From Gymnodinialimonas sp. 57CJ19 (GTDB lineage: Bacteria; Pseudomonadota; Alphaproteobacteria; Rhodobacterales; Rhodobacteraceae): a stretch of DNA of 64,000 bases. The position numbers were made by a program, and so were the translations under genes. A model generated the notes under the pieces. That model was given only the letters and a program-made list of their open reading frames with translations. It did no database searches and had not been told where the DNA came from. This document shows, piece after piece, positions 1-64,000 of this stretch; position 1 is the first letter of the stretch; each line of letters begins with the position of its first letter. The stretch lies in NCBI RefSeq assembly GCF_038396845.1, contig NZ_CP151587.1, positions 1,710,001 to 1,774,000 on the forward strand, read 5' to 3'.

Positions 1-442
1 AACGGTCAGCGCTTCGGCGGATCACCACGCAATTCATATGTCCCAGCAATGTGCGCGCCGTATCGCCCACGGCAAAGGCCGTGTCGCGCAGATCGATGGG
101 AAGCATCCGTGCCAGCACGTCTTTGGCTTGCGGGCCGTCCAACACGCAGCAGGCCCATGCGCTGGATTGATCCGATAGCGCCGCCCCGGTGATCGGCTTC
201 AGAGTTTTCCCCAACACCATCGCCTGACGCGGTCCGGTCCACACGGCGGCCCCATTGATCTTTCCCGGTTCGGGGAACGCCGCGCCGATCTGCTTTTCCA
301 ACGCCTTGGACACGGCCGCGTCCTTGCCCTTGGCGGGCGCAACCCATGTGATCGTGTCGTAGCGGGCCTCGGACAGGGTCAGGGATCCGTGGGATATCGG
401 AAGCAGCCCGTCGAAGGGCGTTTTCGGGGTCAGTTTAGCCAC
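1..442 (-). CDS. soxG: Sarcosine oxidase gamma subunit (3' end missing)
   Basis: This is the last gene of the soxBDAG operon; its 3' part lies beyond the left window edge. SoxG is a structural subunit of the cytoplasmic heterotetramer that oxidises sarcosine to glycine, hydrogen peroxide and 5,10-methylene-tetrahydrofolate. I read a GTG start at 442 giving MAKLTPKTPFDGLLPI, overlapping the soxA stop by 8 bases, which implies translational coupling. The visible 147 residues include a GcvT-like stretch (VWTGPRQAMVLG, then SSAWACCVLDG) typical of gamma subunits. No frameshift is seen. The assignment rests on position plus these weak motifs and is strong in this context. Confidence 0.88.
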   Translation of the reverse strand, partial: MAKLTPKTPFDGLLPISHGSLTLSEARYDTITWVAPAKGKDAAVSKALEKQIGAAFPEPGKINGAAVWTGPRQAMVLGKTLKPITGAALSDQSSAWACCVLDGPQAKDVLARMLPIDLRDTAFAVGDTARTLLGHMNCVVIRRSADR

Positions 443-3365
443 GGGCACGCCCTCCTTCAGGGTCAAAGAACACAGGGTCGCAGATTTCGACCTCTGCGGT
501 GACGCCGCGCATATGGTCCACCATTTTCAGGTGATGGCCGGCCCGGTTCGGCCCGTCGCGCAAGAAACCCAGTCCGATGAAATGCCCCAAGGTCGGAGAG
601 TATCCGACAGAAGTGACGTAGCCCTGGCTGTTTTCGCGCGTCAGCGCGGCGTCGGCGTCAAACAGATGCGCCCCAGAGGTGAGTTCCTTGACCTCCCCCA
701 CCGGTTTGAGGCCGATGAGGCGTTCGCGATTGGCCTCCAGAAGGCCCGGACGGGTGGCGGCGGCCTTTCCGATGAAGTCCTTTTTCTTCGACATCATGCC
801 CTGCATACCCACATCGAAAGCGGTCACACGCCCGTGGATTTCCGAATGGGTGATGAAGCCCTTTTCAATCCGCAAGACGTTCAGCGCCTCCATCCCGTAG
901 GCGCCGCCGCCCAAAGCCTCGGCCCGGGCCACAAGATCCCGGTAGAGCGCATCGCCATAGCGGCTTGGCACGGCGATTTCATAGGCGTGTTCGCCCGAGA
1001 AAGAGATGCGGAAGAGGCGGGCCTTGATGCCATGGGCGGAGACCACGCCGCATTGCATGAAGGGGAAGCTGTCGTTGTCGATCGGCTGGTCGAGCACGCC
1101 GTTCATCAGATCCCGCGCCAGCGGCCCCGCGACCGAGAACTGCGCCCATTGTTCGGTGACCGAGGTGAAGGCCACGTCCAGATCGGGGCGCAGGACCTGC
1201 GCCGCAAACTCCATATGCGCCATGACTTGCCCCGCCGCAGCGGTGGTGGTTGTCATCACGTAATGATTTTCCGCAAGGCAAGCGGTGGTGCCGTCGTCCA
1301 TCACATGGCCGTCTTCACGCAGCATCAGCCCGTAGCGTGCCCGGCCCGGTTTCAGGGCGGAGAAGTTGTTTGTGTATAAGAAGTCAAGAAACGCGCCAGC
1401 GTCTTTGCCGAAGATCTCGATCTTGCCTAGGGTCGAGACATCGACCACCCCCACAGCATTGCGGACCATGGCGACTTCCCGGTCGCACGATTGCCGCCAA
1501 TGGGTCTCGCCCGGTTGCGGCATGTAGGAGGCGCGATACCAAAGCCCGACCGAGATCATCGGCGCGCCCCGGCTACGCGCGGCCTTGTCAGAGGTGGTGA
1601 AGCGTTCCGGCGCGAAGCCTTTGCCTTGGGCGCCGGCCCCCATGGTGGCGAGGGCGACGGGGGTGAAAGGCGGGCGATAAGTGGTGGTGCCAGTCTCGGG
1701 GATACCCTTGCCGGTTGTGTCCGCCAGAATGGCCAGCGCGTTGATGTTAGAGGATTTCCCCTGATCGGGGGCCATGCCTTGGGTGGTGTAGCGCTTCATA
1801 TGCTCCACCGATTTGTAGCCCTCGGCGGCGGATTGCTTCACGTCCTTGGTGGTCACGTCATTGGCAAAGTCGAGCCACGCGCGGCCCTTGCCGGGCACGC
1901 TCCAGAGCGGCTCGGTCGCGCCTGCGGCGCTCTCGGCTTGGGGCAGGTCGGGCTTGCGCACGCGCTTTCCAAGCGCTTTCACCGCCGCTGACGCGGCGTC
2001 GATGCCGTCACTCAGGCACCCTTCGGTGCCAAACGTGCCGGCGCAGGCCCCTGCGGGGCGCAGGCCGGGGATGGCATCGGGTTTGGGGATAAAGGCATGG
2101 ATCGCGTCGTCCCACACCGGGCGCGCACCCGTGTGGCAGGTGAGGTGGAGCGTCGGGTTCCAGCCGCCGGACATGCCGAGGCAGTCGGCCTCCAGCTTGA
2201 TGTCAGCGCCGCCGCTGCGCACCGTGATCGCTTGCAGGGCCTTGCGGCCCTTGGTGCCGGTAACCTGCGCCCCGGCCAGAAGGCGGTAATCGCCCAAGGC
2301 TTGCGCATCGGGCCGGTTGTCGATCACGGCGGCCACGTCAACGCCGGTTTCCTGCAACTCCAGCGCGGTCTTATGGGCGTCATCGTTAGTCGCGAAGATC
2401 GCCACGCGTTCGCCGGGGCTGACGCCGTAGCGGTTGACGTAAGTGCGGATGGCCGAGGCCATCATGATGCCGGGGCGGTCGTTATTGGGGAACGCGATGG
2501 GGCGTTCCAACGCGCCTGCGGCCAGCACGGCTTGGCCCGCACGGATACGCCAGAAGCATTCCTGCGGCAGATCGGGTGTTGCGGCGCGGTGGCTGCCGAC
2601 CCGTTCCACGGCGGCGAAGGTGAGCCCGTCGTAGACGCCGGTGGCCGTGGTGCGGGTCATGATACGCACGCGGCCGGTTTCCTTCAGCTTCTCGACCGTT
2701 TCCGTGACCCAAATGTCGGCGGGCAAGCCATCAATGATGTCCCCGTCCGACAACAGACGCCCGCCCAGATCGGCGGTTTCCTCGACCAATATCACATCGG
2801 CCCCGGAGCGCGCAGCGGTCAGTGCCGCCATAAGCCCCGTAGGGCCGCCGCCGATCACCAGCACATCGCAAAAGGCAAAGGCGCGTTCGGACTGGTCCGG
2901 GGTGGGGGCAAGGGTCATGCGGCCCAGGCCTGCGGCCCGGCGGATGACCGGTTCGTACAGGCGTTCCCAGAAGGCACGGGGCCACATGAAGGTTTTGTAG
3001 TAGAAGCCCGCGGTCAGGAAATTGGGCAGCAGATCGTTGACGCTGAGGGCGTCATACCCAAGCGGACCCATGTGGTTCTGGCTGGTCGTCTCCAGCCCTG
3101 CGAAGATCTCTTGCACCGTCGCGCGGACGTTGGGGAGCATGGCGTCGCCCGCGCCCACCTGGATCAGCGCGTTGGGTTCCTCGGACCCGGCGGTGAGCAC
3201 GCCACGGGGGCGGTGATACTTGAACGAGCGCCCCATCAGCTTCACGCCGTTGGCCATCAGCGCCGAGGCGACCGTGTCGCCCTTGAACCCCGAATAGGGC
3301 GTGCCGTTGAAGTGGAACCTTACGGGGGCAGAGCGGTCAACCAAGCCCTTGTTATCAAGCCTCAT
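435..3365 (-). CDS. soxA: Sarcosine oxidase alpha subunit
   Basis: The 976-residue large subunit has the usual family length. The N-terminus carries the 2Fe-2S-fold-like segment (RFHFNGTPYSGFKGDT, about residues 16-31) seen in this family. A dinucleotide-binding motif DVLVIGGGPTGL lies near residue 167, and the C-terminal 380 residues form a GcvT-like folate-binding domain (HWRQSCDREVAMVRNAVGVVDVS). In the tetramer, alpha binds NAD and folate and passes the methylene unit to tetrahydrofolate. The ATG overlaps the soxD stop by 4 bases and the 3' end overlaps soxG by 8, so soxBDAG is one tightly coupled operon. Confidence 0.97.
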   Translation of the reverse strand: MRLDNKGLVDRSAPVRFHFNGTPYSGFKGDTVASALMANGVKLMGRSFKYHRPRGVLTAGSEEPNALIQVGAGDAMLPNVRATVQEIFAGLETTSQNHMGPLGYDALSVNDLLPNFLTAGFYYKTFMWPRAFWERLYEPVIRRAAGLGRMTLAPTPDQSERAFAFCDVLVIGGGPTGLMAALTAARSGADVILVEETADLGGRLLSDGDIIDGLPADIWVTETVEKLKETGRVRIMTRTTATGVYDGLTFAAVERVGSHRAATPDLPQECFWRIRAGQAVLAAGALERPIAFPNNDRPGIMMASAIRTYVNRYGVSPGERVAIFATNDDAHKTALELQETGVDVAAVIDNRPDAQALGDYRLLAGAQVTGTKGRKALQAITVRSGGADIKLEADCLGMSGGWNPTLHLTCHTGARPVWDDAIHAFIPKPDAIPGLRPAGACAGTFGTEGCLSDGIDAASAAVKALGKRVRKPDLPQAESAAGATEPLWSVPGKGRAWLDFANDVTTKDVKQSAAEGYKSVEHMKRYTTQGMAPDQGKSSNINALAILADTTGKGIPETGTTTYRPPFTPVALATMGAGAQGKGFAPERFTTSDKAARSRGAPMISVGLWYRASYMPQPGETHWRQSCDREVAMVRNAVGVVDVSTLGKIEIFGKDAGAFLDFLYTNNFSALKPGRARYGLMLREDGHVMDDGTTACLAENHYVMTTTTAAAGQVMAHMEFAAQVLRPDLDVAFTSVTEQWAQFSVAGPLARDLMNGVLDQPIDNDSFPFMQCGVVSAHGIKARLFRISFSGEHAYEIAVPSRYGDALYRDLVARAEALGGGAYGMEALNVLRIEKGFITHSEIHGRVTAFDVGMQGMMSKKKDFIGKAAATRPGLLEANRERLIGLKPVGEVKELTSGAHLFDADAALTRENSQGYVTSVGYSPTLGHFIGLGFLRDGPNRAGHHLKMVDHMRGVTAEVEICDPVFFDPEGGRARG

Positions 3366-3625
3366 GTTCTGGACTCCGATGCCAGACGTGCGCCAAAAAT
3401 CTCGTGGGTGATGTTATCGCGATCCACGATCAACCAGGAACTACAGCCGCCTTGATGATACCAAAGCTCCTGGGTGCGCCCGGCGGGGTTTTCGCGGTTG
3501 TGGATGAAGTCGTCCCACGCGTCGGACCAGACCTCGCCTTCCGGGCGGTCGGCGCCCAGGGCATGGCCTCGGACAGTGAATTCCCGCAGGTCGCGGTCGC
3601 CGCAAAGGGGGCAGGGGATAAACAT
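3362..3625 (-). CDS. soxD: Sarcosine oxidase delta subunit
   Basis: This 87-residue protein starts MFIPCPLCGDRDLREF. I chose the ATG at 3625 because GAGGAGG lies about 9 bases upstream; the longer reading frame has no ribosome site. Delta subunits bind a structural zinc through a CPxCG-type knuckle plus His/Cys residues, and the CPLCG pair at residues 5-8 and the WYHQGGCSSW segment near the C-terminus fit this. It lies 13 bases after soxB and overlaps soxA by 4 bases. Function in the heterotetramer is structural. Confidence 0.95.
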   Translation of the reverse strand: MFIPCPLCGDRDLREFTVRGHALGADRPEGEVWSDAWDDFIHNRENPAGRTQELWYHQGGCSSWLIVDRDNITHEIFGARLASESRT

Positions 3626-3638
3626 ATCTAGCGCCTCC

Positions 3639-4892
3639 TCAATGTAGGTTATGTTGGCTGCCGGTCGCTTCTTCATCCAACAGGCCACGGCCCGTGTTGA
3701 AGCGATCCAGACGGTGCTTGGTGGCGGCGGGGTGGGGCTGGCCCGTGGCCATCAGATGGGCAAAACAATGGCCCGAGGCAGGCACGGCCTTGAACCCGCC
3801 ATAGCACCAGCCACCGTTGAAATAGAGCCCGTCGACATGGGTCTTGTCGAGGATCGGAGAGCCATCGGCGCTCATGTCCATGATCCCGCCCCAGCTTCGC
3901 AGCATCTTGGCCTTGCCGATCATCGGCATCAGGGTCATCCCGGCTTCGACCACATGCTCTGCCATGGGCAGGTTGCCGCGCGCGGCATAGCTGGAATAGA
4001 AATCCAGGTCGCCGCCGAAGACCAGGCCGCCCTTATCGGATTGGCTGATGTAGAAGTGGCCCATGCCATAGGTGATGACGTTGTCGATGGTGGGCTTGAG
4101 CCCCTCGGTCACGAAGGCTTGCAGGACGTGGCTTTCGATCGGCAGGCGCATCCCCGCCATGGCCGCCACCTGGGAAGATCGCCCGGCCACCACCATGCCG
4201 ACCTTCTTGGCGCGGATCGCGCCGCGGGTTGTCTGCACGCCGCGCACGGCGCCGTTTTCGATATCTATCCCGGTGACTTCGCAATTTTGTATGAGATCAA
4301 CGCCGCGCTGATCCGCACCGCGGGCAAAGCCCCATGCCACGGCATCGTGGCGGGCGGTGCCGCCGCGCGGGTGATAGAGGCCGCCGAAGATCGGGAACCG
4401 GGTCTGTTCAAAATCAAGAAACGGCGCGTGTTTCCGCACGCCTTCACGATCCAGCAGCACCGCGTCGTCACCTTGGTTTGCCATCGCATTGCCGCGACGC
4501 GCATAGGCATCGCGTTGCCCGTCCGAGTGGAACAGGTTGATGATTCCGCGCTGCGAATGCATCACGTTGTAGTTGAGGTCTTCTTCCAACCCCTCCCACA
4601 GTTTCATCGAGTGGCTGTAGAACTCGGAGTTGCCGGGCAGCAGGTAATTGGCCCGCACGATGGTGGTGTTGCGGCCCACGTTGCCGCCGCCCAGATAGCC
4701 CTTCTCCAACACCGCAATGTTGGTCAGCCCGTGCTCTTTCGCCAGATAATAGGCCGTCGCCAGACCGTGACCGCCGCCCCCGATGATGATGATATCGTAT
4801 TCGGGTTTCGGATCAGGATCCCGCCAAGCGGGTGTCCAACCCTTGTTGCCTGTCAGGCCTTGCCAAAGCACCTGAAGCCCAGAATAGCGCAT
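3639..4892 (-). CDS. soxB: Sarcosine oxidase beta subunit
   Basis: First gene of the operon, 417 residues, a FAD-dependent oxidoreductase (DAO fold). The N-terminal FAD-binding motif is IIIIGGGGHGLATAYYLA (residues 35-52). The segment GGTARHDAVAWG contains His182, the likely counterpart of the histidine that carries covalent FMN in characterised heterotetrameric enzymes. This subunit holds the demethylation site. The ATG at 4892 is preceded by GGAG at a good distance. No glyA or formyl-THF hydrolase gene is visible upstream, unlike in some sarcosine loci, so the C1 partner genes lie elsewhere. Confidence 0.96.
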   Translation of the reverse strand: MRYSGLQVLWQGLTGNKGWTPAWRDPDPKPEYDIIIIGGGGHGLATAYYLAKEHGLTNIAVLEKGYLGGGNVGRNTTIVRANYLLPGNSEFYSHSMKLWEGLEEDLNYNVMHSQRGIINLFHSDGQRDAYARRGNAMANQGDDAVLLDREGVRKHAPFLDFEQTRFPIFGGLYHPRGGTARHDAVAWGFARGADQRGVDLIQNCEVTGIDIENGAVRGVQTTRGAIRAKKVGMVVAGRSSQVAAMAGMRLPIESHVLQAFVTEGLKPTIDNVITYGMGHFYISQSDKGGLVFGGDLDFYSSYAARGNLPMAEHVVEAGMTLMPMIGKAKMLRSWGGIMDMSADGSPILDKTHVDGLYFNGGWCYGGFKAVPASGHCFAHLMATGQPHPAATKHRLDRFNTGRGLLDEEATGSQHNLH

Positions 4893-5088
4893 GGCGTCTC
4901 CGATCGCTCACCTTCGTTTCGACGGCACGTTACGCCCGGTGAGAGGCAGAGGGAAGGTCTGACGGCGACATTAAAAGAGAAGTCGGCGACGGAGCGAAAA
5001 ATTGGGGTGGGACGGGGGCTGACCATCGTTTCTGTCGCACGGGAGGCTGGCTTGGAGCCTACCTTGACAGGTTTCGGCAACGCACCCA

Positions 5089-5493
5089 ATGTCTGTGAGT
5101 GAAGCTGCCGGCGTTGTGCGGATAGGCGACCAATCGACACCAGATGAAGCACGAAGCATTCCGATGAAAACCCGCTTTCCACGCCCGAGAGATAATGAAC
5201 CTTTCGCCTGGGGGTTGTCCGGCTCTGAACCGGTTGAGATTTGGGAACGATTCTCCCCCGCTTATGAGGCCCAACTGGAAAGATTGATGGTCGCCCTGAG
5301 CGAGCTTGGTTTCACCCCCGCCATTGGCGGCTCGGGTTCCGAAGACGGTGAATATGTCCGGGCTGAATACAACGATAACGACCGTATCGTCTTTTTCCAT
5401 CACCTTGAGGACCCCGCAGACGCGAGGTTCCTGTCCTCCCTCGATGAAGGGGCCTTGCGCCGTTGGATCGTCGAGAGCTGGATAGATCGTTAG
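5089..5493 (+). CDS. Hypothetical protein, acidic, soluble
   Basis: A 134-residue reading frame, or 109 residues if translation begins at the ATG at 5164 (MKTRFPRPRDNEPFAWGL). Neither start has a convincing ribosome site. I recognise no domain. The protein is rich in Asp/Glu, has no signal peptide or membrane segment, and ends in an amphipathic helix (EGALRRWIVESW). It stands alone between the divergently read sox operon and the convergent tad genes. Codon use looks normal for the region, so it is probably real, but no function can be proposed. Confidence 0.55.
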   Translation: MSVSEAAGVVRIGDQSTPDEARSIPMKTRFPRPRDNEPFAWGLSGSEPVEIWERFSPAYEAQLERLMVALSELGFTPAIGGSGSEDGEYVRAEYNDNDRIVFFHHLEDPADARFLSSLDEGALRRWIVESWIDR

Positions 5494-5527
5494 GGCAGGC
5501 GTTCCGTGCAAGGAACGCGCTTGCGCC

Positions 5528-6082
5528 TTAACTTGACGGCGGTGTCATGGCGTCGTCGTAGGGCACCTGGCCGGCATAGCGGGGGCGGGTCAGGGTGAAA
5601 TTATCGAACGTCAGGTCATTGATGGCGATGTTGAAGGCGGGGTCATAGTCGACGAAGCTTTCAACCAAAACGACGCGCTCGCCGTTGGCCATATCGGGGA
5701 GGCGATCCTCCACGGCGGCGAGGTTGGCCGTGTAGAGCTGCGCCTGCGTTCCGGTGCCATGGCTCCAGTCGACGCGGTAATCGCCAGAGGTATCGCGCAG
5801 GATTTGCGTCACGCGCATTTCGACGCCATCGGTGTCGCGGATCATCGACTCGAGCATGGCTGCCATGCCCTCGATGTCATACCCGTAAACCGTTGAGGTT
5901 TGGCGAGAGATCAGGTCCGCAATCGTAAAGGTCGCTTTGATCGACGTGTTGTAGACGCGGTAGGCATCGAAGAAGGCAAATGTGCCGACCCAAGCCCATG
6001 TCAGCATCGGGAACACGATCACGGTTTCCAGGGAAACGGCGGCGGTGGTGTCTTTGAGGTAGTTTGTAATAAGGCGTTTCAT
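5528..6082 (-). CDS. TadE-like pilus assembly protein
   Basis: A 184-residue protein with one N-terminal membrane helix (about residues 16-42, SLETVIVFPMLTWAWVGTF). It is preceded by a basic, Thr-rich head, the pattern of TadE/TadF pseudopilins; the Glu early in the helix (SLETVIVFP) matches the pseudopilin E. The rest is predicted periplasmic. It is the third of three tad-type genes, 12 bases after the preceding one, so probably co-transcribed. Such proteins contribute to Flp/Tad type IV pilus assembly; the other tad genes are not in this window. Confidence 0.8.
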   Translation of the reverse strand: MKRLITNYLKDTTAAVSLETVIVFPMLTWAWVGTFAFFDAYRVYNTSIKATFTIADLISRQTSTVYGYDIEGMAAMLESMIRDTDGVEMRVTQILRDTSGDYRVDWSHGTGTQAQLYTANLAAVEDRLPDMANGERVVLVESFVDYDPAFNIAINDLTFDNFTLTRPRYAGQVPYDDAMTPPSS

Positions 6083-6094
6083 CGCTCTTGTCCC

Positions 6095-6637
6095 TCAATT
6101 CGGTTCGTTCACGAAGATGGTTGAAGCCATCATGTGCATACCGCCGGACTCGTCCCGCGTCAGGTTCAGACCAAAGCCCGAGAAGGGCAGAATACGGTCA
6201 ACGATCAAGCAGGTGCGGATCAGCAGGAAATCGTTGTCGGCCCCAACCTGGAATTCGTTGTCAGGGGCGATGACGATATCGTTGCCACGGTTTGCGCAGA
6301 CTTCATTATTGGAGGGCATGTCGTAAGACGTGCGGTCGATCAGCTGCAGGTCGATGGTCAGTAGCGTTTCGCAGTTCGGCAACAGGTTGGTGTTGGCGCA
6401 CATGGTATCGCGCACCGTGTCGGCGTCGGTGATGACGCCCTGGGCCAAGCGCAGCACCCGAACGGACATGTCCAGAGTGCGTTCCAGCATGATCTGACGG
6501 GTCAGGATCATCGCCGTTTCAAAGGCCGCAATGAAGACGATCATCAGAAGCGGGAAGACGATGACCAATTCCAGCGTCGCTGTGGCGGTCTCGTCCTTCC
6601 AGAATTCGCGGATCTGGTATCGCAGGGGCAACATCAT
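6095..6637 (-). CDS. TadE-like pilus assembly protein
   Basis: A 180-residue TadE-family protein. A basic head (RYQIREFWKDETATA) leads into a pseudopilin-type helix ATLELVIVFPLLMIVFIAAF at about residues 19-38, with the Glu at the expected place. The following periplasmic part contains cysteines (CANTN, NCETLL, VCANR, RTCLIV) that could form disulphides. Its ATG overlaps the stop of the upstream TadG-type gene by 4 bases, indicating coupled translation. Confidence 0.8.
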   Translation of the reverse strand: MMLPLRYQIREFWKDETATATLELVIVFPLLMIVFIAAFETAMILTRQIMLERTLDMSVRVLRLAQGVITDADTVRDTMCANTNLLPNCETLLTIDLQLIDRTSYDMPSNNEVCANRGNDIVIAPDNEFQVGADNDFLLIRTCLIVDRILPFSGFGLNLTRDESGGMHMMASTIFVNEPN

Positions 6638-8487
6638 TGGATCAACCGCAGCTGGTTGATGGTTCGCGCGATCGAGGCGAAGGCCTGTGAAATCTCGATC
6701 CCTTCCACGTCGTAGTAGTGGGCGTCGGACGAGGCACAGTAGCGCATCACTTCCTGGCCGCCCGATGGGGCCTCGAACCCGATAGAGAAGACAACGATGC
6801 CAGCGGCATTGGCCGCATCACAGATGGCCCGCAGGTTCGTGTCGGCTTGGGTTCCGCCGGCCGATAGATAGCTGGGGGAGGCGACCGCGTTGTGCAAACG
6901 CCAGTCGCCATTGGCGCGGGCCGGTTCTTCGTACCATTCCTCCGAAATCCATTCAGCAGTATGTTCCGCAAACAGATCCGCCCAGGCCAGAACCCGGCCG
7001 TCCAACACATCAGCGACGCCGTCGTTGTTGCGATCCGGGTCAAAGGCGTTGTGGCGCAGCGTGTTCCAGTCGTCCACGACTTGCAGGTCGCTTAGATCAA
7101 GCATCCCGTAGGCGGCCCATCCCCCAAAGGGTTCATTCGACCAGATGCCGTTGGCGTCACGGGGATCACCCAAGGGAATCCAGAACTGGTTTTGTGGCTC
7201 CCACCAGACCGAATACCGGTCGTCCGAGGTAGAGTTGCTTACGCCTTCATGAAGGAAGACCTGCGAATAACCCTCGCGGAAGCCCATGTAGATGGCACCC
7301 GCTTCCGGCACCACGGAAGCACCGGTTTCCGGCGTGTAGATCAAACGGTTATCGGTTGCCATCCAGACATCGCGCAGGTCGTACTGGTTGGTGTTTTCGC
7401 CGTCAGTCATCATCACGACAACTTTGATCGTTTCATCATCCAGCGTCGTGTTCGGGTCATTGTCGCGGTAGGGCGCGGGGCGATCGCCGAAGTCAGCGTG
7501 GACATTGTTTGATGCGATAAGCCCATCCACCGCGGGGGCGGCTGTGGGGTCCAGAAGACCGACGGCCCAGTTCACCCCCACGTCAATGGCCGTCCATCCC
7601 CCGGAGTTCAGCGCGTTGATATGGGAATGCAGAACGTCCTCGCGGTATTCCCAAGGCAAGATCGCGGCGTATTCGTCAGTTTGGCAATGGGGGCTGCTGA
7701 AGGAGCGGTCATCGTCTTCCCGGTTCCTGTCCCAATGGGCGATCCGGCGGATCGGTTCCGCAGGATCAATCACGGTCGTGGCGAAATCATCCGCGCCGAA
7801 ACGGGCGCAGTTGGAATAGTTGTGCGTGTCCTCAAAGGCGAAAACGCTGTCGATCAGATCGCCGCCGTTTACCCGCCCGTTATAGGGAACGATGGAAACG
7901 GAGACGAGAAGCTCGTTGTTGACGTTTTCATTGGCGTTGAGAACCTCGGTCACGAAATCCCGCGCGGCGGGGCGCATGTTCGTCATGCGGTTGTTGGACC
8001 CCATGGAACCCGAGATATCTAGGACCATGGAAACCTCGATTCGGCGCACACGCTCTTCCGCGGCGCCAATCGCGGGCGAGGTCATGACCCGCACCCCAAA
8101 CATCTGCATGAACAGCGACCGCACTTCGAGTTCCGCGTAAGCGTGTACCCGGCGGAAGTTGATCCCTTCATCGACGCGCACATCAAGGCGGTAGCCTTCA
8201 ATGCCCGCAATGGAGAAGTAGTCGCGAACAACGCCTTCCGGATCGTAGGGCTGTGTCAGAGAGGCGGCCGCCAGAACGGCGCGGTCCAAGGTGTACTGAA
8301 GTTGGGTGCGCTGCGTCTCGTACCGCATCACGTCAATCGCAATGCCGCTGGCGCCAACCATCAAAACAAAGAGCATCAAGGCAAAGGCCGTAATCGTCCC
8401 GTCCTCGCGCTTCATGAATCGCGAAGGGGCCAGACGGGCGGCAATCGCCCCGGCAGAACTTTGCATTTTGTGGAAAAGGCTGAACAT
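6634..8487 (-). CDS. TadG-like protein with von Willebrand factor A domain
   Basis: A 617-residue protein. The ATG at 8487 is preceded by GGGAG at 8 bases; an upstream TTG in frame has no such site. A basic head is followed by a membrane helix (TITAFALMLFVLMVGASGIAIDV, split here by residue count near 31-53). A VWA domain begins with the intact MIDAS signature VLDISGSMGS, and a second conserved MTDGENTNQYD segment supports a metal-binding VWA fold. The insertion between these is long and Asp/Asn-rich. TadG proteins anchor in the inner membrane and are thought to act in Tad pilus export or adhesion. It is first of a three-gene operon. Confidence 0.85.
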   Translation of the reverse strand: MFSLFHKMQSSAGAIAARLAPSRFMKREDGTITAFALMLFVLMVGASGIAIDVMRYETQRTQLQYTLDRAVLAAASLTQPYDPEGVVRDYFSIAGIEGYRLDVRVDEGINFRRVHAYAELEVRSLFMQMFGVRVMTSPAIGAAEERVRRIEVSMVLDISGSMGSNNRMTNMRPAARDFVTEVLNANENVNNELLVSVSIVPYNGRVNGGDLIDSVFAFEDTHNYSNCARFGADDFATTVIDPAEPIRRIAHWDRNREDDDRSFSSPHCQTDEYAAILPWEYREDVLHSHINALNSGGWTAIDVGVNWAVGLLDPTAAPAVDGLIASNNVHADFGDRPAPYRDNDPNTTLDDETIKVVVMMTDGENTNQYDLRDVWMATDNRLIYTPETGASVVPEAGAIYMGFREGYSQVFLHEGVSNSTSDDRYSVWWEPQNQFWIPLGDPRDANGIWSNEPFGGWAAYGMLDLSDLQVVDDWNTLRHNAFDPDRNNDGVADVLDGRVLAWADLFAEHTAEWISEEWYEEPARANGDWRLHNAVASPSYLSAGGTQADTNLRAICDAANAAGIVVFSIGFEAPSGGQEVMRYCASSDAHYYDVEGIEISQAFASIARTINQLRLIQ

Positions 8488-8759
8488 GCCTTTACTCCCA
8501 ATCAAAAAAATACCGATCCATGGGCAAGACCCACGGCACCGAGGATCGTTGTCCTTTCAAAGCAAGGCAGAAATGCGGCAGAGACGTGGAGTAAACGGGT
8601 TCTTTACGAAATTCTTATACGAGGATTCTCGGGGCCGGAGTAACGCGTGGTTGCACTATGACCGTTGTTGTGGCCTTCTGAATATGGGTGCGCGCGGCCC
8701 CCGCGGCACCAGTGTTTACAGGCGTGATGTTTGTAGACCAACGCGAAGGGAGACGCATT
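8488..8759. promoter_or_regulatory. Divergent intergenic region, tad genes / glutamate-type dehydrogenase
   Basis: About 270 bases between two divergent start codons must hold both promoters. Only the two ribosome sites are clear: GGGAG before 8487 on the minus strand and GGGAG before 8760 on the plus strand. I see no palindrome or convincing -35/-10 pair. Confidence 0.4.
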
Positions 8760-10193
8760 ATGACGACCAACCGGGCAGAGCCCAGTTTCCGACAATCCGT
8801 TGATTTGATGTTCAACCGCGCAGCGGCGCTTTTGGAGCTTCCACCGGGTCTGGAAGAGAAGATTCGCGTTTGTAATTCCACCTATACGGTGCGGTTCGGG
8901 GTGAAATTGCGCGGGGAAGTGCGCACGTTTACCGGCTACCGCTCGGTCCATTCCGAACATACGGAACCGGTGAAAGGGGGCATCCGCTACTCCCTTGGCG
9001 TGAACCAGGATGAGGTAGAGGCGCTGGCCGCCCTGATGACTTACAAGTGCGCTTTGGTGGAGGCTCCGTTTGGCGGCTCCAAGGGCGGCTTGTGTATCGA
9101 CCCGCGGGAATACGATGCCGATGAGCTGGAAAAAATCACCCGCCGCTTCGCCTATGAGCTGATCAAGCGCGACCTGATTGATCCGGCCCAGAACGTCCCC
9201 GCCCCGGATATGGGGACGGGAGAGCGGGAAATGGCGATCATGGCCGACCAATATGCGCGGATGAACACCACGGACATCAATGCACGCGCCTGTGTGACGG
9301 GTAAGCCCCCCCACGCCGGCGGTATCCAAGGCCGGGTAGAGGCAACGGGGCGCGGTGTGCAATATGCGTTGCAGGAGTTCTTCCGCCACCCCGAAGACGT
9401 CGCCAAGGCGGGGCTTAGCGGGTCACTGGATGGCAAACGCGTGATCGTGCAGGGCCTTGGCAACGTGGGCTACCACGCAGCGAAGTTCCTGAGCGAGGAA
9501 GACGGCAGCATTGTCACCCACGTGATTGAACGCGACGGGGCCATTCACAACGCCAATGGCATTGATATCGACGATCTGCGCCATTGGATTGCGGAGCATA
9601 ACGGCGTGAAGAACTATCCCAACGGGAGCTTCCATGAAAATGGGGCAGCGGCGTTGGAAGAGGCGTGCGATATCCTTATTCCGGCTGCGTTGGAGGGGGT
9701 GATCAACCTCGACAATGCCGCCCGGATCAAAGCGCCGTTGATTATTGAAGCCGCCAACGGCCCAATAACGGCAGGGGCGAACGATATCTTGCTGGAGAAA
9801 GGGGCGATTATCATCCCCGACCTTTATGCCAACGCGGGCGGCGTGACGGTGTCCTATTTCGAGTGGGTGAAAAACCTGAGCCATATCCGTTTTGGTCGGA
9901 TGCAACGGCGCCAGGAAGAGGCGCGCCACCAGTTGATCGTTGATGAGTTGGAGCGATTGGATAAACACTTGGGCGGCGCGTGGTCGATGACGCCGGACTT
10001 CAAGCAGAAATACCTGCGCGGCGCCGGAGAGTTGGAGCTGGTGCGCTCGGGTCTGGATGACACGATGCGAGAGGCCTACGCCGCGATGCGGAAGGTCTGG
10101 TACGAGCGCGACGATGTGCACGATCTGCGCACGGCAGGGTTCCTTGTGTCGATCAGCCGGGTCGCGTCGAGCTATCAGGCGAAAGGGATCTGA
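8760..10193 (+). CDS. Glu/Leu/Phe/Val dehydrogenase (glutamate dehydrogenase)
   Basis: A 477-residue amino-acid dehydrogenase. The ATG at 8760 has GGGAG about 8 bases upstream; the longer frame adds 24 unconserved residues. The substrate region has KGGIRYS (72-78) and the catalytic-lysine motif PFGGSKGGL with Lys108. AQNVPAPDMGTG follows with Asp150. The C-terminal Rossmann domain starts at VIVQGLGNVGYHAA. The order and length fit hexameric GluDH, catalysing 2-oxoglutarate + ammonia <-> glutamate with NAD(P). Branched-chain specificity cannot be excluded from sequence reading alone. Confidence 0.92.
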   Translation: MTTNRAEPSFRQSVDLMFNRAAALLELPPGLEEKIRVCNSTYTVRFGVKLRGEVRTFTGYRSVHSEHTEPVKGGIRYSLGVNQDEVEALAALMTYKCALVEAPFGGSKGGLCIDPREYDADELEKITRRFAYELIKRDLIDPAQNVPAPDMGTGEREMAIMADQYARMNTTDINARACVTGKPPHAGGIQGRVEATGRGVQYALQEFFRHPEDVAKAGLSGSLDGKRVIVQGLGNVGYHAAKFLSEEDGSIVTHVIERDGAIHNANGIDIDDLRHWIAEHNGVKNYPNGSFHENGAAALEEACDILIPAALEGVINLDNAARIKAPLIIEAANGPITAGANDILLEKGAIIIPDLYANAGGVTVSYFEWVKNLSHIRFGRMQRRQEEARHQLIVDELERLDKHLGGAWSMTPDFKQKYLRGAGELELVRSGLDDTMREAYAAMRKVWYERDDVHDLRTAGFLVSISRVASSYQAKGI

Positions 10194-10209
10194 GGCGCGG
10201 ACGTCGCGT

Positions 10210-10315
10210 CTGGATGACCAACCTGTGCAAAGGGGGCGCTGCCCCCTCTGCGCATCCATGGGATGCGCAACACCCCCGGAGGTGTATTTGCCAAGATCAA
10301 GAAAGGAGCGGCGCG
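10210..10315 (+). repeat. Dispersed Rhodobacteraceae-type intergenic repeat
   Basis: Just after the dehydrogenase there is a GGGGGCGCTGCCCCC-type small palindrome, then CCCCCGGAGGTGTATTTGCC followed by AAGATCAAGAAAGGAGCGG. A diverged second copy of the distal part is present at 28085-28120 (GTATTGGCCAAGATGAAG GAGCGG). The paired C-rich block may serve as a terminator. Intergenic repeats of this form are common in Rhodobacteraceae genomes by my recollection; the two copies here are seen directly. Confidence 0.6.
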
Positions 10316-10388
10316 CCTGCAGCGATGGGGCGCCTTGTCTGGAAGCGGCGAGGAGGGGGGGGGAGCCCCCGAGGAGCCGTCTGAGTGG

Positions 10389-10898
10389 TTAGATGTCTTG
10401 GCCGCTTTGGACCTGCATCACGATCATCATATCGGCGACGTTCTTGCCGTCCTGGCGCGCGGTGACACCGCCCACGGCCAGTGTTCTCCCCCAGCGCCAC
10501 CAGACGCCTGGCGCATAGACTCGGGGGGCATGGGGCTCTTTCAGGCGGACAAGGAAGCCGCTGGCGGGTTTGAACGCGAAGGCGCCGCGGTCCACGCGGG
10601 CCACGTTGTCGATGGTGCAAAGGACGCGGCCGCCGACCTCGCGCAGTTCCGTACGGGTAAGCTCAATGGTTTTGCGGCTGGCCTGCCACATCGCGTAGCC
10701 CAACCAAAAGCAACCGGCGCCGAAGAACACGAGGAACAGCATGTAGCTGAAGTACTCGGGCGGGCGCAGGGCGGCGACGGTCCAAACGACGACGGCGAGC
10801 GATACGACGAAGCCTACGGCCACGCCACGGCGCAGGGGGCGCGGCTCGATCGTGGCCAGAACCTCGTTGGGGTCAGTCTTCTTATGTTTACGCGCCAT
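10389..10898 (-). CDS. Conserved hypothetical membrane protein
   Basis: A 169-residue protein with two membrane helices (about 27-46 and 51-69) after a basic, Lys-rich head. The soluble C-terminal part (ELTRTELREVGGRVLCTIDNVARVDRG, read in pieces) resembles a small PH-like or beta-rich cytoplasmic domain, with a Trp-rich loop GVWWRWGRTLAVGG. I recognise no named family. It is transcribed alone, divergently from pirin. Confidence 0.7.
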   Translation of the reverse strand: MARKHKKTDPNEVLATIEPRPLRRGVAVGFVVSLAVVVWTVAALRPPEYFSYMLFLVFFGAGCFWLGYAMWQASRKTIELTRTELREVGGRVLCTIDNVARVDRGAFAFKPASGFLVRLKEPHAPRVYAPGVWWRWGRTLAVGGVTARQDGKNVADMMIVMQVQSGQDI

Positions 10899-10986
10899 TG
10901 CACACCTTTCGTGCCGTCGTGCGTAATAGACGACGGCTTTGCCCGGTCCTATCTATGCTGCACAATTGCCGCAAGGAGGCTGATCA

Positions 10987-11898
10987 ATGTCCATTCGTCC
11001 CATTCTAGAGACTCGCCCGGCGCAAGCCACGATGGAAGGCGCAGGCGTTCATCTTCATCGTGCGTTTGGGTTCCAAGACCCGAGCGAGTTGGACCCGTTC
11101 TTGTTGTTCGACGATTTCCGCAATGATGATCCGGCCCTTTATGCCAAGGGGTTTCCCTGGCACCCGCATCGCGGGATCGAGACGATCACCTATGTTCTGG
11201 AAGGCACGGTCGCGCATTCCGATAGCCTTGGCAACTCGGGCGAGTTGGGACCGGGGTCGGTGCAGTGGATGACGGCTGGGTCGGGGATTTTGCATCAGGA
11301 AATGCCATCGGGCAATGCCAAGGGGCAGATGCATGGGTTCCAGCTGTGGGGCAACCTACCGGCCGCAGACAAGATGACAGCGCCGCGATATCAGGACATT
11401 ACCGGTTCCGATATTCCCGAGGTGACCGATGATGATGGCGTGAAAGTGCGCGTTATTACCGGCGCGTTTTGGGGTCAGCGTGGGCCGGTCGATGGGATTG
11501 CGGCGGACCCTCAGTATCTGGATATTTCGGTGCCGCCGGGGGTGAAGAAGACCTTCAAGATCGACACTTATCGCCGGGCCTTTGCCTATGTGTTTCAGGG
11601 GGCAGGAGCGTTCGTCGATGCCTCGGGTCCGCAAGGGGTATTGTTGGAAAAAGAGGTGATGGGCGAAGAGGTTAACATCCGCGACATGTCCGGCAATCGC
11701 ACCTTGATCCGGTTCGGCAATGGCGACGAGGTCACGGTGCAAGCGGGAGAGGAAGGCGTGCGTTTTCTGTTGATCTCCGGCGCGCCGATCGAGGAGCCCG
11801 TGGCGTGGCACGGACCAATCGTGATGAACACCCAGGCCGAGTTGCAGCAGGCGATGCGCGACTTGAACAACGGGACGTTTATCAAGCCCGCCCATTAA
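10987..11898 (+). CDS. Pirin family protein
   Basis: A 303-residue bicupin. The N-terminal cupin has the pirin iron-site signature HPHRGIETITYVLEG and the later TAGSGILHQEMP, giving the expected His/His/His/Glu metal set. The ATG has AAGGAGG 8 bases upstream. Bacterial pirins variously act as quercetinase-like dioxygenases or redox-dependent regulators, so a specific role cannot be stated. It stands alone. Confidence 0.93.
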   Translation: MSIRPILETRPAQATMEGAGVHLHRAFGFQDPSELDPFLLFDDFRNDDPALYAKGFPWHPHRGIETITYVLEGTVAHSDSLGNSGELGPGSVQWMTAGSGILHQEMPSGNAKGQMHGFQLWGNLPAADKMTAPRYQDITGSDIPEVTDDDGVKVRVITGAFWGQRGPVDGIAADPQYLDISVPPGVKKTFKIDTYRRAFAYVFQGAGAFVDASGPQGVLLEKEVMGEEVNIRDMSGNRTLIRFGNGDEVTVQAGEEGVRFLLISGAPIEEPVAWHGPIVMNTQAELQQAMRDLNNGTFIKPAH

Positions 11899-11938
11899 CC
11901 CAAGCAAAGGCGCGCGGCTTGGAAAAAAGCGGCGCGCC

Positions 11939-12310
11939 TCAGGCGGAGCCGTACCATTGCGCGACGGCCAGGCCCACGCCGATCACGACCAAGGCGCGGA
12001 AGCCGATTTCTGCGGCAAGAATGCTGCGCCGTTGCGCGGCGCGGGCGCCGGGGCGGTGGCGAGACAGGCTGTTGCGGATCGTGTCGGCGGCCCGTTTGGT
12101 TTGGGCGGGATCGGTGCGTGCGGCGAGCTTTGGGTTCGCCATTCGGGGCTCTAACGCCACCAGTTCTTGCGCCGCCGCGCGGGCCGGCGCCGGCAGCAAT
12201 CGCCCTGCTTTGCGGACCGCTCTGGGGAAGGTTGGCGCCCGCACCGACAGGCGCTCTGCCATCAGGTCGCGCAATTCCTCTGTCACTTTTCGGTAGCCCG
12301 CCTGATCCAT
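11939..12310 (-). CDS. Small conserved protein with C-terminal membrane helix
   Basis: I place the start at the ATG at 12310 (MDQAGYRKVTEELRDLMAER) with GAGAGG upstream, giving 123 residues. The body is helical and basic. One hydrophobic segment sits at the C-terminus (FRALVVIGVGLAVAQWYG), suggesting a tail-anchored inner-membrane protein. It is divergent from the esterase gene. No named family is recognised. Confidence 0.6.
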   Translation of the reverse strand: MDQAGYRKVTEELRDLMAERLSVRAPTFPRAVRKAGRLLPAPARAAAQELVALEPRMANPKLAARTDPAQTKRAADTIRNSLSRHRPGARAAQRRSILAAEIGFRALVVIGVGLAVAQWYGSA

Positions 12311-12425
12311 AGAATCGCCTCTCCCCACGCAATCTATGCAAAATCTACGGCGTAGGCCCCGGCCTCTCAACCCCTGGGGCCCTCATGGCTGGCATTTCGC
12401 GCCAAGGGGCCGTAACTCTGGTTCC

Positions 12426-13184
12426 ATGTTGGAAACCTACACTTTCGGCGACGATGCCGCCCTGCCTCCGGTTCTGATTGCCCATGGCCTGTTTGGGTCT
12501 GCCCGCAATTGGAACGTCATTGCCAAGCGCCTGTCCGAGACGCGCCGTGTTATCACTGTGGACATGCGCAACCACGGCGCCAGCCCTTGGGTCGCCCCCC
12601 ACAGCTACCCCGCGATGGCAGGCGATCTTGCTGAAGTCATTGAACAATTCGGCGGACAGGCTGACGTAATTGGCCATTCCATGGGCGGGAAAGCGGCGAT
12701 GATGCTGGCCCTTCAAGCGCCTGATGCGGTGCGCAAATTGGTCGTCGCGGACATCGCGCCGGTGGCTTATGGGCACACGCAACAGGCTCTCATCGACGCC
12801 ATGCGCACGGTGGACCTGGAGGCCGTCGAGACCCGAGGCGACGCGGACCGCCAACTGGCGTTGGCGGTGGAAGAGGCGGGCGTGCGCGCCTTCCTGTTGC
12901 AGTCATTGGACGTGCGCGGAAAACGCTGGCGGTTGAACCTGGATCAGTTGGAAACGGACATGGCGGCGGTGCTGAGTTTTCCTGAGGTTGCGGGCACTTT
13001 TGAGGGCCCCGTTTTCATGCTGTCGGGCGGGGCGTCGGACTACGTTTTGCCCGAGCACCGTGCGCGGGTGAAGACGCTTTTCCCGAAGGCGCGCTTCGCG
13101 AAAATCCCCGAGGCGGGACACTGGCTCCACGCTGAAAAACCGCGCGAGTTCGAGGCGGCCTGTGAGGCGTTTTTGGCCGCGTGA
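12426..13184 (+). CDS. Alpha/beta-fold hydrolase (YbfF-like esterase)
   Basis: A 252-residue alpha/beta hydrolase. The start is the ATG at 12426 (MLETYTFGDD); the upstream frame is unconserved. The oxyanion-hole region HGLFGSARNW, the nucleophile elbow GHSMGG with its central serine, and a late AGHWLHAEKP histidine form the expected triad, with an Asp between them. The spacing and the NHGASPW segment match the YbfF-type acyl esterase group. Cytoplasmic, no signal peptide, monocistronic. Confidence 0.88.
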   Translation: MLETYTFGDDAALPPVLIAHGLFGSARNWNVIAKRLSETRRVITVDMRNHGASPWVAPHSYPAMAGDLAEVIEQFGGQADVIGHSMGGKAAMMLALQAPDAVRKLVVADIAPVAYGHTQQALIDAMRTVDLEAVETRGDADRQLALAVEEAGVRAFLLQSLDVRGKRWRLNLDQLETDMAAVLSFPEVAGTFEGPVFMLSGGASDYVLPEHRARVKTLFPKARFAKIPEAGHWLHAEKPREFEAACEAFLAA

Positions 13185-13486
13185 CACCTGTGCACAGTTT
13201 GTACACACCCCGTACACCGCTGGATGTTGGTGGGGTTTGGGGTGAGCGGCGTCTCGGAAACGGTCCAGTGGACCGTTTCAGCCGCGAACGGGCGGAGCCC
13301 CGGGGCGTGTGAGAAAGCTGGAACATCGATTGGGATCGCCGCGTCCGAACCGACGGGGTGGGCGAGAAGCGCCCGCGTCACGCCGCAGGCGTGCCTTTGG
13401 CACGATGGGGGCGGTTCGGGCGCTGACCGGCAGAGCCGGGCAGCGAGTCCTTCTGAATGTGTGTCGGGGGGACAGAAGCTTGAGAT
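13185..13486. repeat. Intergenic stretch with a 23-base palindrome
   Basis: No gene is supported here. At 13257-13279 there is a near-perfect palindrome: arms GAAACGGTCCA and TGGACCGTTTC around one central base. Nearby are GTGCACAGTTTGTACAC and short G-rich inverted repeats. This could be a terminator for the esterase gene, a protein-binding site or a mobile repeat. It forms the left border of an AT-richer patch. Confidence 0.5.
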
Positions 13487-13738
13487 CTAGAGTGGTTTGT
13501 CGAGAGCCTGAGGCACTTTTTCCCGGACAACCCTCGCGAGATCGTCCAAAAGCTTCCAAGCATTTGTTGCTATCTCATTGGCGACTTTGCTTTGGTCGCG
13601 CCTTCTTTGATACTCATCCTCGTGAACGATATCGACTGGTTTGTAGCCAGTTTGGAATCCCCCTGCGACCATAACCGGGACAGTATCTTGTGCAATTCTC
13701 ATGGACAATGCATCAAGCTGGTCCATTAGGTCCGACAA
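13487..13738 (-). CDS. Hypothetical protein in an AT-rich patch
   Basis: An 83-residue frame with a TTG start at 13738, or 79 residues from the ATG at 13726 (MDQLDALSMRIAQ). It is mostly helical and charged, with no membrane helix or known motif. It lies 8 bases after the end of the next gene upstream on this strand, so the two may form an operon. Base composition is clearly lower in GC than the neighbours, suggesting transfer. I recognise no family. Confidence 0.45.
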   Translation of the reverse strand: MSDLMDQLDALSMRIAQDTVPVMVAGGFQTGYKPVDIVHEDEYQRRRDQSKVANEIATNAWKLLDDLARVVREKVPQALDKPL

Positions 13739-13746
13739 TTTCTTGT

Positions 13747-14145
13747 TTAAAGTTCTGTTATGGAAAAAAATTGATGGCGCTTCCAGTCAGAGCATAGGTT
13801 TCCCAGATCGCTGTACCGATTACTGTCCACAAACGACCACAAATCGGTTTCGAGGAGTAAATATCGCAGCGGACCCGAGTGTAAGTCCAATATCTTTCGA
13901 CTGGTTCGAATATCGTTTTGACTTACGTTGTTGGGTCCGATTTCTTCGCTGTCACGTAGTTCTACAAATGCCCATACAAAGAACGAAGTGACGACCAAGA
14001 ACCAAGCTTCTGGATTATCTACGAATTCTAAGTTCTCGGGCCAGAGTAGCCAGACAACTCCGGCAACCAATGTTAGCCCGGCACCAAGTCTGGCGATTGT
14101 TTGTGAGTATTTTCTCATATGAGCAATTGCCGACCTCGTGAGCAT
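13747..14145 (-). CDS. Hypothetical membrane protein in an AT-rich patch
   Basis: A 132-residue frame; the ATG at 14118 (MRKYSQTIARLGAG) is an equally good start. Two hydrophobic helices are visible, one around LGAGLTLVAGVVWLLW and one around AWFLVVTSFFVWAFVEL. A soluble C-terminal tail ends DWKRHQFFSITEL. Together with the small gene after it, this looks like a horizontally acquired two-gene unit between the esterase gene and lepA. No family recognised and no partner suggests a function. Confidence 0.5.
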   Translation of the reverse strand: MLTRSAIAHMRKYSQTIARLGAGLTLVAGVVWLLWPENLEFVDNPEAWFLVVTSFFVWAFVELRDSEEIGPNNVSQNDIRTSRKILDLHSGPLRYLLLETDLWSFVDSNRYSDLGNLCSDWKRHQFFSITEL

Positions 14146-14421
14146 AGTGAGATTTCAAAAGTGAGCTTGGCGTACCAGCTTTGGCTGTTGGCATCTGGGA
14201 CTTGGCTGGCTCGGGGTCCTGAGTGCAGAGGGTTGATTAAGGAGTGGTGAAAAGGCCTTCTATGTAGAGCGCCGCTTGTAGTGCATGAATTGAATTGCCA
14301 GCTTTGTAGGCTCGCCAATAGATGACTAAACTATGCGCTTTGGTATACTGCACCTGTCCAATACCTAAATCCTGTGTGGGCCCGCTAGTTTTTGCAAGCA
14401 AAAACCGCTGTCGTCCACCGT
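14146..14421. other. Gene-poor, AT-rich intergenic stretch
   Basis: No convincing gene is seen. There is a small inverted repeat at about 14391-14408 (GTTTTTGCAAGCAAAAAC). A short reading frame on the minus strand here has no ribosome site and runs into the terminator, so I do not call it. Confidence 0.5.
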
Positions 14422-14459
14422 CACGCAAAGGGGCCAGCTATGGCTGGCCCCTTTGCGTG
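14422..14459 (-). terminator. Terminator after lepA
   Basis: A perfect 17-bp stem (CACGCAAAGGGGCCAGC and its complement) with a 4-base loop lies directly after the lepA stop codon. There is no long T run, so termination may be imperfect, but the position and strength of the stem make a terminator the best reading. Confidence 0.75.
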
Positions 14460-16259
14460 CTAACTATCCATCTTGAGTGCTGAAATGAAGGCGGATTGGG
14501 GAATTTCGACTTTCCCGAATTGCCGCATCTTTTTCTTACCCGCCTTCTGCTTATCCAGCAGCTTCCGTTTCCGGGACGCGTCGCCGCCGTAGCATTTCGC
14601 GGTCACGTCTTTGCGCATGGCCGATAGGGTCTCGCGCGCGATCACGCGGCCGCCGATTGCTGCCTGGATCGGGATTTTGAACATGTGGCGGGGGATGAGT
14701 TCCTTGAGCTTCTCAACCATCGCGCGGCCCCGGGCCTCGGCGCGGTCGCGGTGCACCATGATGGAGAGCGCGTCGACCGGTTCATCGTTAACCAAGACCT
14801 GCATCTTGACCAAAGCGTCCTCGCGGTAGCCGATCATCTGATAATCGAACGACGCATACCCTTTGGTAACGCTTTTCAGCCTATCGTAGAAATCGAACAC
14901 AACTTCGTTGAGGGGGAGGTCGTAAACCACCATCGCGCGGGTGCCCGCGTAGGTCAGGTCCAGCTGGATGCCGCGGCGGTCCTGGCACAGTTTCAGCACG
15001 TCGCCGAGGTATTCGTCGGGCACAAGGATTGTGGCCTTGATGCGCGGCTCCTCAATCCGGTCGATATGGGCCGGGTCGGGCATGTCGGCGGGGTTGTGCA
15101 GGTCCACGACTGTCTCGTCGCGCATGTGGACGTGGTAAATCACCGACGGCGCCGTGGTGATCAGGTCGATGTCATATTCGCGCTCCAGCCGGTCGCGGAT
15201 CACTTCGAGGTGCAGCAACCCGAGGAAGCCACAGCGGAAGCCAAAGCCAAGGGCGGCAGAGGTCTCCATCTCGTGGCTGAAAGAGGCGTCGTTGAGCGCC
15301 AGCTTCTCGATCGCGTCGCGCAGGTCTTCGAACTGGTTCGTGTCCACCGGGAAAAGGCCGCAGAAAACAACGGGTTGGGAAGGCTTGAAGCCCGGAAGCG
15401 GCTCGGCCGCGCCGTGTTTGTCGTGGGTGATCGTGTCGCCCACCCGCGTATCACGCACCTGTTTGATGGAGGCGGTGAGGAAGCCCATTTCGCCGGGCCC
15501 AAGCTCGGCGATGTCCTTCATCTTGGGGGTAAACACACCCAAACGGTCCACGGGATATTGCCCGCCGGTCCGCATCATCTTGATCTTGTCGCCCTTCTTG
15601 ATGACCCCATCAATCACGCGGATCAGGACCACAACGCCTAGGTAGCTATCGTAATAGCTGTCCACCAGCATCGCCTTCAGGGGCGCATCGCGGTCGCCCT
15701 TGGGGGCGGGCAGACGGGTGACGATTGCTTCCAGCACATCGGGGATGCCGATGCCGGTTTTCGCTGAAATCTCAACAGCTTCCGAGGCGTCGATGCCGAT
15801 CACATCTTCGATCTGTTCGCGCACCCGGTCGGGCTCGGCCGCGGGAAGGTCCACCTTGTTGAGGACCGGCACGATCTCATGATCGGCGTCGATGGCTTGG
15901 TAGACATTGGCCAGCGTCTGCGCCTCCACCCCTTGGGAGGCATCGACCACCAGCAAAGAGCCCTCCACGGCTTTCATGGAACGCGAGACTTCATAGGCGA
16001 AATCGACGTGGCCGGGGGTGTCGATGAGGTTGAGGATATAGGTCTCGCCATCGTTGGCCGGGTATTCGATCCGCACGGTGTTGGCCTTGATGGTAATGCC
16101 GCGCTCCCGCTCGATATCCATCTGGTCGAGCAGCTGCGCCTGCATATCGCGGGCGGCAACGGTGCCGGTCAGCTGGATCAGGCGATCCGCCAAAGTGGAT
16201 TTACCGTGGTCGATATGGGCCACGATGGAGAAGTTGCGAATGCGGTTGAGGTCGGTCAT
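14460..16259 (-). CDS. lepA: Elongation factor 4
   Basis: A 599-residue translational GTPase. The start is the ATG at 16259 ([22 protein letters not shown]), which gives normal family length; 33 extra in-frame residues upstream are not typical. The P-loop AHIDHGKST lies at residues 14-22, followed by DTPGHVDF and NKVDLP of the G domain. The LepA-specific C-terminus is present ([20 protein letters not shown], a typical hallmark). It acts on stalled or mistranslocated ribosomes. Confidence 0.98.
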
Positions 16260-16406
16260 GGGCGCGGCCTTGAAATGCAGGGTTTCAAGGGGATGTAGCG
16301 TGTTGGGCGCGGCGGGGGAAGGGGGCGTGTGGACTGTTACGAAGGGTGCAATATTCAATTCAGCTTTCTGTTGACGCCGCCAAAATATCCGGCCCTATTT
16401 GCAAAG

Positions 16407-17945
16407 ATGAAACTGGGCCACGTTCTCGCCTTCTATGGCATCCTTTCCGCGACGCTTTTTGGTATTGGGTCCATCACCGAAGTGGAGTTGCCAAATTCGG
16501 TCACGATGTGTGGCGCGAGCCTCCTCTTGGCGGCTGTGCTTGTCGCGCTTGCATTGGATGACTCTTCTCGACGTGAGCGAATTATTGAAACCCTCTCTGT
16601 CCCTCGGTTCACGCCGCTCTACGATCGCTACGCTGAAGGTTTGGTTGCGTGGGGGACAAGGGTGTTTTCCACAGCGCCGCCAAACCCGGATGACCGGAGC
16701 GATGCCCGCATCCTAGCGGATTGCCTCAATTACCGTTTGCTGGACCGGGCGCTTTTGTTTGCCGTTGTCTACCCGATCCTTCTGCTCGTGCTGTTTTGGG
16801 CAACAACCGGTCGGGCGGCGTATTTGGGCACGGTTGAAGTCGTACAAGCTGCTGACGCTCCGATTGAGCGTCTTGCGACGATTGGCGGGCTATTCGCAAT
16901 TTTTGCGTCAGTTATGATCGCCCGGCGACTTTCAACAGCCCCGCAACGGTTCGTTCGAAGTGTTGCGGGGCTGTTGCCCGTTTTGGCGACTCTCGGCGTT
17001 TACTTTGGTTTGATCGCAGTTGGCGCTCCTGTACTTGTCGCAGTCGTAGTCGCAGGCGCAGTCGTAGTCGTAGTCGCAGGCGCATTCGCAGTCGCAGGCG
17101 CAGTCGCAGTCGCATTCACAGTCGCATTCGCAGTCGTAGTCGCATTCGCAGGCGCAGGCGCATTCACAGTCGCATTCGCAGTCGTAGTCGCATTCGCAGG
17201 CGCATTCGCAGTCGCATTCGCAGTCGCAGTCGAGCGTTGCTTCGATCGAGGGCAGGATTTTCAGGCTGGTGCAATTGCTTTGAGTGGTCCTGCTTGCATG
17301 CTTTTGTTCGCGGCATTCTTCATTTCTTGGGACGGCGTAACACCAGAACGCGGCGCGTACTTCCTTTTCCTTGGTGTATTGCCTCTGATCAACGGCGTAT
17401 TCGATGCTGTGAGTTACGGTGCTACGTTGGCGCTGCTTCAACTCGGTCGCCGGCACCATAGGTTCTTGAGCGGTCTGGTCGATTTCGTCTTGGCTATTTT
17501 GCTGTTTCTGGGTTTGGGCGTGGCTCTCACCTTTATGGTTGCGTGGCTCAACAGAACGACAGGGTTTCAATTTGTAGATTTGGGTCATTTGTTGGCGAAC
17601 GCGGCGGACCTTGGCACCTATTGGTGGTTGTACGCGATGCTGTTTTCTACGGCGTTGCCGACTCTACTGCACCTTGTGGCAGTCGTTCTGAGTTGGCAGT
17701 CCGTAATTGGGTTGCCTCTTCGGAAGCGGTTGGCAGCGCAAGTTACCAGAGCCGGGGCTGGTGACCCGTTGGCGGGCGTGGTGGCTAGCCTTGGTTTGGC
17801 GTTTGGATTAGTCGCGGCGGTTGCAATCCCGATTGGTGGGTTGGCGCTTGTTGGCTACGGCTTATGGGGCTGGGCGTTGGGGCCGTTTTTGGGCGCCTAT
17901 CGCGAGACGCTATTGAGTATCGCGAACATGTCCGGCGGCCTCTAG
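16407..17945 (+). CDS. Multi-pass membrane protein with an intragenic hexanucleotide repeat
   Basis: Read from the ATG at 16407 (MKLGHVLAFYGILSATLFG) this gives 512 residues; an earlier in-frame start would overlap lepA. Several membrane helices are visible before and after a low-complexity middle. Residues about 211-275 are almost only Ala, Val, Phe, Gly, and are encoded by about 33 tandem six-base units (see repeat entry). The flanks are ordinary unique sequence. No known domain is recognised. The repeat makes a long extra hydrophobic segment whose length could change by slippage without a frameshift. The ribosome site is weak, so the start is uncertain. Confidence 0.65.
   Translation: MKLGHVLAFYGILSATLFGIGSITEVELPNSVTMCGASLLLAAVLVALALDDSSRRERIIETLSVPRFTPLYDRYAEGLVAWGTRVFSTAPPNPDDRSDARILADCLNYRLLDRALLFAVVYPILLLVLFWATTGRAAYLGTVEVVQAADAPIERLATIGGLFAIFASVMIARRLSTAPQRFVRSVAGLLPVLATLGVYFGLIAVGAPVLVAVVVAGAVVVVVAGAFAVAGAVAVAFTVAFAVVVAFAGAGAFTVAFAVVVAFAGAFAVAFAVAVERCFDRGQDFQAGAIALSGPACMLLFAAFFISWDGVTPERGAYFLFLGVLPLINGVFDAVSYGATLALLQLGRRHHRFLSGLVDFVLAILLFLGLGVALTFMVAWLNRTTGFQFVDLGHLLANAADLGTYWWLYAMLFSTALPTLLHLVAVVLSWQSVIGLPLRKRLAAQVTRAGAGDPLAGVVASLGLAFGLVAAVAIPIGGLALVGYGLWGWALGPFLGAYRETLLSIANMSGGL
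17036..17232 (+). repeat. Tandem hexanucleotide repeat, about 33 imperfect units
   Basis: Units are GCAGTC, GCATTC, GTAGTC or GCAGGC, so each codes Ala/Val followed by Val, Phe or Gly. Larger blocks recur too: a stretch running ACAGTCGCATTCGCAGTC onward near 17118 is repeated near 17166, showing that the array grew by both slippage and block duplication. It lies wholly inside the membrane-protein gene. Confidence 0.9.
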
Positions 17946-18185
17946 GGCGGTGGGTTTGAGTTCTGCCTAGGCACGGAACAAAGCCGCAGATCACTGCGCA
18001 ATCACCGCGCAGCGGCCCCCTCGAGGCAACTTTGCTCGAGAAAAAGGTCGTGGCATGGGGGACGCGGGTGCGGCGCGACTGCCCCCACCCGCAAAGTCGT
18101 GAATTGACCGAAATACCTTGCCTCTGGCATAATGGGCGCAGAGCAGACCGGGCGAAAAGACCCGTTTAACCCAGAGGCAATTGCA
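17946..18185 (+). promoter_or_regulatory. Promoter region of the small exported protein gene
   Basis: A plausible vegetative promoter is TTGACC at 18104-18109 and CATAAT at 18128-18133, spaced 18 bases, ending about 50 bases before the ATG at 18186. The rest of the gap holds G+C-rich sequence with no supported gene. Confidence 0.5.
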
Positions 18186-18485
18186 ATGAGATTGATTTAC
18201 CCCGTTATCGCGGCGGCATTTATGGTCGTTCCAGACGCCGCAGAGGCGAACCCCATTCAGCGCGCTTGTATGGCGTCGGAGCGTGATGTGCCGCGCAGCC
18301 TGTGTTCGTGCATCGGTGATGCGGCGGATGAGACGCTGTCGCGCAGTCAGATGCGCATGGGCGCACGGTGGTTTGACGACCCCCAGCGCGCGCAGGATAC
18401 GCGGCAGTCGGACCGGGACCGGGACGAGGAAATGTGGTCCGCGTGGCGCACGTTCTCGACCCTGGCAGAGCAGAGTTGCAGCTAA
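18186..18485 (+). CDS. Small exported protein, cysteine-containing
   Basis: A 99-residue protein. The ATG at 18186 begins a typical signal peptide (MRLIYPVIAAAFMVVPDAAEA), probably cut after AEA. The mature part has four cysteines (RACMAS, RSLCSCIGD, EQSCS), likely in disulphides, and is highly charged. I recognise no named family, although the pattern resembles small periplasmic proteins common in Rhodobacteraceae. It is monocistronic with its own promoter and terminator. Confidence 0.7.
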   Translation: MRLIYPVIAAAFMVVPDAAEANPIQRACMASERDVPRSLCSCIGDAADETLSRSQMRMGARWFDDPQRAQDTRQSDRDRDEEMWSAWRTFSTLAEQSCS

Positions 18486-18547
18486 CGGTCTGTAACTGTT
18501 GAAGTAATGAGAGACGCGTCGGGCGGATGACCGAGGCGAGAGAGGCA

Positions 18548-18585
18548 GGCCCCACCGGAACTCCGGCGGGGCCGCTTTTCGTTTT
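18548..18585 (+). terminator. Terminator between convergent genes
   Basis: GGCCCC-A-CCGGA pairs with TCCGG-C-GGGGCC over a two-base loop, followed by GCTTTTCGTTTT. It ends the small exported gene on the plus strand and may also act for the copper chaperone gene on the other strand. Confidence 0.8.
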
Positions 18586-19111
18586 AGCTGTCGGCGTCGT
18601 GGTCGGAGTGGTCGCCGCCTTCCATCTCCATCTCCATCTCGTCGTGATCGCCATGATCGCCGTGGCCGCCCGCATCGGGCTGACGTTCATTGTCGATGAT
18701 GATGGTTTGGGTCACCGGGTCTGCGTGCTCGAAGGTGAAGGTGATCTCGATCTCTTCACCCTGCACCAAGGGCTCGGTCAGGCCGAGCATCATCACATGC
18801 ATGCCGCCGCGCACCAGATGAATGCGCTCGCCGGCGGCGACGGGGAAGCCCTCTTCGACCTCGACCATGCGCATGATTCCAGAGTCCTCCTGGATGTGGG
18901 TGTGCAGCTCCAACCGCTCTGCCGCCGTAGACGTGACGCCGATCAGCACATCATCCTGGTCGGAGTGGTTGAACAGCGTCAGGAAGGTGCCCCCGGAACG
19001 GGCCACGGGGCTGGCGGCGCGGGCGTAGGCGTCTTCGATCACCATATGGGCGGAGGCAAGGGCAGGGAGCACCGCGAAGGCGGTGGCGAGGAGCGTTGTT
19101 TTGAAGGTCAT
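18584..19111 (-). CDS. PCuAC-type periplasmic copper chaperone
   Basis: A 175-residue exported protein; the ATG at 19111 opens a clear signal peptide (MTFKTTLLATAFAVLPALASA). The copper-site pattern of PCuAC proteins is visible: His/Met residues in LHTHIQEDSGIMRM, then GGMHVMM. Such proteins deliver Cu(I) to the CuA or CuB sites of cytochrome oxidase. The C-terminus is an added tail rich in His, Asp, Glu and Met (GGHGDHGDHDEMEMEME), a likely extra metal sink. It lies 38 bases downstream of the DUF2946-like gene, suggesting a copper operon. Confidence 0.92.
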   Translation of the reverse strand: MTFKTTLLATAFAVLPALASAHMVIEDAYARAASPVARSGGTFLTLFNHSDQDDVLIGVTSTAAERLELHTHIQEDSGIMRMVEVEEGFPVAAGERIHLVRGGMHVMMLGLTEPLVQGEEIEITFTFEHADPVTQTIIIDNERQPDAGGHGDHGDHDEMEMEMEGGDHSDHDADS

Positions 19112-19149
19112 TGTCGTCTCTTTACGTGTCGTTGGTTTGAGGGTTTGGG

Positions 19150-19506
19150 TCAAGCCAGGCGCGGGGGCGCACGGGCATGGCCGTTCAACCAAACGACGGA
19201 AAGAGGCGGGAGGGGACGGGCAGAAAGCGCTGCCGTGGGGAGCAGATCGGTGGGCGCGATGGCCTGCGGGGGCTGGGCCGATAGAGCCGCAACTGTCAGG
19301 TGACAGGCGGGACAATCGGGGGCAGCAATGGCCGCGCCGTCATCGTCGAGAATCGGCAGGCCGGACGCATCGAGCAGAAGGGAGGGCGCGGACAGGCCGC
19401 AATAGCCACCCGAGATCGCCATTCGGGTTTGTGCGACAACAGCCGTGAGGCCGCTGAGCACAAGCGCGAGCGCAAGAAGCGTATGAAGGAGCACGCGGCG
19501 GATCAT
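19150..19506 (-). CDS. DUF2946-like exported protein, probable copper-related
   Basis: From the ATG at 19506 this is 118 residues with an N-terminal membrane or signal segment (IRRVLLHTLLALALVLSG). A DCPACH motif in the middle is a potential metal-binding CxxCH site and is typical of DUF2946-type proteins found beside copper genes. It precedes the PCuAC gene on the same strand. The family match is by overall pattern, so the name is tentative; the operon context supports metal handling. Confidence 0.65.
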   Translation of the reverse strand: MIRRVLLHTLLALALVLSGLTAVVAQTRMAISGGYCGLSAPSLLLDASGLPILDDDGAAIAAPDCPACHLTVAALSAQPPQAIAPTDLLPTAALSARPLPPLSVVWLNGHARAPPRLA

Positions 19507-19610
19507 GGCGCCTGTGTAGCGCGGCGGATCGGGGGAGGCCATGCCACAATCAGGGGAGCGCGGGCAGAGGCCGCGCGGGCAGGGGGGGGCGGCGGATTGC
19601 AGGAACAACA

Positions 19611-19645
19611 AAGCCCCGCGCGGGATTTCCCGGCGGGGCGATGCA
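19611..19645 (-). terminator. Terminator after rpmB
   Basis: On the minus strand CCCCGCCGGGAAATCCC and GCGCGGGG form a stem followed by CTTTGTTGTT, just after the rpmB stop. Confidence 0.8.
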
Positions 19646-19663
19646 GATAATCTGACGAGAAGA

Positions 19664-19954
19664 TCAGGCCTGAGCGGCTTGGGCTTTCGCGATTTCTTTT
19701 TTGATCTTGAGGGCGCGTTCGCTCAGCTCGGTGTCCTTGGCTTTCGCCATGAACGCATCGAGGCCACCACGGTGGTCAACGGTGCGCAGAGCCGCGTTGG
19801 AGATGCGCAGCTTGAAGCGGCGATCCAGAGTGTCGGAACCGAGCGTCACATCGCTTAGGTTCGGCAGGAACCGACGGCGGGTACGGTTCTTGGCGTGGCT
19901 TACGTTGTTGCCCGTCATCGGGCCTTTGCCGGTCAGTTCGCAGACGCGCGACAT
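19664..19954 (-). CDS. rpmB: 50S ribosomal protein L28
   Basis: A 96-residue protein beginning [20 protein letters not shown], the standard L28 N-terminus of alphaproteobacteria, with the later [15 protein letters not shown] and [11 protein letters not shown] blocks. The ATG at 19954 is preceded by GAGGA. Length and sequence are typical; it is a component of the large ribosomal subunit and is monocistronic here. Confidence 0.98.
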
Positions 19955-20158
19955 GGGGTGTCCTCTTCGTATCTCATGCAAAGCCGGGGCGGATGCCGTG
20001 GGGCTTTGAAACCAATAGGGCGCGGAGAAGACTCTGCGCCCGGAAAATCTGGATTGGGAAGTACGAAGGCAGGGGCGGGGTGTCAAGCCGTGAATCGGCC
20101 CTGAGGGGCGCGTTTCGGGGATTCACGGGGCCAATGTTTGCGCGTAGCGTGGTTCGCG

Positions 20159-20800
20159 ATGAAAGAGACCGACTTATATCCCCCCGTAAAGGCGCATTTA
20201 GAGGCGCAGGGCTACGCCGTGAAGGGCGAAATCGGCCCGGCGGACGTGATGGGCCTGCGCGGGGACGAGATGGTGGTGGTGGAGTTGAAGAAGGGATTCT
20301 CTCTCACGTTGTTCCATCAGGGGATCGCGCGACTGGCGGTTTGCGACTGCGTTTATGTGGCCGTGTCGAAGGGGAAGGGGCGGCCCTGGCTGAAGTCCCT
20401 GCGGGAAAACGTGCGCATGGCGCGGCGGCTGGGCCTAGGCGTGATGGCTGTGGATATCGTCGCGGGCACGGTGAAGGTCTATTGCGACCCCGGCCCTTAT
20501 GCGCCGCGCAAGGTGGCCCGCAAGAAGCGCGCGATGCTGGGAGAGTTCGAGCGCCGCGACGGCGACCCGAACAGGGGCGGTTTGCAGGGCCCCAGGGTCA
20601 CGGCTTATCGGCAGGAGGCCACGTTGTGCGCCGAGTTTCTGGCGCTGGCCGGAGAGGCCAAGGGCGCGGAGGTGGCGAAATCCACGGGCGTGGCGAAAGC
20701 GACGATGATCATGCGCAACAACCATTACGGGTGGTTCGACAAGGTATCCAAGGGCGTTTATCGGTTGAGCGAGACTGGGCGGAGTGCTGTTTCTAAATGA
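20159..20800 (+). CDS. DUF2161 family PD-(D/E)XK nuclease-like protein
   Basis: A 213-residue protein from the ATG at 20159 (MKETDLYPPVKAHLEAQGY). The nuclease-fold signature is GPADVMGLRGDEMVVVELKK: an Asp, then about a dozen residues later Glu-x-Lys on a beta strand. The C-terminal part (AEVAKSTGVAKATMIMRNNHYGW) looks like a small winged-helix DNA-binding domain. Members are often called phosphodiesterases but their substrate is unknown. It stands alone, upstream of nrdR. Confidence 0.8.
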   Translation: MKETDLYPPVKAHLEAQGYAVKGEIGPADVMGLRGDEMVVVELKKGFSLTLFHQGIARLAVCDCVYVAVSKGKGRPWLKSLRENVRMARRLGLGVMAVDIVAGTVKVYCDPGPYAPRKVARKKRAMLGEFERRDGDPNRGGLQGPRVTAYRQEATLCAEFLALAGEAKGAEVAKSTGVAKATMIMRNNHYGWFDKVSKGVYRLSETGRSAVSK

Positions 20801-21046
20801 ATGGTGGTGGCTCCCGTCGGCGTTGCGAGGGGTGAGAGGTGGTTCTTCGATATTTGTAAAAAGGTGAAGGGCATGTTGACCGGAGTGCAACAGGTCGAGT
20901 GTCGCTATATCCTGTGGGGGCGGATTGGGTCTACACAAGGCGGGGGGGGCTGCCTATAGTGCCTGTGGATAAGTGGGCATAAGCCCCAAGGTAGAGGCAG
21001 GCGCGGCAGTAAGCTGTTATGCGCATTAGGGACAGGAGGCTGCGCC
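20801..21046 (+). promoter_or_regulatory. Upstream region of nrdR
   Basis: About 245 bases with no supported gene. GGACAGGAGG before 21047 is the nrdR ribosome site. The stretch near 20950-20975 (TATAGTGCCTGTGGATAAG) may hold promoter elements but I cannot define a -35 box. Confidence 0.35.
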
Positions 21047-21517
21047 ATGCGTTGCCCATTTTGCGGAAATGTGGACACTCAGGTGAAGGACTCGCGTCCG
21101 GCTGAGGATCATGTGGCGATCCGGCGGCGGCGGTTTTGTCCGGCCTGCGCGGGCCGTTTCACGACCTATGAGCGCGTGCAGCTGCGCGATTTGGTGGTGA
21201 TCAAATCCAGCGGAAAGCGCGAAGATTTTGACCGGACGAAGCTGGAACGCTCGATCCGGATGGCGTTGCAGAAGCGTCCGATTGACCCCGATCGGGTGGA
21301 TCAGATGATTTCTGGCATGGTGCGGCGGTTGGAGAGCCTTGGAGAGACGGATGTGCAATCCAAGGTGATCGGTGAGATCGTGATGGAGCGTCTGGCGGCG
21401 ATTGATACGGTCGCCTACGTGCGTTTTGCCAGCGTTTATAAGAACTTCCAGGCGACGGGCGATTTCGAGGACTTCTTGTCCGAGTTGCGTCCGCCCACGC
21501 CTTCCACTGATAATTGA
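21047..21517 (+). CDS. nrdR: Transcriptional repressor NrdR
   Basis: A 156-residue NrdR. The zinc ribbon is CPFC (3-6) and CPAC (31-34), followed by an ATP-cone domain ([20 protein letters not shown]). NrdR represses ribonucleotide reductase genes in response to ATP/dATP. It is the first gene of the nrdR-ribD pair; ribD begins one base after its stop. This arrangement before riboflavin genes is widespread in proteobacteria. Confidence 0.97.
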
Positions 21518-21518
21518 G

Positions 21519-22616
21519 ATGAGTGACCGGCGCTGGATGGCGCTGGCGGTGTCGCTGGGCGCCCGAGGGTTGGGCCGGGTTTGGCCGAACCCGGCGGTTG
21601 GCTGCGTTTTGGTGAAAGGTGGCCGCGTCGTGGGGCGCGGCTGGACCGACATCGGCGGGCGGCCCCACGCGGAAGTAAAGGCGCTGGCGCAGGCGGGCGC
21701 ATTGGCCCAGGGCGCATGCGCTTACGTTTCCCTTGAGCCGTGCAATCACACAGGACAGACCGGCCCCTGCGCTCAAGCCTTGATTGACGCAGGCGTGACC
21801 CGCGTTGTGGTCGCCTGCCAGGACCCGGACCCGCGTGTTGCGGGCGGCGGGATCGCGCGGATGCGGGCGGCGGGCATAGAGGTTGTTACCGGCGTTCTTG
21901 AGGGCGAGGGCCTGCAAGCCCATGAGGGGTTTTTCTCACGCCTCCAAAAAGGGCGTCCGATGGTGACGCTGAAGGTTGCGACCTCGTTGGACGGAAGGAT
22001 TGCCACGGCGAGTGGCGAGAGCCAGTGGATTACCGGGTCGGACGCACGGCGGCGCGTTCACGGGATGCGGGCGCGCCACGACGCGGTGATGGTTGGGGCG
22101 GGGACGGCAAGGGCCGATGATCCGTCCCTGACGGTGCGCGGGATGGGCGCGGTGCCACAGCCGGTTCGGGTTGTTGTCTCGGGGCGCTTGGATGTGCCGG
22201 TCGAGAGCGCTTTGGGGCGTAGCGCGCGGGAGGTTCCGGTGTGGTTGCTGCACGGGCCGGACGCGCCAGAGGCCGCACGGCAAGCATGGGAAGCCGAGGG
22301 CGCGGTGCTGATGGAATGTGCCTTGGGCGCGGGCGGCCAGGTCGATGCCAAGGCCGTGTTGCAACGGTTGGGAGAGGCGGGTCTGACACGGGTTTTCTGC
22401 GAAGGCGGGGGCGCGTTGGCGGCCTCGCTTCTGGCGGCTGATCTGGTGGATCGGCTGGCGGTTTTTTCGGGCGGATTGATCCTGGGCGCTGAGGGGACGC
22501 CGGCAGTGAGCGCGATGGGTATTGCGGCGCTGGCCGAGGCGCCGGGCTTCAAATTGGAGCAGGTCGAGCAGATGGGCGCGGACGGGTTGAGCCTTTGGGT
22601 GCGGAAATCGGATTAG
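21519..22616 (+). CDS. ribD: Riboflavin biosynthesis deaminase/reductase
   Basis: A 365-residue bifunctional enzyme. The N-terminal deaminase has HAE (50-52) and PCNHTGQTGPC with Cys75 and Cys84 as zinc ligands. The C-terminal reductase begins around VTLKVATSLDGRIAT. It converts the pyrimidine product of GTP cyclohydrolase II to the ribitylamino-uracil precursor. The ATG at 21519 follows the nrdR stop by one base, so the long upstream extension of the frame is not used. The rest of the riboflavin operon resumes after the capsule genes. Confidence 0.96.
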   Translation: MSDRRWMALAVSLGARGLGRVWPNPAVGCVLVKGGRVVGRGWTDIGGRPHAEVKALAQAGALAQGACAYVSLEPCNHTGQTGPCAQALIDAGVTRVVVACQDPDPRVAGGGIARMRAAGIEVVTGVLEGEGLQAHEGFFSRLQKGRPMVTLKVATSLDGRIATASGESQWITGSDARRRVHGMRARHDAVMVGAGTARADDPSLTVRGMGAVPQPVRVVVSGRLDVPVESALGRSAREVPVWLLHGPDAPEAARQAWEAEGAVLMECALGAGGQVDAKAVLQRLGEAGLTRVFCEGGGALAASLLAADLVDRLAVFSGGLILGAEGTPAVSAMGIAALAEAPGFKLEQVEQMGADGLSLWVRKSD

Positions 22617-22683
22617 TTCGAAATTATGCCAATTTCTGTGGATAACCCTGTGGACGGCCTGAAATCTCATGGCATTTGTGCAA

Positions 22684-24738
22684 TCATCTGCGCCATATCC
22701 AGCTTTGCCCGGCCATCCAGCCCTGGAGTTTTGCCAAGGCTCGGAGGGTTGGTTTCCCTGTTAGGCCCTTGCCTGTGGATAGACGCTCGACCGCGATTTC
22801 GACGGGGCAGGGCTGGCCCGTGACCGGGTCCGTGTAGCGCGGATACGTGATGAGGGATGCGTGGACGAGGGCGGCCAGTGAGGGCTGCGCGACACGGCGC
22901 GACGGCACGGGCCCGTGGTCGGTGGTGAGGCCCCAGCCAGCATAGAAGGGCGCGCCAAGGGTGGTGACGGGCAGGCCGCGGATCAGCGCCTCGAACCCCA
23001 TGGCGGAGGTCATGGTGACGACGCGGTGGGCGACGGACAGAAGCGCCTCGGCCCCGGTGTTGGCGGCGATATAGTCGGCCAGCGCGCGGGCGTCGTCGGG
23101 AAGGGCGCCGGTGCGCAAGCCAGCCTCCACATCGGGGTGGGGTTTGTAGATCAGGAAGGCATCAGGATGCAGGGTGCGGGCGGTCTGCAAGAGGGCCGCG
23201 TTGGTTTTTACCGGACCGGCGCCGAGGCGGATGGAGGCGTCATCTTCGACCTGCCCGGGGACGAGGATCACCGGGCGATCGGGCGGCAGGTCAGGCAGGG
23301 TGCCGCCGGTGATGTTATACTTGGTCAGCCCGGCACGGCGCAGGGATTGGATCAGCTTTTCGGCCCGATCCAAGCGCGGCATGGGCAGGGCGGCGGCTTG
23401 GGCGATCAGATGCTCCAGACGGCTTTCGCGGGTCGGATCGTAGTAGATGCCCAGGTCATCGAGCACCAGCGAGAGGGGGGGGACGAGCTCGGCGCCCAAG
23501 CCGCGAGAGCGCAGAAAGCCATCTTCCATCCGCAGAAGCGGCGCATCGGCGCAGGCGGCGGCAATGGCGGGCGTTTCCCGGCCCGCCCAGATGATCGTGG
23601 GCTGCGGCGGGGCGGGCGTATCGGCGAAGGTCAGGGGGCCATGTTGGCCGAAACCCGCCTTCAGGTGACCCTTCTTCCAGCTGCGCATGCCGAGCGCGGT
23701 GTAACCCATGCGATCTTCGCGCCAGCTGCGAGATTGCGCCTCTAACGCGCCGATCACGTCTTCGGCGGTGCCCAAGGTATCGCGGTAGGGATCGTACCAC
23801 GTGGGATAGAGCAGCAAGGCACCGGCGATCAATTGCGCCCGGGTCAGCACCCGTTGGCGACGGGCGGGCGTGGGCCTGCGATCATCGGTCAGGCCCCATC
23901 CGGCATAGAATGGCACGCCGAAGGTGACGGGTTTGTGGCCCGCAAGTATCGCCTCGAACCCCGCTTGGGAGGTCACGGTATAGACCGCGCGGGCCCCTTC
24001 AAACATACGCCATAGGCTGATGGGGCGATCATCGAGGGAGACATTGGGGGGCAGCGCCGCAGGGTCGAAATGGCCGGGGCGGTGCCCATCACGGGTTTCG
24101 GGGTGGGTCTTGATCACGATATGGGCGTCGGGGTGATCTTCACGGGCCCAGGCCAGTGCCTCGGCAAAACTATCGGGAGTGGCTTGGCCAAGCTGGATCG
24201 ACGCATCGCCCTTGGTCTGGTCAATCAGCAGGACATATCCGGGATCGGGCGGCAAAAGCGCCGGATCATTGGCTGCGTATTTCGACAGGTGCCCCTCGGC
24301 CATGCGGGCCATGACATCACGGGCCCGGTTGAGCAGGGCGGTGTCATCGAAGGGATGGGTGGAGAGGATATGTTCGAGGTCCGAGGGCTGCGTGGCGTCG
24401 AAATAGATACCACGGCGGTCAATCACGAGGCCCAGGGGCGGCTCACCGGAGCGGCCGGGGTGGAGAGAGCGCAGGAAGGCGTCTTCGACCCGGACAAGAT
24501 GGGCGCCGGTGGCCTCGGCCACGGCCTCGCCACGCGGGGCGTAGGGGGAGTGGCCCCAGACGACCACATCATCCGAAGGCCCGGGTTTGCCCAGTTTCAG
24601 GTCGTAGCCAGCAAGGGAAAGGATGCGACGGACGCGGGCGTTGGTGAGAAAGCCCGCGTTGAAGTGGTAGGCGTGGCGTCGGGCGGGCGGGGCGGAGGTG
24701 TCATCAGACCCACCGCCCCAAGCGCCTGTGTCAGCCAT
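22684..24738 (-). CDS. kpsC: KpsC-like capsule polysaccharide glycosyltransferase
   Basis: A 684-residue protein made of two related halves, as in KpsC (two beta-Kdo transferase modules that build the poly-Kdo linker on capsule lipid). The halves share repeated blocks: FGVPFYAGWGLTDD near the end of the first and LGAPFYAGWGLTTDHG near the end of the second, and the paired FLRSLHPGR / FLRSRGLG motifs. There is no signal peptide; the enzyme works at the cytoplasmic face. It is the last gene of the capsule set, 9 bases after the OPX gene. Confidence 0.88.
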   Translation of the reverse strand: MADTGAWGGGSDDTSAPPARRHAYHFNAGFLTNARVRRILSLAGYDLKLGKPGPSDDVVVWGHSPYAPRGEAVAEATGAHLVRVEDAFLRSLHPGRSGEPPLGLVIDRRGIYFDATQPSDLEHILSTHPFDDTALLNRARDVMARMAEGHLSKYAANDPALLPPDPGYVLLIDQTKGDASIQLGQATPDSFAEALAWAREDHPDAHIVIKTHPETRDGHRPGHFDPAALPPNVSLDDRPISLWRMFEGARAVYTVTSQAGFEAILAGHKPVTFGVPFYAGWGLTDDRRPTPARRQRVLTRAQLIAGALLLYPTWYDPYRDTLGTAEDVIGALEAQSRSWREDRMGYTALGMRSWKKGHLKAGFGQHGPLTFADTPAPPQPTIIWAGRETPAIAAACADAPLLRMEDGFLRSRGLGAELVPPLSLVLDDLGIYYDPTRESRLEHLIAQAAALPMPRLDRAEKLIQSLRRAGLTKYNITGGTLPDLPPDRPVILVPGQVEDDASIRLGAGPVKTNAALLQTARTLHPDAFLIYKPHPDVEAGLRTGALPDDARALADYIAANTGAEALLSVAHRVVTMTSAMGFEALIRGLPVTTLGAPFYAGWGLTTDHGPVPSRRVAQPSLAALVHASLITYPRYTDPVTGQPCPVEIAVERLSTGKGLTGKPTLRALAKLQGWMAGQSWIWRR

Positions 24739-24747
24739 CGGTTGGCG

Positions 24748-25899
24748 TCACGTATCGGCGAGCGTCGATGCGACGCTTGCAACACCCGTCAGCGTACCTG
24801 TCAGGGCAGAGATCACGTTGTTGAACTGGGTGATCGGGGCAGAGGTGACATAAACGGTATCGCCATCACGGATCACGAAATCACGGGCCTCGAACATGCC
24901 GGTGGGGGCTGTCAGATCAAGCACGTAGATCATCCGTTGCGTGCCCGTCAGATCATCTCGGGCGAGGACCAGATTGGCCAGTTCCTCGGGCTCATTACGG
25001 AGCACGAAAACGCCCGTGGGGTCAGCCAGCGCAGGGTTCAGGCCGCCAACGGAAGCAATCGCATCAATGGCGGAAATCACCTGGCTGTCAAAGTCCACGA
25101 CGGTTTGCGTACCGGTTGCACCAAGGGCGGTGAATTGGCGGGTATCGCCTTCGATCAAGATCCGGTCGTCGGCGCGCAGGGCCACGTCGATGGAGGGGTC
25201 CCGAAAGACATCTTGATACCAAACGGTGCCAGTCTGACCGCCCCGTACCAGCGTAACGCGGGTGATTTCTGCATCAATCGTGGTGCCGCCAGTTGCCGCG
25301 AGCATGCCCGAAAGCGTGCGTGTGGGACGTTCAATCGGGAAAATGCCGGGGCTGTTCACATCGCCGGTGACGACCACGGTGGCGCCGTTTCCGGGCTCTC
25401 TCGTGACAATGACCTGCGGGTCCGGGGTTTGTTCATCAAGGCTACGGGTGATGATTGCACGCAGTTGTTCCGGCGTGTTGCCCGCGGCGCGAATGCGGCC
25501 TGCGTAGGGAATGAAGATATGGCCGGAGGTATCAACCTGAAGCGTCGACAACTGCGCGGCGTTTGCGCCTTCGCCCGCCAAGAGACCATCGGTCACGTTC
25601 TCAAACACGGTCAGCGTCAGGGTGTCGCCGGGGCTGATCACGTCGGTATTGGAGACACCAGCGTTCAGCAACGCGGGCGGGAAACCCAAGGTGGGCACCA
25701 GCGAGGTGGCGGCGGTCACGCGTTGGTTGACCTCGACCACGAAAGCGTCGCCCTCGTTCTGGACGGAGCCTGCAAAGATCTGGTTACGGGTCGGACCAGC
25801 AGATGGAAGGACACGTGTCATCACATCACAAGCGGTGAGCGACACAACACAAGTGCACAGCGCAATGATGCGCGCGAAACGGGGAACCCTCGATGTCAC
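24748..25899 (-). CDS. Capsule polysaccharide export lipoprotein (OPX family)
   Basis: I set the start at the GTG at 25899 (AAAGGAG lies about 8 bases upstream) instead of the TTG at 25965. This puts a lipoprotein signal directly at the N-terminus, with lipobox SLTAC and Cys24. The 383-residue protein has the polysaccharide-export entry domain (SPGDTLTLTVFENV, then SGHIFIPYAGRIRAAG) and two SLBB-like regions (VVTGDVNSPGIFPI and later). OPX proteins form the outer-membrane exit channel for capsule or exopolysaccharide. It sits between kpsS-like and kpsC-like genes. Confidence 0.88.
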   Translation of the reverse strand: MTSRVPRFARIIALCTCVVSLTACDVMTRVLPSAGPTRNQIFAGSVQNEGDAFVVEVNQRVTAATSLVPTLGFPPALLNAGVSNTDVISPGDTLTLTVFENVTDGLLAGEGANAAQLSTLQVDTSGHIFIPYAGRIRAAGNTPEQLRAIITRSLDEQTPDPQVIVTREPGNGATVVVTGDVNSPGIFPIERPTRTLSGMLAATGGTTIDAEITRVTLVRGGQTGTVWYQDVFRDPSIDVALRADDRILIEGDTRQFTALGATGTQTVVDFDSQVISAIDAIASVGGLNPALADPTGVFVLRNEPEELANLVLARDDLTGTQRMIYVLDLTAPTGMFEARDFVIRDGDTVYVTSAPITQFNNVISALTGTLTGVASVASTLADT

Positions 25900-26002
25900 G
25901 GGGATGGCTCCTTTAGCCTGAACTGCCTCAGATATTTTATTCTCGTTTTTTTGCAGACTATCCAAAAAGGCAGGCTCTAGGAAGCCCCTTGCAAGTATTG
26001 CG

Positions 26003-27292
26003 TTATTTTACCAGCGAAAGGTGTTGCCTTGGTGCCGGTCTGCCTGCGTCCAGCGCATCGTAGGCATCTTCCTTGGAAAGCATCATGTCCACCACTTGCC
26101 GCAGCAATTGACGCCGCCCGCGGGCCGAATAGAAACTGCCGGTGATCTGAGAGGTTTCCAACAGATAATGGCGATAATCGCGGTAGGCGCGGCTATCGGG
26201 GCGAGAGGGGTTTTGGAAGAATGCGGCCAGGGGTTGATCCGAGACAAACTCGGGCTTGAGGTAGACGGCTTGGCCGAAGGCCTTCAGCGGAAGTCCGCGC
26301 CAAAGCGCCTGTTGCGCGGCGGTGGAGTTCACCGTCACGGCAGAGCGGGCATCGTTGAGAAGGCGGGCCAGTTTGCCACCGCGCACGTAGTGGACGCGGT
26401 CCGATACGCCATGTTGCGCGGCTAGGCGGATGATATCGGCCCGGATCGGCGTGCGCCCGTCTTCCAGGGGGTGGGCCTTGAACACCAGATGATGATGGGA
26501 GGGCGCACCATCGGCGAAGCCGGAAATCAGAACCTCCAGAAACTCGGCCATGCTTTCAAACGGGCCATGATCGCGGAAGCTGGCGTCATGGGCCAATTGC
26601 AGGAGGGCAAGGTGATAGGGGAAGCCACCGGTCTTGATCCGGTACGTGGCCTGCACCCGGTCGAGCCAAAGCAAGGGCATCAGCGCCAAGCGGCGCAGGT
26701 AGAGGCGGAATTCTTGCGTAACGGTCAGCGCCCGGTGGGGGCGGAACGCGGCATATTCCTGATTACGGCTCATTACGAACCAATGGTAGAGCGCGCCGTA
26801 GAACACATGCTGACGCATATCGCCCCATTTGGCGGGCGCATCGGGAAGATCAAGGTCCAGATCCTTCAGGGCGTTGCGCATTTGGGCTACCGGGGTATCC
26901 ATCAGGCGAGAATGGCCGTTGGCACCGCCACGTTCATAGGTGACCCAATAGGGCCGCAGGTAGCCTTCTTCGAACACGTGAACGGTGATGCCACGGGCCT
27001 TGGCATGGGCAATGGCTTGGGCATGAATGGGGCGGGTATCGCCATAAAGCACCAGATCGGTGATGCCCTTTTCGTCGAGAAGTTGGGCGGCGTGGTCGGC
27101 CCAGGTCTCGGACGCGGCGGTGAAGGGGATATAGGTGGATTTGTCGGGCCAAAACGCATCATCGCCGCGGTTGAAGCCCACCCGCCAAACCTGAGCGCCC
27201 GCGTTCGACAGCATCCCGGCCAGCCGGGAGAAGAACGGCCCATGGGGGCCTTGCAGGAACAGAAATGTGCGGTGGGCGTGGCTGGGGGCCAT
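26003..27292 (-). CDS. kpsS: KpsS-like capsule biosynthesis glycosyltransferase
   Basis: From the ATG at 27292 (MAPSHAHRTFLFLQGPHGPF) this is 429 residues, matching the family. Motifs include LQGPHGPFF, VFEEGYLRPYW and VKAHPLEDGR-like FKAHPLEDGR plus NSTAAQQALWRGLPLKAFG, all usual in KpsS-type enzymes. KpsS adds the first Kdo residue to lipid in capsule linker synthesis. First gene of the capsule set on this strand; the next gene begins about 100 bases later. ABC export genes (kpsM, kpsT) are not in this window. Confidence 0.87.
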   Translation of the reverse strand: MAPSHAHRTFLFLQGPHGPFFSRLAGMLSNAGAQVWRVGFNRGDDAFWPDKSTYIPFTAASETWADHAAQLLDEKGITDLVLYGDTRPIHAQAIAHAKARGITVHVFEEGYLRPYWVTYERGGANGHSRLMDTPVAQMRNALKDLDLDLPDAPAKWGDMRQHVFYGALYHWFVMSRNQEYAAFRPHRALTVTQEFRLYLRRLALMPLLWLDRVQATYRIKTGGFPYHLALLQLAHDASFRDHGPFESMAEFLEVLISGFADGAPSHHHLVFKAHPLEDGRTPIRADIIRLAAQHGVSDRVHYVRGGKLARLLNDARSAVTVNSTAAQQALWRGLPLKAFGQAVYLKPEFVSDQPLAAFFQNPSRPDSRAYRDYRHYLLETSQITGSFYSARGRRQLLRQVVDMMLSKEDAYDALDAGRPAPRQHLSLVK

Positions 27293-27448
27293 CGGTGAGT
27301 GATCCTTCGGTCGTAGCTCTGTGTAGCCGGATTTCGTTAACAAGAGCAAAGCGGAAGGGCGGCCTGAGGGCTGAAATGTGACATCTGCGTGGCTGGACCT
27401 TGCGCCACGGAGAGAGATATCAGGAAAGAGAAGCACGGGAGTTTGCAG

Positions 27449-28039
27449 ATGTTTACAGGAATAGTCACCGATCTGGGCGAGGTGCGCGCGCTAGAGCACC
27501 GCGGAGACCTGAGGGCGCGGATCGGCACCGGATACGATATGAGCACGGTGGATATGGGCGCCTCGATCGCGTGTGACGGGGTGTGTTTGACGGTCGTGGC
27601 GATGGGGCCGGATTGGTTCGACGTGGATATCTCGGCTGAGTCGGTATCAAAGACCAACATCGGGTCGTGGGCCGTGGGGGGGCGGTTGAACCTGGAGCGC
27701 GCCTTGAAGGTGGGCGACGAATTGGGCGGACACATCGTGTCGGGCCATGTGGACGGGGTGGCAGAGATCATCGCGGTGGAAGACGAGGGCGACAGCACCC
27801 GCTTCACCTTCCGCGCACCGGGGGAGTTTGGGCGGTTTGTGGCGCCCAAGGGCTCGGTCGCGCTGAACGGCACGTCTTTGACGGTGAACGAGGTGAATGG
27901 CGCAGAGTTTGGGGTGAATATCATCCCCCACACCAAGGAGGTCACCACATGGGGCGGCGCGAAAGTGGGCGATTTGGTCAACTTCGAGATTGATACGCTG
28001 GCCAGATACGTGGCGCGGCTGGTGGATTGGAAGGCTTGA
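27449..28039 (+). CDS. ribE: Riboflavin synthase alpha chain
   Basis: A 196-residue enzyme beginning MFTGIVTDLGEV, the canonical start. Two lumazine-binding repeats are visible: CDGVCLTVVAM in the first and LNGTSLTVNEV in the second. The HIVSGHVDG block is also present. It dismutates two 6,7-dimethyl-8-ribityllumazine molecules into riboflavin. The start was set at the ATG at 27449; upstream in-frame residues are not family-like. It resumes the riboflavin operon after the capsule genes. Confidence 0.97.
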   Translation: MFTGIVTDLGEVRALEHRGDLRARIGTGYDMSTVDMGASIACDGVCLTVVAMGPDWFDVDISAESVSKTNIGSWAVGGRLNLERALKVGDELGGHIVSGHVDGVAEIIAVEDEGDSTRFTFRAPGEFGRFVAPKGSVALNGTSLTVNEVNGAEFGVNIIPHTKEVTTWGGAKVGDLVNFEIDTLARYVARLVDWKA

Positions 28040-28334
28040 GGGGATAAACGCCGGCCGAGGCGCGGGGGGATGGGTCGGGGTTGAGTTGTATTGGCCAAGA
28101 TGAAGGAGCGGGCGGGAAGCGGCTGGTGGTCCGCTTCGGTGAGGATTGGTCCGGGCAGCGCTGCGTGGATGTGCGACGGGAGCCGGAGGCGCTGTTTTCG
28201 TAGGCAGAATGCAGAGGAGGCCCGGAGGATGCCCATGGGTAGCGGTTCCTTTGGGTTGGCGAGGGCGGATTTGCCAGCGAAGCTGGGGCGGCAGGGGACG
28301 CGGTGGAGTCGGTGGCATGTATGGAGGACGTGTG
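28040..28334. repeat. Intergenic stretch with second copy of dispersed repeat
   Basis: No gene is supported. At about 28085-28120 the sequence GTATTGGCCAAGATGAAG then GAGCGG repeats the motif at 10283-10315. The remaining bases are G-rich and unremarkable apart from the ribosome site GGAGG before 28335. Confidence 0.55.
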
Positions 28335-28895
28335 ATGGCGGGGATGATGGGACATAATCGGGGGCCAAGTCTGGAGGCTGGGTTTGGCTTCAGGAAGGTG
28401 GCCTGGGGCAAGGCGCGGGCGGCGTTGATGCCTGCGTTGCCGCTGGAAGTTGTAAGGTTGCGGGTGAAGCGGGCGCAGAGGTTGGGATTGCCGTATAAGA
28501 CCTATGCGACTGTGAGGGCGGTGACAGGGCGCGATATTGTGGGGTTCTTGTTCTCGGACAACGCTTTGGGCGTGCGGCGCGGCGGGGCGGTGCCTGAGGC
28601 GGAGCGGGCGCGGTTGGAAGGGTTGGAAGGGGCGGCGGCCCGGTTGATTGCGGTCCACGGGCCCGGCGATCCGGCGGCTTTTCTGGAGCCGGGCGTGATT
28701 GACGGCGCGGGGCGGGCGCCGGGCCTGATGGCGAGTTGGCGCGGCGCCAGAGAGGGGTTGAGAGCCTTGGCGGCGGAAGCTGCGGTTCCCTACGATGGCT
28801 TGGTTGTTGTCGCGGTGACAGAGCTGGAGAAAGAGTGGAGCGCCATAGCGGGCCTTGGCGGAACGATCCCAAGGGACGTGATGTTCCCAAGCTGA
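28335..28895 (+). CDS. Conserved hypothetical protein inside the riboflavin operon
   Basis: A 186-residue protein from the ATG at 28335 (MAGMMGHNRGPSLEAGFGF), which has GGAGG 7 bases upstream. The MGHNRGPS opening recurs in small uncharacterised proteins of Rhodobacteraceae by my recollection. The body is basic and helical, with RLRVKRAQRLGLPYKTYATVRAVTGRDIVGF (read in parts) resembling a small DNA-binding or HTH-like region. No signal or membrane helix. Its place between ribE and ribBX suggests co-transcription, but a riboflavin role is not shown. Confidence 0.65.
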   Translation: MAGMMGHNRGPSLEAGFGFRKVAWGKARAALMPALPLEVVRLRVKRAQRLGLPYKTYATVRAVTGRDIVGFLFSDNALGVRRGGAVPEAERARLEGLEGAAARLIAVHGPGDPAAFLEPGVIDGAGRAPGLMASWRGAREGLRALAAEAAVPYDGLVVVAVTELEKEWSAIAGLGGTIPRDVMFPS

Positions 28896-28973
28896 AGGGC
28901 CGCGATGCCTTTTCAATGCGCACGGGTTGGACTATCTGCCGTTATGTCTGACGTGCAAAGGGGATGTCGCTTT

Positions 28974-30104
28974 ATGTCGCAAGCTTTTGAAACACCCGGT
29001 CCGGTCGAGAAGGATTGGTCCGATGCGATTTCTTCGGTGGAGGAAATCCTTGATGATGCACGCAACGGGCGGATGTTTATTCTTGTGGATCACGAGGACC
29101 GCGAGAATGAAGGGGATCTGGTGATCCCGGCGCAGATGGCGACCCCGGAAGCGATCAACTTCATGGCCACCAATGGGCGCGGGTTGATCTGTCTGTCACT
29201 GCCCGGAGAGCGCATTGACGCGCTGGGCCTGAGCCTGATGAGCACCAACAACTCGTCGCGGCATGAGACAGCGTTTACGATTTCCATCGAGGCGCGCGAG
29301 GGCGTAAGCACCGGGATCAGTGCCCATGATCGGGCGCGGACGGTGGCGGTGGCCATTGATGGCGGCAAGGGCGCGCAGGATATCGCGACGCCGGGCCATG
29401 TGTTCCCGCTACGCGCCAAGGATGGCGGCGTGTTGGTTCGCGCCGGCCACACGGAGGCGGCGGTTGATATCTCGCGCCTTGCGGGGCTGAACCCCTCGGG
29501 CGTGATCTGTGAGATCATGAACGATGATGGCTCCATGGCGCGTTTGCCGGACCTGATTGCCTTCGCGCAGCGTCACGGTCTGAAGATTGGCACGATCAGC
29601 GATTTGATCGCCTATCGCCGCCGTCACGACAACCTTGTGAGGATGAATCAGGAAGAGGTTATCACCTCGGAGTTCGGCGGCGACTGGACGATGCGGATCT
29701 ACACGGACCAGACCCAGGGTGCGGAGCATATCGTGCTGATCAAGGGCGATATCAGCGGCGATGATCCCGTGCTGGTGCGGATGCACGCGATGGATCCGTT
29801 GCTGGATGTCGTGGGTATTGGCCCCAAGGGACGCGCGGCTGAGTTTAGCGACGCGATGCGCCTGATTGCAGAGGAAGGCCGGGGCGTTCTGGTACTGCTG
29901 CGCGATCTGACGATGAAACTGGTCGCCGACGACGAAGTCAGCCCGCAGACCTTGCGCCAGTATGGGCTTGGTGCGCAGATCCTGTCCTCGCTGGAGTTGA
30001 GCGACTTGATCCTGCTGACGAACTCTCCGCAACCCAAGGTGGTGGGATTGGACGCTTATGGTTTGTCGATCGTCGGCACGCGCAAAATTTCGGAGCTTGG
30101 TTAA
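28974..30104 (+). CDS. ribB: DHBP synthase with degenerate GTP cyclohydrolase II domain (RibBX-type)
   Basis: A 376-residue protein from the ATG at 28974. Residues about 18-220 are 3,4-dihydroxy-2-butanone-4-phosphate synthase, with DHEDRENEGD at 39-48 and the late HTEAAVDISRLAG. The C-terminal half aligns in shape with GTP cyclohydrolase II but lacks the zinc cysteines and the GDVFGSLRCDCG-type signature: the equivalent place reads VRMHAMDPLLDVVGIG. This is the RibBX class, where cyclohydrolase activity is expected to be absent and a separate ribA is needed. It overlaps ribH by one base. Confidence 0.93.
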   Translation: MSQAFETPGPVEKDWSDAISSVEEILDDARNGRMFILVDHEDRENEGDLVIPAQMATPEAINFMATNGRGLICLSLPGERIDALGLSLMSTNNSSRHETAFTISIEAREGVSTGISAHDRARTVAVAIDGGKGAQDIATPGHVFPLRAKDGGVLVRAGHTEAAVDISRLAGLNPSGVICEIMNDDGSMARLPDLIAFAQRHGLKIGTISDLIAYRRRHDNLVRMNQEEVITSEFGGDWTMRIYTDQTQGAEHIVLIKGDISGDDPVLVRMHAMDPLLDVVGIGPKGRAAEFSDAMRLIAEEGRGVLVLLRDLTMKLVADDEVSPQTLRQYGLGAQILSSLELSDLILLTNSPQPKVVGLDAYGLSIVGTRKISELG

Positions 30105-30652
30105 TGGCTGGTCATTCTGACAACGATCTGGGGCTTCCAACCTTTGATAAGCCCGTCAAGGTGGCGATTGTGATTGCGCCTTACTACACCGCGATCTCGA
30201 ACGCGCAGCTGGACGCCGCAAGGGGCGTGCTGGACCGGGCAGGCGTGACCCACGAGACGATTGAGGTGCCGGGATCGCTGGAAGTGCCCACCGCCATTGG
30301 CATCGCCCATAGGATGAGCAATTTCGACGGCTTCGTGGCCTTGGGCTGTGTGATCCGGGGGGCGACGTCGCACTATGACGTTGTGGTTAACGAAAGCTCT
30401 CGTGCGTTAACGATGTTGGGCTTGCAGGGCCTGTGCATCGGCAACGGGATCATCACCGTCGAAAACCGCGATCAAGCCGAAGAACGCGCCGATGGGGCCC
30501 GTCTGAACACCGCGGGCGGCGCGGCAGAGGCCGCATTGCACTTGATCGCGTTGACGCGGAAGTACGGCGCGCCTAAGGGGAACCTCGGCTTCAAGCCCGG
30601 AGGGTTTTCGGGCGACACCATCGAGATCGCAGACGGATCAAGCACAGCATGA
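30104..30652 (+). CDS. ribH: 6,7-dimethyl-8-ribityllumazine synthase
   Basis: A 182-residue lumazine synthase. Key blocks are VPGSLEVPTAIG, the GCVIRGATSHYD segment and NGIITVENRDQAEERAD with the conserved late motif. It condenses the ribB and ribD products to lumazine, the substrate of ribE. The ATG overlaps the ribB stop by one base and its own stop overlaps nusB by 4 bases (ATGA). Confidence 0.97.
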   Translation: MAGHSDNDLGLPTFDKPVKVAIVIAPYYTAISNAQLDAARGVLDRAGVTHETIEVPGSLEVPTAIGIAHRMSNFDGFVALGCVIRGATSHYDVVVNESSRALTMLGLQGLCIGNGIITVENRDQAEERADGARLNTAGGAAEAALHLIALTRKYGAPKGNLGFKPGGFSGDTIEIADGSSTA

Positions 30653-31134
30653 GCGACAAGAAATCCAAAGGCCCGTCACGGGACGAAAAGCGCCAGATGC
30701 GCTCGGCGGCACGGCTCTATGCGGTGCAGGCCTTGTTCCAGATGGAGCATTCCAACCAGACCTACGATCAGGTGCGGGTGGAGTTTGAGGACTATCGTTT
30801 TGGTGAGGTTTATGAAGGGGATGAGATGGCCGAAGGCGATCCCAACCTGTTCCGCAAAACACTTGAGGATGCCGTCAGCAAACAGGGCGCAATTGACCAG
30901 ATGACCGACCGCGCCCTGGTGGCAAAATGGCCGATTGACCGGATTGACCCGACCTTGCGGGCGGTGTTCCGCGCGGCGGGCGCCGAACTGGTTGCGGGCA
31001 ATGCGCCGCCCAAGGTGGTGATTACCGAATTCGTTGACGTCGCGCGCGCGTTCTTTCCTGAAGGGAAGGAAGCGAAGTTTGTGAACGCCGTGCTGGACCA
31101 CATGGCGCGCGAAGCGAAGCCCGAAGCGTTTTAA
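30649..31134 (+). CDS. nusB: Transcription antitermination protein NusB
   Basis: A 161-residue NusB. Family blocks include RSAARLYAVQALFQME at the N-terminus and FRAAGAELVAGNAPPKVVITEFVDVAR (in parts) near the C-terminus. NusB binds boxA with NusE/S10 in rRNA antitermination. The ribH-nusB coupling by overlapping ATGA is a standard proteobacterial arrangement. It is the last gene of the operon. Confidence 0.97.
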   Translation: MSDKKSKGPSRDEKRQMRSAARLYAVQALFQMEHSNQTYDQVRVEFEDYRFGEVYEGDEMAEGDPNLFRKTLEDAVSKQGAIDQMTDRALVAKWPIDRIDPTLRAVFRAAGAELVAGNAPPKVVITEFVDVARAFFPEGKEAKFVNAVLDHMAREAKPEAF

Positions 31135-31194
31135 ACATCCGTTAGTGAGTTGCGGCTAATCCTGTCGGGGTAACCTCGAATCGGAGTGTCGTAT

Positions 31195-33306
31195 ATGAAT
31201 TTGCGGACGCGCATGGCGTTGATGATTGCGCCGCTCCTGATTGCATTGGGGTATTTCGGCTGGTTGGAACTTTCAAGCTTGCGCGCAGATATCCGCAATG
31301 CGGAGACGACCCATGCCGTGACGTTGGAATTTTCCGAGCTGAGCGATCTTGTCCATGAATTGCAACGCGAACGGGGGGTGTCGGCGGGCTTCACGACAAC
31401 CAACGGACGGGCTTTAACCAATGAATTGAACGCCCAGAGGCAGCAAACCGATGCTGCCTTGGTGCAAATACAGGCAACGCTTGCGGCATTGGCCCCGCGA
31501 TACCCCGACGACGTCAGCCCGTTGCAAGCGGACTTGGCGCAATTGGCGGATCAACGTGCTGCGGTCATCCGGGTTTCGTTGAGCGTGCCTGAGATCGTTG
31601 CGTTTTACACGGGGTCCATTCTTGCCATTCAACGCATTCAAACAGAGCTGACGGGGCTCATTACCGAAGACGAGGTGATGGCTGACCTTCAGGCGGCGCT
31701 ACTTCTAACGATTGCGAAGGAAGCGGCAGGGTTGGAGTTGGCCATCGGGGCGGCGGGCCTTGGTCGGGTGCAATTCCCGCCTGAGCTGTATACGGAATTC
31801 GTGATGCTCCGAGGAGGCATGAATACGCTGCTGCGAAGTGCGGGTCAGGCAAGCCATTCACCGGAACTGGCGGAACGGATCACGGCGCATCCCAGCGCAG
31901 AAGACATGGGGCTGTTTCGCGGTTCGATTGATCAAGCGATGGCGAGCAACGGCATTTCTGGGCTACGCCCGTTGGATTGGTTCGTTGCGTCGACGCAATG
32001 GATCGACCACCTGCGCGCGATTGAGCAAGATTTGATGAGTAATGTCAGCGCCACGGCCCTTGGTGTTCTGACCTCAACGCACAGGGCGTATTGGTTGCAG
32101 CTGACCTTCGCATTGTGCGTCGCGGCCGGGGCGGCTGCCATGGCGGTCACCACCTTTGAAAGCCTGATCCGGCGGGTGATGCGGATCACGGGCGCGGTGA
32201 AGCAGTTTACGACCGGCACCTATGATGTGGTGATCCCCGACACCGACCACGGCGATGCGGTGGGGGATATGGCCGCCGCGGTGCAAGCGTTCAAGGAGCA
32301 TACCTTGGCGCTGCGTCGCGACGCGGCCGAGGTGAAAGCTGCGGACGAAGCGCAGATATTGGGCAAAGCGCAGAAGGTTGTGGAACTGGTCACCGAAGGG
32401 CTGGCCGATCTGGCCCGTGCGGACCTGACCCGGCATTTCGACGTGCCGCTTGACCCTGAATACGATTCGATCCGGTCTGACTTCAACGCCGCCACCACGC
32501 GCCTATGCGACGTCATGAATAATATCTCGCAGGCCACGGGCGACCTGGGCACACGGGCCCAAGTCATGGCCCAATCCGCCGCAGACCTGGAGGCGCGCAC
32601 AAGCCAACAGGTTGCCACCCTGAATGCCACCAGTGACCGGGTGAACGTATTGTCGGAGGAGGTGAAGGACTACGCGAACGACGTGCAACAGGCGGCAGAT
32701 TTGGCCAGCACGGCGAAGGCGAATGTGGAACGCTCAGGCGGGGTCGTATTGGCCGTGACCGACGCGATGGACCGCATCGCCACCTCCTCAAGGGAAATCG
32801 ACAATGTGCTCATGCTGATCGACGAGATCTCACACCAAACGAACCTTCTGGCGCTGAACGCGGGGGTCGAGGCCGCCCGCGCAGGCGACGCGGGCAGGGG
32901 GTTCTCTATCGTGGCGTCAGAGGTGCGCGATCTGGCCCGTCGGTCGGGCAGCGCCGCGCAGGAGATCAAGTCCATGATTGACGATAGCACGGCCAATGTT
33001 TCGGAAGGGGTCAAGCTGGTCCGCGAAGCGGGAATGGTGCTGACCGAAGTATCGGACGAGATTACCAACGTGGATAAGGTGTTGAGCCGCTTGGCAGAAG
33101 GATCAACCCGCCAATCGCAATGGTTGCATGATCTGGTGGGGGAAATTGCTGATGTGAACAATCTCGCAGCTCACAATTCGACCATGGCGGACACCTCGAG
33201 CCGCACCGCAAGGGAAACCTCGGCGCTCTCTAAAAGGGTCAACGATCTGCTAAGCGACTTCAAGTTGCCTGACGCCCGAGAGACCCAAGATCAATCAGCC
33301 GCCTGA
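31195..33306 (+). CDS. Methyl-accepting chemotaxis protein with NIT sensor domain
   Basis: A 703-residue chemoreceptor; the ATG at 31195 has GGAG about 9 bases upstream and is preferred to a GTG at 31186. Membrane helix 1 is about residues 8-28. The periplasmic part contains the nitrate/nitrite-sensing (NIT) hallmark LVHELQRERGVSAGF. Helix 2 lies around LTFALCVAAGAAAMAV, followed by HAMP. The cytoplasmic signalling tip has ISHQTNLLALNAGVEAARAG, close to the consensus. No C-terminal CheR pentapeptide. It convergently overlaps the ClpP-like gene by 12 bases. Confidence 0.93.
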   Translation: MNLRTRMALMIAPLLIALGYFGWLELSSLRADIRNAETTHAVTLEFSELSDLVHELQRERGVSAGFTTTNGRALTNELNAQRQQTDAALVQIQATLAALAPRYPDDVSPLQADLAQLADQRAAVIRVSLSVPEIVAFYTGSILAIQRIQTELTGLITEDEVMADLQAALLLTIAKEAAGLELAIGAAGLGRVQFPPELYTEFVMLRGGMNTLLRSAGQASHSPELAERITAHPSAEDMGLFRGSIDQAMASNGISGLRPLDWFVASTQWIDHLRAIEQDLMSNVSATALGVLTSTHRAYWLQLTFALCVAAGAAAMAVTTFESLIRRVMRITGAVKQFTTGTYDVVIPDTDHGDAVGDMAAAVQAFKEHTLALRRDAAEVKAADEAQILGKAQKVVELVTEGLADLARADLTRHFDVPLDPEYDSIRSDFNAATTRLCDVMNNISQATGDLGTRAQVMAQSAADLEARTSQQVATLNATSDRVNVLSEEVKDYANDVQQAADLASTAKANVERSGGVVLAVTDAMDRIATSSREIDNVLMLIDEISHQTNLLALNAGVEAARAGDAGRGFSIVASEVRDLARRSGSAAQEIKSMIDDSTANVSEGVKLVREAGMVLTEVSDEITNVDKVLSRLAEGSTRQSQWLHDLVGEIADVNNLAAHNSTMADTSSRTARETSALSKRVNDLLSDFKLPDARETQDQSAA

Positions 33307-34101
33307 GGCGGCAGGCGCGTCATCGGAAACAGTGATGCCATAGCGCTCCAGCTCATCGGGCAGGAGCAGGTAGATCGCCTCTGGCGGGGTTGTCAGCGCG
33401 GGCTGCATCAGACGCACGTCGATCCCCATGTCGTCGAGATGGGCCATCACCTCTCCCTGACCGAATTGAATGTCTTCGATGGCCAAAAAGGCCGGCAGGG
33501 CGGTGTTCTCACCAAAGTAATGCTGGTGCACGCCGACCATTGCGGTGTCGGGCACGCTGCGGGTCGTGCCACCAACGAGAACGTAGGGGCAGGCGGAAAG
33601 GCAGATGTCGCCGGGCTCCATCATGGTGGCCAAAGCGTTTTCGCGGATCGTGCGACCGATGGCCAGGGCGTCCGCCACAGAGCCACCGGGGGAATGCAGG
33701 CGAATGGTGTCAAAGGTCGCGTCGGCGTCCAGCCATTCCGTAAAACGCGCGGCATCGCCGGGGGCGATCTGTCCGGTCAACAGCGCCACGTCCTGCTCGA
33801 CCGAGAAGCGCAGACGCGTCGGCATATCGCCGGGGTCTGGAATAGGGGTCTGGCGATCCGGGTTGCCGCGATCGCGTTGCGGCAGATCGCCGGGACGAAA
33901 GCGGCGCACCTGGTCGCCTGGGGCAATCGGGGCATCCATCGCGGGGGCGTCTGGCCCGGACAAGAGTTGCGGCAAAGAGCCCAGTAGATCGGACCCGGCC
34001 AAAACCACGGCCATGCCGATCTGAAACGCCAGAATGGCGGTCATCGCGCGTTTGACGGTGAAGCCGCCGCCGTGCTTTGCCATCGCCGAAGTGTCAGTCA
34101 T
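33295..34101 (-). CDS. ClpP/crotonase-fold membrane-anchored protease-like protein
   Basis: A 268-residue protein from the ATG at 34101. One N-terminal helix (MTAILAFQIGMAVVLAGSDLL) suggests membrane anchoring with the rest periplasmic. A ClpP-like core follows: LHSPGGSVADALAIG, then DICLSACPYVLVGG with the likely nucleophile serine, and VGVHQHYFG with a candidate histidine. This is the arrangement in COG3904-type predicted proteases. A proline-rich linker (DRQTPIPDPGD) separates anchor and core. The start overlaps the end of the preceding coiled-coil membrane protein, so the two likely work together; substrate unknown. Confidence 0.82.
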   Translation of the reverse strand: MTDTSAMAKHGGGFTVKRAMTAILAFQIGMAVVLAGSDLLGSLPQLLSGPDAPAMDAPIAPGDQVRRFRPGDLPQRDRGNPDRQTPIPDPGDMPTRLRFSVEQDVALLTGQIAPGDAARFTEWLDADATFDTIRLHSPGGSVADALAIGRTIRENALATMMEPGDICLSACPYVLVGGTTRSVPDTAMVGVHQHYFGENTALPAFLAIEDIQFGQGEVMAHLDDMGIDVRLMQPALTTPPEAIYLLLPDELERYGITVSDDAPAASGG

Positions 34102-35386
34102 TCGATCGTACCGGCTGGGGTGCCATCGGTTGTACGTTTTCGCCAGGGCGCGCGGCAGCGGGGGGCGTATCCAATGCCTCCATCTCGCGCATGGCATGGA
34201 GGGCAGAGCGCAGCTCGGCCAGGGTCAGCGTGTCCTCGGCGGGCAAGTCTCCGCGCCCCGTCCGGATCGCGCCCTGGGTCACCATCAGGATCAACACCAG
34301 GACGGCAGGCAACAGATCAATCGCGATCGCCCCGGCCCAAGACGGCACGAAGTTGCCGGCATAAAGGATCACCGCATCAGCCGAGGATATCGGAGCGTAG
34401 CTCACCTCGGGGGCGGGGGGCAGGGCCAGCACTTGTTCGGCGGCTTCTTCCAATGATTGGGCGCGAAGGGCCAGTACTTGCAGGACCGAAGTGATGGTTG
34501 ATTGCTGCGCCGCCTGGCCGCCCGCGACGGTGGAATCGAGTTCGGGTAACACGACAGAGGCCGACAGATCCTCGGCCGCGCGGTCCACCAAGGGGGCCAC
34601 GGACAGTTGCCGCAGGGACGACACCAGCCCCGCAAGGCGCACGGCATCTTCCGAGAACGCGACGGAGCGCGCCTCAACCGCGCCGGGCTCCACGATCAAT
34701 GCGCGCATCCGCGACAAGATCGCGTTGCCCTCTTCAAAGGCGGCCTCAATCAGGGGGGATTGCGCCTGAATTTGAACCTCCAAGGCGGCTAATTCCTCGG
34801 CCTTTTGGCGCAACACGCGGAACACGGCGCCGCGTCCCGCAAGGCCGGACAGATCGCCCGCCGCCTCTTGCTCGGAAAGATCCTCAAACGACTGGCGTAC
34901 ACGGGCGACATCACGCTCCAGAGCTTGCGCGCTGACGGCAGTGTCGTGGGCGTGTTCCAGTGCTTCTTGGTATTCCTGGACCGTTTGGGCGAGGTGCTGT
35001 TCTACCGCTGCAGACCCCGCCAAAGCGGCGGCGTTCAGCCAGGACGACATGGCGATAATGGCCAGCGATCCCAGGGCCATCGCCCCCATCAACTTCAGCT
35101 TTGCGCCGGTCGTGCGCATCGCAGGCATCAGGCGCATCAGGTAGGACCAGAACACGAAAATGCCCACCGACACGGCGATTGAATAGGCCGAGGCCGCAAA
35201 GAACGACAGCGCGCCCGTGTCATCCAACAGGGAGGAGACGCCAAGGTACGTGTAGATGCCCGACGCGGTCGCCAAAACCGCCAAGGCGGTACCTGAGAAA
35301 CTGTCTAGCGCGGTCAGGTGCCCCTGCAATTCGCGGGCGTGGGCCAACCCGTGGGGGTTGGTTTGGGGGGCTGTCTGATCGGGCAT
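34094..35386 (-). CDS. Coiled-coil membrane protein paired with ClpP-like protein
   Basis: A 430-residue protein from the ATG at 35386, with GGAG about 9 bases upstream; a longer frame from 35419 is possible. There are three hydrophobic helices in the first third (GTALAVLATASGIYTYLG, ASAYSIAVSVGIFVFW, MGAMALGSLAIIAMSSW), then about 230 residues of Ala/Gln/Glu-rich heptad-like coiled coil, and a last helix near IAIDLLPAVLVLILMV. The C-terminal tail is acidic then Pro-rich. No known family; it overlaps the ClpP-like gene by 8 bases. Confidence 0.7.
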   Translation of the reverse strand: MPDQTAPQTNPHGLAHARELQGHLTALDSFSGTALAVLATASGIYTYLGVSSLLDDTGALSFFAASAYSIAVSVGIFVFWSYLMRLMPAMRTTGAKLKLMGAMALGSLAIIAMSSWLNAAALAGSAAVEQHLAQTVQEYQEALEHAHDTAVSAQALERDVARVRQSFEDLSEQEAAGDLSGLAGRGAVFRVLRQKAEELAALEVQIQAQSPLIEAAFEEGNAILSRMRALIVEPGAVEARSVAFSEDAVRLAGLVSSLRQLSVAPLVDRAAEDLSASVVLPELDSTVAGGQAAQQSTITSVLQVLALRAQSLEEAAEQVLALPPAPEVSYAPISSADAVILYAGNFVPSWAGAIAIDLLPAVLVLILMVTQGAIRTGRGDLPAEDTLTLAELRSALHAMREMEALDTPPAAARPGENVQPMAPQPVRSND

Positions 35387-35492
35387 TGGGGGCGGCTCCA
35401 CTAAATGTCTGATTAACATATAGTCTATGGCCGCAGGTTGCCCAAGGTGCGCCGGAACCCTTGGCGAGGGTTCGCCAAGGGCGGCGGTAAAT

Positions 35493-35655
35493 GTGGCGGG
35501 GACCACCGCTTCCGTAGAGGCGTTTATTCCCGAGGACCTGTATGTACAGGTGGGCGCCAGATAGCATGACCACGGTCAAGCCAGAGCCAGCTCCCTCGGA
35601 TTTGCTTAAGGCCACTGGAATGTTGCCACAGGTACGAGAAGGGTAGATCCGCCAC
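35493..35655 (+). ncRNA. ssrS: Candidate 6S RNA
   Basis: This 163-base segment in a 320-base gene-free gap can fold like 6S RNA. The ends pair (GTGGCGGG with TCCGCCAC, one G-U). An inner stem pairs CCGAGG with CCTCGG, and the 5' side holds a CGCTTC-cgta-GAGGCG hairpin. ACCTGTA-TG-TACAGGT is an apical hairpin. The 3' strand after the CCTCGG stem reads GGATTTGCTTAAGGCCACTGG, recalling CGAGAAGCCTTAAAACTG of E. coli 6S RNA. G-U pairs fit the plus strand better. 6S RNA binds sigma70-RNA polymerase. Reading is by eye; no covariance test was possible. Confidence 0.5.
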
Positions 35656-35706
35656 CCATGCAGATAGGCGGCGAAGGGGCCTGCGACAAGGGGCAGTTTC
35701 AAGACC

Positions 35707-36114
35707 TTAGGACAGGGCTTTGCGAAACCGAACCAAGTGGTCGTCCCACCCCGCGTCAAAGGCGGTGAGCAGGCCGAAAGCCTCGGCTCCGGCGGGAACG
35801 CCGGAATGGACAAGGTGCAGGCGAGTTCCAGCCTCCACCGCTGTCAGGGTCCATGAAACCTCGGTCATGTGGCCGCCCATCGGCCGGGCGGTGAAACTGT
35901 AGGTCAGGCTTTCGGGCGCGGTCGCGTCTTGCACCTCGCCCCAGACCAAAGGCGCGCCGTCTTCGCCGGGCATGGAGAACGGGCCGGGCGCGGAAAGCGC
36001 CGCATCGGGGCGATGGAACCAGAGAGCCAGCTTGTCGGGCACGGTCAGGAACGCCCAGACATCGGCAGGAGGGGCGGCCAGTATCAGCGTCTTTTCGATG
36101 GTGTGGGTGGTCAT
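35707..36114 (-). CDS. SRPBCC family protein (AHSA1-like)
   Basis: A 135-residue START-like domain of the AHSA1 group, with EKTLILAAPPADVWAFLT at the N-terminus and the closing GWDDHLVRFRKAL helix. Its ATG overlaps the upstream ArsR-type gene by 4 bases. ArsR-SRPBCC pairs are common; the SRPBCC member binds hydrophobic ligands, but the ligand is unknown here. Confidence 0.9.
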   Translation of the reverse strand: MTTHTIEKTLILAAPPADVWAFLTVPDKLALWFHRPDAALSAPGPFSMPGEDGAPLVWGEVQDATAPESLTYSFTARPMGGHMTEVSWTLTAVEAGTRLHLVHSGVPAGAEAFGLLTAFDAGWDDHLVRFRKALS

Positions 36115-36431
36115 GTTGCGTCCTTTTCAACGGCAGATTTGAGGGCAGAGAGGCGATCATCCCAGAAGCGATCGAAGATGTTCAGCCAGCTTTCCAACGC
36201 ACGAAAGCCTTCAGGATTGATCGCGTTGATCCGTTCGCGCCCCCTTGCAGAGACAGTAATGAAGCGCCCGCTTTCCAGCACGGCGAGGTGTTTTTTCACG
36301 GCGGGGCGGGTCATGTCGAAATGGCCCGCCACCTGCGCAATGGTCATGTCCTGGGTGCTGAGCAGCCCCAGAATATCGCGCCGGGTTGGATCGGCGAGAG
36401 CCTTGAAGGTGGATTGAGGGTCAGGGGTCAT
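36111..36431 (-). CDS. ArsR family transcriptional regulator
   Basis: A 106-residue winged-helix repressor. The helix-turn-helix reads FKALADPTRRDILGLLSTQDMTIAQVAGHF (in parts), then MTRPAVKKHLAVLE. There are no CxC metal-sensing residues, so it is not a typical metalloregulator. It heads a two-gene operon with an SRPBCC protein. A perfect 17-bp inverted repeat just upstream overlaps the promoter and is its probable operator. Confidence 0.92.
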   Translation of the reverse strand: MTPDPQSTFKALADPTRRDILGLLSTQDMTIAQVAGHFDMTRPAVKKHLAVLESGRFITVSARGRERINAINPEGFRALESWLNIFDRFWDDRLSALKSAVEKDAT

Positions 36432-36435
36432 AATG

Positions 36436-36486
36436 TGATACCATTTGGTTTCGTAACTTATAGGAAACCAAATGGTATCATGTCAA
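36436..36486 (-). promoter_or_regulatory. Promoter and operator of the ArsR-SRPBCC operon
   Basis: On the minus strand a TTGACA (36486-36481) and TATAAG (36462-36457) are separated by 18 bases. Perfect inverted repeats TGATACCATTTGGTTTC flank the -10 box at 36436-36452 and 36464-36480, with an 11-base spacer. The start codon is 5 bases beyond the near arm, so a regulator bound here would block transcription. Autoregulation by the ArsR protein is inferred. Confidence 0.8.
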
Positions 36487-36509
36487 GTCCGCCAAGTTTC
36501 TTGCATTTT

Positions 36510-36524
36510 GTTCACCTATTGTTC
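36510..36524 (+). promoter_or_regulatory. LexA (SOS) box of mmcB
   Basis: GTTC-ACCTATT-GTTC matches the alphaproteobacterial LexA operator GTTC-N7-GTTC exactly and lies 11 bases before the mmcB start codon. It predicts SOS induction. Confidence 0.8.
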
Positions 36525-36535
36525 ATGTTTGTCCG

Positions 36536-36994
36536 ATGGAAGAGTCTCTCACAATCGCGCCCCTCATGCCCGGCCAATTGCTGGCCCGAGGTGTCTGCCG
36601 CCACCTGCTGGCCCATGATTTCGTGTCTTTGGAAGAGTTCACCCCCGAACGGGGCAAGCGGCTCGACGTGATGGCGTTGGGGCCGAAGGGAGAATTCTGG
36701 GTGATCGAATGCAAGTCGTCCCGCGTTGATTTCACCTCGGACAGCAAGTGGGAGGGGTATCTGGAATGGGGGGACAGATATTTCTGGGCCGTGGACGAAG
36801 ACTTCCCGACCGAGCTGTTGCCCGATGACACCGGCCTGATTATCGCCGACGCCTATGATGCAGAGATTTTGCGCATGGGCCCGGAAACCAAGCTGGCAGG
36901 GGCCCGCCGCAAGGCCGTGGCGCAAAAATTCGCCCGCGCGGCGGCGCTTCGGTTGCAGGCGTTGAAAGATCCCGGGGTGGGCAGGGCGCTGTAG
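36536..36994 (+). CDS. mmcB: MmcB family DNA repair protein
   Basis: A 152-residue protein from the ATG at 36536. The PD-(D/E)XK-like core is KRLDVMALGPKGEFWVIECKSS with Asp, Glu-x-Lys, followed by DFTSDSKWEGYLEWGDRYFWAV (in parts), a block characteristic of the family. In Caulobacter mmcB is an SOS gene needed for mitomycin C resistance, and the LexA box here supports the same control. Monocistronic. Confidence 0.92.
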   Translation: MEESLTIAPLMPGQLLARGVCRHLLAHDFVSLEEFTPERGKRLDVMALGPKGEFWVIECKSSRVDFTSDSKWEGYLEWGDRYFWAVDEDFPTELLPDDTGLIIADAYDAEILRMGPETKLAGARRKAVAQKFARAAALRLQALKDPGVGRAL

Positions 36995-37023
36995 GGCGCC
37001 CCCTATGCGCTGCCCGCGCTAGA

Positions 37024-37221
37024 TTACTTGCGCTTCTTGCCCGATTTGCGTGCGGCAGCGGCGGCGGCGCGCAGTTCTTCGGCGATGTCTTCCGCCTCGT
37101 CCGGGTCAAAATCCATCGGCAGGTCGATGCCGTCACCCACAAGGTAAATGCGCACCATGCCAAGGGTTGTTGGCCCGATCTGTAGATCGGCAGCCAGGTC
37201 GTTTTCGCTATTGATCCCCAT
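37024..37221 (-). CDS. Small conserved protein (DUF6324-like)
   Basis: A 65-residue acidic protein with a Lys/Arg-rich tail (RKSGKKRK). The segments DLQIGPTTLGMVRIYL and MDFDPDEAEDIAEELRAA are conserved in short Rhodobacteraceae proteins I recall as DUF6324. No membrane segment. Function unknown. Confidence 0.75.
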   Translation of the reverse strand: MGINSENDLAADLQIGPTTLGMVRIYLVGDGIDLPMDFDPDEAEDIAEELRAAAAAARKSGKKRK

Positions 37222-37292
37222 GGGGCCCTCCGCATGAATGTGATACCTATGCCCTACCGTAGCGGCGTAGGTCGTGGCAAGGGAGCGCTGAA

Positions 37293-37781
37293 TTGGCCGT
37301 CGAGTTTCGAGATTTAGCGATCGGCGACGCCGGTTGGTTAATAGAGCAGCACGGCACGCTTTACGCCCGGGACGAAGGCTTTGATGCCTCGTTCGAGGCG
37401 CTGGTGGCCCGCATCCTTGCCGATTTCATCGACCATCGCGACGCCCCGGTAGAGAGGGCATGGATCGCTTGGGAGGGCGGGCAGCGGCTCGGCTCGATCT
37501 TCTGCGTAAAGGGGCCAGAGCCCGACACCGCGAAACTACGCCTGTTTTTGTTGGCCCCCACTGCACGGGGAAAGGGGTTGGGCAAGCGGTTGCTGCACCT
37601 GTGTCTGGACCATGCCCGCAGACAAGGGTTCGCAAAACTGGTCCTGTGGACCCACGAAAGCCACCGCGCCGCCTGCGCGTTGTATGCGGCCAACGGGTTC
37701 ACTCGCACCCAGTCGCGGCCCGTGACCTCGTTCGGGGTGGATTTGGTTGAACAGGAATGGACGATTAATCTTAGCGATTGA
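37293..37781 (+). CDS. GNAT family N-acetyltransferase
   Basis: A 162-residue GNAT protein read from a TTG at 37293, which has GGGAG 8 bases upstream. The acetyl-CoA loop is LLAPTARGKGLGKRLL, corresponding to the Q/RxxGxG/A motif, followed by ACALYAANGF near the C-terminus. Substrate unknown. Some relatives are fused to MarR domains; this one is single-domain. It ends 49 bases before tRNA-His. Confidence 0.88.
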   Translation: MAVEFRDLAIGDAGWLIEQHGTLYARDEGFDASFEALVARILADFIDHRDAPVERAWIAWEGGQRLGSIFCVKGPEPDTAKLRLFLLAPTARGKGLGKRLLHLCLDHARRQGFAKLVLWTHESHRAACALYAANGFTRTQSRPVTSFGVDLVEQEWTINLSD

Positions 37782-37830
37782 CCCTCTTGCAATCGCATCA
37801 AACGGGCGCTATCCCCGCCCCCGATAGGAT

Positions 37831-37907
37831 GCCGGCGTAGCTCAGTAGGTTAGAGCGCCTGATTGTGGATCAGGAGGTCCCCCGTTCGAGCCGGGGCGCT
37901 GGTACCA
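37831..37907 (+). tRNA. tRNA-His (GTG)
   Basis: The cloverleaf is complete: acceptor GCCGGCG / CGCTGGT, D-arm GCTC-GAGC, anticodon stem CCTGA-TCAGG around TTGTGGA (anticodon GTG), T-arm CCCCG-TTCGAGC-CGGGG, then discriminator A73 and encoded CCA. The base before G1 is T, so the usual G-1 is not encoded; a subset of alphaproteobacteria is known to lack it and to use A73. Confidence 0.95.
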
Positions 37908-38309
37908 TTTCACAGAAATTTCCGAAGCGATCCGTGGGCCAGAGTTTTTGCGTGCCGATGGAAACGGGTTTGCGGCCGGCGGCCACTAATTTGCATTTCC
38001 AGAAAATCCCTGAGGTGGAAACCGCACCATTTGAGAAAGTTACTGTCCGAGATACCCTCGGGCAGGTGGATTTGCGTGTCAGGTCAGCCCCGCCTTCTTT
38101 CAAGGCATGGCCCCTCCATACCGAAGCAAAGTGCCGAACCCGTTGGCCCGTGGTGCGGTTCGGATCATCTCAAAGTGCTCAAACTGCCTATAGGTAGCGA
38201 TCGTCAGGCCGGTTACGGCCATCACGACGTTGTTTCTATGGGGTACTGGGCCGATGCTCCTTTCAACGGTACGAGCGGCGAACATGCCGCGCAATTGGGA
38301 GGAGGCGTT
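37908..38309. other. Gene-poor stretch after tRNA-His
   Basis: About 400 bases with open frames on both strands but no recognisable protein or ribosome site. Composition is lower in GC at the start. It lies between the tRNA and the degraded E2 fragment, and may be remnant sequence of a deletion or an old insertion. I see no integrase and no second copy of the tRNA 3' end. Confidence 0.5.
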
Positions 38310-38755
38310 CACGTCACCAAGGCACGGAGTGCGCTATCGGACACGGTCGATCTTTCCGTCGCCATCGCCGTGCCAAGAAATCTATTGGTGGCACCGGCCG
38401 TCTTCGGCGCTGAGGCGATGGAGGCCGGCGCCTTCGCGCGGCACGGCGAGACTTGGCGGCAAGGGCAAAGATCAATAAGCTGCGGGTAACGGAAATGACG
38501 GGCGGGACTTTTACCGTGTCGAACCTTGGACTGACGCGCGTGAAAAGCTTCCCCCCAATCGTGAACGCGTCGCAAATCTGCTTTCTCGGCACAGGCTGGA
38601 TGACCGACGGTGCCGTGTGCGCACCGGGAGGGGAGATCGCGCTTCAGCGTCTTGTCGGGCTATCGCTGACCTTCGATCACCGGGCCTTGGACGGCGCCCC
38701 CGCGGGCGATCTCTTGACCACGATCTGCGCAGAGATAGAAGGGATGGCCGTTTGA
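38310..38755 (+). pseudogene. Fragment of a 2-oxoacid dehydrogenase E2 acyltransferase, frameshifted
   Basis: The C-terminal catalytic domain of an E2 dihydrolipoamide acyltransferase is split over two frames. One frame gives DTVDLSVAIAVPRNLLVAPAV up to about 38450. The other continues ARAKINKLRVTEMTGGTFTV and ends with SLTFDHRALDGAPAGDLL, including the catalytic His and Asp of DHR-x2-DG. The lipoyl and subunit-binding domains and the E1/E3 genes are missing. It is most likely an AcoC-type remnant, because an intact lipoate ligase follows with a 4-base overlap. Confidence 0.75.
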
Positions 38756-39450
38756 GCAGCACGCTTCACGTGGTAGGCGGCGTGGCTGACGGCCTTGCCC
38801 TAGAGGCCGAGGCCTTCACTTCAGACGGCGTCGCGGTCCGTTTGTGGAGCCCGCGTCGTCGTGCGCTTGTCTGTCCCGCAAATCTGCGCCGCAAACCCGG
38901 ATTTTACGACGGCCGGCGCAATTCGGCCGCACGGGGCTGGCCGCTGCATTTGCGCCCCACCGGTGGCGGAGCTGTTCCCCAGGGACCCGGCGCGCTCAAC
39001 CTGGCGCTGGCATTCACCGCAGGCAGGACGTTCACGATTGACGACGGATATCGGTTGATCACACAGGTCATCCGCAGCGCGATCCCGGCCCCGTGGACCA
39101 CGGGCGCGACACCAAACAGCTTTTGTGACGGAGCGTGGAATCTGTCCCTGTTTGACCGCAAGGTCGTTGGTACGGCGCAGCGGGTGCGACCGATCGGCGG
39201 CGGACAGCGTCGCATTCTGGCCCATGCGCTGATCCTTGTGGAAGGCGACGTTGCCGAAGGCGCCAGCGCGGTGGGGGCGTTTCACGGCGATCTTGGGCTG
39301 GGGCCGATTGAGGCTGATGTTCACACGACCCTGAACGCCACAAACACGACGCCGCCTTGGGAGATGGAGGTGCTTGCCTCGGCCCTCGACGCCAGTGCGC
39401 GATCTGAAATTGCCCGTGTCACCGCCTCACAAGACCCGATTTCCGCCTGA
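38752..39450 (+). CDS. Lipoate-protein ligase family protein
   Basis: A 232-residue protein of the LplA/LipB fold, read from a TTG at 38752 that overlaps the E2 stop (TTGA). The ligand loop RPTGGGAVPQGPGALNLALAF and the later NSFCDGAWNL and KVVGTAQRVRP, with the family lysine, are intact. It would attach lipoate or octanoate to the E2 lipoyl domain of the neighbouring complex. Since that E2 is broken, this gene may be an orphan or serve another complex. No frameshift seen. Confidence 0.8.
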   Translation: MSSTLHVVGGVADGLALEAEAFTSDGVAVRLWSPRRRALVCPANLRRKPGFYDGRRNSAARGWPLHLRPTGGGAVPQGPGALNLALAFTAGRTFTIDDGYRLITQVIRSAIPAPWTTGATPNSFCDGAWNLSLFDRKVVGTAQRVRPIGGGQRRILAHALILVEGDVAEGASAVGAFHGDLGLGPIEADVHTTLNATNTTPPWEMEVLASALDASARSEIARVTASQDPISA

Positions 39451-39660
39451 GTCACCCATGCGCCTTCTTCGAACCGGCCGTTTGATCCCATAGAGCTTCA
39501 GTTTCCGGTCTATCGTCGCCCGCCCCATGCCCAGTACGCGGGCTGCTTCACTGACGTTTCAACGATTGCCGCTGAGCGCATCAAGGATCATGGTCCCTTC
39601 GTCATAAGCGGGAACTGACGACACCAGGCGCCGGTTCAGTTTGCAACATCGCCCCATAGA
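39427..39660 (-). pseudogene. Remnant of an AcoR-like sigma54 activator (Fis-type HTH)
   Basis: The minus-strand frame reads EGTMILDALSGNR, then a TGA stop at 39559-39561, then NVSEAARVLGMGRATIDRKL followed by KLYGIKRP. This is the C-terminal Fis-type DNA-binding domain of sigma54-dependent activators, where the residue at the stop is usually Trp in GNxW/VS-type sequences. The ATPase and sensor domains are gone. It lies convergent to the lipoate ligase, the expected position for an acetoin regulator. It is not expected to be functional. Confidence 0.65.
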
Positions 39661-39736
39661 CGCACACGCCCCCCAGTAACGAAAAGTGCGGCCCCAATTG
39701 TTGGAGCCGCACAATGCGATAAAATCTATTGACGAA

Positions 39737-39934
39737 TTAGATCTTCGCGAGGATCTTGTCGACGGTGTCGCGAACTTCTTCCTTGGACTTGCCGAGTTTC
39801 TGCTGAAGGACGCCCTCCATCTGGTCTCGGTCACCTTTCGCGGCTTCGAGGTCATCATTGGTCAATTCACCGTAAGACTCGCGAAGTTTGCCTTTGATTT
39901 CAGTCCATTTGCCTTCGATTTGGTCGCGGTTCAT
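39737..39934 (-). CDS. CsbD family stress protein
   Basis: A 65-residue CsbD-like protein beginning MNRDQIEGKWTEIKGKLRES; the ATG at 39934 has AGGAGA upstream. The family is hydrophilic, helical and stress-induced in many bacteria, with unknown biochemical role. It is 44 bases after the small membrane protein gene on the same strand and likely shares its EcfG-type promoter. Confidence 0.93.
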   Translation of the reverse strand: MNRDQIEGKWTEIKGKLRESYGELTNDDLEAAKGDRDQMEGVLQQKLGKSKEEVRDTVDKILAKI

Positions 39935-39978
39935 GGCAGATCTCCTGGTCAGGTTAAGTTTCAAGTCACGTCGGTGGC

Positions 39979-40212
39979 TTAGTTGGAAGCGGTGGCGTCG
40001 TCTGGCGCTGTAATCTCGATGCTTGGCACCGTGATCGTCTCTTCCGTGATCTCGATTTCGCCGACTTCGGCTTCGAACTCCGGAAGATTGCCGCCTTCGA
40101 CGGTAACTTCGGGCAGAGCCGCTTCTTCGGTCTGGTCGATGTCGATCATGTAGACGCCGGCAATAATAACGATGGCGGCGACGGCGATGGCGAGGATGGT
40201 TCCGGTTTTCAT
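39979..40212 (-). CDS. Small acidic protein with one membrane helix
   Basis: A 77-residue protein with an N-terminal helix (TILAIAVAAIVIIAGVYMI) followed by about 50 very acidic residues rich in Glu, Thr and Ile (EVTVEGGNLPEFEAEVGEIE). This suggests an inner-membrane-anchored periplasmic tail. GGAGAAATAAA precedes the ATG. A GGAAC-N16-CGTT promoter lies directly upstream, tying it to the general stress response. No named family recognised. Confidence 0.75.
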   Translation of the reverse strand: MKTGTILAIAVAAIVIIAGVYMIDIDQTEEAALPEVTVEGGNLPEFEAEVGEIEITEETITVPSIEITAPDDATASN

Positions 40213-40240
40213 TTTATTTCTCCTTAGTGTCTGTGATGAG

Positions 40241-40265
40241 AACGAACAGTTCGGAAATAAGTTCC
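40241..40265 (-). promoter_or_regulatory. EcfG-type promoter of small acidic membrane protein / csbD
   Basis: On the minus strand GGAAC (40265-40261) and CGTT (40244-40241) are separated by 16 bases, matching the alphaproteobacterial EcfG consensus GGAAC-N16/17-CGTT. It lies about 30 bases before the start codon. Confidence 0.75.
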
Positions 40266-40310
40266 GTATTATTTTTCTATTAAATTCAGCGTATTAGCTG
40301 CCAAAAACGC

Positions 40311-40351
40311 AAAAGGGTGAACGGTCACGAGGCAAGACCGTTCACCCTTTT
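40311..40351 (-). terminator. Terminator after DUF1328 gene
   Basis: A perfect 16-bp stem (AAAAGGGTGAACGGTC / GACCGTTCACCCTTTT) with a 9-base loop, ending in TTTT on the minus strand and lying 23 bases beyond the DUF1328 stop. The A/T ends make it symmetrical, so it may also work on the plus strand. Confidence 0.85.
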
Positions 40352-40373
40352 GGGGTCGTTGACCTCGTCGGGT

Positions 40374-40541
40374 TTACGACCGTCCACTAACCACGCGCGC
40401 CACCAGGGAGATGACGAACAAGGCAACAAAGATAAAGAACAGGATCTGCGCGACGCCAGCTGAGGCGCCTGCGATGCCCCCAAAACCGAAGAGTGCGGCG
40501 ATCAGGGCAATGATAAGGAATGTGACGGCCCAACGAAGCAT
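40374..40541 (-). CDS. DUF1328 small membrane protein (YtjA-like)
   Basis: A 55-residue protein beginning [20 protein letters not shown]. It has two hydrophobic helices separated by a Gly/Ala turn ([12 protein letters not shown]) and a C-terminal VARVVSGRS, the standard DUF1328 layout. The start has AAAAGGAGACACATC upstream. Members are inner-membrane proteins of unknown role, often stress-regulated. It has its own GGAAC-N17-GGTT promoter and terminator, so it is a complete EcfG-controlled unit. Confidence 0.92.
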
Positions 40542-40571
40542 GATGTGTCTCCTTTTCAGTTACGAAAAGAA

Positions 40572-40597
40572 AACCCCACGACGACAGGCTTGGTTCC
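40572..40597 (-). promoter_or_regulatory. EcfG-type promoter of DUF1328 gene
   Basis: On the minus strand GGAAC (40597-40593) and GGTT (40575-40572) are spaced 17 bases, 31 bases before the DUF1328 ATG. Confidence 0.7.
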
Positions 40598-40606
40598 ACA
40601 TTCTGT

Positions 40607-40996
40607 TCAAAAAATCTGCAATCCGTGCAACAAGGCGGTCACGTCTTCGGTGCAGAACGGCTCGTCCATGAAGTGAACCCACGCCGGGTCCGCGATCGGC
40701 TGCATGCGCCCTGAATTCAGCATGATGACGGGGGTTTCGGAGAATTTCCAGAAGGCGCCATGGGTCGACGTCTCCAGGATTCCCGGTGCGGTGGACAAGA
40801 TAACAAGGCGTGCCGGCTCTAGCGGCGCTTGGGACAGCTCCGTGAACGTCAACACCTCCGTCGCGCCCTCGGCCTCCAATATGTCGCGCAAATCAAATGC
40901 CACCAACGTGTTTGGATGGATGATCAGGCACGCGGACGAGGCCACGGTTTTGGGCTGACCCAAGGGGGCGGGTGAGGCGGAATGTGCGTAAGTCAT
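40607..40996 (-). CDS. Degenerate response-regulator receiver-like protein
   Basis: A 129-residue protein with the outline of a CheY-like receiver: IIHPNTLVAFDLRDILEAEGA matches the first strand-helix region, and a later PFCTEDVTALLHGL matches the last helix. The phospho-acceptor Asp position reads LVILSTAPG, with no Asp, and the first acidic pair is absent. It therefore probably cannot be phosphorylated and may act as a binding or decoy module. It is divergent from the Crp/Fnr-type gene, sharing a 68-base intergenic region. Confidence 0.65.
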   Translation of the reverse strand: MTYAHSASPAPLGQPKTVASSACLIIHPNTLVAFDLRDILEAEGATEVLTFTELSQAPLEPARLVILSTAPGILETSTHGAFWKFSETPVIMLNSGRMQPIADPAWVHFMDEPFCTEDVTALLHGLQIF

Positions 40997-41064
40997 GATA
41001 ATGTTCTTGGTACAATTCTAGATAACTTGCATTAAGCTAGGACACACCAACGGAAAGAAGAGTT

Positions 41065-41793
41065 GTGGTCACCGATTGTGCCAATTGCCCCCTGCGTGAA
41101 CGCGAGGTTTTCGAGTCGTTAACCGCAGACGAAGCTGCATTCATGCGGCGTTTCAAGGTAGGCGAATTGAAGGTCGATGCGGGCACCACGTTGTTGATGG
41201 AAGGCTCGAACAGCCCGCAATTATTCACTGTTCTCAAGGGGATGGGCCTGCGCTACAAGCTTTTGACCAACGGAAGGCGGCAGGTTGTGAACTTCGTGTT
41301 CCCCGGCAGTTTCCTGGGTCTTCAAGCTGGGGTCATGGGCGAGATGAAACATACCGTGGAGGCGACAACCTCGATGGTTTTATGTGTCTTCGACCGGTCC
41401 GAGTTGTGGCAATTGTTCAAATCCGAGCCCGAGCGTGCGTTTGACCTGACGTGGATCTCTGCCATGGACGAACATTTCATGGGCGAGGCGCTTACCTCTG
41501 TCGGGCAGATGACTGCGATGCAGCGTCTTTCCTGGGGCCTCTTGCGGTATTACATGCGCTGCGTCGACCTTGGGCTGAACACAGGCGACCGCTGTCCATT
41601 TCCGTTCCGCCAGCAGGATTTGGCGGATGCTCTGGGCCTGTCTCTTGTCCACACAAACAAGACCTTGATGAAACTGCGCGGCAGGCAGGTTCTGTCGTTG
41701 GAGGACGGCGTGTTGAGCCTGCGTGACCGAAAACAAATGGAAGAAATCGCCATGCTTGAAGTCACCCCCCAAACCCGCCGCCCCTTGATCTGA
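41065..41793 (+). CDS. Crp/Fnr family transcriptional regulator
   Basis: A 242-residue regulator read from a GTG at 41065 with AGAAGAG upstream. The N-terminal cyclic-nucleotide-binding-like barrel is followed by a helix-turn-helix (FRQQDLADALGLSLVHTNKTLMKLRGR, in parts). The N-terminus has only DCANCPL-type cysteines (residues 5 and 8), not the four needed for an FNR iron-sulfur cluster. The signal is unknown; it may sense redox, NO or metabolites. It is divergent from the receiver-like gene. Confidence 0.9.
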   Translation: MVTDCANCPLREREVFESLTADEAAFMRRFKVGELKVDAGTTLLMEGSNSPQLFTVLKGMGLRYKLLTNGRRQVVNFVFPGSFLGLQAGVMGEMKHTVEATTSMVLCVFDRSELWQLFKSEPERAFDLTWISAMDEHFMGEALTSVGQMTAMQRLSWGLLRYYMRCVDLGLNTGDRCPFPFRQQDLADALGLSLVHTNKTLMKLRGRQVLSLEDGVLSLRDRKQMEEIAMLEVTPQTRRPLI

Positions 41794-41842
41794 GGCAGTG
41801 GCGGGCAGGGGGGCGGACGAGAGGGGTGAACAAGGGAGGTGG

Positions 41843-42643
41843 CTATTTTTCAGCCTCAATCTCGTCTTTCACTTGGCCCCAAGCCAACAGGGCGAACACG
41901 AGCGTTCCGCCCACGACGTTGCCCGCAAGAACCGGCAGGAAAAACTGGAACACCGCGGGCGCTGCGTTCAGATCACCCTGAAGGATCAGCACCCACATCT
42001 CGACCGATCCTGCGATGATATGGGTGAAGTCACCCGCCGCGATGAGCCACGTGAAGATCACAATCAACAACACTTCGCCGCCATTCTGGCTTGGCATCAT
42101 CCACACGATCGACGCGACCAGCACACCCGCCGGAATGGCGCGCAAGAAGCCTTCCGACGCCGTAAAGCCCGTGGCGTGCTGCGAAAGCTCTACAACACTT
42201 GCCAACACATCGGGGGCAACACCTGTGGTTTGGGTCATGAAGGCCGCGGCCGCGAGGGCGCCGATCACATTGGCGGCCAGTACGATGGCCCATAGGCGAA
42301 GGACAGCCACGGCGCTGCGCCAGGTGCGCTCCGCCACCAAGGGCAGGATGGTCGAGATCGTGTTTTCGGTGAATAGCTGCATCCGCCCGAGGATGACCAG
42401 CAAGAACCCCGTAGAATATCCAATGTTTTCGACCAGAAAACGCCACGGAGCATCGGGCAGGTAGGTGCGGAAGACCGCCTCGGCCAGCACCGAGAAGGAG
42501 ATCAGAATACCTGCGGCAACGCCCGACCAGACAAGTGACCTTGTGGGGCGCTCCAGTTCTTCCTCTCCATCCCTGCGGATGACCTCATAAATCAGTTTGG
42601 AACTGAGGCGGGCTGCCTCACGAACGGCCATCTCTTCGCGCAT
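41843..42643 (-). CDS. Formate/nitrite transporter family protein (FocA-like)
   Basis: A 266-residue membrane protein from the ATG at 42643 (GAAGGA upstream). About six helices are visible, with family blocks GRMQLFTENTISTILPL, LAANVIGALAAAAFM and LAGNVVGGTLVFALL. The N-terminus is charged and cytoplasmic. FNT channels move formate, nitrite or similar anions; this subgroup is often stress-associated rather than anaerobic. It shares a divergent intergenic region with dps, and each side has a GGAAC-type promoter. Confidence 0.88.
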   Translation of the reverse strand: MREEMAVREAARLSSKLIYEVIRRDGEEELERPTRSLVWSGVAAGILISFSVLAEAVFRTYLPDAPWRFLVENIGYSTGFLLVILGRMQLFTENTISTILPLVAERTWRSAVAVLRLWAIVLAANVIGALAAAAFMTQTTGVAPDVLASVVELSQHATGFTASEGFLRAIPAGVLVASIVWMMPSQNGGEVLLIVIFTWLIAAGDFTHIIAGSVEMWVLILQGDLNAAPAVFQFFLPVLAGNVVGGTLVFALLAWGQVKDEIEAEK

Positions 42644-42668
42644 GGGTATTCCTTCTCGTTCGCCGGGT

Positions 42669-42693
42669 AACGCGCCTGCGTCCACTTGGTTCC
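42669..42693 (-). promoter_or_regulatory. EcfG-type promoter of FocA-like gene
   Basis: On the minus strand GGAAC (42693-42689) and CGTT (42672-42669) are spaced by exactly 16 bases, 26 bases before the start codon. Confidence 0.8.
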
Positions 42694-42706
42694 CATAACT
42701 TTGGGA

Positions 42707-42731
42707 GGAACTTCTGCGTCGGCCCCGTGTT
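42707..42731 (+). promoter_or_regulatory. EcfG-type promoter of dps
   Basis: GGAAC (42707-42711) and GTT (42729-42731) spaced 17 bases on the plus strand, 30 bases before the dps start. It lies back to back with the FocA-side site. Confidence 0.7.
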
Positions 42732-42760
42732 GGTTCGCTGAACAAGCAAAGGAGATAACC

Positions 42761-43258
42761 GTGACTGACACATTGGAAATCGTACCAAGCGCAGATGAAG
42801 TCGCCTCGGGCGTGCGAGGCGCGTCGGCCGTGGCCGAGGGATTGGCCGACGTTCTGGCCGACACCTACCGCCTGACGTTCAAGACCCACGCCTACCATTG
42901 GAACGTCACCGGTCCGGCCTTCTATTCGATCCACAAGCTGACCGATGATCATTATGAGAATATGTTTGCCGCCGCAGACGTGCTGGCTGAACGCATCCGC
43001 GCATTGGGCAAACTGGCGCCAACACGGTTGGACGACATCGTGAAACGCTCTCGGGTGAAGGATCTCGACAAGCTGCCCTCTGCTGGCGGCATGGTGGAGG
43101 ATCTGGCCCAAGACCACGAGAAACTGGCCCACCGTCTGCACGCGCTGGTCGAACTGGCCGGAAATCACAAGGACCCGGTGACCGAGGACCTGGCAACAGA
43201 GCGCAGCGCGTTCCACGAAGAAGCTACATGGATGCTCCGGGCGATCATCGCCAGCTAA
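42761..43258 (+). CDS. dps: Dps family DNA-binding ferritin-like protein
   Basis: A 165-residue Dps read from a GTG at 42761, with AAAGGAGATAACC directly upstream. The ferroxidase region is THAYHWNVTGPAFYSIHKLT, followed by the DDHYENMFAAADVLAERIRALG segment (in parts), the classic Dps signature that places the iron site at the dimer interface. Dps stores iron and protects DNA from oxidants. It has an EcfG-type promoter and a strong terminator. Confidence 0.96.
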   Translation: MTDTLEIVPSADEVASGVRGASAVAEGLADVLADTYRLTFKTHAYHWNVTGPAFYSIHKLTDDHYENMFAAADVLAERIRALGKLAPTRLDDIVKRSRVKDLDKLPSAGGMVEDLAQDHEKLAHRLHALVELAGNHKDPVTEDLATERSAFHEEATWMLRAIIAS

Positions 43259-43282
43259 AGCCCTTGGCACCGTCGCAAAAGA

Positions 43283-43312
43283 AAGCCCCGGCCAAACGGT
43301 CGGGGCTTATTA
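43283..43312 (+). terminator. Terminator after dps
   Basis: AAGCCCCGGCC pairs with GGTCGGGGCTT (one G-U) over AAAC, followed by ATTATTCT. It also sits near the end of the convergent phyR. Confidence 0.85.
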
Positions 43313-43333
43313 TTCTGAGTGATGCGGAGCCGA

Positions 43334-44161
43334 TTAAACGGCAACTTCAATATGTTCAGAGGAGGCGAAGAACATCGCCTGGCTGACCGCAGCCCGCACC
43401 TGATCTTCCGAGTAAGGCTTGGTGATCAGGAAAGCAGGTTCTGGCCGCTCGCCGGTCAGCAGTCGCTCGGGGAATGCCGTGATGAAGATCACCGGACGGT
43501 CGCCCAGATCCTTGAGCAGCGCGTTGACCGCATCAATTCCCGAGGATTTGTCGGCCAGCTGGATATCCGCCAGAATCAGGTCAGGCGCGTTCGCCTTGCC
43601 TTTGGCAATCGCGTCATCGCGGGTACGGGCAACGTCTGTCACCGTGTGGCCCATGTCGGTCACGATGGATTTCAGGTCCATCGCGATGATGCCTTCGTCC
43701 TCGATGATCAAGATATCGCCGGTCACCATGTCACCCATTTCCGCACGCGCCCGTCCGACCAGTTCTTCGGCCTCGGCCTGAGGGATGTCCATAATGCGTG
43801 CAAGGTTGCTGAAGGAGAAACCTTCGACCGTATGCAGAAGCAATGCTTCACGCGTGTTGGCTGTGAGTTGCGCCAAACGCCGTTGTGCGCGGGCCTCTAG
43901 CGGGGCAGAGGGGTCCGCCTCCTCGGGCATGGGGGCGCCCGAACTGGACCAGATGCCGTGGAACATCCGGAACAAGCCAACTTTCGTGGAATCATCTTCT
44001 GCAAGAGTGGAAGGGTCAGCTACGATCGCCTCTAATGTCGCCATTGCGTATCGGTCGCCAGTGTCCTGGACACCGGTTAACGCCCGCGCATAGCGACGCA
44101 AAAACGGCAGGTCTGTCACCAACTGCGCGCTTAAGTCCGTTGTAGTTTCGGTCGATGCCAT
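43334..44161 (-). CDS. phyR: Two-component response regulator PhyR
   Basis: A 275-residue anti-anti-sigma factor. Residues 1-145 form the sigma-factor-like domain (FLRRYARALTG, later EGFSFSNLARIMDIPQAEAEEL). Residues 149-275 form a receiver, with ILIIEDEG and the phospho-acceptor Asp199 in LILADIQLAD. On phosphorylation, PhyR captures NepR and frees EcfG to drive the general stress response. It is divergent from nepR-ecfG across a symmetrical EcfG promoter, so it is autoregulated. All key residues are present. Confidence 0.97.
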   Translation of the reverse strand: MASTETTTDLSAQLVTDLPFLRRYARALTGVQDTGDRYAMATLEAIVADPSTLAEDDSTKVGLFRMFHGIWSSSGAPMPEEADPSAPLEARAQRRLAQLTANTREALLLHTVEGFSFSNLARIMDIPQAEAEELVGRARAEMGDMVTGDILIIEDEGIIAMDLKSIVTDMGHTVTDVARTRDDAIAKGKANAPDLILADIQLADKSSGIDAVNALLKDLGDRPVIFITAFPERLLTGERPEPAFLITKPYSEDQVRAAVSQAMFFASSEHIEVAV

Positions 44162-44190
44162 GCTTTTTTCTCCTCGTGGACATTTAATTG

Positions 44191-44217
44191 GGAACCTTTT
44201 GCAGCCACAATGGTTCC
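44191..44217. promoter_or_regulatory. Bidirectional EcfG promoter between phyR and nepR
   Basis: The palindromic GGGAACC-N15-GGTTCCC block reads as GGAAC-N16-GGTT on both strands: plus 44191-44215 toward nepR, minus 44217-44193 toward phyR. The nepR start codon is 38 bases from the plus-strand end. Confidence 0.85.
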
Positions 44218-44252
44218 CACCCAGACCACATTTATTTTGTTACCGGTGAAAT

Positions 44253-44411
44253 ATGGCCTCAGATACCAAAAAAACCAGCGTGAATCGGCAGATCGACGAA
44301 AATTTAAAGCGCGTCTACGACGACGCGATGAAGGACGAATTGCCCGATCGATTTATGGACCTAATTGCTCAACTCAAAGCAAAAGAAGGAGTTGGCAAAG
44401 ATGGGAACTGA
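44253..44411 (+). CDS. nepR: Anti-sigma factor NepR
   Basis: A 52-residue protein beginning MASDTKKTSVNRQIDENLKR. The core RQIDENLKRVYDDAMKDELP, then DRFMDLIAQLK, is the NepR helix pair that holds EcfG. The C-terminus overlaps the ecfG start by 11 bases. NepR sequesters EcfG until PhyR-P takes it away. Its short length is normal for the family. Confidence 0.95.
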   Translation: MASDTKKTSVNRQIDENLKRVYDDAMKDELPDRFMDLIAQLKAKEGVGKDGN

Positions 44412-44949
44412 CCCACGCGACGAGATCGTCGAGCACTTGCCGTCGATGCGTGCCTTTGCGCGCTCGCTGACGCGCAATCCGTCTTCGGCCGATGATCTGG
44501 TGCAAGACACCGTCGTGAAGGCGTGGTCGAATATCGACAAGTTCGAAGCGGGCACAAACATGCGTGCCTGGTTGTTCACCATCTTGCGCAACACCTTCTA
44601 CTCCGCCCATCGCAAGCAAAAGCGCGAGGTCGAGGACATCGACGGTGACATGGCAGAACGTCTGTCAGAAAAGCCCGCGCATGATGGTCGTCTGGCCATG
44701 AAGGACTTTGCCGTGGCCTTCACCAAACTGCCCGATGAACAGCGCGAAGCGTTGCTGTTGGTCGGCGCGGAGGGGTTTTCCTATGAGGAAGCCGCAGACA
44801 TGTGCGATTGCGCCGTTGGCACGATCAAATCCCGTGTGAATAGGGCACGGAAGCGGTTGATCGAGCTTCTTGGATTGCGTGATGATGAGGAGTTGGAGCT
44901 GACCGACGCGGCAACCGTGGCTGTGTTGTCTGGACCCTCTGCGGCATGA
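44401..44949 (+). CDS. ecfG: General stress sigma factor EcfG
   Basis: A 182-residue ECF sigma factor from the ATG at 44401. Region 2 has DLVQDTVVKAWSNIDKFEAG and FTILRNTFYSAHRKQKREVE (in parts); region 4 has GFSYEEAADMCDCAVGTIKSRVNRARKRL (in parts). It directs RNA polymerase to GGAAC-N16/17-CGTT promoters. It overlaps nepR by 11 bases and the histidine kinase by 4 (ATGA), so the module is translationally coupled. Confidence 0.97.
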   Translation: MGTDPRDEIVEHLPSMRAFARSLTRNPSSADDLVQDTVVKAWSNIDKFEAGTNMRAWLFTILRNTFYSAHRKQKREVEDIDGDMAERLSEKPAHDGRLAMKDFAVAFTKLPDEQREALLLVGAEGFSYEEAADMCDCAVGTIKSRVNRARKRLIELLGLRDDEELELTDAATVAVLSGPSAA

Positions 44950-46718
44950 CCACCTTCAAACGTCTATGGAGAAGCGCCACGTCGCTAAAGGCGCGACTGG
45001 CGCTTTTCCTGAGCCTTGCTATCCTCCCTCTTGGGATCATTGCCGTGGTTCAAACCACGGCAGTGGTCCGGGATGCGCGGTTCCTGGAGCAGCACGATAT
45101 CCTTGCGCGCACCGCACAGGCAGCAAGCGCTGAGCAGGCGTTGTTGCGCCGTGCCCATGGTGCTGCGACGGCACTGGGGGCCGCCGCCACGATCATCGGC
45201 ACCAGCGGAGAGACATGCGCCGCAGCGATGGAGCGCTTCGTCGAGCAATCGCAGGCCTACATCTACGCGGGGTATTCGTCGATCACTGGCGATGTTTCAT
45301 GTGCCAATGGGCGCGAAGGCTTCGCCCTGGCAGACCGTGCCGAATGGCAGGATTTCATCGAGCGTCCGCGCCCAATGATTACGGTGGAGGTGAGTGATGA
45401 AGATGGCGGGCCATCGGTCATCGTTGCAACCGCCCCCGTTTTCGACCCCGCCACATTGGCGTTGCTTGGCGCCGCGTCTGTTGCGATGCCCAACAGCCTG
45501 ACCGATACCTTGTTGGCGTCCGAGGTTGAGGACGTGGAACTGGCGTTGATCGATGATACTGGTCAAGTGCTCTCCGCCAGCACTGGCATTACGGATATCG
45601 AGATTTTCGAGACGCTCAGCGTCGCGCCCGATGACCTGGGGATGAACTCTCGCGGAGTGACGTTCAACGTGGTCGCGGAGGATGGCACTCAGCGGTTGGC
45701 GGCTCTGGTTCCGCTGATCGAAGATCGCGTCTACGTCCTGGGCTTATGGCACGGCGAGGTACAGAATTACTCTGTCTCCGTGTTCGGCTCCTTAACACCG
45801 CTCTTCCCTATCTTGATGTGGGTCATGGCGTTTGGCGTTGGCTTTTTGGCCCTCAACCGTTTGATCCTTCGCCACCTGAAGGAAATCCGGCGGCGCATGG
45901 CCGCGTTCTCGTTTGAAAACCCAAGTGCCGGTGTGGCCAATCTTGATGATCCCCCCGATGAGTTTCGCCAGATCGCGACGACTTATAATGGGATGATCAA
46001 AAGGATGCAGGCAGACCGGGACGAGCTTGAAGAAAACCTTGAAGAAAAAGAGCTGTTGCTGCGCGAAGTGCATCACCGGGTGAAAAATAACCTCCAGTTG
46101 ATCGCCTCGATCCTGAATATGCAGATGCGCGCGGCGCCAGACAGCACGTCCAAGTGGGCGTTGCGACGGGTTCAGGACCGCGTGATGAGTCTCTCGACGA
46201 TCCACAAGGCTCTCTACACGGGGACCTCAATGGTTCACGTCTGGGGCGACAAGCTGTTGGAAGAAGTCGTGCAAGCCACGTTCAATGTGGGCGTGCCTCA
46301 GGGCGAGGGCATCCGCACGTCCCTGCACTTGGACCCGTTGAAGTTGGACCCCGATCAGGCCGTGCCACTGGCGCTGTTGGCGAATGAAACTGTTACCAAT
46401 GCGGTGAAATACATCGGCCGTCCGGAGAACGGGCCTCCCACGCTGGATGTCCGGCTTGTGGCGGGCGCGAACCGTGAAGTCACCCTGACGGTCGAGAACA
46501 GCACCGGGGTCCCTATCCAGGAAAACCTTGCCACGGAAAGTACGGGCCTTGGTATTCGACTGGTCGAGGCATTCGTGTCGCAACTCGGCGGTGAATGGGA
46601 AGTGATTGAACGCCCGGGAACCTTTTGCCTGAAGATGGTGTTCACCGCTTTTGATCTGGCCCCCGAGCCAGCCATGCCCGACGCCGACCCCAGCGTGTCC
46701 GTGGCGAAACAAGGGTGA
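44946..46718 (+). CDS. Sensor histidine kinase of the HisKA_2/HWE type (PhyK-like)
   Basis: A 590-residue membrane kinase. Helix 1 is about residues 18-40, the periplasmic part about 41-283, and helix 2 around PLFPILMWVMAFGVGFLAL. HAMP is followed by the phospho-acceptor block LREVHHRVKNNLQLIASILN with the phosphohistidine probably His377. The HATPase core follows (ALLANETVTNAVKYIG and the TGLGIRLVEAFV G-box). It probably feeds PhyR, given the operon. The sensory domain is not one I recognise. Confidence 0.92.
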   Translation: MTTFKRLWRSATSLKARLALFLSLAILPLGIIAVVQTTAVVRDARFLEQHDILARTAQAASAEQALLRRAHGAATALGAAATIIGTSGETCAAAMERFVEQSQAYIYAGYSSITGDVSCANGREGFALADRAEWQDFIERPRPMITVEVSDEDGGPSVIVATAPVFDPATLALLGAASVAMPNSLTDTLLASEVEDVELALIDDTGQVLSASTGITDIEIFETLSVAPDDLGMNSRGVTFNVVAEDGTQRLAALVPLIEDRVYVLGLWHGEVQNYSVSVFGSLTPLFPILMWVMAFGVGFLALNRLILRHLKEIRRRMAAFSFENPSAGVANLDDPPDEFRQIATTYNGMIKRMQADRDELEENLEEKELLLREVHHRVKNNLQLIASILNMQMRAAPDSTSKWALRRVQDRVMSLSTIHKALYTGTSMVHVWGDKLLEEVVQATFNVGVPQGEGIRTSLHLDPLKLDPDQAVPLALLANETVTNAVKYIGRPENGPPTLDVRLVAGANREVTLTVENSTGVPIQENLATESTGLGIRLVEAFVSQLGGEWEVIERPGTFCLKMVFTAFDLAPEPAMPDADPSVSVAKQG

Positions 46719-46724
46719 CGTGTC

Positions 46725-48218
46725 GTGAGTACTGAAAAAACCAAGACCCCAGACCCGATCAGTGAGTTGGAGGTCTTCTTCACTGCAAGCGAAGCGTTTC
46801 CCGCGTTTGAAAGACTGTGTCTGAACGCGGCAGAGCGTATCACCTGTTGTTTCCGGGTCTTCGATCCGACCACTAGCCTTCATAGCGAAGAAGGGCTGGC
46901 GATTGGAGAAACGTGGTTCGATCTGTTGCTGCATGTTCTGAACAAGGGCGTGGCGGTCGACATCACGATCAGCGACTTCGACCCGATTGTTGCAACCGAC
47001 GACCATCGACGCTCTTGGCATGCTGCAAGGCAGCTTGCGGCGTTGGATGAACTGTCGGGCAATGCCTGCCTGACCTTCAAGATTGCCATGCATCCGGCGC
47101 GGGTCGGGTTTTTGCCCCGCCGTGCGCTGAAGTCAAAAGTTGTCGAAAAGCTCGAAGCGCGAGACCCGGACCCCCTGACACCGGGCTTGCAGGATCTCAG
47201 CCCCAGTGATGACCTGCCCCTGCGCCCGGCAACCCATCACCAGAAACTGGCCGTTGTGGATGACGAGGTGCTCTATATCGGCGGTTTGGACCTGAACGAC
47301 CGCCGCTATGATACCAGGTGGCACGACCAGAGCTCTGAACAAACGTGGCAGGATATTCAATCCATCGCCCGCGGGCCTGTGGTGGCCGCGGCGCGGGCGC
47401 ATCTGGACAGTTTCCAAGAGGTCACAGCGGGTCAAGCGGACGCGCCGCCGCAAGCGCCGGGCTTTTTGCGGACGCTCTCGCGCAGGCGGAGCCAAGGGCT
47501 TACCCATATTGCGCCCCGGCCCGCGATCACGGAGATAGAAGAGGCGCATTTGGCCGCGATCGAGCGAGCCGAAGGGCTGATCTATCTGGAAACGCAGTTT
47601 TTTCGCCACAAACCCTTGGCTGATGCCTTGGCCAAGGCAGCCCGTCGCAAGGAAAATCTCGCTTGCATCCTGATTTTGCCCGCCGCGCCTGAAGATGTGG
47701 CGTTTGAAGGGAACGACGGCGAAGATGCCCAGAAAGGCGCGCATTTGCAGGTCAATGCGCTGAAGATCCTGGCCAAAGGGTTTGGTGACCGGCTGGCCCT
47801 TGCCGCCCCAGCGCAGCCGCGCCCCGCTGTTGATGTGCCCGATACGGCAGTGATCCACGGCGCTCCGTTGATCTACGTCCACTCCAAGCTGTCGCTTTTT
47901 GGGACGGACGAGGCGATATTGTCTTCGGCAAACCTGAACGGGCGCAGCTTTCGTTGGGATACGGAGGCGGGATTGCACCTGACCCAACGCGCCCATGTGA
48001 AGCCTCTTTGGCCACGCGCGCTACGCCATTGGCTGCGCGAAGATGCGCCCGATCCATTCGGCAAGCCTGCGGACGTCGTCTCGCAAATCAACAGCCGTTT
48101 GGCCGAAAACGCAGCCGCCGCGCCGCAGGACCGTCGCCATCTTCTGTTGCCCTTCGACCATAGCGATCAGATGGAACTCGCCTCGTCCTTGCCGATCGTC
48201 CCGGACGAGATGCTCTAA
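46725..48218 (+). CDS. Phospholipase D-like domain protein
   Basis: A 497-residue protein from a GTG at 46725 (AAGGGTGAC upstream), 6 bases after the kinase. Two PLD-fold halves are visible. The first HKD motif is intact (HHQKLAVVDDEVLYIGGLD). The second reads VHSKLSLFGTDEAILSSANLNGRSF: His and Lys are present but the position of the catalytic Asp holds Gly, so it is imperfect. PLD proteins hydrolyse or transfer phosphodiesters; lipid remodelling under stress is a reasonable guess. No signal peptide. Confidence 0.85.
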   Translation: MSTEKTKTPDPISELEVFFTASEAFPAFERLCLNAAERITCCFRVFDPTTSLHSEEGLAIGETWFDLLLHVLNKGVAVDITISDFDPIVATDDHRRSWHAARQLAALDELSGNACLTFKIAMHPARVGFLPRRALKSKVVEKLEARDPDPLTPGLQDLSPSDDLPLRPATHHQKLAVVDDEVLYIGGLDLNDRRYDTRWHDQSSEQTWQDIQSIARGPVVAAARAHLDSFQEVTAGQADAPPQAPGFLRTLSRRRSQGLTHIAPRPAITEIEEAHLAAIERAEGLIYLETQFFRHKPLADALAKAARRKENLACILILPAAPEDVAFEGNDGEDAQKGAHLQVNALKILAKGFGDRLALAAPAQPRPAVDVPDTAVIHGAPLIYVHSKLSLFGTDEAILSSANLNGRSFRWDTEAGLHLTQRAHVKPLWPRALRHWLREDAPDPFGKPADVVSQINSRLAENAAAAPQDRRHLLLPFDHSDQMELASSLPIVPDEML

Positions 48219-48285
48219 GGGGCAAGGCGACCGTCGCGGGGAAGGCGCAGAAGGAAATAAAACGCGGACTTTTTGTGACCGTGTT

Positions 48286-48310
48286 GGAACCTTTCTGCAT
48301 CCCTCCAGTT
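48286..48310 (+). promoter_or_regulatory. EcfG-type promoter of the envelope-protein operon
   Basis: GGAAC (48286-48290) and GTT (48308-48310) are spaced 17 bases on the plus strand, about 140 bases before the 48448 gene. Confidence 0.65.
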
Positions 48311-48447
48311 ACTTAGATACAGACAATGCAAAACAGATGAGACGCGTCGCAGGTCAGGGCCATCCCTGATCCGCATGGAGGGGCTTTGCCTGAGCGCACC
48401 CCAAAAGCCCGCGCAGTTTGTTGCGGAAAATTATAAAGGAGTTCGCC

Positions 48448-48924
48448 ATGACACGTTCGACAAAATCCGACATCGCGACGGCGGCAAAAGAAACCGCCGA
48501 GGAAGTCGCAAAAACCGCGAAGGCAAACGCCGCCGTGAAAGCGGAAGCTGCAAAAGAAGACGTGGCTGATCGGGTTTCCGAGCAAGCCGAGAACTTCCGC
48601 GAAGCAAGCGAAGCGTTTGAAAACAACGCCTTGGCGTCGGATGCGGTGAAATATTTGGGCGACAATCTTGCCCACGCGGCCACCGCCGTGCGGGATATGG
48701 ATCTGTCCAATATTCAGCATGATTTGACGCAATTTGCCCGTCGCAACCCGCTCGTCTTTTTCGGTGGTGCGGCGGCCCTGGGCTTCCTCGCGGCCCGCGC
48801 GATGAAGGCGTCCGAGCGTGCACATACGCCCGCCACGCATCCCGATCACCTGGATTACTCCGGTGTGCCTGCCGGCCGTGATGCTTTGGCCGAGCAGGGC
48901 ACAAAAGGGTGGGGGTACTCCTAA
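48448..48924 (+). CDS. Helical Ala/Lys-rich protein with one membrane helix
   Basis: A 158-residue protein from the ATG at 48448 (AAAGGAG upstream). The first 80 residues are a charged, Ala/Glu/Lys-rich helix of heptad type; one hydrophobic segment sits at VFFGGAAALGFLAARAM. A short His-containing tail follows. This layout resembles DUF883/YqjD-like stress proteins that anchor at the membrane. It is the first of three overlapping genes with an EcfG-type promoter. Confidence 0.72.
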   Translation: MTRSTKSDIATAAKETAEEVAKTAKANAAVKAEAAKEDVADRVSEQAENFREASEAFENNALASDAVKYLGDNLAHAATAVRDMDLSNIQHDLTQFARRNPLVFFGGAAALGFLAARAMKASERAHTPATHPDHLDYSGVPAGRDALAEQGTKGWGYS

Positions 48925-49328
48925 TGCAATCCCCGCGTTCTGATCTTAGCGGGTCTGCCCATCTTCTGACGGATATCGTCAGTCAAATCGGGCGGATCCT
49001 GCGCAAAGAGGCGGCGCTGGCCAAGGCCGAGGTGGGCGAAAACCTGTCTCGGGCCGGGGTGGCGATCGGGCTGATCGTGGGTGCCGCGCTTTTGGCGCTA
49101 GTCGCGCTGATCGCGCTCGCCGGTGCCGGTGTGGCTGCTTTGGTGGCCGTGCTTGGATGGGCGACCCACTGGGCCGCATTGGCGGTCGGGGGCGGGATCG
49201 CGTTGATCGCGATAGGTCTTGCGGCCAAGGGCATCTATGACCTGAAGCCCAAGCGCCTGATGCCAAATCGCAGCATCGCCAACGTCCAGCAGGACGTGGC
49301 AATAGTGAAGGAGCGGATCAATGGCTAG
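48924..49328 (+). CDS. Phage-holin superfamily III-like protein (YqjE type)
   Basis: A 134-residue protein from the ATG at 48924, which overlaps the preceding stop by one base (TAATG). Two long membrane helices are visible (GVAIGLIVGAALLALVALIALAGA and WAALAVGGGIALIAIGLAAKG, in parts) between charged ends. Similar YqjE-type proteins are membrane stress proteins, not necessarily lytic holins. The order YqjD-like then YqjE-like matches the E. coli pair. Confidence 0.82.
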   Translation: MQSPRSDLSGSAHLLTDIVSQIGRILRKEAALAKAEVGENLSRAGVAIGLIVGAALLALVALIALAGAGVAALVAVLGWATHWAALAVGGGIALIAIGLAAKGIYDLKPKRLMPNRSIANVQQDVAIVKERING

Positions 49329-50187
49329 CATGAAGCGCATCGAAGCAGAGTTGCAGGCCGAACGTGATGTTCTGCGCGCGCAGCTCATGGCGTTGGAAAC
49401 GCAGTTTTCCCCGGACCGACTTGTCGGCAAGGCCTCCGCCATTCTTGGCGGATTAGGGGAGGGCGCTGTGACCACCGCCCGGAAAAACCCTGGTCCGTTG
49501 GCCGTGACCGTTGGCGGTCTGGCGTGGATGGCTGTGAAGGCTGCCACACGTCAAAGCGGCCCGCGCGTCGGCTACGACACGACGCCCAGTGAAACTGTCG
49601 GCGGGTTGCGCCAACCCAGACCGCCGATGGCGGGTTTTGACGCCCGTGTTCAAGCCGCTGACAGCGCGATGAAAGCGGCACAAACCGCACAGTACAATGA
49701 AGGAGAATACTCCATGACCGATAGAACTCAACAAACCCGCCTGAGCCATGCCAAGGACCGTCTTTACGAGACGACCGAAGGACTTCGTGCCCGGATTGAA
49801 GAAGGTCTTGACGGCCTGCCCGACGGCGCCAAGGACCGCATCCGCAAGGCGCGGGAAGCTGCGATTTCCGTGCAAGCCCGTGCCGAGGCAGAAGCCTCTC
49901 GTGCTGCCCGCGCCGCCCGCGAAACGGCCCGTGACAACCCGCTTCTTGTGGGCGGTCTCGCCCTTGCCGCCGGTGCAGCGCTGGCAATGATGTTGCCACG
50001 CACCCAGATCGAAGATCGCACCATTGGCGCCCACCGTGACCGTTTGTTCGACGAGGCAGAGCGGATCTTCCAGGAAGAGAAGGCCAAACTGCAAGTCGCC
50101 GCCGAAGACGCCGTCGCCGAAGGGCAGAAGCGCGTGAAGGAATCTCTCGCGTCAGACGGCAAAGGGGGCGTGGGCCAAGCGGCCTAA
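49321..50187 (+). CDS. DUF3618-like envelope stress protein
   Basis: A 288-residue protein whose start overlaps the previous gene by 8 bases. It begins MASMKRIEAELQAERDVLRAQL, a pattern like DUF3618 N-termini, then a hydrophobic helix (NPGPLAVTVGGLAWMAVKAA). A long Ala/Arg/Glu-rich helix follows, and a second hydrophobic stretch (NPLLVGGLALAAGAALAMMLP). It ends in charged coiled-coil sequence. No enzymatic motif. The three genes probably form a membrane-associated complex. Confidence 0.7.
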   Translation: MASMKRIEAELQAERDVLRAQLMALETQFSPDRLVGKASAILGGLGEGAVTTARKNPGPLAVTVGGLAWMAVKAATRQSGPRVGYDTTPSETVGGLRQPRPPMAGFDARVQAADSAMKAAQTAQYNEGEYSMTDRTQQTRLSHAKDRLYETTEGLRARIEEGLDGLPDGAKDRIRKAREAAISVQARAEAEASRAARAARETARDNPLLVGGLALAAGAALAMMLPRTQIEDRTIGAHRDRLFDEAERIFQEEKAKLQVAAEDAVAEGQKRVKESLASDGKGGVGQAA

Positions 50188-50221
50188 GCGGTGCCTCTGC
50201 CCCGATGACTGATCCAATCGA

Positions 50222-50253
50222 CCCCCATCCCGTCACGGGATGGGGGCCTTTCT
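50222..50253 (+). terminator. Terminator of the envelope-protein operon
   Basis: A perfect 11-bp stem (CCCCCATCCCG / CGGGATGGGGG) with a 3-base loop, then CCTTTCTATT. It lies between the DUF3618-like and YihY-like genes. Confidence 0.85.
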
Positions 50254-50272
50254 ATTGAAAAGGCCACACGAC

Positions 50273-51250
50273 ATGACCGAAGCAAAACCAGCCAGCCCAC
50301 CGCGCGGCCAGAACGCCGAAAATCCAGCCCAGATTCCCGCTCGCGGCTATCTCGATGTCGCGATGCGCGTGGTGAAGCGCCAGGGGCGTGACCAGTTGAG
50401 CTTGATTGCCGCGGGTGTTGCGTTTTTCGGGATGTTGGCGCTTTTCCCCGCTTTGGCCGTCGTGGTTGCCTTGGGTGGCATCTTCGTGCGCCCCTCTCAA
50501 ATCGTGGAAGAGGCCGAGACCTATTTGTCCGCCATGCCCAATGATGCCCGAGAGATCGTGGAAGGCCAGATGCTGGAGCTGGCGCGGGCGGACGGAGAGG
50601 CCCTTAGCATCGCTGCTTTGATCGCCCTGGGACTGGCAATATACTCTTCCAGCAAAGGCATGGCGAACTTGATTTCCGGTCTGAACGTTGCGTACGCGGA
50701 GGACGAGGAACGAGGCTTCATAGCGCTGCAGTTACGCATCATCGCCCTGACAGTGTTTTCGATCCTTCTGGGACTGTTCTCGATCGCAGCCCTGGCGGTC
50801 TTGCCGCTAAGCGCGGATCTCATTTTCCGCTCGGAGACGCTGACCAATCTGGTGTTGATCCTGAGGTGGCCGCTGTTGATCGTAATGGCGTCGGTCGCGT
50901 TCAGTGTGATCTACCGTTACGGCCCGTCACGCCGCCAGCCCAAGTGGCGCTGGATTGCGCCGGGCAGCGTTCTGGCGGTTCTGATGTGGGTTAGCGCTAC
51001 TTTCGGCTTTGCATGGTATGTGCAGGCATTCGGCACCTATAACGAGACGTTCGGCACCCTCGGAGGCGTGATCGTTCTGCTTATGTGGCTGTGGTTGAGC
51101 GCCTATTCCATTCTACTGGGCGCAACAATTGATGCAGAGCTGGAAGCGCAGACGATGGAAGACAGCACAGTCGGTGCGGATCGTCCCATGGGTCAGCGCG
51201 GCGCCGTGAAGGCCGATAGCTGCGATGCCGGGGTCACCGACCCGGCTTAA
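50273..51250 (+). CDS. YihY/BrkB family inner-membrane protein
   Basis: A 325-residue protein from the ATG at 50273. About six helices are visible, with the family GVAFFGMLALFPALAVVVALGG block early and YRYGPSRRQPKWRWIAPGS plus TFGTLGGVIVLLMWLWLSAYSILLGA (in parts) late. Earlier labelled ribonuclease BN, the family is now regarded as membrane proteins of unknown function. It is convergent with the AI-2E family gene and shares the stop-codon palindrome. Confidence 0.92.
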   Translation: MTEAKPASPPRGQNAENPAQIPARGYLDVAMRVVKRQGRDQLSLIAAGVAFFGMLALFPALAVVVALGGIFVRPSQIVEEAETYLSAMPNDAREIVEGQMLELARADGEALSIAALIALGLAIYSSSKGMANLISGLNVAYAEDEERGFIALQLRIIALTVFSILLGLFSIAALAVLPLSADLIFRSETLTNLVLILRWPLLIVMASVAFSVIYRYGPSRRQPKWRWIAPGSVLAVLMWVSATFGFAWYVQAFGTYNETFGTLGGVIVLLMWLWLSAYSILLGATIDAELEAQTMEDSTVGADRPMGQRGAVKADSCDAGVTDPA

Positions 51251-51258
51251 GCCGGGTC
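51239..51258. terminator. Palindrome spanning both stop codons of convergent genes
   Basis: A perfect 20-base palindrome (GACCCGGCTT / AAGCCGGGTC) whose centre contains the TAA stops of both the YihY and AI-2E genes. It can form the same hairpin on either transcript and probably acts as a bidirectional terminator. Confidence 0.6.
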
Positions 51259-52296
51259 GATCGGCGTGGGGACGGTATCGTCTTTGCCGTCCATCATCAC
51301 GAAGCGGACCCACACCACGAGAGGAATGGCGACAAGCCCGCCAATCGGCCCCCAGAGCCAGAGCCAAAACACCAGCGACAAGAACACCATCAAGGGGTTC
51401 AGCGCCATATGACGTCCGACGAACGTCGGCGTCACAAATTGCGATTCCACAAGGTTAAGGCCAATGAATGCGGCCACCGGGGCCACGACCATCGGACCGT
51501 CGAAGGTCACGATACCGACCAGCAGAAGCGCCACGGTAATGAGACCCGGCCCAAGGTAGAGCACGAAGTTCAACAGGAACGCGGCGAAACCCCACATGAT
51601 GGGCTGAGGCATCCCAAGGACGGACATAACCAGCATGACGGCAACGCCAAACCCTGCGTTAATTGTCGAAATCGCGAGGAAATACCGCGAGACACGTGCC
51701 TCTGCGCGGATCAGAAGAGATTCGGACAATTGCGGGACGAAGCGGCAGACGCGCGCGTATACATCGCGGCGCGTGGTCAGAAAGAAATAGAGCGTGCCGA
51801 TAAAGATCATGATGCCCCCCAACACGGCGGGACCGTAGGATAGTGCGTCCAGCAGGTTGGGGATTGGCACCGCGGTGGTTTCTGCCTCGGGTCCCGCCTC
51901 GGCCCCGTCTGACAGCGCCTCGTTAACGGTGTCCTGGATTTCCTGCACGTCCGCCACCGCGCCGCGCAAACCTTCCACGAAAGTCCGCATCTCGGACCAG
52001 ATCAAAGGCCCGTTTCGAATGGCATGGGTGACCGTTGGCTCCACCACAAAGAACAAGGCCCCGGCGAGCACGAAGAATGTCGCCAGGATCAAAAGAGCCG
52101 CTGCGGCGCTTGGGACACGAAACCGTTCCAGAAAATCGACGAAAGGGGCCAGGACCAGTCCCAACACAATCGCGACAAGCACCGGCGCAATAAGGCCCTG
52201 AGCGTGGTCAAGCACCAGCCCAAGGAGAATGACAACAAGGACGATGTTGGCCATCGGCAACGTGCGTGCCGGAGATTTGATTTTTTCCATACCCAT
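51247..52296 (-). CDS. AI-2E family transporter
   Basis: A 349-residue membrane protein of the TqsA/PerM-like family. Helices are paired at the N-terminus (NIVLVVILLGLVLDHAQGLI, APVLVAIVLGLVLAPFVDFLERFRVP in parts), and the conserved C-terminal region includes FLLNFVLYLGPGLITVALLL and FIGLNLVESQFVTPTFVGR. The family includes osmolyte and autoinducer exporters; the substrate is unknown. It has an EcfG-type promoter and so belongs to the stress group. Confidence 0.9.
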   Translation of the reverse strand: MGMEKIKSPARTLPMANIVLVVILLGLVLDHAQGLIAPVLVAIVLGLVLAPFVDFLERFRVPSAAAALLILATFFVLAGALFFVVEPTVTHAIRNGPLIWSEMRTFVEGLRGAVADVQEIQDTVNEALSDGAEAGPEAETTAVPIPNLLDALSYGPAVLGGIMIFIGTLYFFLTTRRDVYARVCRFVPQLSESLLIRAEARVSRYFLAISTINAGFGVAVMLVMSVLGMPQPIMWGFAAFLLNFVLYLGPGLITVALLLVGIVTFDGPMVVAPVAAFIGLNLVESQFVTPTFVGRHMALNPLMVFLSLVFWLWLWGPIGGLVAIPLVVWVRFVMMDGKDDTVPTPIDPA

Positions 52297-52298
52297 CT

Positions 52299-52323
52299 AA
52301 CGTGCAAACAGGCCAAAGGTTCC
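52299..52323 (-). promoter_or_regulatory. EcfG-type promoter of AI-2E family gene
   Basis: On the minus strand GGAAC (52323-52319) and CGTT (52302-52299) are spaced by 16 bases, ending only 3 bases from the annotated ATG. The start codon may therefore lie further in, or the transcript is nearly leaderless. Confidence 0.65.
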
Positions 52324-52351
52324 TGCCGATCAATGGGTGATTATTCAAGCG

Positions 52352-53560
52352 CTATTGGGCAGCCATCCGGTCCGCGGCGGAGCCGGGCGCGGCATATCCA
52401 TCGCGGGTTTGGGGCGTCTTGATCCCAAGTACTGCCCCCGCAACCTGCGTGCGCAGGATTTGCGCGGTGCCACCGCCGATGGTGAACATCCGCACGTCGC
52501 GGTACATCCGCTCCAACGGTTCCCTGTCGCTGTAGCCGCGTGCACCAAACATTTGCAGCGCGTCGTTTACCACCTTTATGGCCACTTCCGAGGCGAACAA
52601 TTTCGCCCGCGCAGCCATCGTCATGTCAGGGAAGGCCTTACCCGATTTGGCCGCTTCATGGAGCATCAGACGGGCCGCATGGACCTGCGTGTCCATGTCT
52701 GCCACCATCCATTGAAGCCCTTGAAACTCTGCGATGGGGCGGCCAAATTGTTCGCGGTCCAACAGGTAGCGTTTGGCATGCTCCAAGGCACCCGCTGCGA
52801 CCCCAAGGGCTATCGTGCCCGCGCCCACGCGTTGCGAATTATAGGCGGTCATCAGGTCGGCAAAGCCGCGCTGCAAACCCGACGGCGGTGTCAGAAGCCA
52901 CTTCTCATGGACCTCCAGCCCCTCAAAACGCAGTTCTGCTTCAGGCATGCCACACAGCCCCATGGTGTGCTCGCGCCCCACGACGGTAAAGCCCTTGGGT
53001 AATTCGCCACTTTGGCTATCGGCAAAGACAATGAAGCCGCCGATGCCTTGGGGTGTGCCATCCTCGGCCAGGACCTGCGCGAATATGAGGTGGAGCTTCG
53101 ACACGCCGCCCCCGGTTATCCAGTGCTTGCAGCCGTTCAGCACATAGGTATCGCCGCGCTTGCGGGCCGTGGTTTGCATCTGCGTGGCGGCACTTCCGGC
53201 CTCGGGCTCGGTGATGCAGATCGCGGGCTTGTCGCCGGCCAGAACATACGGCGCGCAGAACGATTTTTGCGCATCGGTCCCGTACGCCATGACGGCGCTG
53301 ATGCCGCCCATGTTGGCCTCTACCACGATCCGGGCCGTCAGGGTGCAGACCTTGGCGATTTCTTCGACGACCATGGCCACGTCCAGAAAGCTGGCCCCTT
53401 GGCCGCCCAATGCCTTCGGGATCGTCATGCCCATGATCCCGGCTTCGGCCAGCTTGGCCACATTGGGCCAGCAATAGCTGCGGGTCTTGTCCCAATGGGC
53501 CGCGCGTTCAGCAAAGCCGGGGGCAAGGTCGCGGGCGGTTTGGACAAGGGGGTGGGACAT
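52352..53560 (-). CDS. Acyl-CoA dehydrogenase family protein
   Basis: A 402-residue flavoprotein. The ATG at 53560 has AAAGGAG upstream. Family blocks: MGMTIPKALGGQGAS, the FAD-site ITEPEAGSAATQMQT and NGCKHWITGGG, then GLCGMPEAELRFEG, QRVGAGTIALGVAAGALEHA and the C-terminal RDVRMFTIGGGTAQILRTQVAG (in parts). The catalytic Glu position near the end is replaced by Gly-rich IGGGTAQI, as in some subgroups. It oxidises an acyl-CoA; the substrate is not clear. It is divergent from a LysR gene. Confidence 0.92.
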   Translation of the reverse strand: MSHPLVQTARDLAPGFAERAAHWDKTRSYCWPNVAKLAEAGIMGMTIPKALGGQGASFLDVAMVVEEIAKVCTLTARIVVEANMGGISAVMAYGTDAQKSFCAPYVLAGDKPAICITEPEAGSAATQMQTTARKRGDTYVLNGCKHWITGGGVSKLHLIFAQVLAEDGTPQGIGGFIVFADSQSGELPKGFTVVGREHTMGLCGMPEAELRFEGLEVHEKWLLTPPSGLQRGFADLMTAYNSQRVGAGTIALGVAAGALEHAKRYLLDREQFGRPIAEFQGLQWMVADMDTQVHAARLMLHEAAKSGKAFPDMTMAARAKLFASEVAIKVVNDALQMFGARGYSDREPLERMYRDVRMFTIGGGTAQILRTQVAGAVLGIKTPQTRDGYAAPGSAADRMAAQ

Positions 53561-53665
53561 GGGCAGGCTCCTTTGCGGACGATCACGCAACCGTGATTGC
53601 GTCTGAGCATACAAAGGATGTAGTTCATTTCTATCGTATAAGATTTCATTTTAACTTCAGGGTGA

Positions 53666-54538
53666 TTGAAGTTCTTGCAAACCCGGTCGCTCAGAACCCT
53701 AGTGAAAATCGCCCATGCAGGCTCGTTCGCGCAGGCGGCCGGGCAGTTGGGGATTACCCTTTCGACGCTTTCCATGCAGATGAAGGCGCTGGAGGCCGAG
53801 TTGGGCGTTGCCCTGTTTGACCGCAACCATCGCCCGCCGCGCCTGACGCCCTTGGCTGTATCGGTTGTGGAACAGGCGACAGCGATGTTGCAGCACGAAG
53901 ATCAACTGGTGGAGCTGTGCCGCCCCAGCGATACGCTTGTCGGGCATTTCAAACTGGGCTTCGTGACCACGGCCGCAGTGCGCTTGCTGCCTGACGTTCT
54001 CAAGCGGGCGCAAACCCTGGCCCCCCGTGCCCGGTTCGAGGTGGAAACCGGCCTGTCGGCGGTCTTGCAAGAGAAGGTCGAGAATGGACAGATTGATGCG
54101 GCGGTGGTGACCGACGCGGGCGCGTTTCCGCCCCGCCTTCTGTCGCAACTCCTGCGCCGAGAGCCGTTTGTGTTTGCCGCACACCAGCGGCTTTTGGACG
54201 GCGGGCTTGCGGGGTTGATGGCGCAGCACAGGTTCTTTCACTTCATGCCCGGCACCGGGATCGGTAAGCTGATCGCGCGGACCATGGGCGAGCAGGATCG
54301 CCCGAAAAACGCAGCCTCGGTCGTGTTGGACGATCTGGAGGCGATCATGGAATGCGTCACCGAAGGGTTGGGATTTACCCTGCTCCCCGAGCCGGACGTG
54401 ACCCGTTACCTGACGCCCGAAATCCGCACCCTTGCCGCGCCCAATGATCTGGAAAGAAAGCTTGTCCTGGCGATCCAGCGTGAAGGGGCCCTCGCGCCTC
54501 GGTTGGGGGCGTTGAAGGCGCTGTTCGGCGCGGCCTAA
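53666..54538 (+). CDS. LysR family transcriptional regulator
   Basis: A 290-residue LysR protein read from a TTG at 53666. The N-terminal HTH (LRTLVKIAHAGSFAQAAGQLGITLSTLSMQMKALEAELG, in parts) is typical, followed by an effector domain (HFKLGFVTTAAVRLLPDVL). It is divergent from the acyl-CoA dehydrogenase gene and probably controls it. The 3' end overlaps the convergent ABC exporter gene by 4 bases. Confidence 0.9.
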   Translation: MKFLQTRSLRTLVKIAHAGSFAQAAGQLGITLSTLSMQMKALEAELGVALFDRNHRPPRLTPLAVSVVEQATAMLQHEDQLVELCRPSDTLVGHFKLGFVTTAAVRLLPDVLKRAQTLAPRARFEVETGLSAVLQEKVENGQIDAAVVTDAGAFPPRLLSQLLRREPFVFAAHQRLLDGGLAGLMAQHRFFHFMPGTGIGKLIARTMGEQDRPKNAASVVLDDLEAIMECVTEGLGFTLLPEPDVTRYLTPEIRTLAAPNDLERKLVLAIQREGALAPRLGALKALFGAA

Positions 54539-56304
54539 TCGGCGGCGGCGTTGACCTGCATTTCGTACAGCCGGGAATAGGCGCCGCCCTTTGCCAGAAG
54601 CGTGTCGTGGGTGCCTTCCTCGATCACGCGTCCGGCTTCCATCACCACGATCTTGTGGGCTGACCGGATCGTGGCCAGACGGTGCGCGATGACCAGTGTC
54701 GTGCGCCCCTGGGCCAGTCGGTCCAATGCCTTGCCCACCAACTTTTCGGACTGCGCATCAAGGGCCGAGGTCGGCTCGTCCAACAACAAGACAGGCGCGC
54801 TTTTCAACATCGCCCGCGCAATGGCAACGCGCTGGCGTTGGCCGCCCGACAAAGCCGACCCGCGCGGGCCAACTTGGCTGTCCAACCCCTGCGGCAAGTC
54901 CTTGGCGAACACATCGACGGAGGCGTTCTTCGCGGCCTCGCGCACCGCTTCTTCGGAAGCTGTCTGGTCGCCCATCAATATGTTCGCCGCGATGGTTTCA
55001 TCGAACAGCGCCGTTTCCTGCCCCACCACCGCAATCGTGTCGCGCAGCGTCGTGATATCTGTGCCGTTAACTGCCACGTCACCGATCCGGATAATGCCAG
55101 ATTGCGGATCGTAAAGGCGAGTCAGGGCGGCGAAAACGGTGGTCTTGCCCGCGCCGGACGCCCCCACAAGTGCCGTGGTCTCGCCCACCTTCGCGGTGAA
55201 GCTCAGGCCGCGCAGAACCGGCGCGTCGCCGTAGGACAAATGCACATCGTCGAAGGTGATATCGCCGTGGGATAGCGGACGTGGCTTGGCGGGCGGCAGA
55301 ATTGTCGGCGCTGTCTCGAACACCTCGTATACCCGTTCGAGGGAAGCGCCAGCGGCCTGCATCTGCCCGGCAATCGACGACAGGCGGCGTAGCGGTTCAA
55401 ACAATAGGCCCAAGGCGGTGAAGAACGACATGAACTCGCCCACCGTCTTTTCGCCCGCTACGATATCGCGGCCGCCGAAGTAGAGCACGGCGACAAACCC
55501 CGCAGCGGCAATGATGTCGATCATTGCGGGGTTGGCTGCAACGCCAATCTGCGCCTTGATTGAGGGGCGCAGAAACTGGCGCACTTCTTCGCGGAAGCGA
55601 TTGCTTTCATTGCTTTCCAGACGGTTCAGCTTGATCGTCTGAATGCCGTGGAAGATCTCATCCAATCGGGTGGACAGGCGAGCGGCGGCCTCTCTCGCGG
55701 CGATGGCGGTTTTGCGGATGAAGGCCTGAACCGCCAGCAGCGGCAGGATCAAGACCGGCAGGCCAATCAGGGCGTATAGGGTCCATTGCCAATCGGTCCA
55801 AAGCATCACCGCCAGCAAAGAGATCAGGGTCACGCTATCGCGCCCCAACGACACCAAGACCGATGACGACAAAGATTGCAGTGCCGCCGTGTCGCCACGG
55901 ACCCGCTCAATCAACGCGCCGGGCGCATTGCCTTGAAAGTAGCTCATGTCGAGGGTCAGGAAATGCTTCACCAACCGAGTTTGCAACTGGGTCACGACTT
56001 TCAGGCCGACGCCCACCATCAACACGCGCTGAAAGAAGCCCGAGGTGGCGCGAAGGGTAAACAGCCCACCCACGGTTAGTGCCACCCATGTCACTCCGCC
56101 CATGGAACCGGCGCTGAACAGCTCGTCAAACAGCGGCTGCACCAACCAAGCGAAAGCCCCGATTGCGGCCCCTTCGATGGCCATCAACACGACGGCAACA
56201 GTGATGATCGGCCAAAACTGAAAAACGTGATCGCGCCACAGGCGGCGCAACAGGTCGCCGGGGCGGTTGGTCGCCTTAGGATCGGATGGGGGCGTCACGG
56301 ACAT
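54535..56304 (-). CDS. ABC exporter, fused permease/ATPase (MsbA-like)
   Basis: A 589-residue half-transporter; the start is the ATG at 56304 (MSVTPPSDPKATNRP). Six membrane helices form the first 310 residues. The ATPase has Walker A GASGAGKTT, Q-loop VGQETALFDE, signature LSGGQRQR, Walker B VLLLDEPTSALD and the switch His in VIAHRLATI. MsbA-type proteins flip lipid A or other lipids; a different lipid or drug substrate is possible. It is monocistronic. Confidence 0.93.
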   Translation of the reverse strand: MSVTPPSDPKATNRPGDLLRRLWRDHVFQFWPIITVAVVLMAIEGAAIGAFAWLVQPLFDELFSAGSMGGVTWVALTVGGLFTLRATSGFFQRVLMVGVGLKVVTQLQTRLVKHFLTLDMSYFQGNAPGALIERVRGDTAALQSLSSSVLVSLGRDSVTLISLLAVMLWTDWQWTLYALIGLPVLILPLLAVQAFIRKTAIAAREAAARLSTRLDEIFHGIQTIKLNRLESNESNRFREEVRQFLRPSIKAQIGVAANPAMIDIIAAAGFVAVLYFGGRDIVAGEKTVGEFMSFFTALGLLFEPLRRLSSIAGQMQAAGASLERVYEVFETAPTILPPAKPRPLSHGDITFDDVHLSYGDAPVLRGLSFTAKVGETTALVGASGAGKTTVFAALTRLYDPQSGIIRIGDVAVNGTDITTLRDTIAVVGQETALFDETIAANILMGDQTASEEAVREAAKNASVDVFAKDLPQGLDSQVGPRGSALSGGQRQRVAIARAMLKSAPVLLLDEPTSALDAQSEKLVGKALDRLAQGRTTLVIAHRLATIRSAHKIVVMEAGRVIEEGTHDTLLAKGGAYSRLYEMQVNAAAD

Positions 56305-56618
56305 GGGGCAGGGGTCCCGGCAGGATTGGCGGAGATGTGCGGCACGGTCGCTTTCCTCTACGGCGCCCTCTTGAGGGTACGCGAAGCGATACGCGATGTG
56401 CTGCGCCAGCACAAGAACCGCCCGATTCGCCTGAAATTGCCGATTTTTTCAGGCGCATCGGTGGATTTTACTAATGATGGCAGGAAATTCGCCCTTGGTT
56501 CGGATATTGTGGGTGCTTCTGGTTGAAACCAAACCCGGCCTGCGTCTAGGCTGTATACACAAGCTAGGGCTCGGTCGGTTGACCGGTGACACCAAGGCGT
56601 AACAACAGGGAGTGGGGT

Positions 56619-57716
56619 TTGACCTCAGACGGATCGCAAGCGTTCGTATCGTTCGATCGCGTTCAAAAGAGCTATGACGGCGAGGTTCTTGTCGTCAAAG
56701 ACCTTAACCTGCACATCGGTCGGGGCGAGTTCCTGACAATGCTTGGGCCCTCGGGGTCCGGCAAGACCACGTGCCTCATGATGCTAGCTGGCTTCGAGAC
56801 CGCCACCCATGGCGAGATTACCCTCGACGGCAAGCCCATCAACAACATCCCGCCCCACAAGCGCGGCATTGGGATGGTTTTCCAGAACTATGCGCTGTTC
56901 CCGCACATGACAGTGGGCGAAAATTTGTCGTTCCCGCTTGAAGTGCGCGGCATGGGCAAGTCCGAGCGTGAAGGCAAGATCAAGCGCGCGCTCGACATGG
57001 TGCAGATGGGAGATTTCATCAATCGCCGTCCGGCGCAGCTTTCGGGCGGTCAGCAACAGCGGATCGCGCTGAGCCGTGCCTTGGTGTTCGAGCCAGAACT
57101 GGTCTTGATGGATGAGCCTCTGGGCGCGCTCGACAAGCAGCTGCGCGAGACCTTGCAGTTTGAAATTACCAATCTGGCGCACGAGCTGGGGATCACCACG
57201 GTTTACGTGACCCATGACCAGACCGAAGCGCTGACCATGTCGGACCGGGTCGCCGTGTTCGACGATGGCCGCATTCAGCAATTGGCCCCGCCAGATGAGC
57301 TGTATGAAGAGCCGCAAAACAGCTTCGTGGCGCAGTTCATCGGCGAAAACAACACGTTGCAAGGCATGGTTAGCAAGATGACTGGCGATATGTGCGAAGT
57401 GACGCTGGCCGATGGCTCGATCATCGACGCGCTGCCGGTGAACGTGTCTTCGGTGGGGGAAAAGACCCAGGTATCGATCCGGCCCGAACGGGTCGAGATG
57501 GACGAAAGCCGTCTGACGCCCGGTGCCCATACGCTGAAGGCTGAAGTGCTGGAGTTCGTCTATATGGGCGACATCTACCGGACCCGCCTACGGGTCGCGG
57601 GCGTAGATGATTTCATCATCAAGACACGAAATGCCCCCGATCAGCGCAGGCTGAAACCGGGGGAACGTATCGAGATCGGCTGGCGTCCACAGGATTGCCG
57701 GGCGCTGGATGCGTAA
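56619..57716 (+). CDS. Polyamine-type ABC transporter ATP-binding protein (PotA-like)
   Basis: A 365-residue ATPase. I prefer the TTG at 56619, which has AGGGAG about 9 bases upstream, over a GTG at 56586. Walker A is GPSGSGKTT, the signature LSGGQQQR, Walker B LVLMDEPLGALD; VTHDQTEALTMSDR and a C-terminal TOBE_2 regulatory domain follow. The closest relatives handle spermidine/putrescine or related cations. It heads the operon of binding protein and permeases. Confidence 0.93.
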   Translation: MTSDGSQAFVSFDRVQKSYDGEVLVVKDLNLHIGRGEFLTMLGPSGSGKTTCLMMLAGFETATHGEITLDGKPINNIPPHKRGIGMVFQNYALFPHMTVGENLSFPLEVRGMGKSEREGKIKRALDMVQMGDFINRRPAQLSGGQQQRIALSRALVFEPELVLMDEPLGALDKQLRETLQFEITNLAHELGITTVYVTHDQTEALTMSDRVAVFDDGRIQQLAPPDELYEEPQNSFVAQFIGENNTLQGMVSKMTGDMCEVTLADGSIIDALPVNVSSVGEKTQVSIRPERVEMDESRLTPGAHTLKAEVLEFVYMGDIYRTRLRVAGVDDFIIKTRNAPDQRRLKPGERIEIGWRPQDCRALDA

Positions 57717-57792
57717 AGCTGGTGCCCGGTATGCGGGCGCGAGCCAAGAGTTCGGGGAAACCCCGACAGAAGTTCAACCAAGGAGAGACAAC

Positions 57793-58908
57793 ATGAACCT
57801 CAAGAGCCTTATGCTCCTGACAACTGGCGCCAGCATGGCCGCCACCGGCGCCATGGCCGACGGCCACATGGCCAACTCCATGACCCTCGTGTCCTGGGGC
57901 GGTGCGTACCAAGCCAGCCAGGTCAACGCCTATTCCGACCCCTACGTAGCGATGAATGAGGGCCTTGAAGTAATCTGGGACGAATCCTCTGGCGAAGCTG
58001 TGGCGCGCCTGCGTGCCATGAACGAGGCCGGCAACGTCACGTGGGACCTCGTGGACGTTGTGGCATCTGACGCCATGCGCCTGTGCGACGAAGGTCTGGC
58101 GATGGAAATCGACCACGACGAGGTGTTGGCACCGGCCCCCGATGGCACACCCGCGACCGAGGACTTCGGCGACCTGATCGTGTCCGACTGCTTCATCCCG
58201 CAGATCGTATATTCCACGACCGTCGGCTACCGCACGGACGTTGCAGAATGGAACGGCAACACACCAACCGATATCTGCGCGATCTTCGACACCGAGAACT
58301 TCCCCGGCCAGCGTTCGCTGGAGCGTCGCCCGATTGGTAACCTTGAATGGGCCCTGATCTGTGACGGCGTTGCGATGGAAGACGTCTATGACGTTCTGGA
58401 AACCGACGAAGGCATCACGCGTGCTTTTGCCATGCTGGACACAATCCAGGACAACACCGTTTGGTGGACCGCGGGCGCCGACACGCCTCAGCTTCTGGCC
58501 GATGGCGAAATCGTCATGGGTTCCACCTACAACGGCCGTCTGTTCTCTCTGATCGAAGAACAGGACCAGCCCGTTGCAATGCTCTGGGACGCTCAGGTGT
58601 TCGACCTTGACGGTTGGATCATTCCTGAAGGCCTGCCTGAGGACCGTCTGGCCCGTACGCTCGACTTCCTTCGCTTTGCGACGGACACACAGCGTCTGGC
58701 GGATCAAGCTGCTTACATCTCCTACGGTCCGGCCCGCGCAAGCTCCGCGCCGCTGGTAGGTCAGCACGCAACGCTTGGCATCGACATGGCGCCACACATG
58801 CCAACCGATCCGGCAAACGCCACACGGACCTTCCTGTTCAACTACGAATGGTGGGCAGATTACCGTGACGACATGGACGCCCGCTTCCAGGCGTGGCTGG
58901 CCCAGTAA
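57793..58908 (+). CDS. Polyamine-type extracellular solute-binding protein
   Basis: A 371-residue periplasmic binding protein from the ATG at 57793 (AAGGAGAGACAAC upstream). The signal peptide is MNLKSLMLLTTGASMAATGAMA. The mature start TLVSWGGAYQASQ and later DLVDVVASDAMRLCDEG are typical of PotD/PotF-like cluster-D proteins. Two cysteines (LICDG, LCDEG) may pair. It delivers ligand to the permeases of the operon; polyamine specificity is inferred from the ATPase and permeases. Confidence 0.92.
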   Translation: MNLKSLMLLTTGASMAATGAMADGHMANSMTLVSWGGAYQASQVNAYSDPYVAMNEGLEVIWDESSGEAVARLRAMNEAGNVTWDLVDVVASDAMRLCDEGLAMEIDHDEVLAPAPDGTPATEDFGDLIVSDCFIPQIVYSTTVGYRTDVAEWNGNTPTDICAIFDTENFPGQRSLERRPIGNLEWALICDGVAMEDVYDVLETDEGITRAFAMLDTIQDNTVWWTAGADTPQLLADGEIVMGSTYNGRLFSLIEEQDQPVAMLWDAQVFDLDGWIIPEGLPEDRLARTLDFLRFATDTQRLADQAAYISYGPARASSAPLVGQHATLGIDMAPHMPTDPANATRTFLFNYEWWADYRDDMDARFQAWLAQ

Positions 58909-58912
58909 CGTC

Positions 58913-58971
58913 GTAGACCGGGCCTCGGCCCGGTCCGCACCGTACCATACCCGGGCCAAGGCCCGGTCTAC
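58913..58971 (+). repeat. Large imperfect inverted repeat after the binding-protein gene
   Basis: GTAGACCGGGCCTCGGCC and its near complement (arms 58913-58933 and 58951-58971, one mismatch) form a long GC-rich stem with a 17-base loop. Placed between the highly needed binding-protein gene and the rest of the operon, it probably stabilises the upstream mRNA or attenuates read-through. Similar GTAGACCGGGCC elements are, by my recollection, dispersed in Rhodobacteraceae. Confidence 0.75.
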
Positions 58972-59026
58972 GGGTGGGCTGCCATTGTGGCCCACCCACA
59001 TCTTCAGAAAGACAAGGCGACGCCCA

Positions 59027-59314
59027 ATGCCCAAAGGCTATATCATCGGCCATATCACGGTGAACGACCCCGAGGCTTACCAAGAGTATATCGAGCGTGA
59101 CACGCCGATCCTTCTGAGCCACGGCGCGCGTCCGATCGTCCGGGGTGGCAAGGCCGAGGTGCTGGAAGGTGAGACGTTCCAACGCCACGTTGTCTTTGAG
59201 TTTGACAGCTACGAGACCGCCATGGCTGCCTATAATGATCCCGAATATCAAGAAGTTGCACAGATCCGCCGCCGCACAGCCGACAGCGTGATCCTTGTCG
59301 TGGAGGGCGTGTGA
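59027..59314 (+). CDS. DUF1330 family protein
   Basis: A 95-residue ferredoxin-fold-like protein beginning MPKGYIIGHITVNDPEAYQE, with the HGARPIVRGGKAEVLEG and VVFEFDSYETAMAAYNDPEY blocks that define DUF1330. The fold is a small dimeric alpha/beta barrel, without known activity. Its stop is directly followed by the permease ATG, so it is part of the transporter operon, an unusual position. Confidence 0.9.
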   Translation: MPKGYIIGHITVNDPEAYQEYIERDTPILLSHGARPIVRGGKAEVLEGETFQRHVVFEFDSYETAMAAYNDPEYQEVAQIRRRTADSVILVVEGV

Positions 59315-60931
59315 ATGTCTGATACCACCGTCCAAGACGGCCCCGTCCTTGCTGCCGATGGCACGCCCCTGAAGCGCAGCCTTGCGCGCGCCTTGCGGGT
59401 CCAGAAGCTTCGTGCGCTGATGCTGATCGCGCCGCTGCTGATCTTTATTCTGGTCGCCTTCATCGCGCCCATCGTTGATATGTTGTTCCGCTCGGTCGAG
59501 AACCAGATCACCTCGGAAACCTTGCCGCGCACCGTTGTGGCGCTGGAGAGCTGGGACGCCGAAGGTCTGCCCGATGACGATACATACGCCGCTCTGGCCT
59601 ATGACTTCATGGAAGCGGCCGAGCGTCGCCGCCACACGCGCCTTGGATCGCGGCTGAATTACGAGACGACAGGGATTTCCTCCCTGTTCCGTCAGTCGGG
59701 GCGGGGTGTGGATGACATTGGCGAAGACTACGCCGACCAGTTCCACGACCTGAACGCGCTTTGGGAAGAACCCGCCACATGGGCAGCCCTTATGGGTGCC
59801 CCCGATTGGGTGGAGGATGCCACCGGCGCGGAAGGCACGGGGCAACCGTTCCGCCTGTCCGTATCCGCCATGGAAACGCTGCCAGAAACCGCCGACGCCT
59901 ACCGCAGCTTTGCGCGGACGGTGCAGGAAGAAGACGATGACAACCCGACGGCAGAGGAGCCTTGGAACACCGTCTATATGGCCCTTTACCGAGACCTGAG
60001 CCGTAACGACGTGTCTGGCTATGACGGCCCCATGGCCGACCTGCTGGCCGAGGCTGCCGCCGCCGTGGGCGACTTCACCGGCATGTCCCCCAGCGAGGCG
60101 TGGATCGACGTGAATGACGATTGGGGCGACCGCGAAGTCTGGGCCACGATCGAGGCTTTCTCGGACCCTTACACCGCTGGCTATTTTCTGACCTCCATCG
60201 ACTTGCGCCTGACCCCGGATGGGATCGAGGCGCAGCCCGAAGAACAGCGTGTCTATATCCTGTTGTTCCAACGGACGATCTTCATGTCGGGGATGATTAC
60301 GCTGATGTGCGTGCTGCTTGGCTATCCGATTGCTTACCTGCTTTCGAACCTGCCATCCAAATCCTCCAACCTGCTGCTGATCCTTGTGTTGCTGCCGTTC
60401 TGGACCTCTTTGCTGGTGCGAACCTCAGCCTGGAAGGTGCTGCTGCAACAGCAAGGCGTGATTAACGACATCCTCGTCTGGATCGGCATTGTGGCCGACG
60501 ACAACCGATTGGCGTTGATCAACAACCAGTTGGGCACGATCATCGCGATGACGCATATCCTGCTGCCGTTCATGATCTTGCCGCTGTTTTCGGTGATGAA
60601 AACCATTCCGCCAAGCTATGTGCGGGCGGCGAAATCACTGGGGGCGACGAACTTCACTGCCTTCCGGCGCGTGTATTTTCCGCAGTCCATTCCGGGCATT
60701 GGGGCGGGGTGTATCCTCGTGTTCATCCTGGCCATCGGCTACTACATCACGCCGGAACTGGTGGGCGGACGGACGGGGACGTTCATCTCCAACCGGATCG
60801 CGTACCACATCTCGTCCAGCCTGAACTGGGGCCTCGCGGCCGCGCTCGGCTCTCTCCTGCTGGCGCTCGTGCTGGTTCTCTACTGGGTCTACGATCGCAT
60901 CGTGGGCATCGACAACGTGAAGCTAGGGTAA
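59315..60931 (+). CDS. Polyamine-type ABC transporter permease (PotB-like) with large periplasmic insertion
   Basis: A 538-residue permease, much longer than the 280-310 residues usual for the family. Helix 1 (LMLIAPLLIFILVAFIAPIVDMLF) is followed by about 250 acidic residues rich in Asp/Glu/Thr before the first family helix block (TIFMSGMITLMCVLLGYPIAYLL). The permease core and its ATPase-coupling EAA-like loop (YVRAAKSLGATNFTAFRRVYFPQ) are intact. The insertion is likely periplasmic and may form a docking domain for the binding protein. Confidence 0.9.
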   Translation: MSDTTVQDGPVLAADGTPLKRSLARALRVQKLRALMLIAPLLIFILVAFIAPIVDMLFRSVENQITSETLPRTVVALESWDAEGLPDDDTYAALAYDFMEAAERRRHTRLGSRLNYETTGISSLFRQSGRGVDDIGEDYADQFHDLNALWEEPATWAALMGAPDWVEDATGAEGTGQPFRLSVSAMETLPETADAYRSFARTVQEEDDDNPTAEEPWNTVYMALYRDLSRNDVSGYDGPMADLLAEAAAAVGDFTGMSPSEAWIDVNDDWGDREVWATIEAFSDPYTAGYFLTSIDLRLTPDGIEAQPEEQRVYILLFQRTIFMSGMITLMCVLLGYPIAYLLSNLPSKSSNLLLILVLLPFWTSLLVRTSAWKVLLQQQGVINDILVWIGIVADDNRLALINNQLGTIIAMTHILLPFMILPLFSVMKTIPPSYVRAAKSLGATNFTAFRRVYFPQSIPGIGAGCILVFILAIGYYITPELVGGRTGTFISNRIAYHISSSLNWGLAAALGSLLLALVLVLYWVYDRIVGIDNVKLG

Positions 60932-60937
60932 CACATC

Positions 60938-61951
60938 ATGGATACGAAACTTCCCCCCTATGCCACGCTTGGCCAAACGATCTGGTTCTACGGGTTCCGG
61001 GTGATCTGCGGATTGATCTTCTTCTTCCTGATCGCTCCGATCCTGACCATCATCCCGCTGAGCTTCAACGCCGAGGACTTCTTTACCTTCACGCCGGGCA
61101 TGCTCGCGTTTGAGGCCGACGCCTACAGCCTCCGCCATTACCGCGCGTTCTTTGGCGAAGACGGCTACCCTTGGCTTGGTCTGCTGATCGGCTTGGGGCT
61201 CGGCATCGCGGCGACGGTTGCACTAAAGGTTCTCAAGGGCACCACCAACTATTTCCCCATCGTGATCTTGGCCATCCTGGGCCTTGTGGTGGGCAAGTTG
61301 TCGGGCCTGGAGGGCGAGGAATGGATGACCCCGATGCGGAACTCTCTGCGTATCGCACCAGTGGCGACACTGTTGTCGGTGGGCTTCGGCACATTGGCGG
61401 CCATCGGCTTGTCGCAAAGCCACGTCCCGTTCAAAGGCGCGATCATGGCGATCTTGATTTCGCCGATGATCGTGCCGCTGATTATCTCGGCTGCGGGGAT
61501 GTACTTCTTTTATTCTCGCATCGGCCTGCAAGGCACGTTCATGGGGGTTGTTCTGGCCCATGCCGCTTTGGGTATTCCCTTTGTTATCATCACCGTCACG
61601 GCCACACTTGTGGGCTTTGACCGATCCCTCACACGGGCGGCGGCAAACCTTGGGGCGAACCCGGTCACCACGTTCTTCCGCATCCAGATGCCCCTGATCT
61701 TGCCCGGCGTGATCTCGGGCGGTCTGTTCGCCTTCATCACGTCGTTTGATGAAGTGGTTGTCGTGATCTTCGTCGGCTCTGCGGGGCAACAGACCTTGCC
61801 ATGGCAGATGTTTACCGGCCTGCGCGAACAGATCAGCCCTACAATTCTTGCCGCTGCGACGGTGCTGGTGGCGATCTCGATCATTTTGCTGACAGTGGTG
61901 GAGCTACTGCGGCAACGGTCCGAGCGTTTGCGCGGCATCGACCCTCACTAG
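60938..61951 (+). CDS. Polyamine-type ABC transporter permease (PotC-like) with insertion
   Basis: A 337-residue permease starting 6 bases after the previous gene. The core is PotC-like with an EAA-like loop (LTRAAANLGANPVTTFFRIQMPL). Between the first helix and the family core there is an extra stretch of about 80 residues containing two added hydrophobic helices (LLIGLGLGIAATVALKVL and NYFPIVILAILGLVVGKLSG). Usual length is near 260-280. Both permeases being extended suggests co-evolution. Last gene of the operon. Confidence 0.9.
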   Translation: MDTKLPPYATLGQTIWFYGFRVICGLIFFFLIAPILTIIPLSFNAEDFFTFTPGMLAFEADAYSLRHYRAFFGEDGYPWLGLLIGLGLGIAATVALKVLKGTTNYFPIVILAILGLVVGKLSGLEGEEWMTPMRNSLRIAPVATLLSVGFGTLAAIGLSQSHVPFKGAIMAILISPMIVPLIISAAGMYFFYSRIGLQGTFMGVVLAHAALGIPFVIITVTATLVGFDRSLTRAAANLGANPVTTFFRIQMPLILPGVISGGLFAFITSFDEVVVVIFVGSAGQQTLPWQMFTGLREQISPTILAAATVLVAISIILLTVVELLRQRSERLRGIDPH

Positions 61952-62080
61952 GCGCAGATAACGGGGCCGGAAGTCACCTTTTGGCGCCGCACCATTACGG
62001 TGGTTTGCCGAACCACGCCGGGTTTCGGCCCGCCTTGCGTAAGGTATAGGCCCACGTGGCCCTGAAAGCCTAAGCCCGCG

Positions 62081-63007
62081 TCACGGCAGGATCATCAGCC
62101 AAACCGATGCACCCACAACCGTCAGCGCCGTTCCGATCAGCACCGTGGTGGCCACAATCCGCCGCGCCACGCCGTACATATCCGCAAAGATATAGGTGTT
62201 GATCCCCGGAGCCACGGCGGCGGTAATCACAGCACTACGCATCTGCCCGGTGCTCAGCCCGCCATAGGTGCCGATGGTCCACGTCAGCAACGGATGCACG
62301 GCCAGGGTCAGCACACACAGCATCGCAATCAGCGCCATGTCGCCTTCGGGTTTGTAGCGGTAAAGCACGCCACCAAGGCCGAACAGCGCCGCCGGAAGGG
62401 CCGCGCGGATCATCAGGTCAAGGGCATCCTGGACCACGGCGGGTATGGGCAAGCCCGTCAGATTCACCACAAAGCCGCAGCAAATGCCGATCATCAACGA
62501 GTTATGAAACATCGCGTCCGCCACGGTTCTGACCAGCGCAAAACCCGTGGTTTCGGCCCGGGCGATTTCCATCGAGGTGATGCCGATCAGGTAGCAAAAC
62601 CCGGCGTTGAACGCGATAATCGCGTAGTTCGGCCCCAAGGCCTCTGCCCCAAAGGCGCGTTCCGTTACCGGCAGGCCCAGAAGGACGGTATTGGTAAACA
62701 TCGCGGTCAGGCCAATGGCGATACAGTCGGTCCATGGACGGCCAAACAGAAGCCGCGCCCCAAGAATACCAAGGGCAAAACAGGTCGCCGCGCTGCCGAA
62801 ATAGGCCGCCAACAGCCACAGATCTAGCTCGGCCCCCAGATCGAGCGAAGCGATGCCGCTGAACAGCAGGCAGGGTAGGGCGAACTTCTGGGTGAATACC
62901 ATCAACCCATCAGCCGCCGAGTCCTTAAATAACTTCAGGAAAACAGCGAAGTAGCCCGCGCCAACCAGAAGAAAGACGGGCAGAACGATCGAGAACAGGA
63001 CGCCCAT
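62081..63007 (-). CDS. AEC family transporter
   Basis: A 308-residue membrane protein of the auxin efflux carrier/bile acid-type fold with about ten helices. Family features include the N-terminal IVLPVFLLVGAGYFAV, GFVVNLTGLPIPAVVQDAL in the middle and the closing VLIGTALTVVGASVWLMI. Bacterial members export malate, malonate or similar acids. It starts directly after the metallo-hydrolase gene (adjacent bases) on the same strand. Confidence 0.88.
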   Translation of the reverse strand: MGVLFSIVLPVFLLVGAGYFAVFLKLFKDSAADGLMVFTQKFALPCLLFSGIASLDLGAELDLWLLAAYFGSAATCFALGILGARLLFGRPWTDCIAIGLTAMFTNTVLLGLPVTERAFGAEALGPNYAIIAFNAGFCYLIGITSMEIARAETTGFALVRTVADAMFHNSLMIGICCGFVVNLTGLPIPAVVQDALDLMIRAALPAALFGLGGVLYRYKPEGDMALIAMLCVLTLAVHPLLTWTIGTYGGLSTGQMRSAVITAAVAPGINTYIFADMYGVARRIVATTVLIGTALTVVGASVWLMILP

Positions 63008-63805
63008 CTAGACGTGGTAAGTCAGGGTCAGCCCATCGAAGGCCGGGGTCACATGGGCGGGCGTTTCCGCGTCCAAGGTAGCGTAATCGAGGTCAATGTG
63101 CATGTTGGTCAACACGGCCTTCTTCGGCGCGGCACGCTCGATCCATTCCAAGGTGTTGGATAGGTGGCTATGGCTCGGATGCGGCTTGTAGCGCAGCGCG
63201 TCCACGATCCAGGTGTCGAGCCCCTCCAGCACCGACCACGCGGGCTCTGGGATGGCCGAGACGTCGGGCAAATAGGCGACATCGGCGACCCGGAAACCAA
63301 GGGCGTCAATGTTGCCGTGGGTCACCTCGAACGGGGTAAAGGTCAGCGGCCCGCCGGCCCCCTCAACCGTGACGTCCCCGGTGATAGCGTGAAGCTCCAG
63401 GATCGGCGGATAGGACGACCCCACAGGCTGCGCAAAGGCATAGCCGAAACGGTTCAGAAGGTCGTTGGATGTGGCCCCATCGGCATAGACGGGCAGGCGG
63501 CTTTCGCGGTTGAAAACGATCATCCGCAGGTCGTCGAGCCCATGCACATGGTCGGCGTGGGAATGGGTATATAGCACGGCGTCCAGATGCCCCACGCCCG
63601 CGTCCAACAACTGCCCCCGCATATCCGGAGAGGTGTCGATCAGCACACGGGTCGCACCATTTTCCGATTTCTTTTCAACAAGTAACGAACATCTGCGCCG
63701 GACGTTCCTGGGGTTCGTGGGGTCACATGCCCCCCATATTCCCCCAAGGCGCGGCACGCCGCCGGATGAACCGCATCCAAGGATGGTGACGCGCAACTCA
63801 GCCAT
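63008..63805 (-). CDS. MBL-fold hydrolase (PhnP-like)
   Basis: A 265-residue metallo-beta-lactamase-fold protein from the ATG at 63805. The metal site is [14 protein letters not shown] (HxHxDH), preceded by the [14 protein letters not shown] strand-helix and followed by PPILELHAI and TPFEVTHGN. This matches the PhnP-type phosphodiesterase group, which cleaves cyclic phosphoribose or RNA-like substrates. Its start overlaps the tatD-type gene by 8 bases. Confidence 0.9.
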
Positions 63806-64000
63806 GGGACGCTTTCCAGAACAAGCGGTCAAAATTGGCGGTGGTCTGTGCCGCGAATTCCTCATAGCTCAGCCCGAAGGTCTCGGCCGCTTTGCGTGCC
63901 GTGTGGGCGGTGAAAGCGGGCTCATTGCGCTTGCCGCGATGGGGCGGCGGCGCGAGATAGGGGCTGTCGGTTTCCACCAGAATACGGTCGAGCGGGGCTG
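63798..64000 (-). CDS. TatD family hydrolase (5' part outside window)
   Basis: The C-terminal 66 residues are visible: [22 protein letters not shown] with the metal-binding Asp region and the conserved PHRGKRNEP block, then [18 protein letters not shown], the family-typical C-terminus. TatD enzymes are Mg-dependent 3'-5' exonucleases of the amidohydrolase fold. It overlaps the PhnP-like gene by 8 bases; this gene pair, often after metG and a DNA polymerase III delta' gene, is common in alphaproteobacteria. Confidence 0.92.

Follow-up and report, generated by a model that had tools for sequence, protein, structure and literature searches.

The 64,000-nt stretch of DNA from Gymnodinialimonas sp. 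57CJ19 analyzed here (the window) carries an EcfG-type sigma factor gene amid many copies of a short promoter motif. This raises the question of whether these copies mark a physically clustered stress regulon or arose by chance, and of how the sigma factor and its own regulators are transcribed. Partner-switch circuits are governed by the ratio of sigma factor, anti-sigma factor and anti-anti-sigma factor, and the general stress response has been little studied in the bacterial order to which this locus belongs; an excerpt of PMC5830050 states that, as of 2018, the stress role of PhyR had not been analyzed in any of the Rhodobacterales. We favor, with a probability of about 0.78, the reading that the locus is a general stress response island in which EcfG would drive its own regulators and at least six neighboring units, phyR and the nepR-ecfG-kinase genes being served by one interlocked promoter.

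EcfG-type sites in the genome and in related loci

Across the window, GGAAC-N15..18-GTT was matched 19 times, compared to 7.8 ± 2.8 matches in 100 dinucleotide shuffles (largest 17). Over the 3.86 Mb genome, GGAAC-N17/18-GTT occurs 157 times (97 with N17 and 60 with N18), or once per 24.6 kb, and nine of these sites fall within the 12.1 kb from 40241 to 52323, where 0.49 would be expected. When overlapping pairs were merged into 153 places, this segment, with eight sites, was the densest 12.1 kb of the chromosome, and only one of 20,000 runs of uniform random placement reached eight sites in that length. The initial annotation had described at least seven EcfG-type sites clustered near the sigma factor gene and had proposed a scan of the genome background; the motif scan recovered all of these sites, with strands assigned, and their density does exceed that background.

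The genes around each site were predicted with a home-made caller based on codon usage, which placed 104 of the 157 sites inside genes and 36 at most 200 bp upstream of a start. The caller had extended focA over the frame opposite dps, and manual restoration of two sites gave 102 intragenic and 38 start-proximal sites. Eight of the 38 lie between 40241 and 52323 (21% within 0.3% of the genome), with the other 30 taken as called. Further motif matches in the window were located at 39611, 41886 (N15) and 28860.

The sites are well conserved in position. A site is kept upstream of duf1328, focA, phyR and nepR in 12/12 genus loci each, of dps and the AI-2E transporter gene in 10/10 each (the latter counted where the gene was in reach), and of the small membrane protein gene in all nine genus loci carrying it, while the genes internal to operons (ecfG, kinase, holin-X and duf3618) have no upstream site in any of the 12. 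Genes confined to relatives come with their own site, as seen for a 59-aa membrane protein (9/9 genus loci) and a DUF2383 protein (6/6). The gene for the former is absent from the window and from locus L032; in relatives it follows an apparently orphan site between crp and focA, which was considered as a GsrN-type sRNA promoter and rejected on finding this gene. Relatives also have an additional site, located between pld and the envelope operon, and here again a protein gene follows, one of the DUF2383 family.

These data bear on the simplest alternative, namely that most of the sites match a short motif by chance and owe their concentration to composition or to where the reader was looking. 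Such an origin is compatible with the many matches called intragenic, with the reversed motif being commoner in the genome than the real one (500 matches to 157), and with the lack of sites outside the core in some related loci (lowest density 0.00 per kb). We nonetheless give it almost no credence: in the same genus loci the real motif occurs at 0.54 per kb and permuted motifs at 0.056 per kb, the latter being near zero upstream of the same genes, most or all genus loci with a given gene keep its upstream site, and the placement test argues in the same direction.

Outside the genus the DUF1328 site is present in 40/43 loci, and genes near ecfG are often without one (present for focA in 14/33, dps in 14/24 and ai2e in 9/18). 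The mean density outside the core in other loci is 0.25 per kb (70 of 82 being long enough), with at least 0.15 per kb in 55 of the 70. As judged from these motif matches, an elevated density of sites near ecfG is a feature of related loci too and not of the window alone. The genus could also have acquired its stress island horizontally or assembled it recently, in which case the clustering would not stem from selection for proximity to the sigma factor gene; among 20 loci compared for gene order, a constant order is indeed restricted to the genus and the order differs elsewhere. The density outside the core in the other loci, and the recurrence of several of the same gene families near ecfG in different orders, make this explanation unlikely.

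The switch genes and the promoter between phyR and nepR

As predicted by profile matches, the locus holds a complete PhyR-NepR-EcfG switch with a PhyK-like kinase. The phyR product (43334..44161, minus strand), an anti-anti-sigma factor with sigma-like and receiver parts, matches PF22029, PF22233, PF00072 and NF006623 (354 bits, cut-off 240). On the plus strand, nepR (44253..44411) encodes the anti-sigma factor (PF18557, 57 bits, cut-off 25.7) and adjoins ecfG (44401..44949), an ECF sigma factor gene whose product matches Sigma70_r2, r4_2 and the PRK12546 equivalog (325 bits, cut-off 270); the title of that model is merely RNA polymerase sigma factor, and the EcfG assignment also leans on the position beside nepR and phyR. 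The HisKA_2 histidine kinase gene that follows in the nepR-ecfG operon (44946..46718, plus strand) is PhyK-like with 222 bits (E 1e-65) to a PhyK model whose cut-off is 750, and it comes after ecfG in 20/20 loci compared for gene order. A phospholipase-D-like gene identified by profile match (pld, 46725..48218, plus strand) probably belongs to this operon as well. The motif match at 46617, the ninth of the nine sites between 40241 and 52323, was rejected as a promoter, as it lies inside the kinase coding region and is unconserved, with any site before pld found in only 2/12 genus loci. Some family members carry no close ecfG at all.

In other bacteria, the PhyR-NepR-EcfG regulators are themselves EcfG targets. 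At this locus, NepR would hold EcfG, phosphorylated PhyR would free it, and EcfG would transcribe its own regulatory genes from promoters of the form GGAAC-N16/17-NGTT. The earlier reading of the locus as an EcfG regulon gains support from the presence of the full switch and the PhyK-like kinase and from sites conserved in place.

The phyR and nepR genes are separated by a self-complementary, interlocked EcfG-type promoter at 44191..44217, identified on both strands by motif scan and locus comparison. Its plus-strand site (44191-44215) faces nepR-ecfG and its minus-strand site (44193-44217) faces phyR, and in the sequence GGAACC...GGTTCC the -35 element of each strand lies on or against the -10 element of the other. 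The initial annotation had placed sites on both strands at 44191; two overlapping sites are present, but they form one palindromic element (44191/44193) and not two places. Self-complementary N17/N18 sites account for 4/153 merged places in the genome, and with so few of them symmetry is no general property of the motif in Gymnodinialimonas sp. 57CJ19.

Overlapping phyR and nepR-ecfG promoter elements recur in the majority of related loci. Of 94 phyR|nepR loci, 86 have two exact sites interlocked at a fixed offset (7 bp in 62, 6 bp in 7, 5 bp in 1 and 2 bp in 16), and five of the remaining eight interlock at one mismatch. Among the 62 offset-7 pairs, 28 have 17/17 spacers, 21 have 18/18 spacers and 13 are mixed, and each -10 element holds its position beside the opposite -35 despite these changes; offset-7 elements are exact by construction, and the real evidence for retention is the locus count. 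The exact offset-7 pattern occurs once per genome in 43/199 family genomes, compared to 1/199 for the reversed control. An A/T-rich tract lies beside the nepR -35 element in most loci. Among 27 sampled loci of other families, four are interlocked and ten have separate back-to-back promoters, with two loci showing both.

An inverted repeat such as GGAACC...GGTTCC could instead be the operator of a dimeric transcription factor that resembles EcfG promoters by accident, and a Crp-family gene is located nearby. The distance between -35 and -10 on each strand is constant (N17 or N18), however, while the half-site distance shifts with the offsets of 2, 5, 6 and 7, and 10/30 class-sampled NepR loci use two back-to-back sites, two of them adding an offset-2 partner; an operator is thus quite improbable. 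Less easily set aside, though still on the unlikely side, is inheritance of the interlocked geometry from a family ancestor and its toleration without regulatory effect. The interlocking is found mainly within one clade, and the short intergenic region (median 102.5 bp) offers scant room for two separate promoters. Against this, the ten loci of other families do accommodate back-to-back promoters between phyR and nepR, and the offset-7 pairs, their elements exact by construction, retain both elements while the mid-spacer varies.

Returning to the interlocked promoter as a functional element, phyR and nepR-ecfG-kinase would both be read from it, and since the two promoters interlock, EcfG-RNA polymerase would be expected to bind in either orientation but not in both at once. 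From this geometry we infer that the directions may exclude each other and that their competition may fix the ratio of PhyR to NepR-EcfG, in which case a shared promoter would mean that the ratio is written into the DNA. We extend this tentatively, at somewhat short of an even chance, to Rhodobacteraceae that have the switch: one self-complementary ECF promoter might make EcfG-bearing polymerase take a single direction per binding event and so clamp PhyR output against NepR-EcfG output, with the ratio set by promoter asymmetry (as in the A/T-rich tract beside the nepR -35), noise reduced and positive feedback capped. The genus of the window would represent the extreme case, a coincident palindrome where the -35 of one direction and the -10 of the other are made up of nearly the same bases. 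In Rhodobacter sphaeroides, according to an excerpt of PMC5830050, phyR and ecfG mRNA react to different stresses, a pattern at odds with a fixed ratio in that species; its promoter lies outside this comparison.

Predicted EcfG units flanking the switch

Candidate EcfG units lie on both sides of the switch, comprising those of the small membrane protein and CsbD, DUF1328, the FocA-like protein, Dps, the envelope operon and the AI-2E transporter. The identities that the initial annotation gave to the genes behind the sites agree with profile matches to CsbD, DUF1328, the formate/nitrite transporter family, ferritin/Dps, PhyR, NepR, the EcfG-type sigma factor and AI-2E. To the left, a minus-strand promoter at 40241..40265 (motif scan and conservation, as for the other left-side promoters) precedes a gene for a 77-aa acidic protein with a single N-terminal hydrophobic stretch seen by inspection (39979..40212), which matched no Pfam family. 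The csbD gene behind it (39737..39934, minus strand, PF05532) is likely co-transcribed, and has its own upstream site in 2/11 genus loci versus 14/16 other loci. The DUF1328 membrane protein gene (40374..40541, minus strand, Pfam match) has an N18 promoter at 40572..40597. Upstream of it, on the same strand, a 129-aa protein (orf129, 40607..40996) apparently has a degenerate receiver fold; the link comes from a structure model alone, as sequence searches with the window copy gave no family, and two of ten orthologues match DUF4350 weakly (best E 0.003). No EcfG site of its own was found for orf129 in the genus loci (0/12).

A Crp/Fnr-family regulator gene (41065..41793, plus strand, profile matches) is followed by one for a FocA-like protein of the formate/nitrite transporter family (41843..42643, minus strand), whose profile matches fall under the NCBIfam FocA cut-off. 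Its promoter (42669..42693, minus strand) is back to back with that of dps (42707..42731, plus strand), and their -35 elements are 13 bp apart in 9/11 loci compared. The Dps/ferritin-like protein (42761..43258, plus strand) scored above the cut-off of PF00210 and under that of the Dps model.

To the right, a plus-strand promoter at 48286..48310, found by motif scan and present in 10/12 genus loci, is followed by a long 5' leader (48311..48447) in which locus comparison revealed conserved, partly covarying stems. An Rfam search over 39000-53000 returned four weak matches, all under curated scores and none in this leader. The first gene of the envelope operon served by this promoter encodes a 158-aa protein labeled duf883 that has no Pfam match (48448..48924, plus strand). 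Further along the same strand are genes for a membrane protein of the holin-X superfamily (48921..49328, PF07332), a 288-aa protein labeled duf3618 (49321..50187, PF12279 weak and under cut-off) and a BrkB-family membrane protein (50273..51250, profile match, start from the gene caller). The AI-2E family transporter gene (51247..52254, minus strand, profile match and gene caller), with its promoter at 52299..52323 (minus strand, motif scan and conservation), was re-assigned a start that is probably at 52254, because starts at 52296 and 52290 would crowd the -10 element at 52299. The island brings together, in compact natural form, a set of probable EcfG promoters along with small membrane proteins.

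Comparison with known systems

In excerpts of published accounts, the alphaproteobacterial PhyR-NepR-EcfG general stress response (PMC3892343, PMC5830050, PMC6599016, PMC12148442) employs the same three proteins as found here, and the S. melonis consensus GGAAC-N17-20-GTT describes the same promoter type. As in R. etli, phyR is divergent from a nepR-ecfG unit, but the R. etli kinase gene is beside phyR and the one here follows ecfG. The systems so described have separate phyR and nepR promoters, unlike the overlapping ones of this locus, and relative to them the local regulon is unusually dense. Neither overlapping phyR/nepR promoters nor a clustered EcfG regulon in Rhodobacterales was described in the titles and abstract openings of the open-access papers listed, a collection with few subscription papers.

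GsrN and GsrN-like sRNAs are described, in part of PMC5869019, as being under sigma-EcfG control and near the ecfG locus. The envelope operon resembles this arrangement in layout: its EcfG-type promoter is close to ecfG, and the RNA segment downstream of the promoter (48311-48447) is conserved and structured. Here, however, that segment forms the leader of an operon of protein genes.

The bidirectional promoters studied in E. coli by Warman, Grainger and colleagues are reportedly of the sigma-70 type. The consulted portion of PMC12825309 describes them as pseudo-symmetric, with two mutually exclusive orientations of polymerase. The phyR|nepR promoter shares this pseudo-symmetry, as known from its sequence, and differs in being of the ECF sigma factor type, in having the -35 element of one direction coupled by symmetry to the opposite -10 element, and in setting a sigma/anti-sigma operon opposite an anti-anti-sigma gene.

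EcfG-type sites around ecfG

The genome is a single contig of 3.86 Mb, in which the window occupies bases 1,710,001 to 1,774,000. The initial annotation had proposed a clustered EcfG regulon at window positions 40241–52323, and every EcfG-type site that it named is present in the sequence. The exact motif GGAAC-N17/18-GTT has 157 matches genome-wide versus 500 for the motif read backwards, indicating that the motif as a whole is not over-abundant in this genome. The proposed clustering is borne out by the genome scan, as the 12.1 kb of the cluster are the densest place, with 9 of the 157 matches. When overlapping pairs are merged, 8 of 153 sites fall in the cluster, a number reached by 1 of 20,000 uniform placements. 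A codon-usage gene caller, whose calls are crude, placed 104 of the 157 sites inside genes and 36 proximal to starts; because it fused focA and dps, the sites of these two genes were added by hand, and the cluster holds 8 of the resulting 38 start-proximal sites. Elsewhere such sites precede, among others, putative CsbD-like, PRC-barrel-like and small membrane proteins, as judged by eye from their sequences. A forward-strand match at 46617–46642, which has GGAACCTTTTGC in common with the core promoter, was rejected as a promoter: it lies within the kinase gene, is not conserved, and is probably coding sequence.

A close match to ecfG (E below 1e-45, our own cut) was found in 11 of the 12 other genomes of the genus and in 13 of 24 other Rhodobacteraceae genomes searched; the remaining genus genome, G007, is 83% complete and yielded no close ecfG. 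The 20 kb around ecfG were examined in the 11 genus genomes, 9 of the 13 family genomes and 79 named loci, the latter retrieved with the window EcfG as query and thus skewed to its closer relatives. Removal of six duplicates left 12 genus loci, among them the window, together with 82 further loci, of which L128 is titled as a Rhizobiaceae MAG; related species count as separate loci, and family and genus assignments were used as supplied. Site density is 0.54 per kb in the genus loci and 0.34 per kb in the others, compared to 0.056 and 0.045 per kb for permuted motifs and ~0.04–0.06 per kb for whole genus genomes, calculated from genome counts. Density in the genus peaks within ~5 kb upstream and 4–8 kb downstream of ecfG; in the other loci it drops with distance from ecfG.

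Gene content and turnover of the cluster

Besides PhyR, NepR and the EcfG-type sigma factor, the cluster encodes CsbD, Dps, a DUF1328 protein, an acidic membrane protein of 77 aa, a protein of 129 aa, a regulator of the Crp family, a HisKA_2 kinase, a phospholipase-D-like protein (pld) and two transporters, one FocA-like and one of the AI-2E family (ai2e), together with an envelope operon of four genes. Pfam left two of the envelope proteins unassigned (genes at 48448 and 49321); they are tentatively labeled duf883 and duf3618, respectively. The operon's 5' leader (48311–48447, forward strand) is structured and partly covarying, with strongly conserved blocks, and scored above the curated threshold of no Rfam family. 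The 129-aa protein (orf129; 40607–40996, reverse strand) has a receiver fold in which the phosphorylation pocket is apparently absent, and in each of the 12 genus loci its gene is found next to the switch genes. Pfam and PDB sequence searches with the window copy returned no match; the protein is a possible pseudo-receiver partner of the stress pathway.

Upstream sites were counted over the loci having each gene in reach (genus first, other loci second). They precede nepR (12/12, 80/80), phyR (12/12, 76/82), duf1328 (12/12, 40/43), focA (12/12, 14/33), dps (10/10, 14/24), ai2e (10/10, 9/18), the 77-aa membrane protein (9/9, 3/4) and the first envelope gene (10/12, 3/7). Sites precede csbD in 2/11 and 14/16 loci, crp in 3/12 and 1/35, pld in 2/12 and 1/23, and brkB in 0/7 and 4/40; for ecfG, the kinase, holin-X, duf3618 and orf129, no genus locus has a site, and the counts in the other loci are 0 or 1. 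Eight permuted motifs averaged 0 to 0.9 loci per gene.

Two further genes occur in relatives and are missing from the window. A 59-aa membrane protein with one hydrophobic stretch, beginning MSAPDTN, is readable between crp and focA in 10 of the 11 other genus loci (6600–6904, reverse strand, in genus locus L031); nine loci exceed the similarity threshold, and all nine carry an EcfG site. The window's genome contains nothing matching this protein, and L032 lacks it at the corresponding spot. A DUF2383 protein is inserted before the envelope operon in six genus loci, each time with its own site (13437–14010 in L038, ecfG-forward orientation). Since these extra genes carry their own sites, island genes seem to be gained or lost jointly with an EcfG promoter.

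The interlocked phyR-nepR promoter

The window's phyR-nepR intergenic region contains GGAACC-N15-GGTTCC (44191–44217), which reads as a promoter on either strand, with N17 between GGAAC and GTT. This coincident form (a shift of 2 bp between the opposite-strand sites, offset 2) is found in all 12 genus loci and in L056, L057, L061 and L129. The remaining exact pairs are nested, with offset 7 in 62 loci, 6 in seven and 5 in one; at offset 7 each −10 element lies 2 nt from the opposite promoter's −35. Of the 62 offset-7 pairs, 28 have 17/17 spacers, 21 have 18/18 spacers and 13 are mixed. Eight of the 94 loci lack an exact interlocked pair: allowing one mismatch recovers the offset-7 arrangement in five, two are without any pair, and in L128 the promoters are back-to-back and contain two mismatches. 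Among 199 family genomes, one per genus and taken irrespective of ecfG presence, the exact offset-7 pattern occurs exactly once in each of 43 (reversed control, 1/199), and in the four inspected (G022, G027, G030 and G173) it lies at the core locus. A class-wide sample of 289 genomes, including four of the family besides the window's own, contains it in two.

A search of 241 class genomes detected NepR in 47 and yielded 30 loci for comparison (L256–L285), 27 of them outside the family. The arrangement common outside Rhodobacteraceae, seen in ten of the 30, is a back-to-back pair of nepR and phyR promoters with a nearly fixed 6–9 bp between the −35 elements; four loci have back-to-back pairs with a wider gap, and in 12 the exact motif reveals no pair at the core. 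The last four comprise the window, a family member with offset 7, and two loci of one other family, L259 and L271, with an offset-2 pair and a possibly divergent phyR. Among the ten with the 6–9 bp gap, L256 and L262 have an offset-2 partner as well. The coincident form is thus not unique to the window's genus.

Because the elements of both promoters share the same DNA, one polymerase should exclude another. In the mechanism proposed here for these sequence-predicted promoters, we infer that this competition would clamp the ratio of PhyR to NepR-EcfG. The A/T content of the 10 nt outside the −35 is 0.71 on the nepR side versus 0.49 on the phyR side; of 85 pairs, 68 are richer in A/T on the nepR side and 11 are poorer there. 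This excess may favor the nepR direction; the tract is also near the phyR transcript start, leaving room for other reasons for its composition. As EcfG is both product and driver of the promoter, activity should be high with the switch on. For E. coli, a recent study (PMC12825309) describes basal activity as too low for such polymerase competition, which it reports to arise at high activity and to reduce noise.
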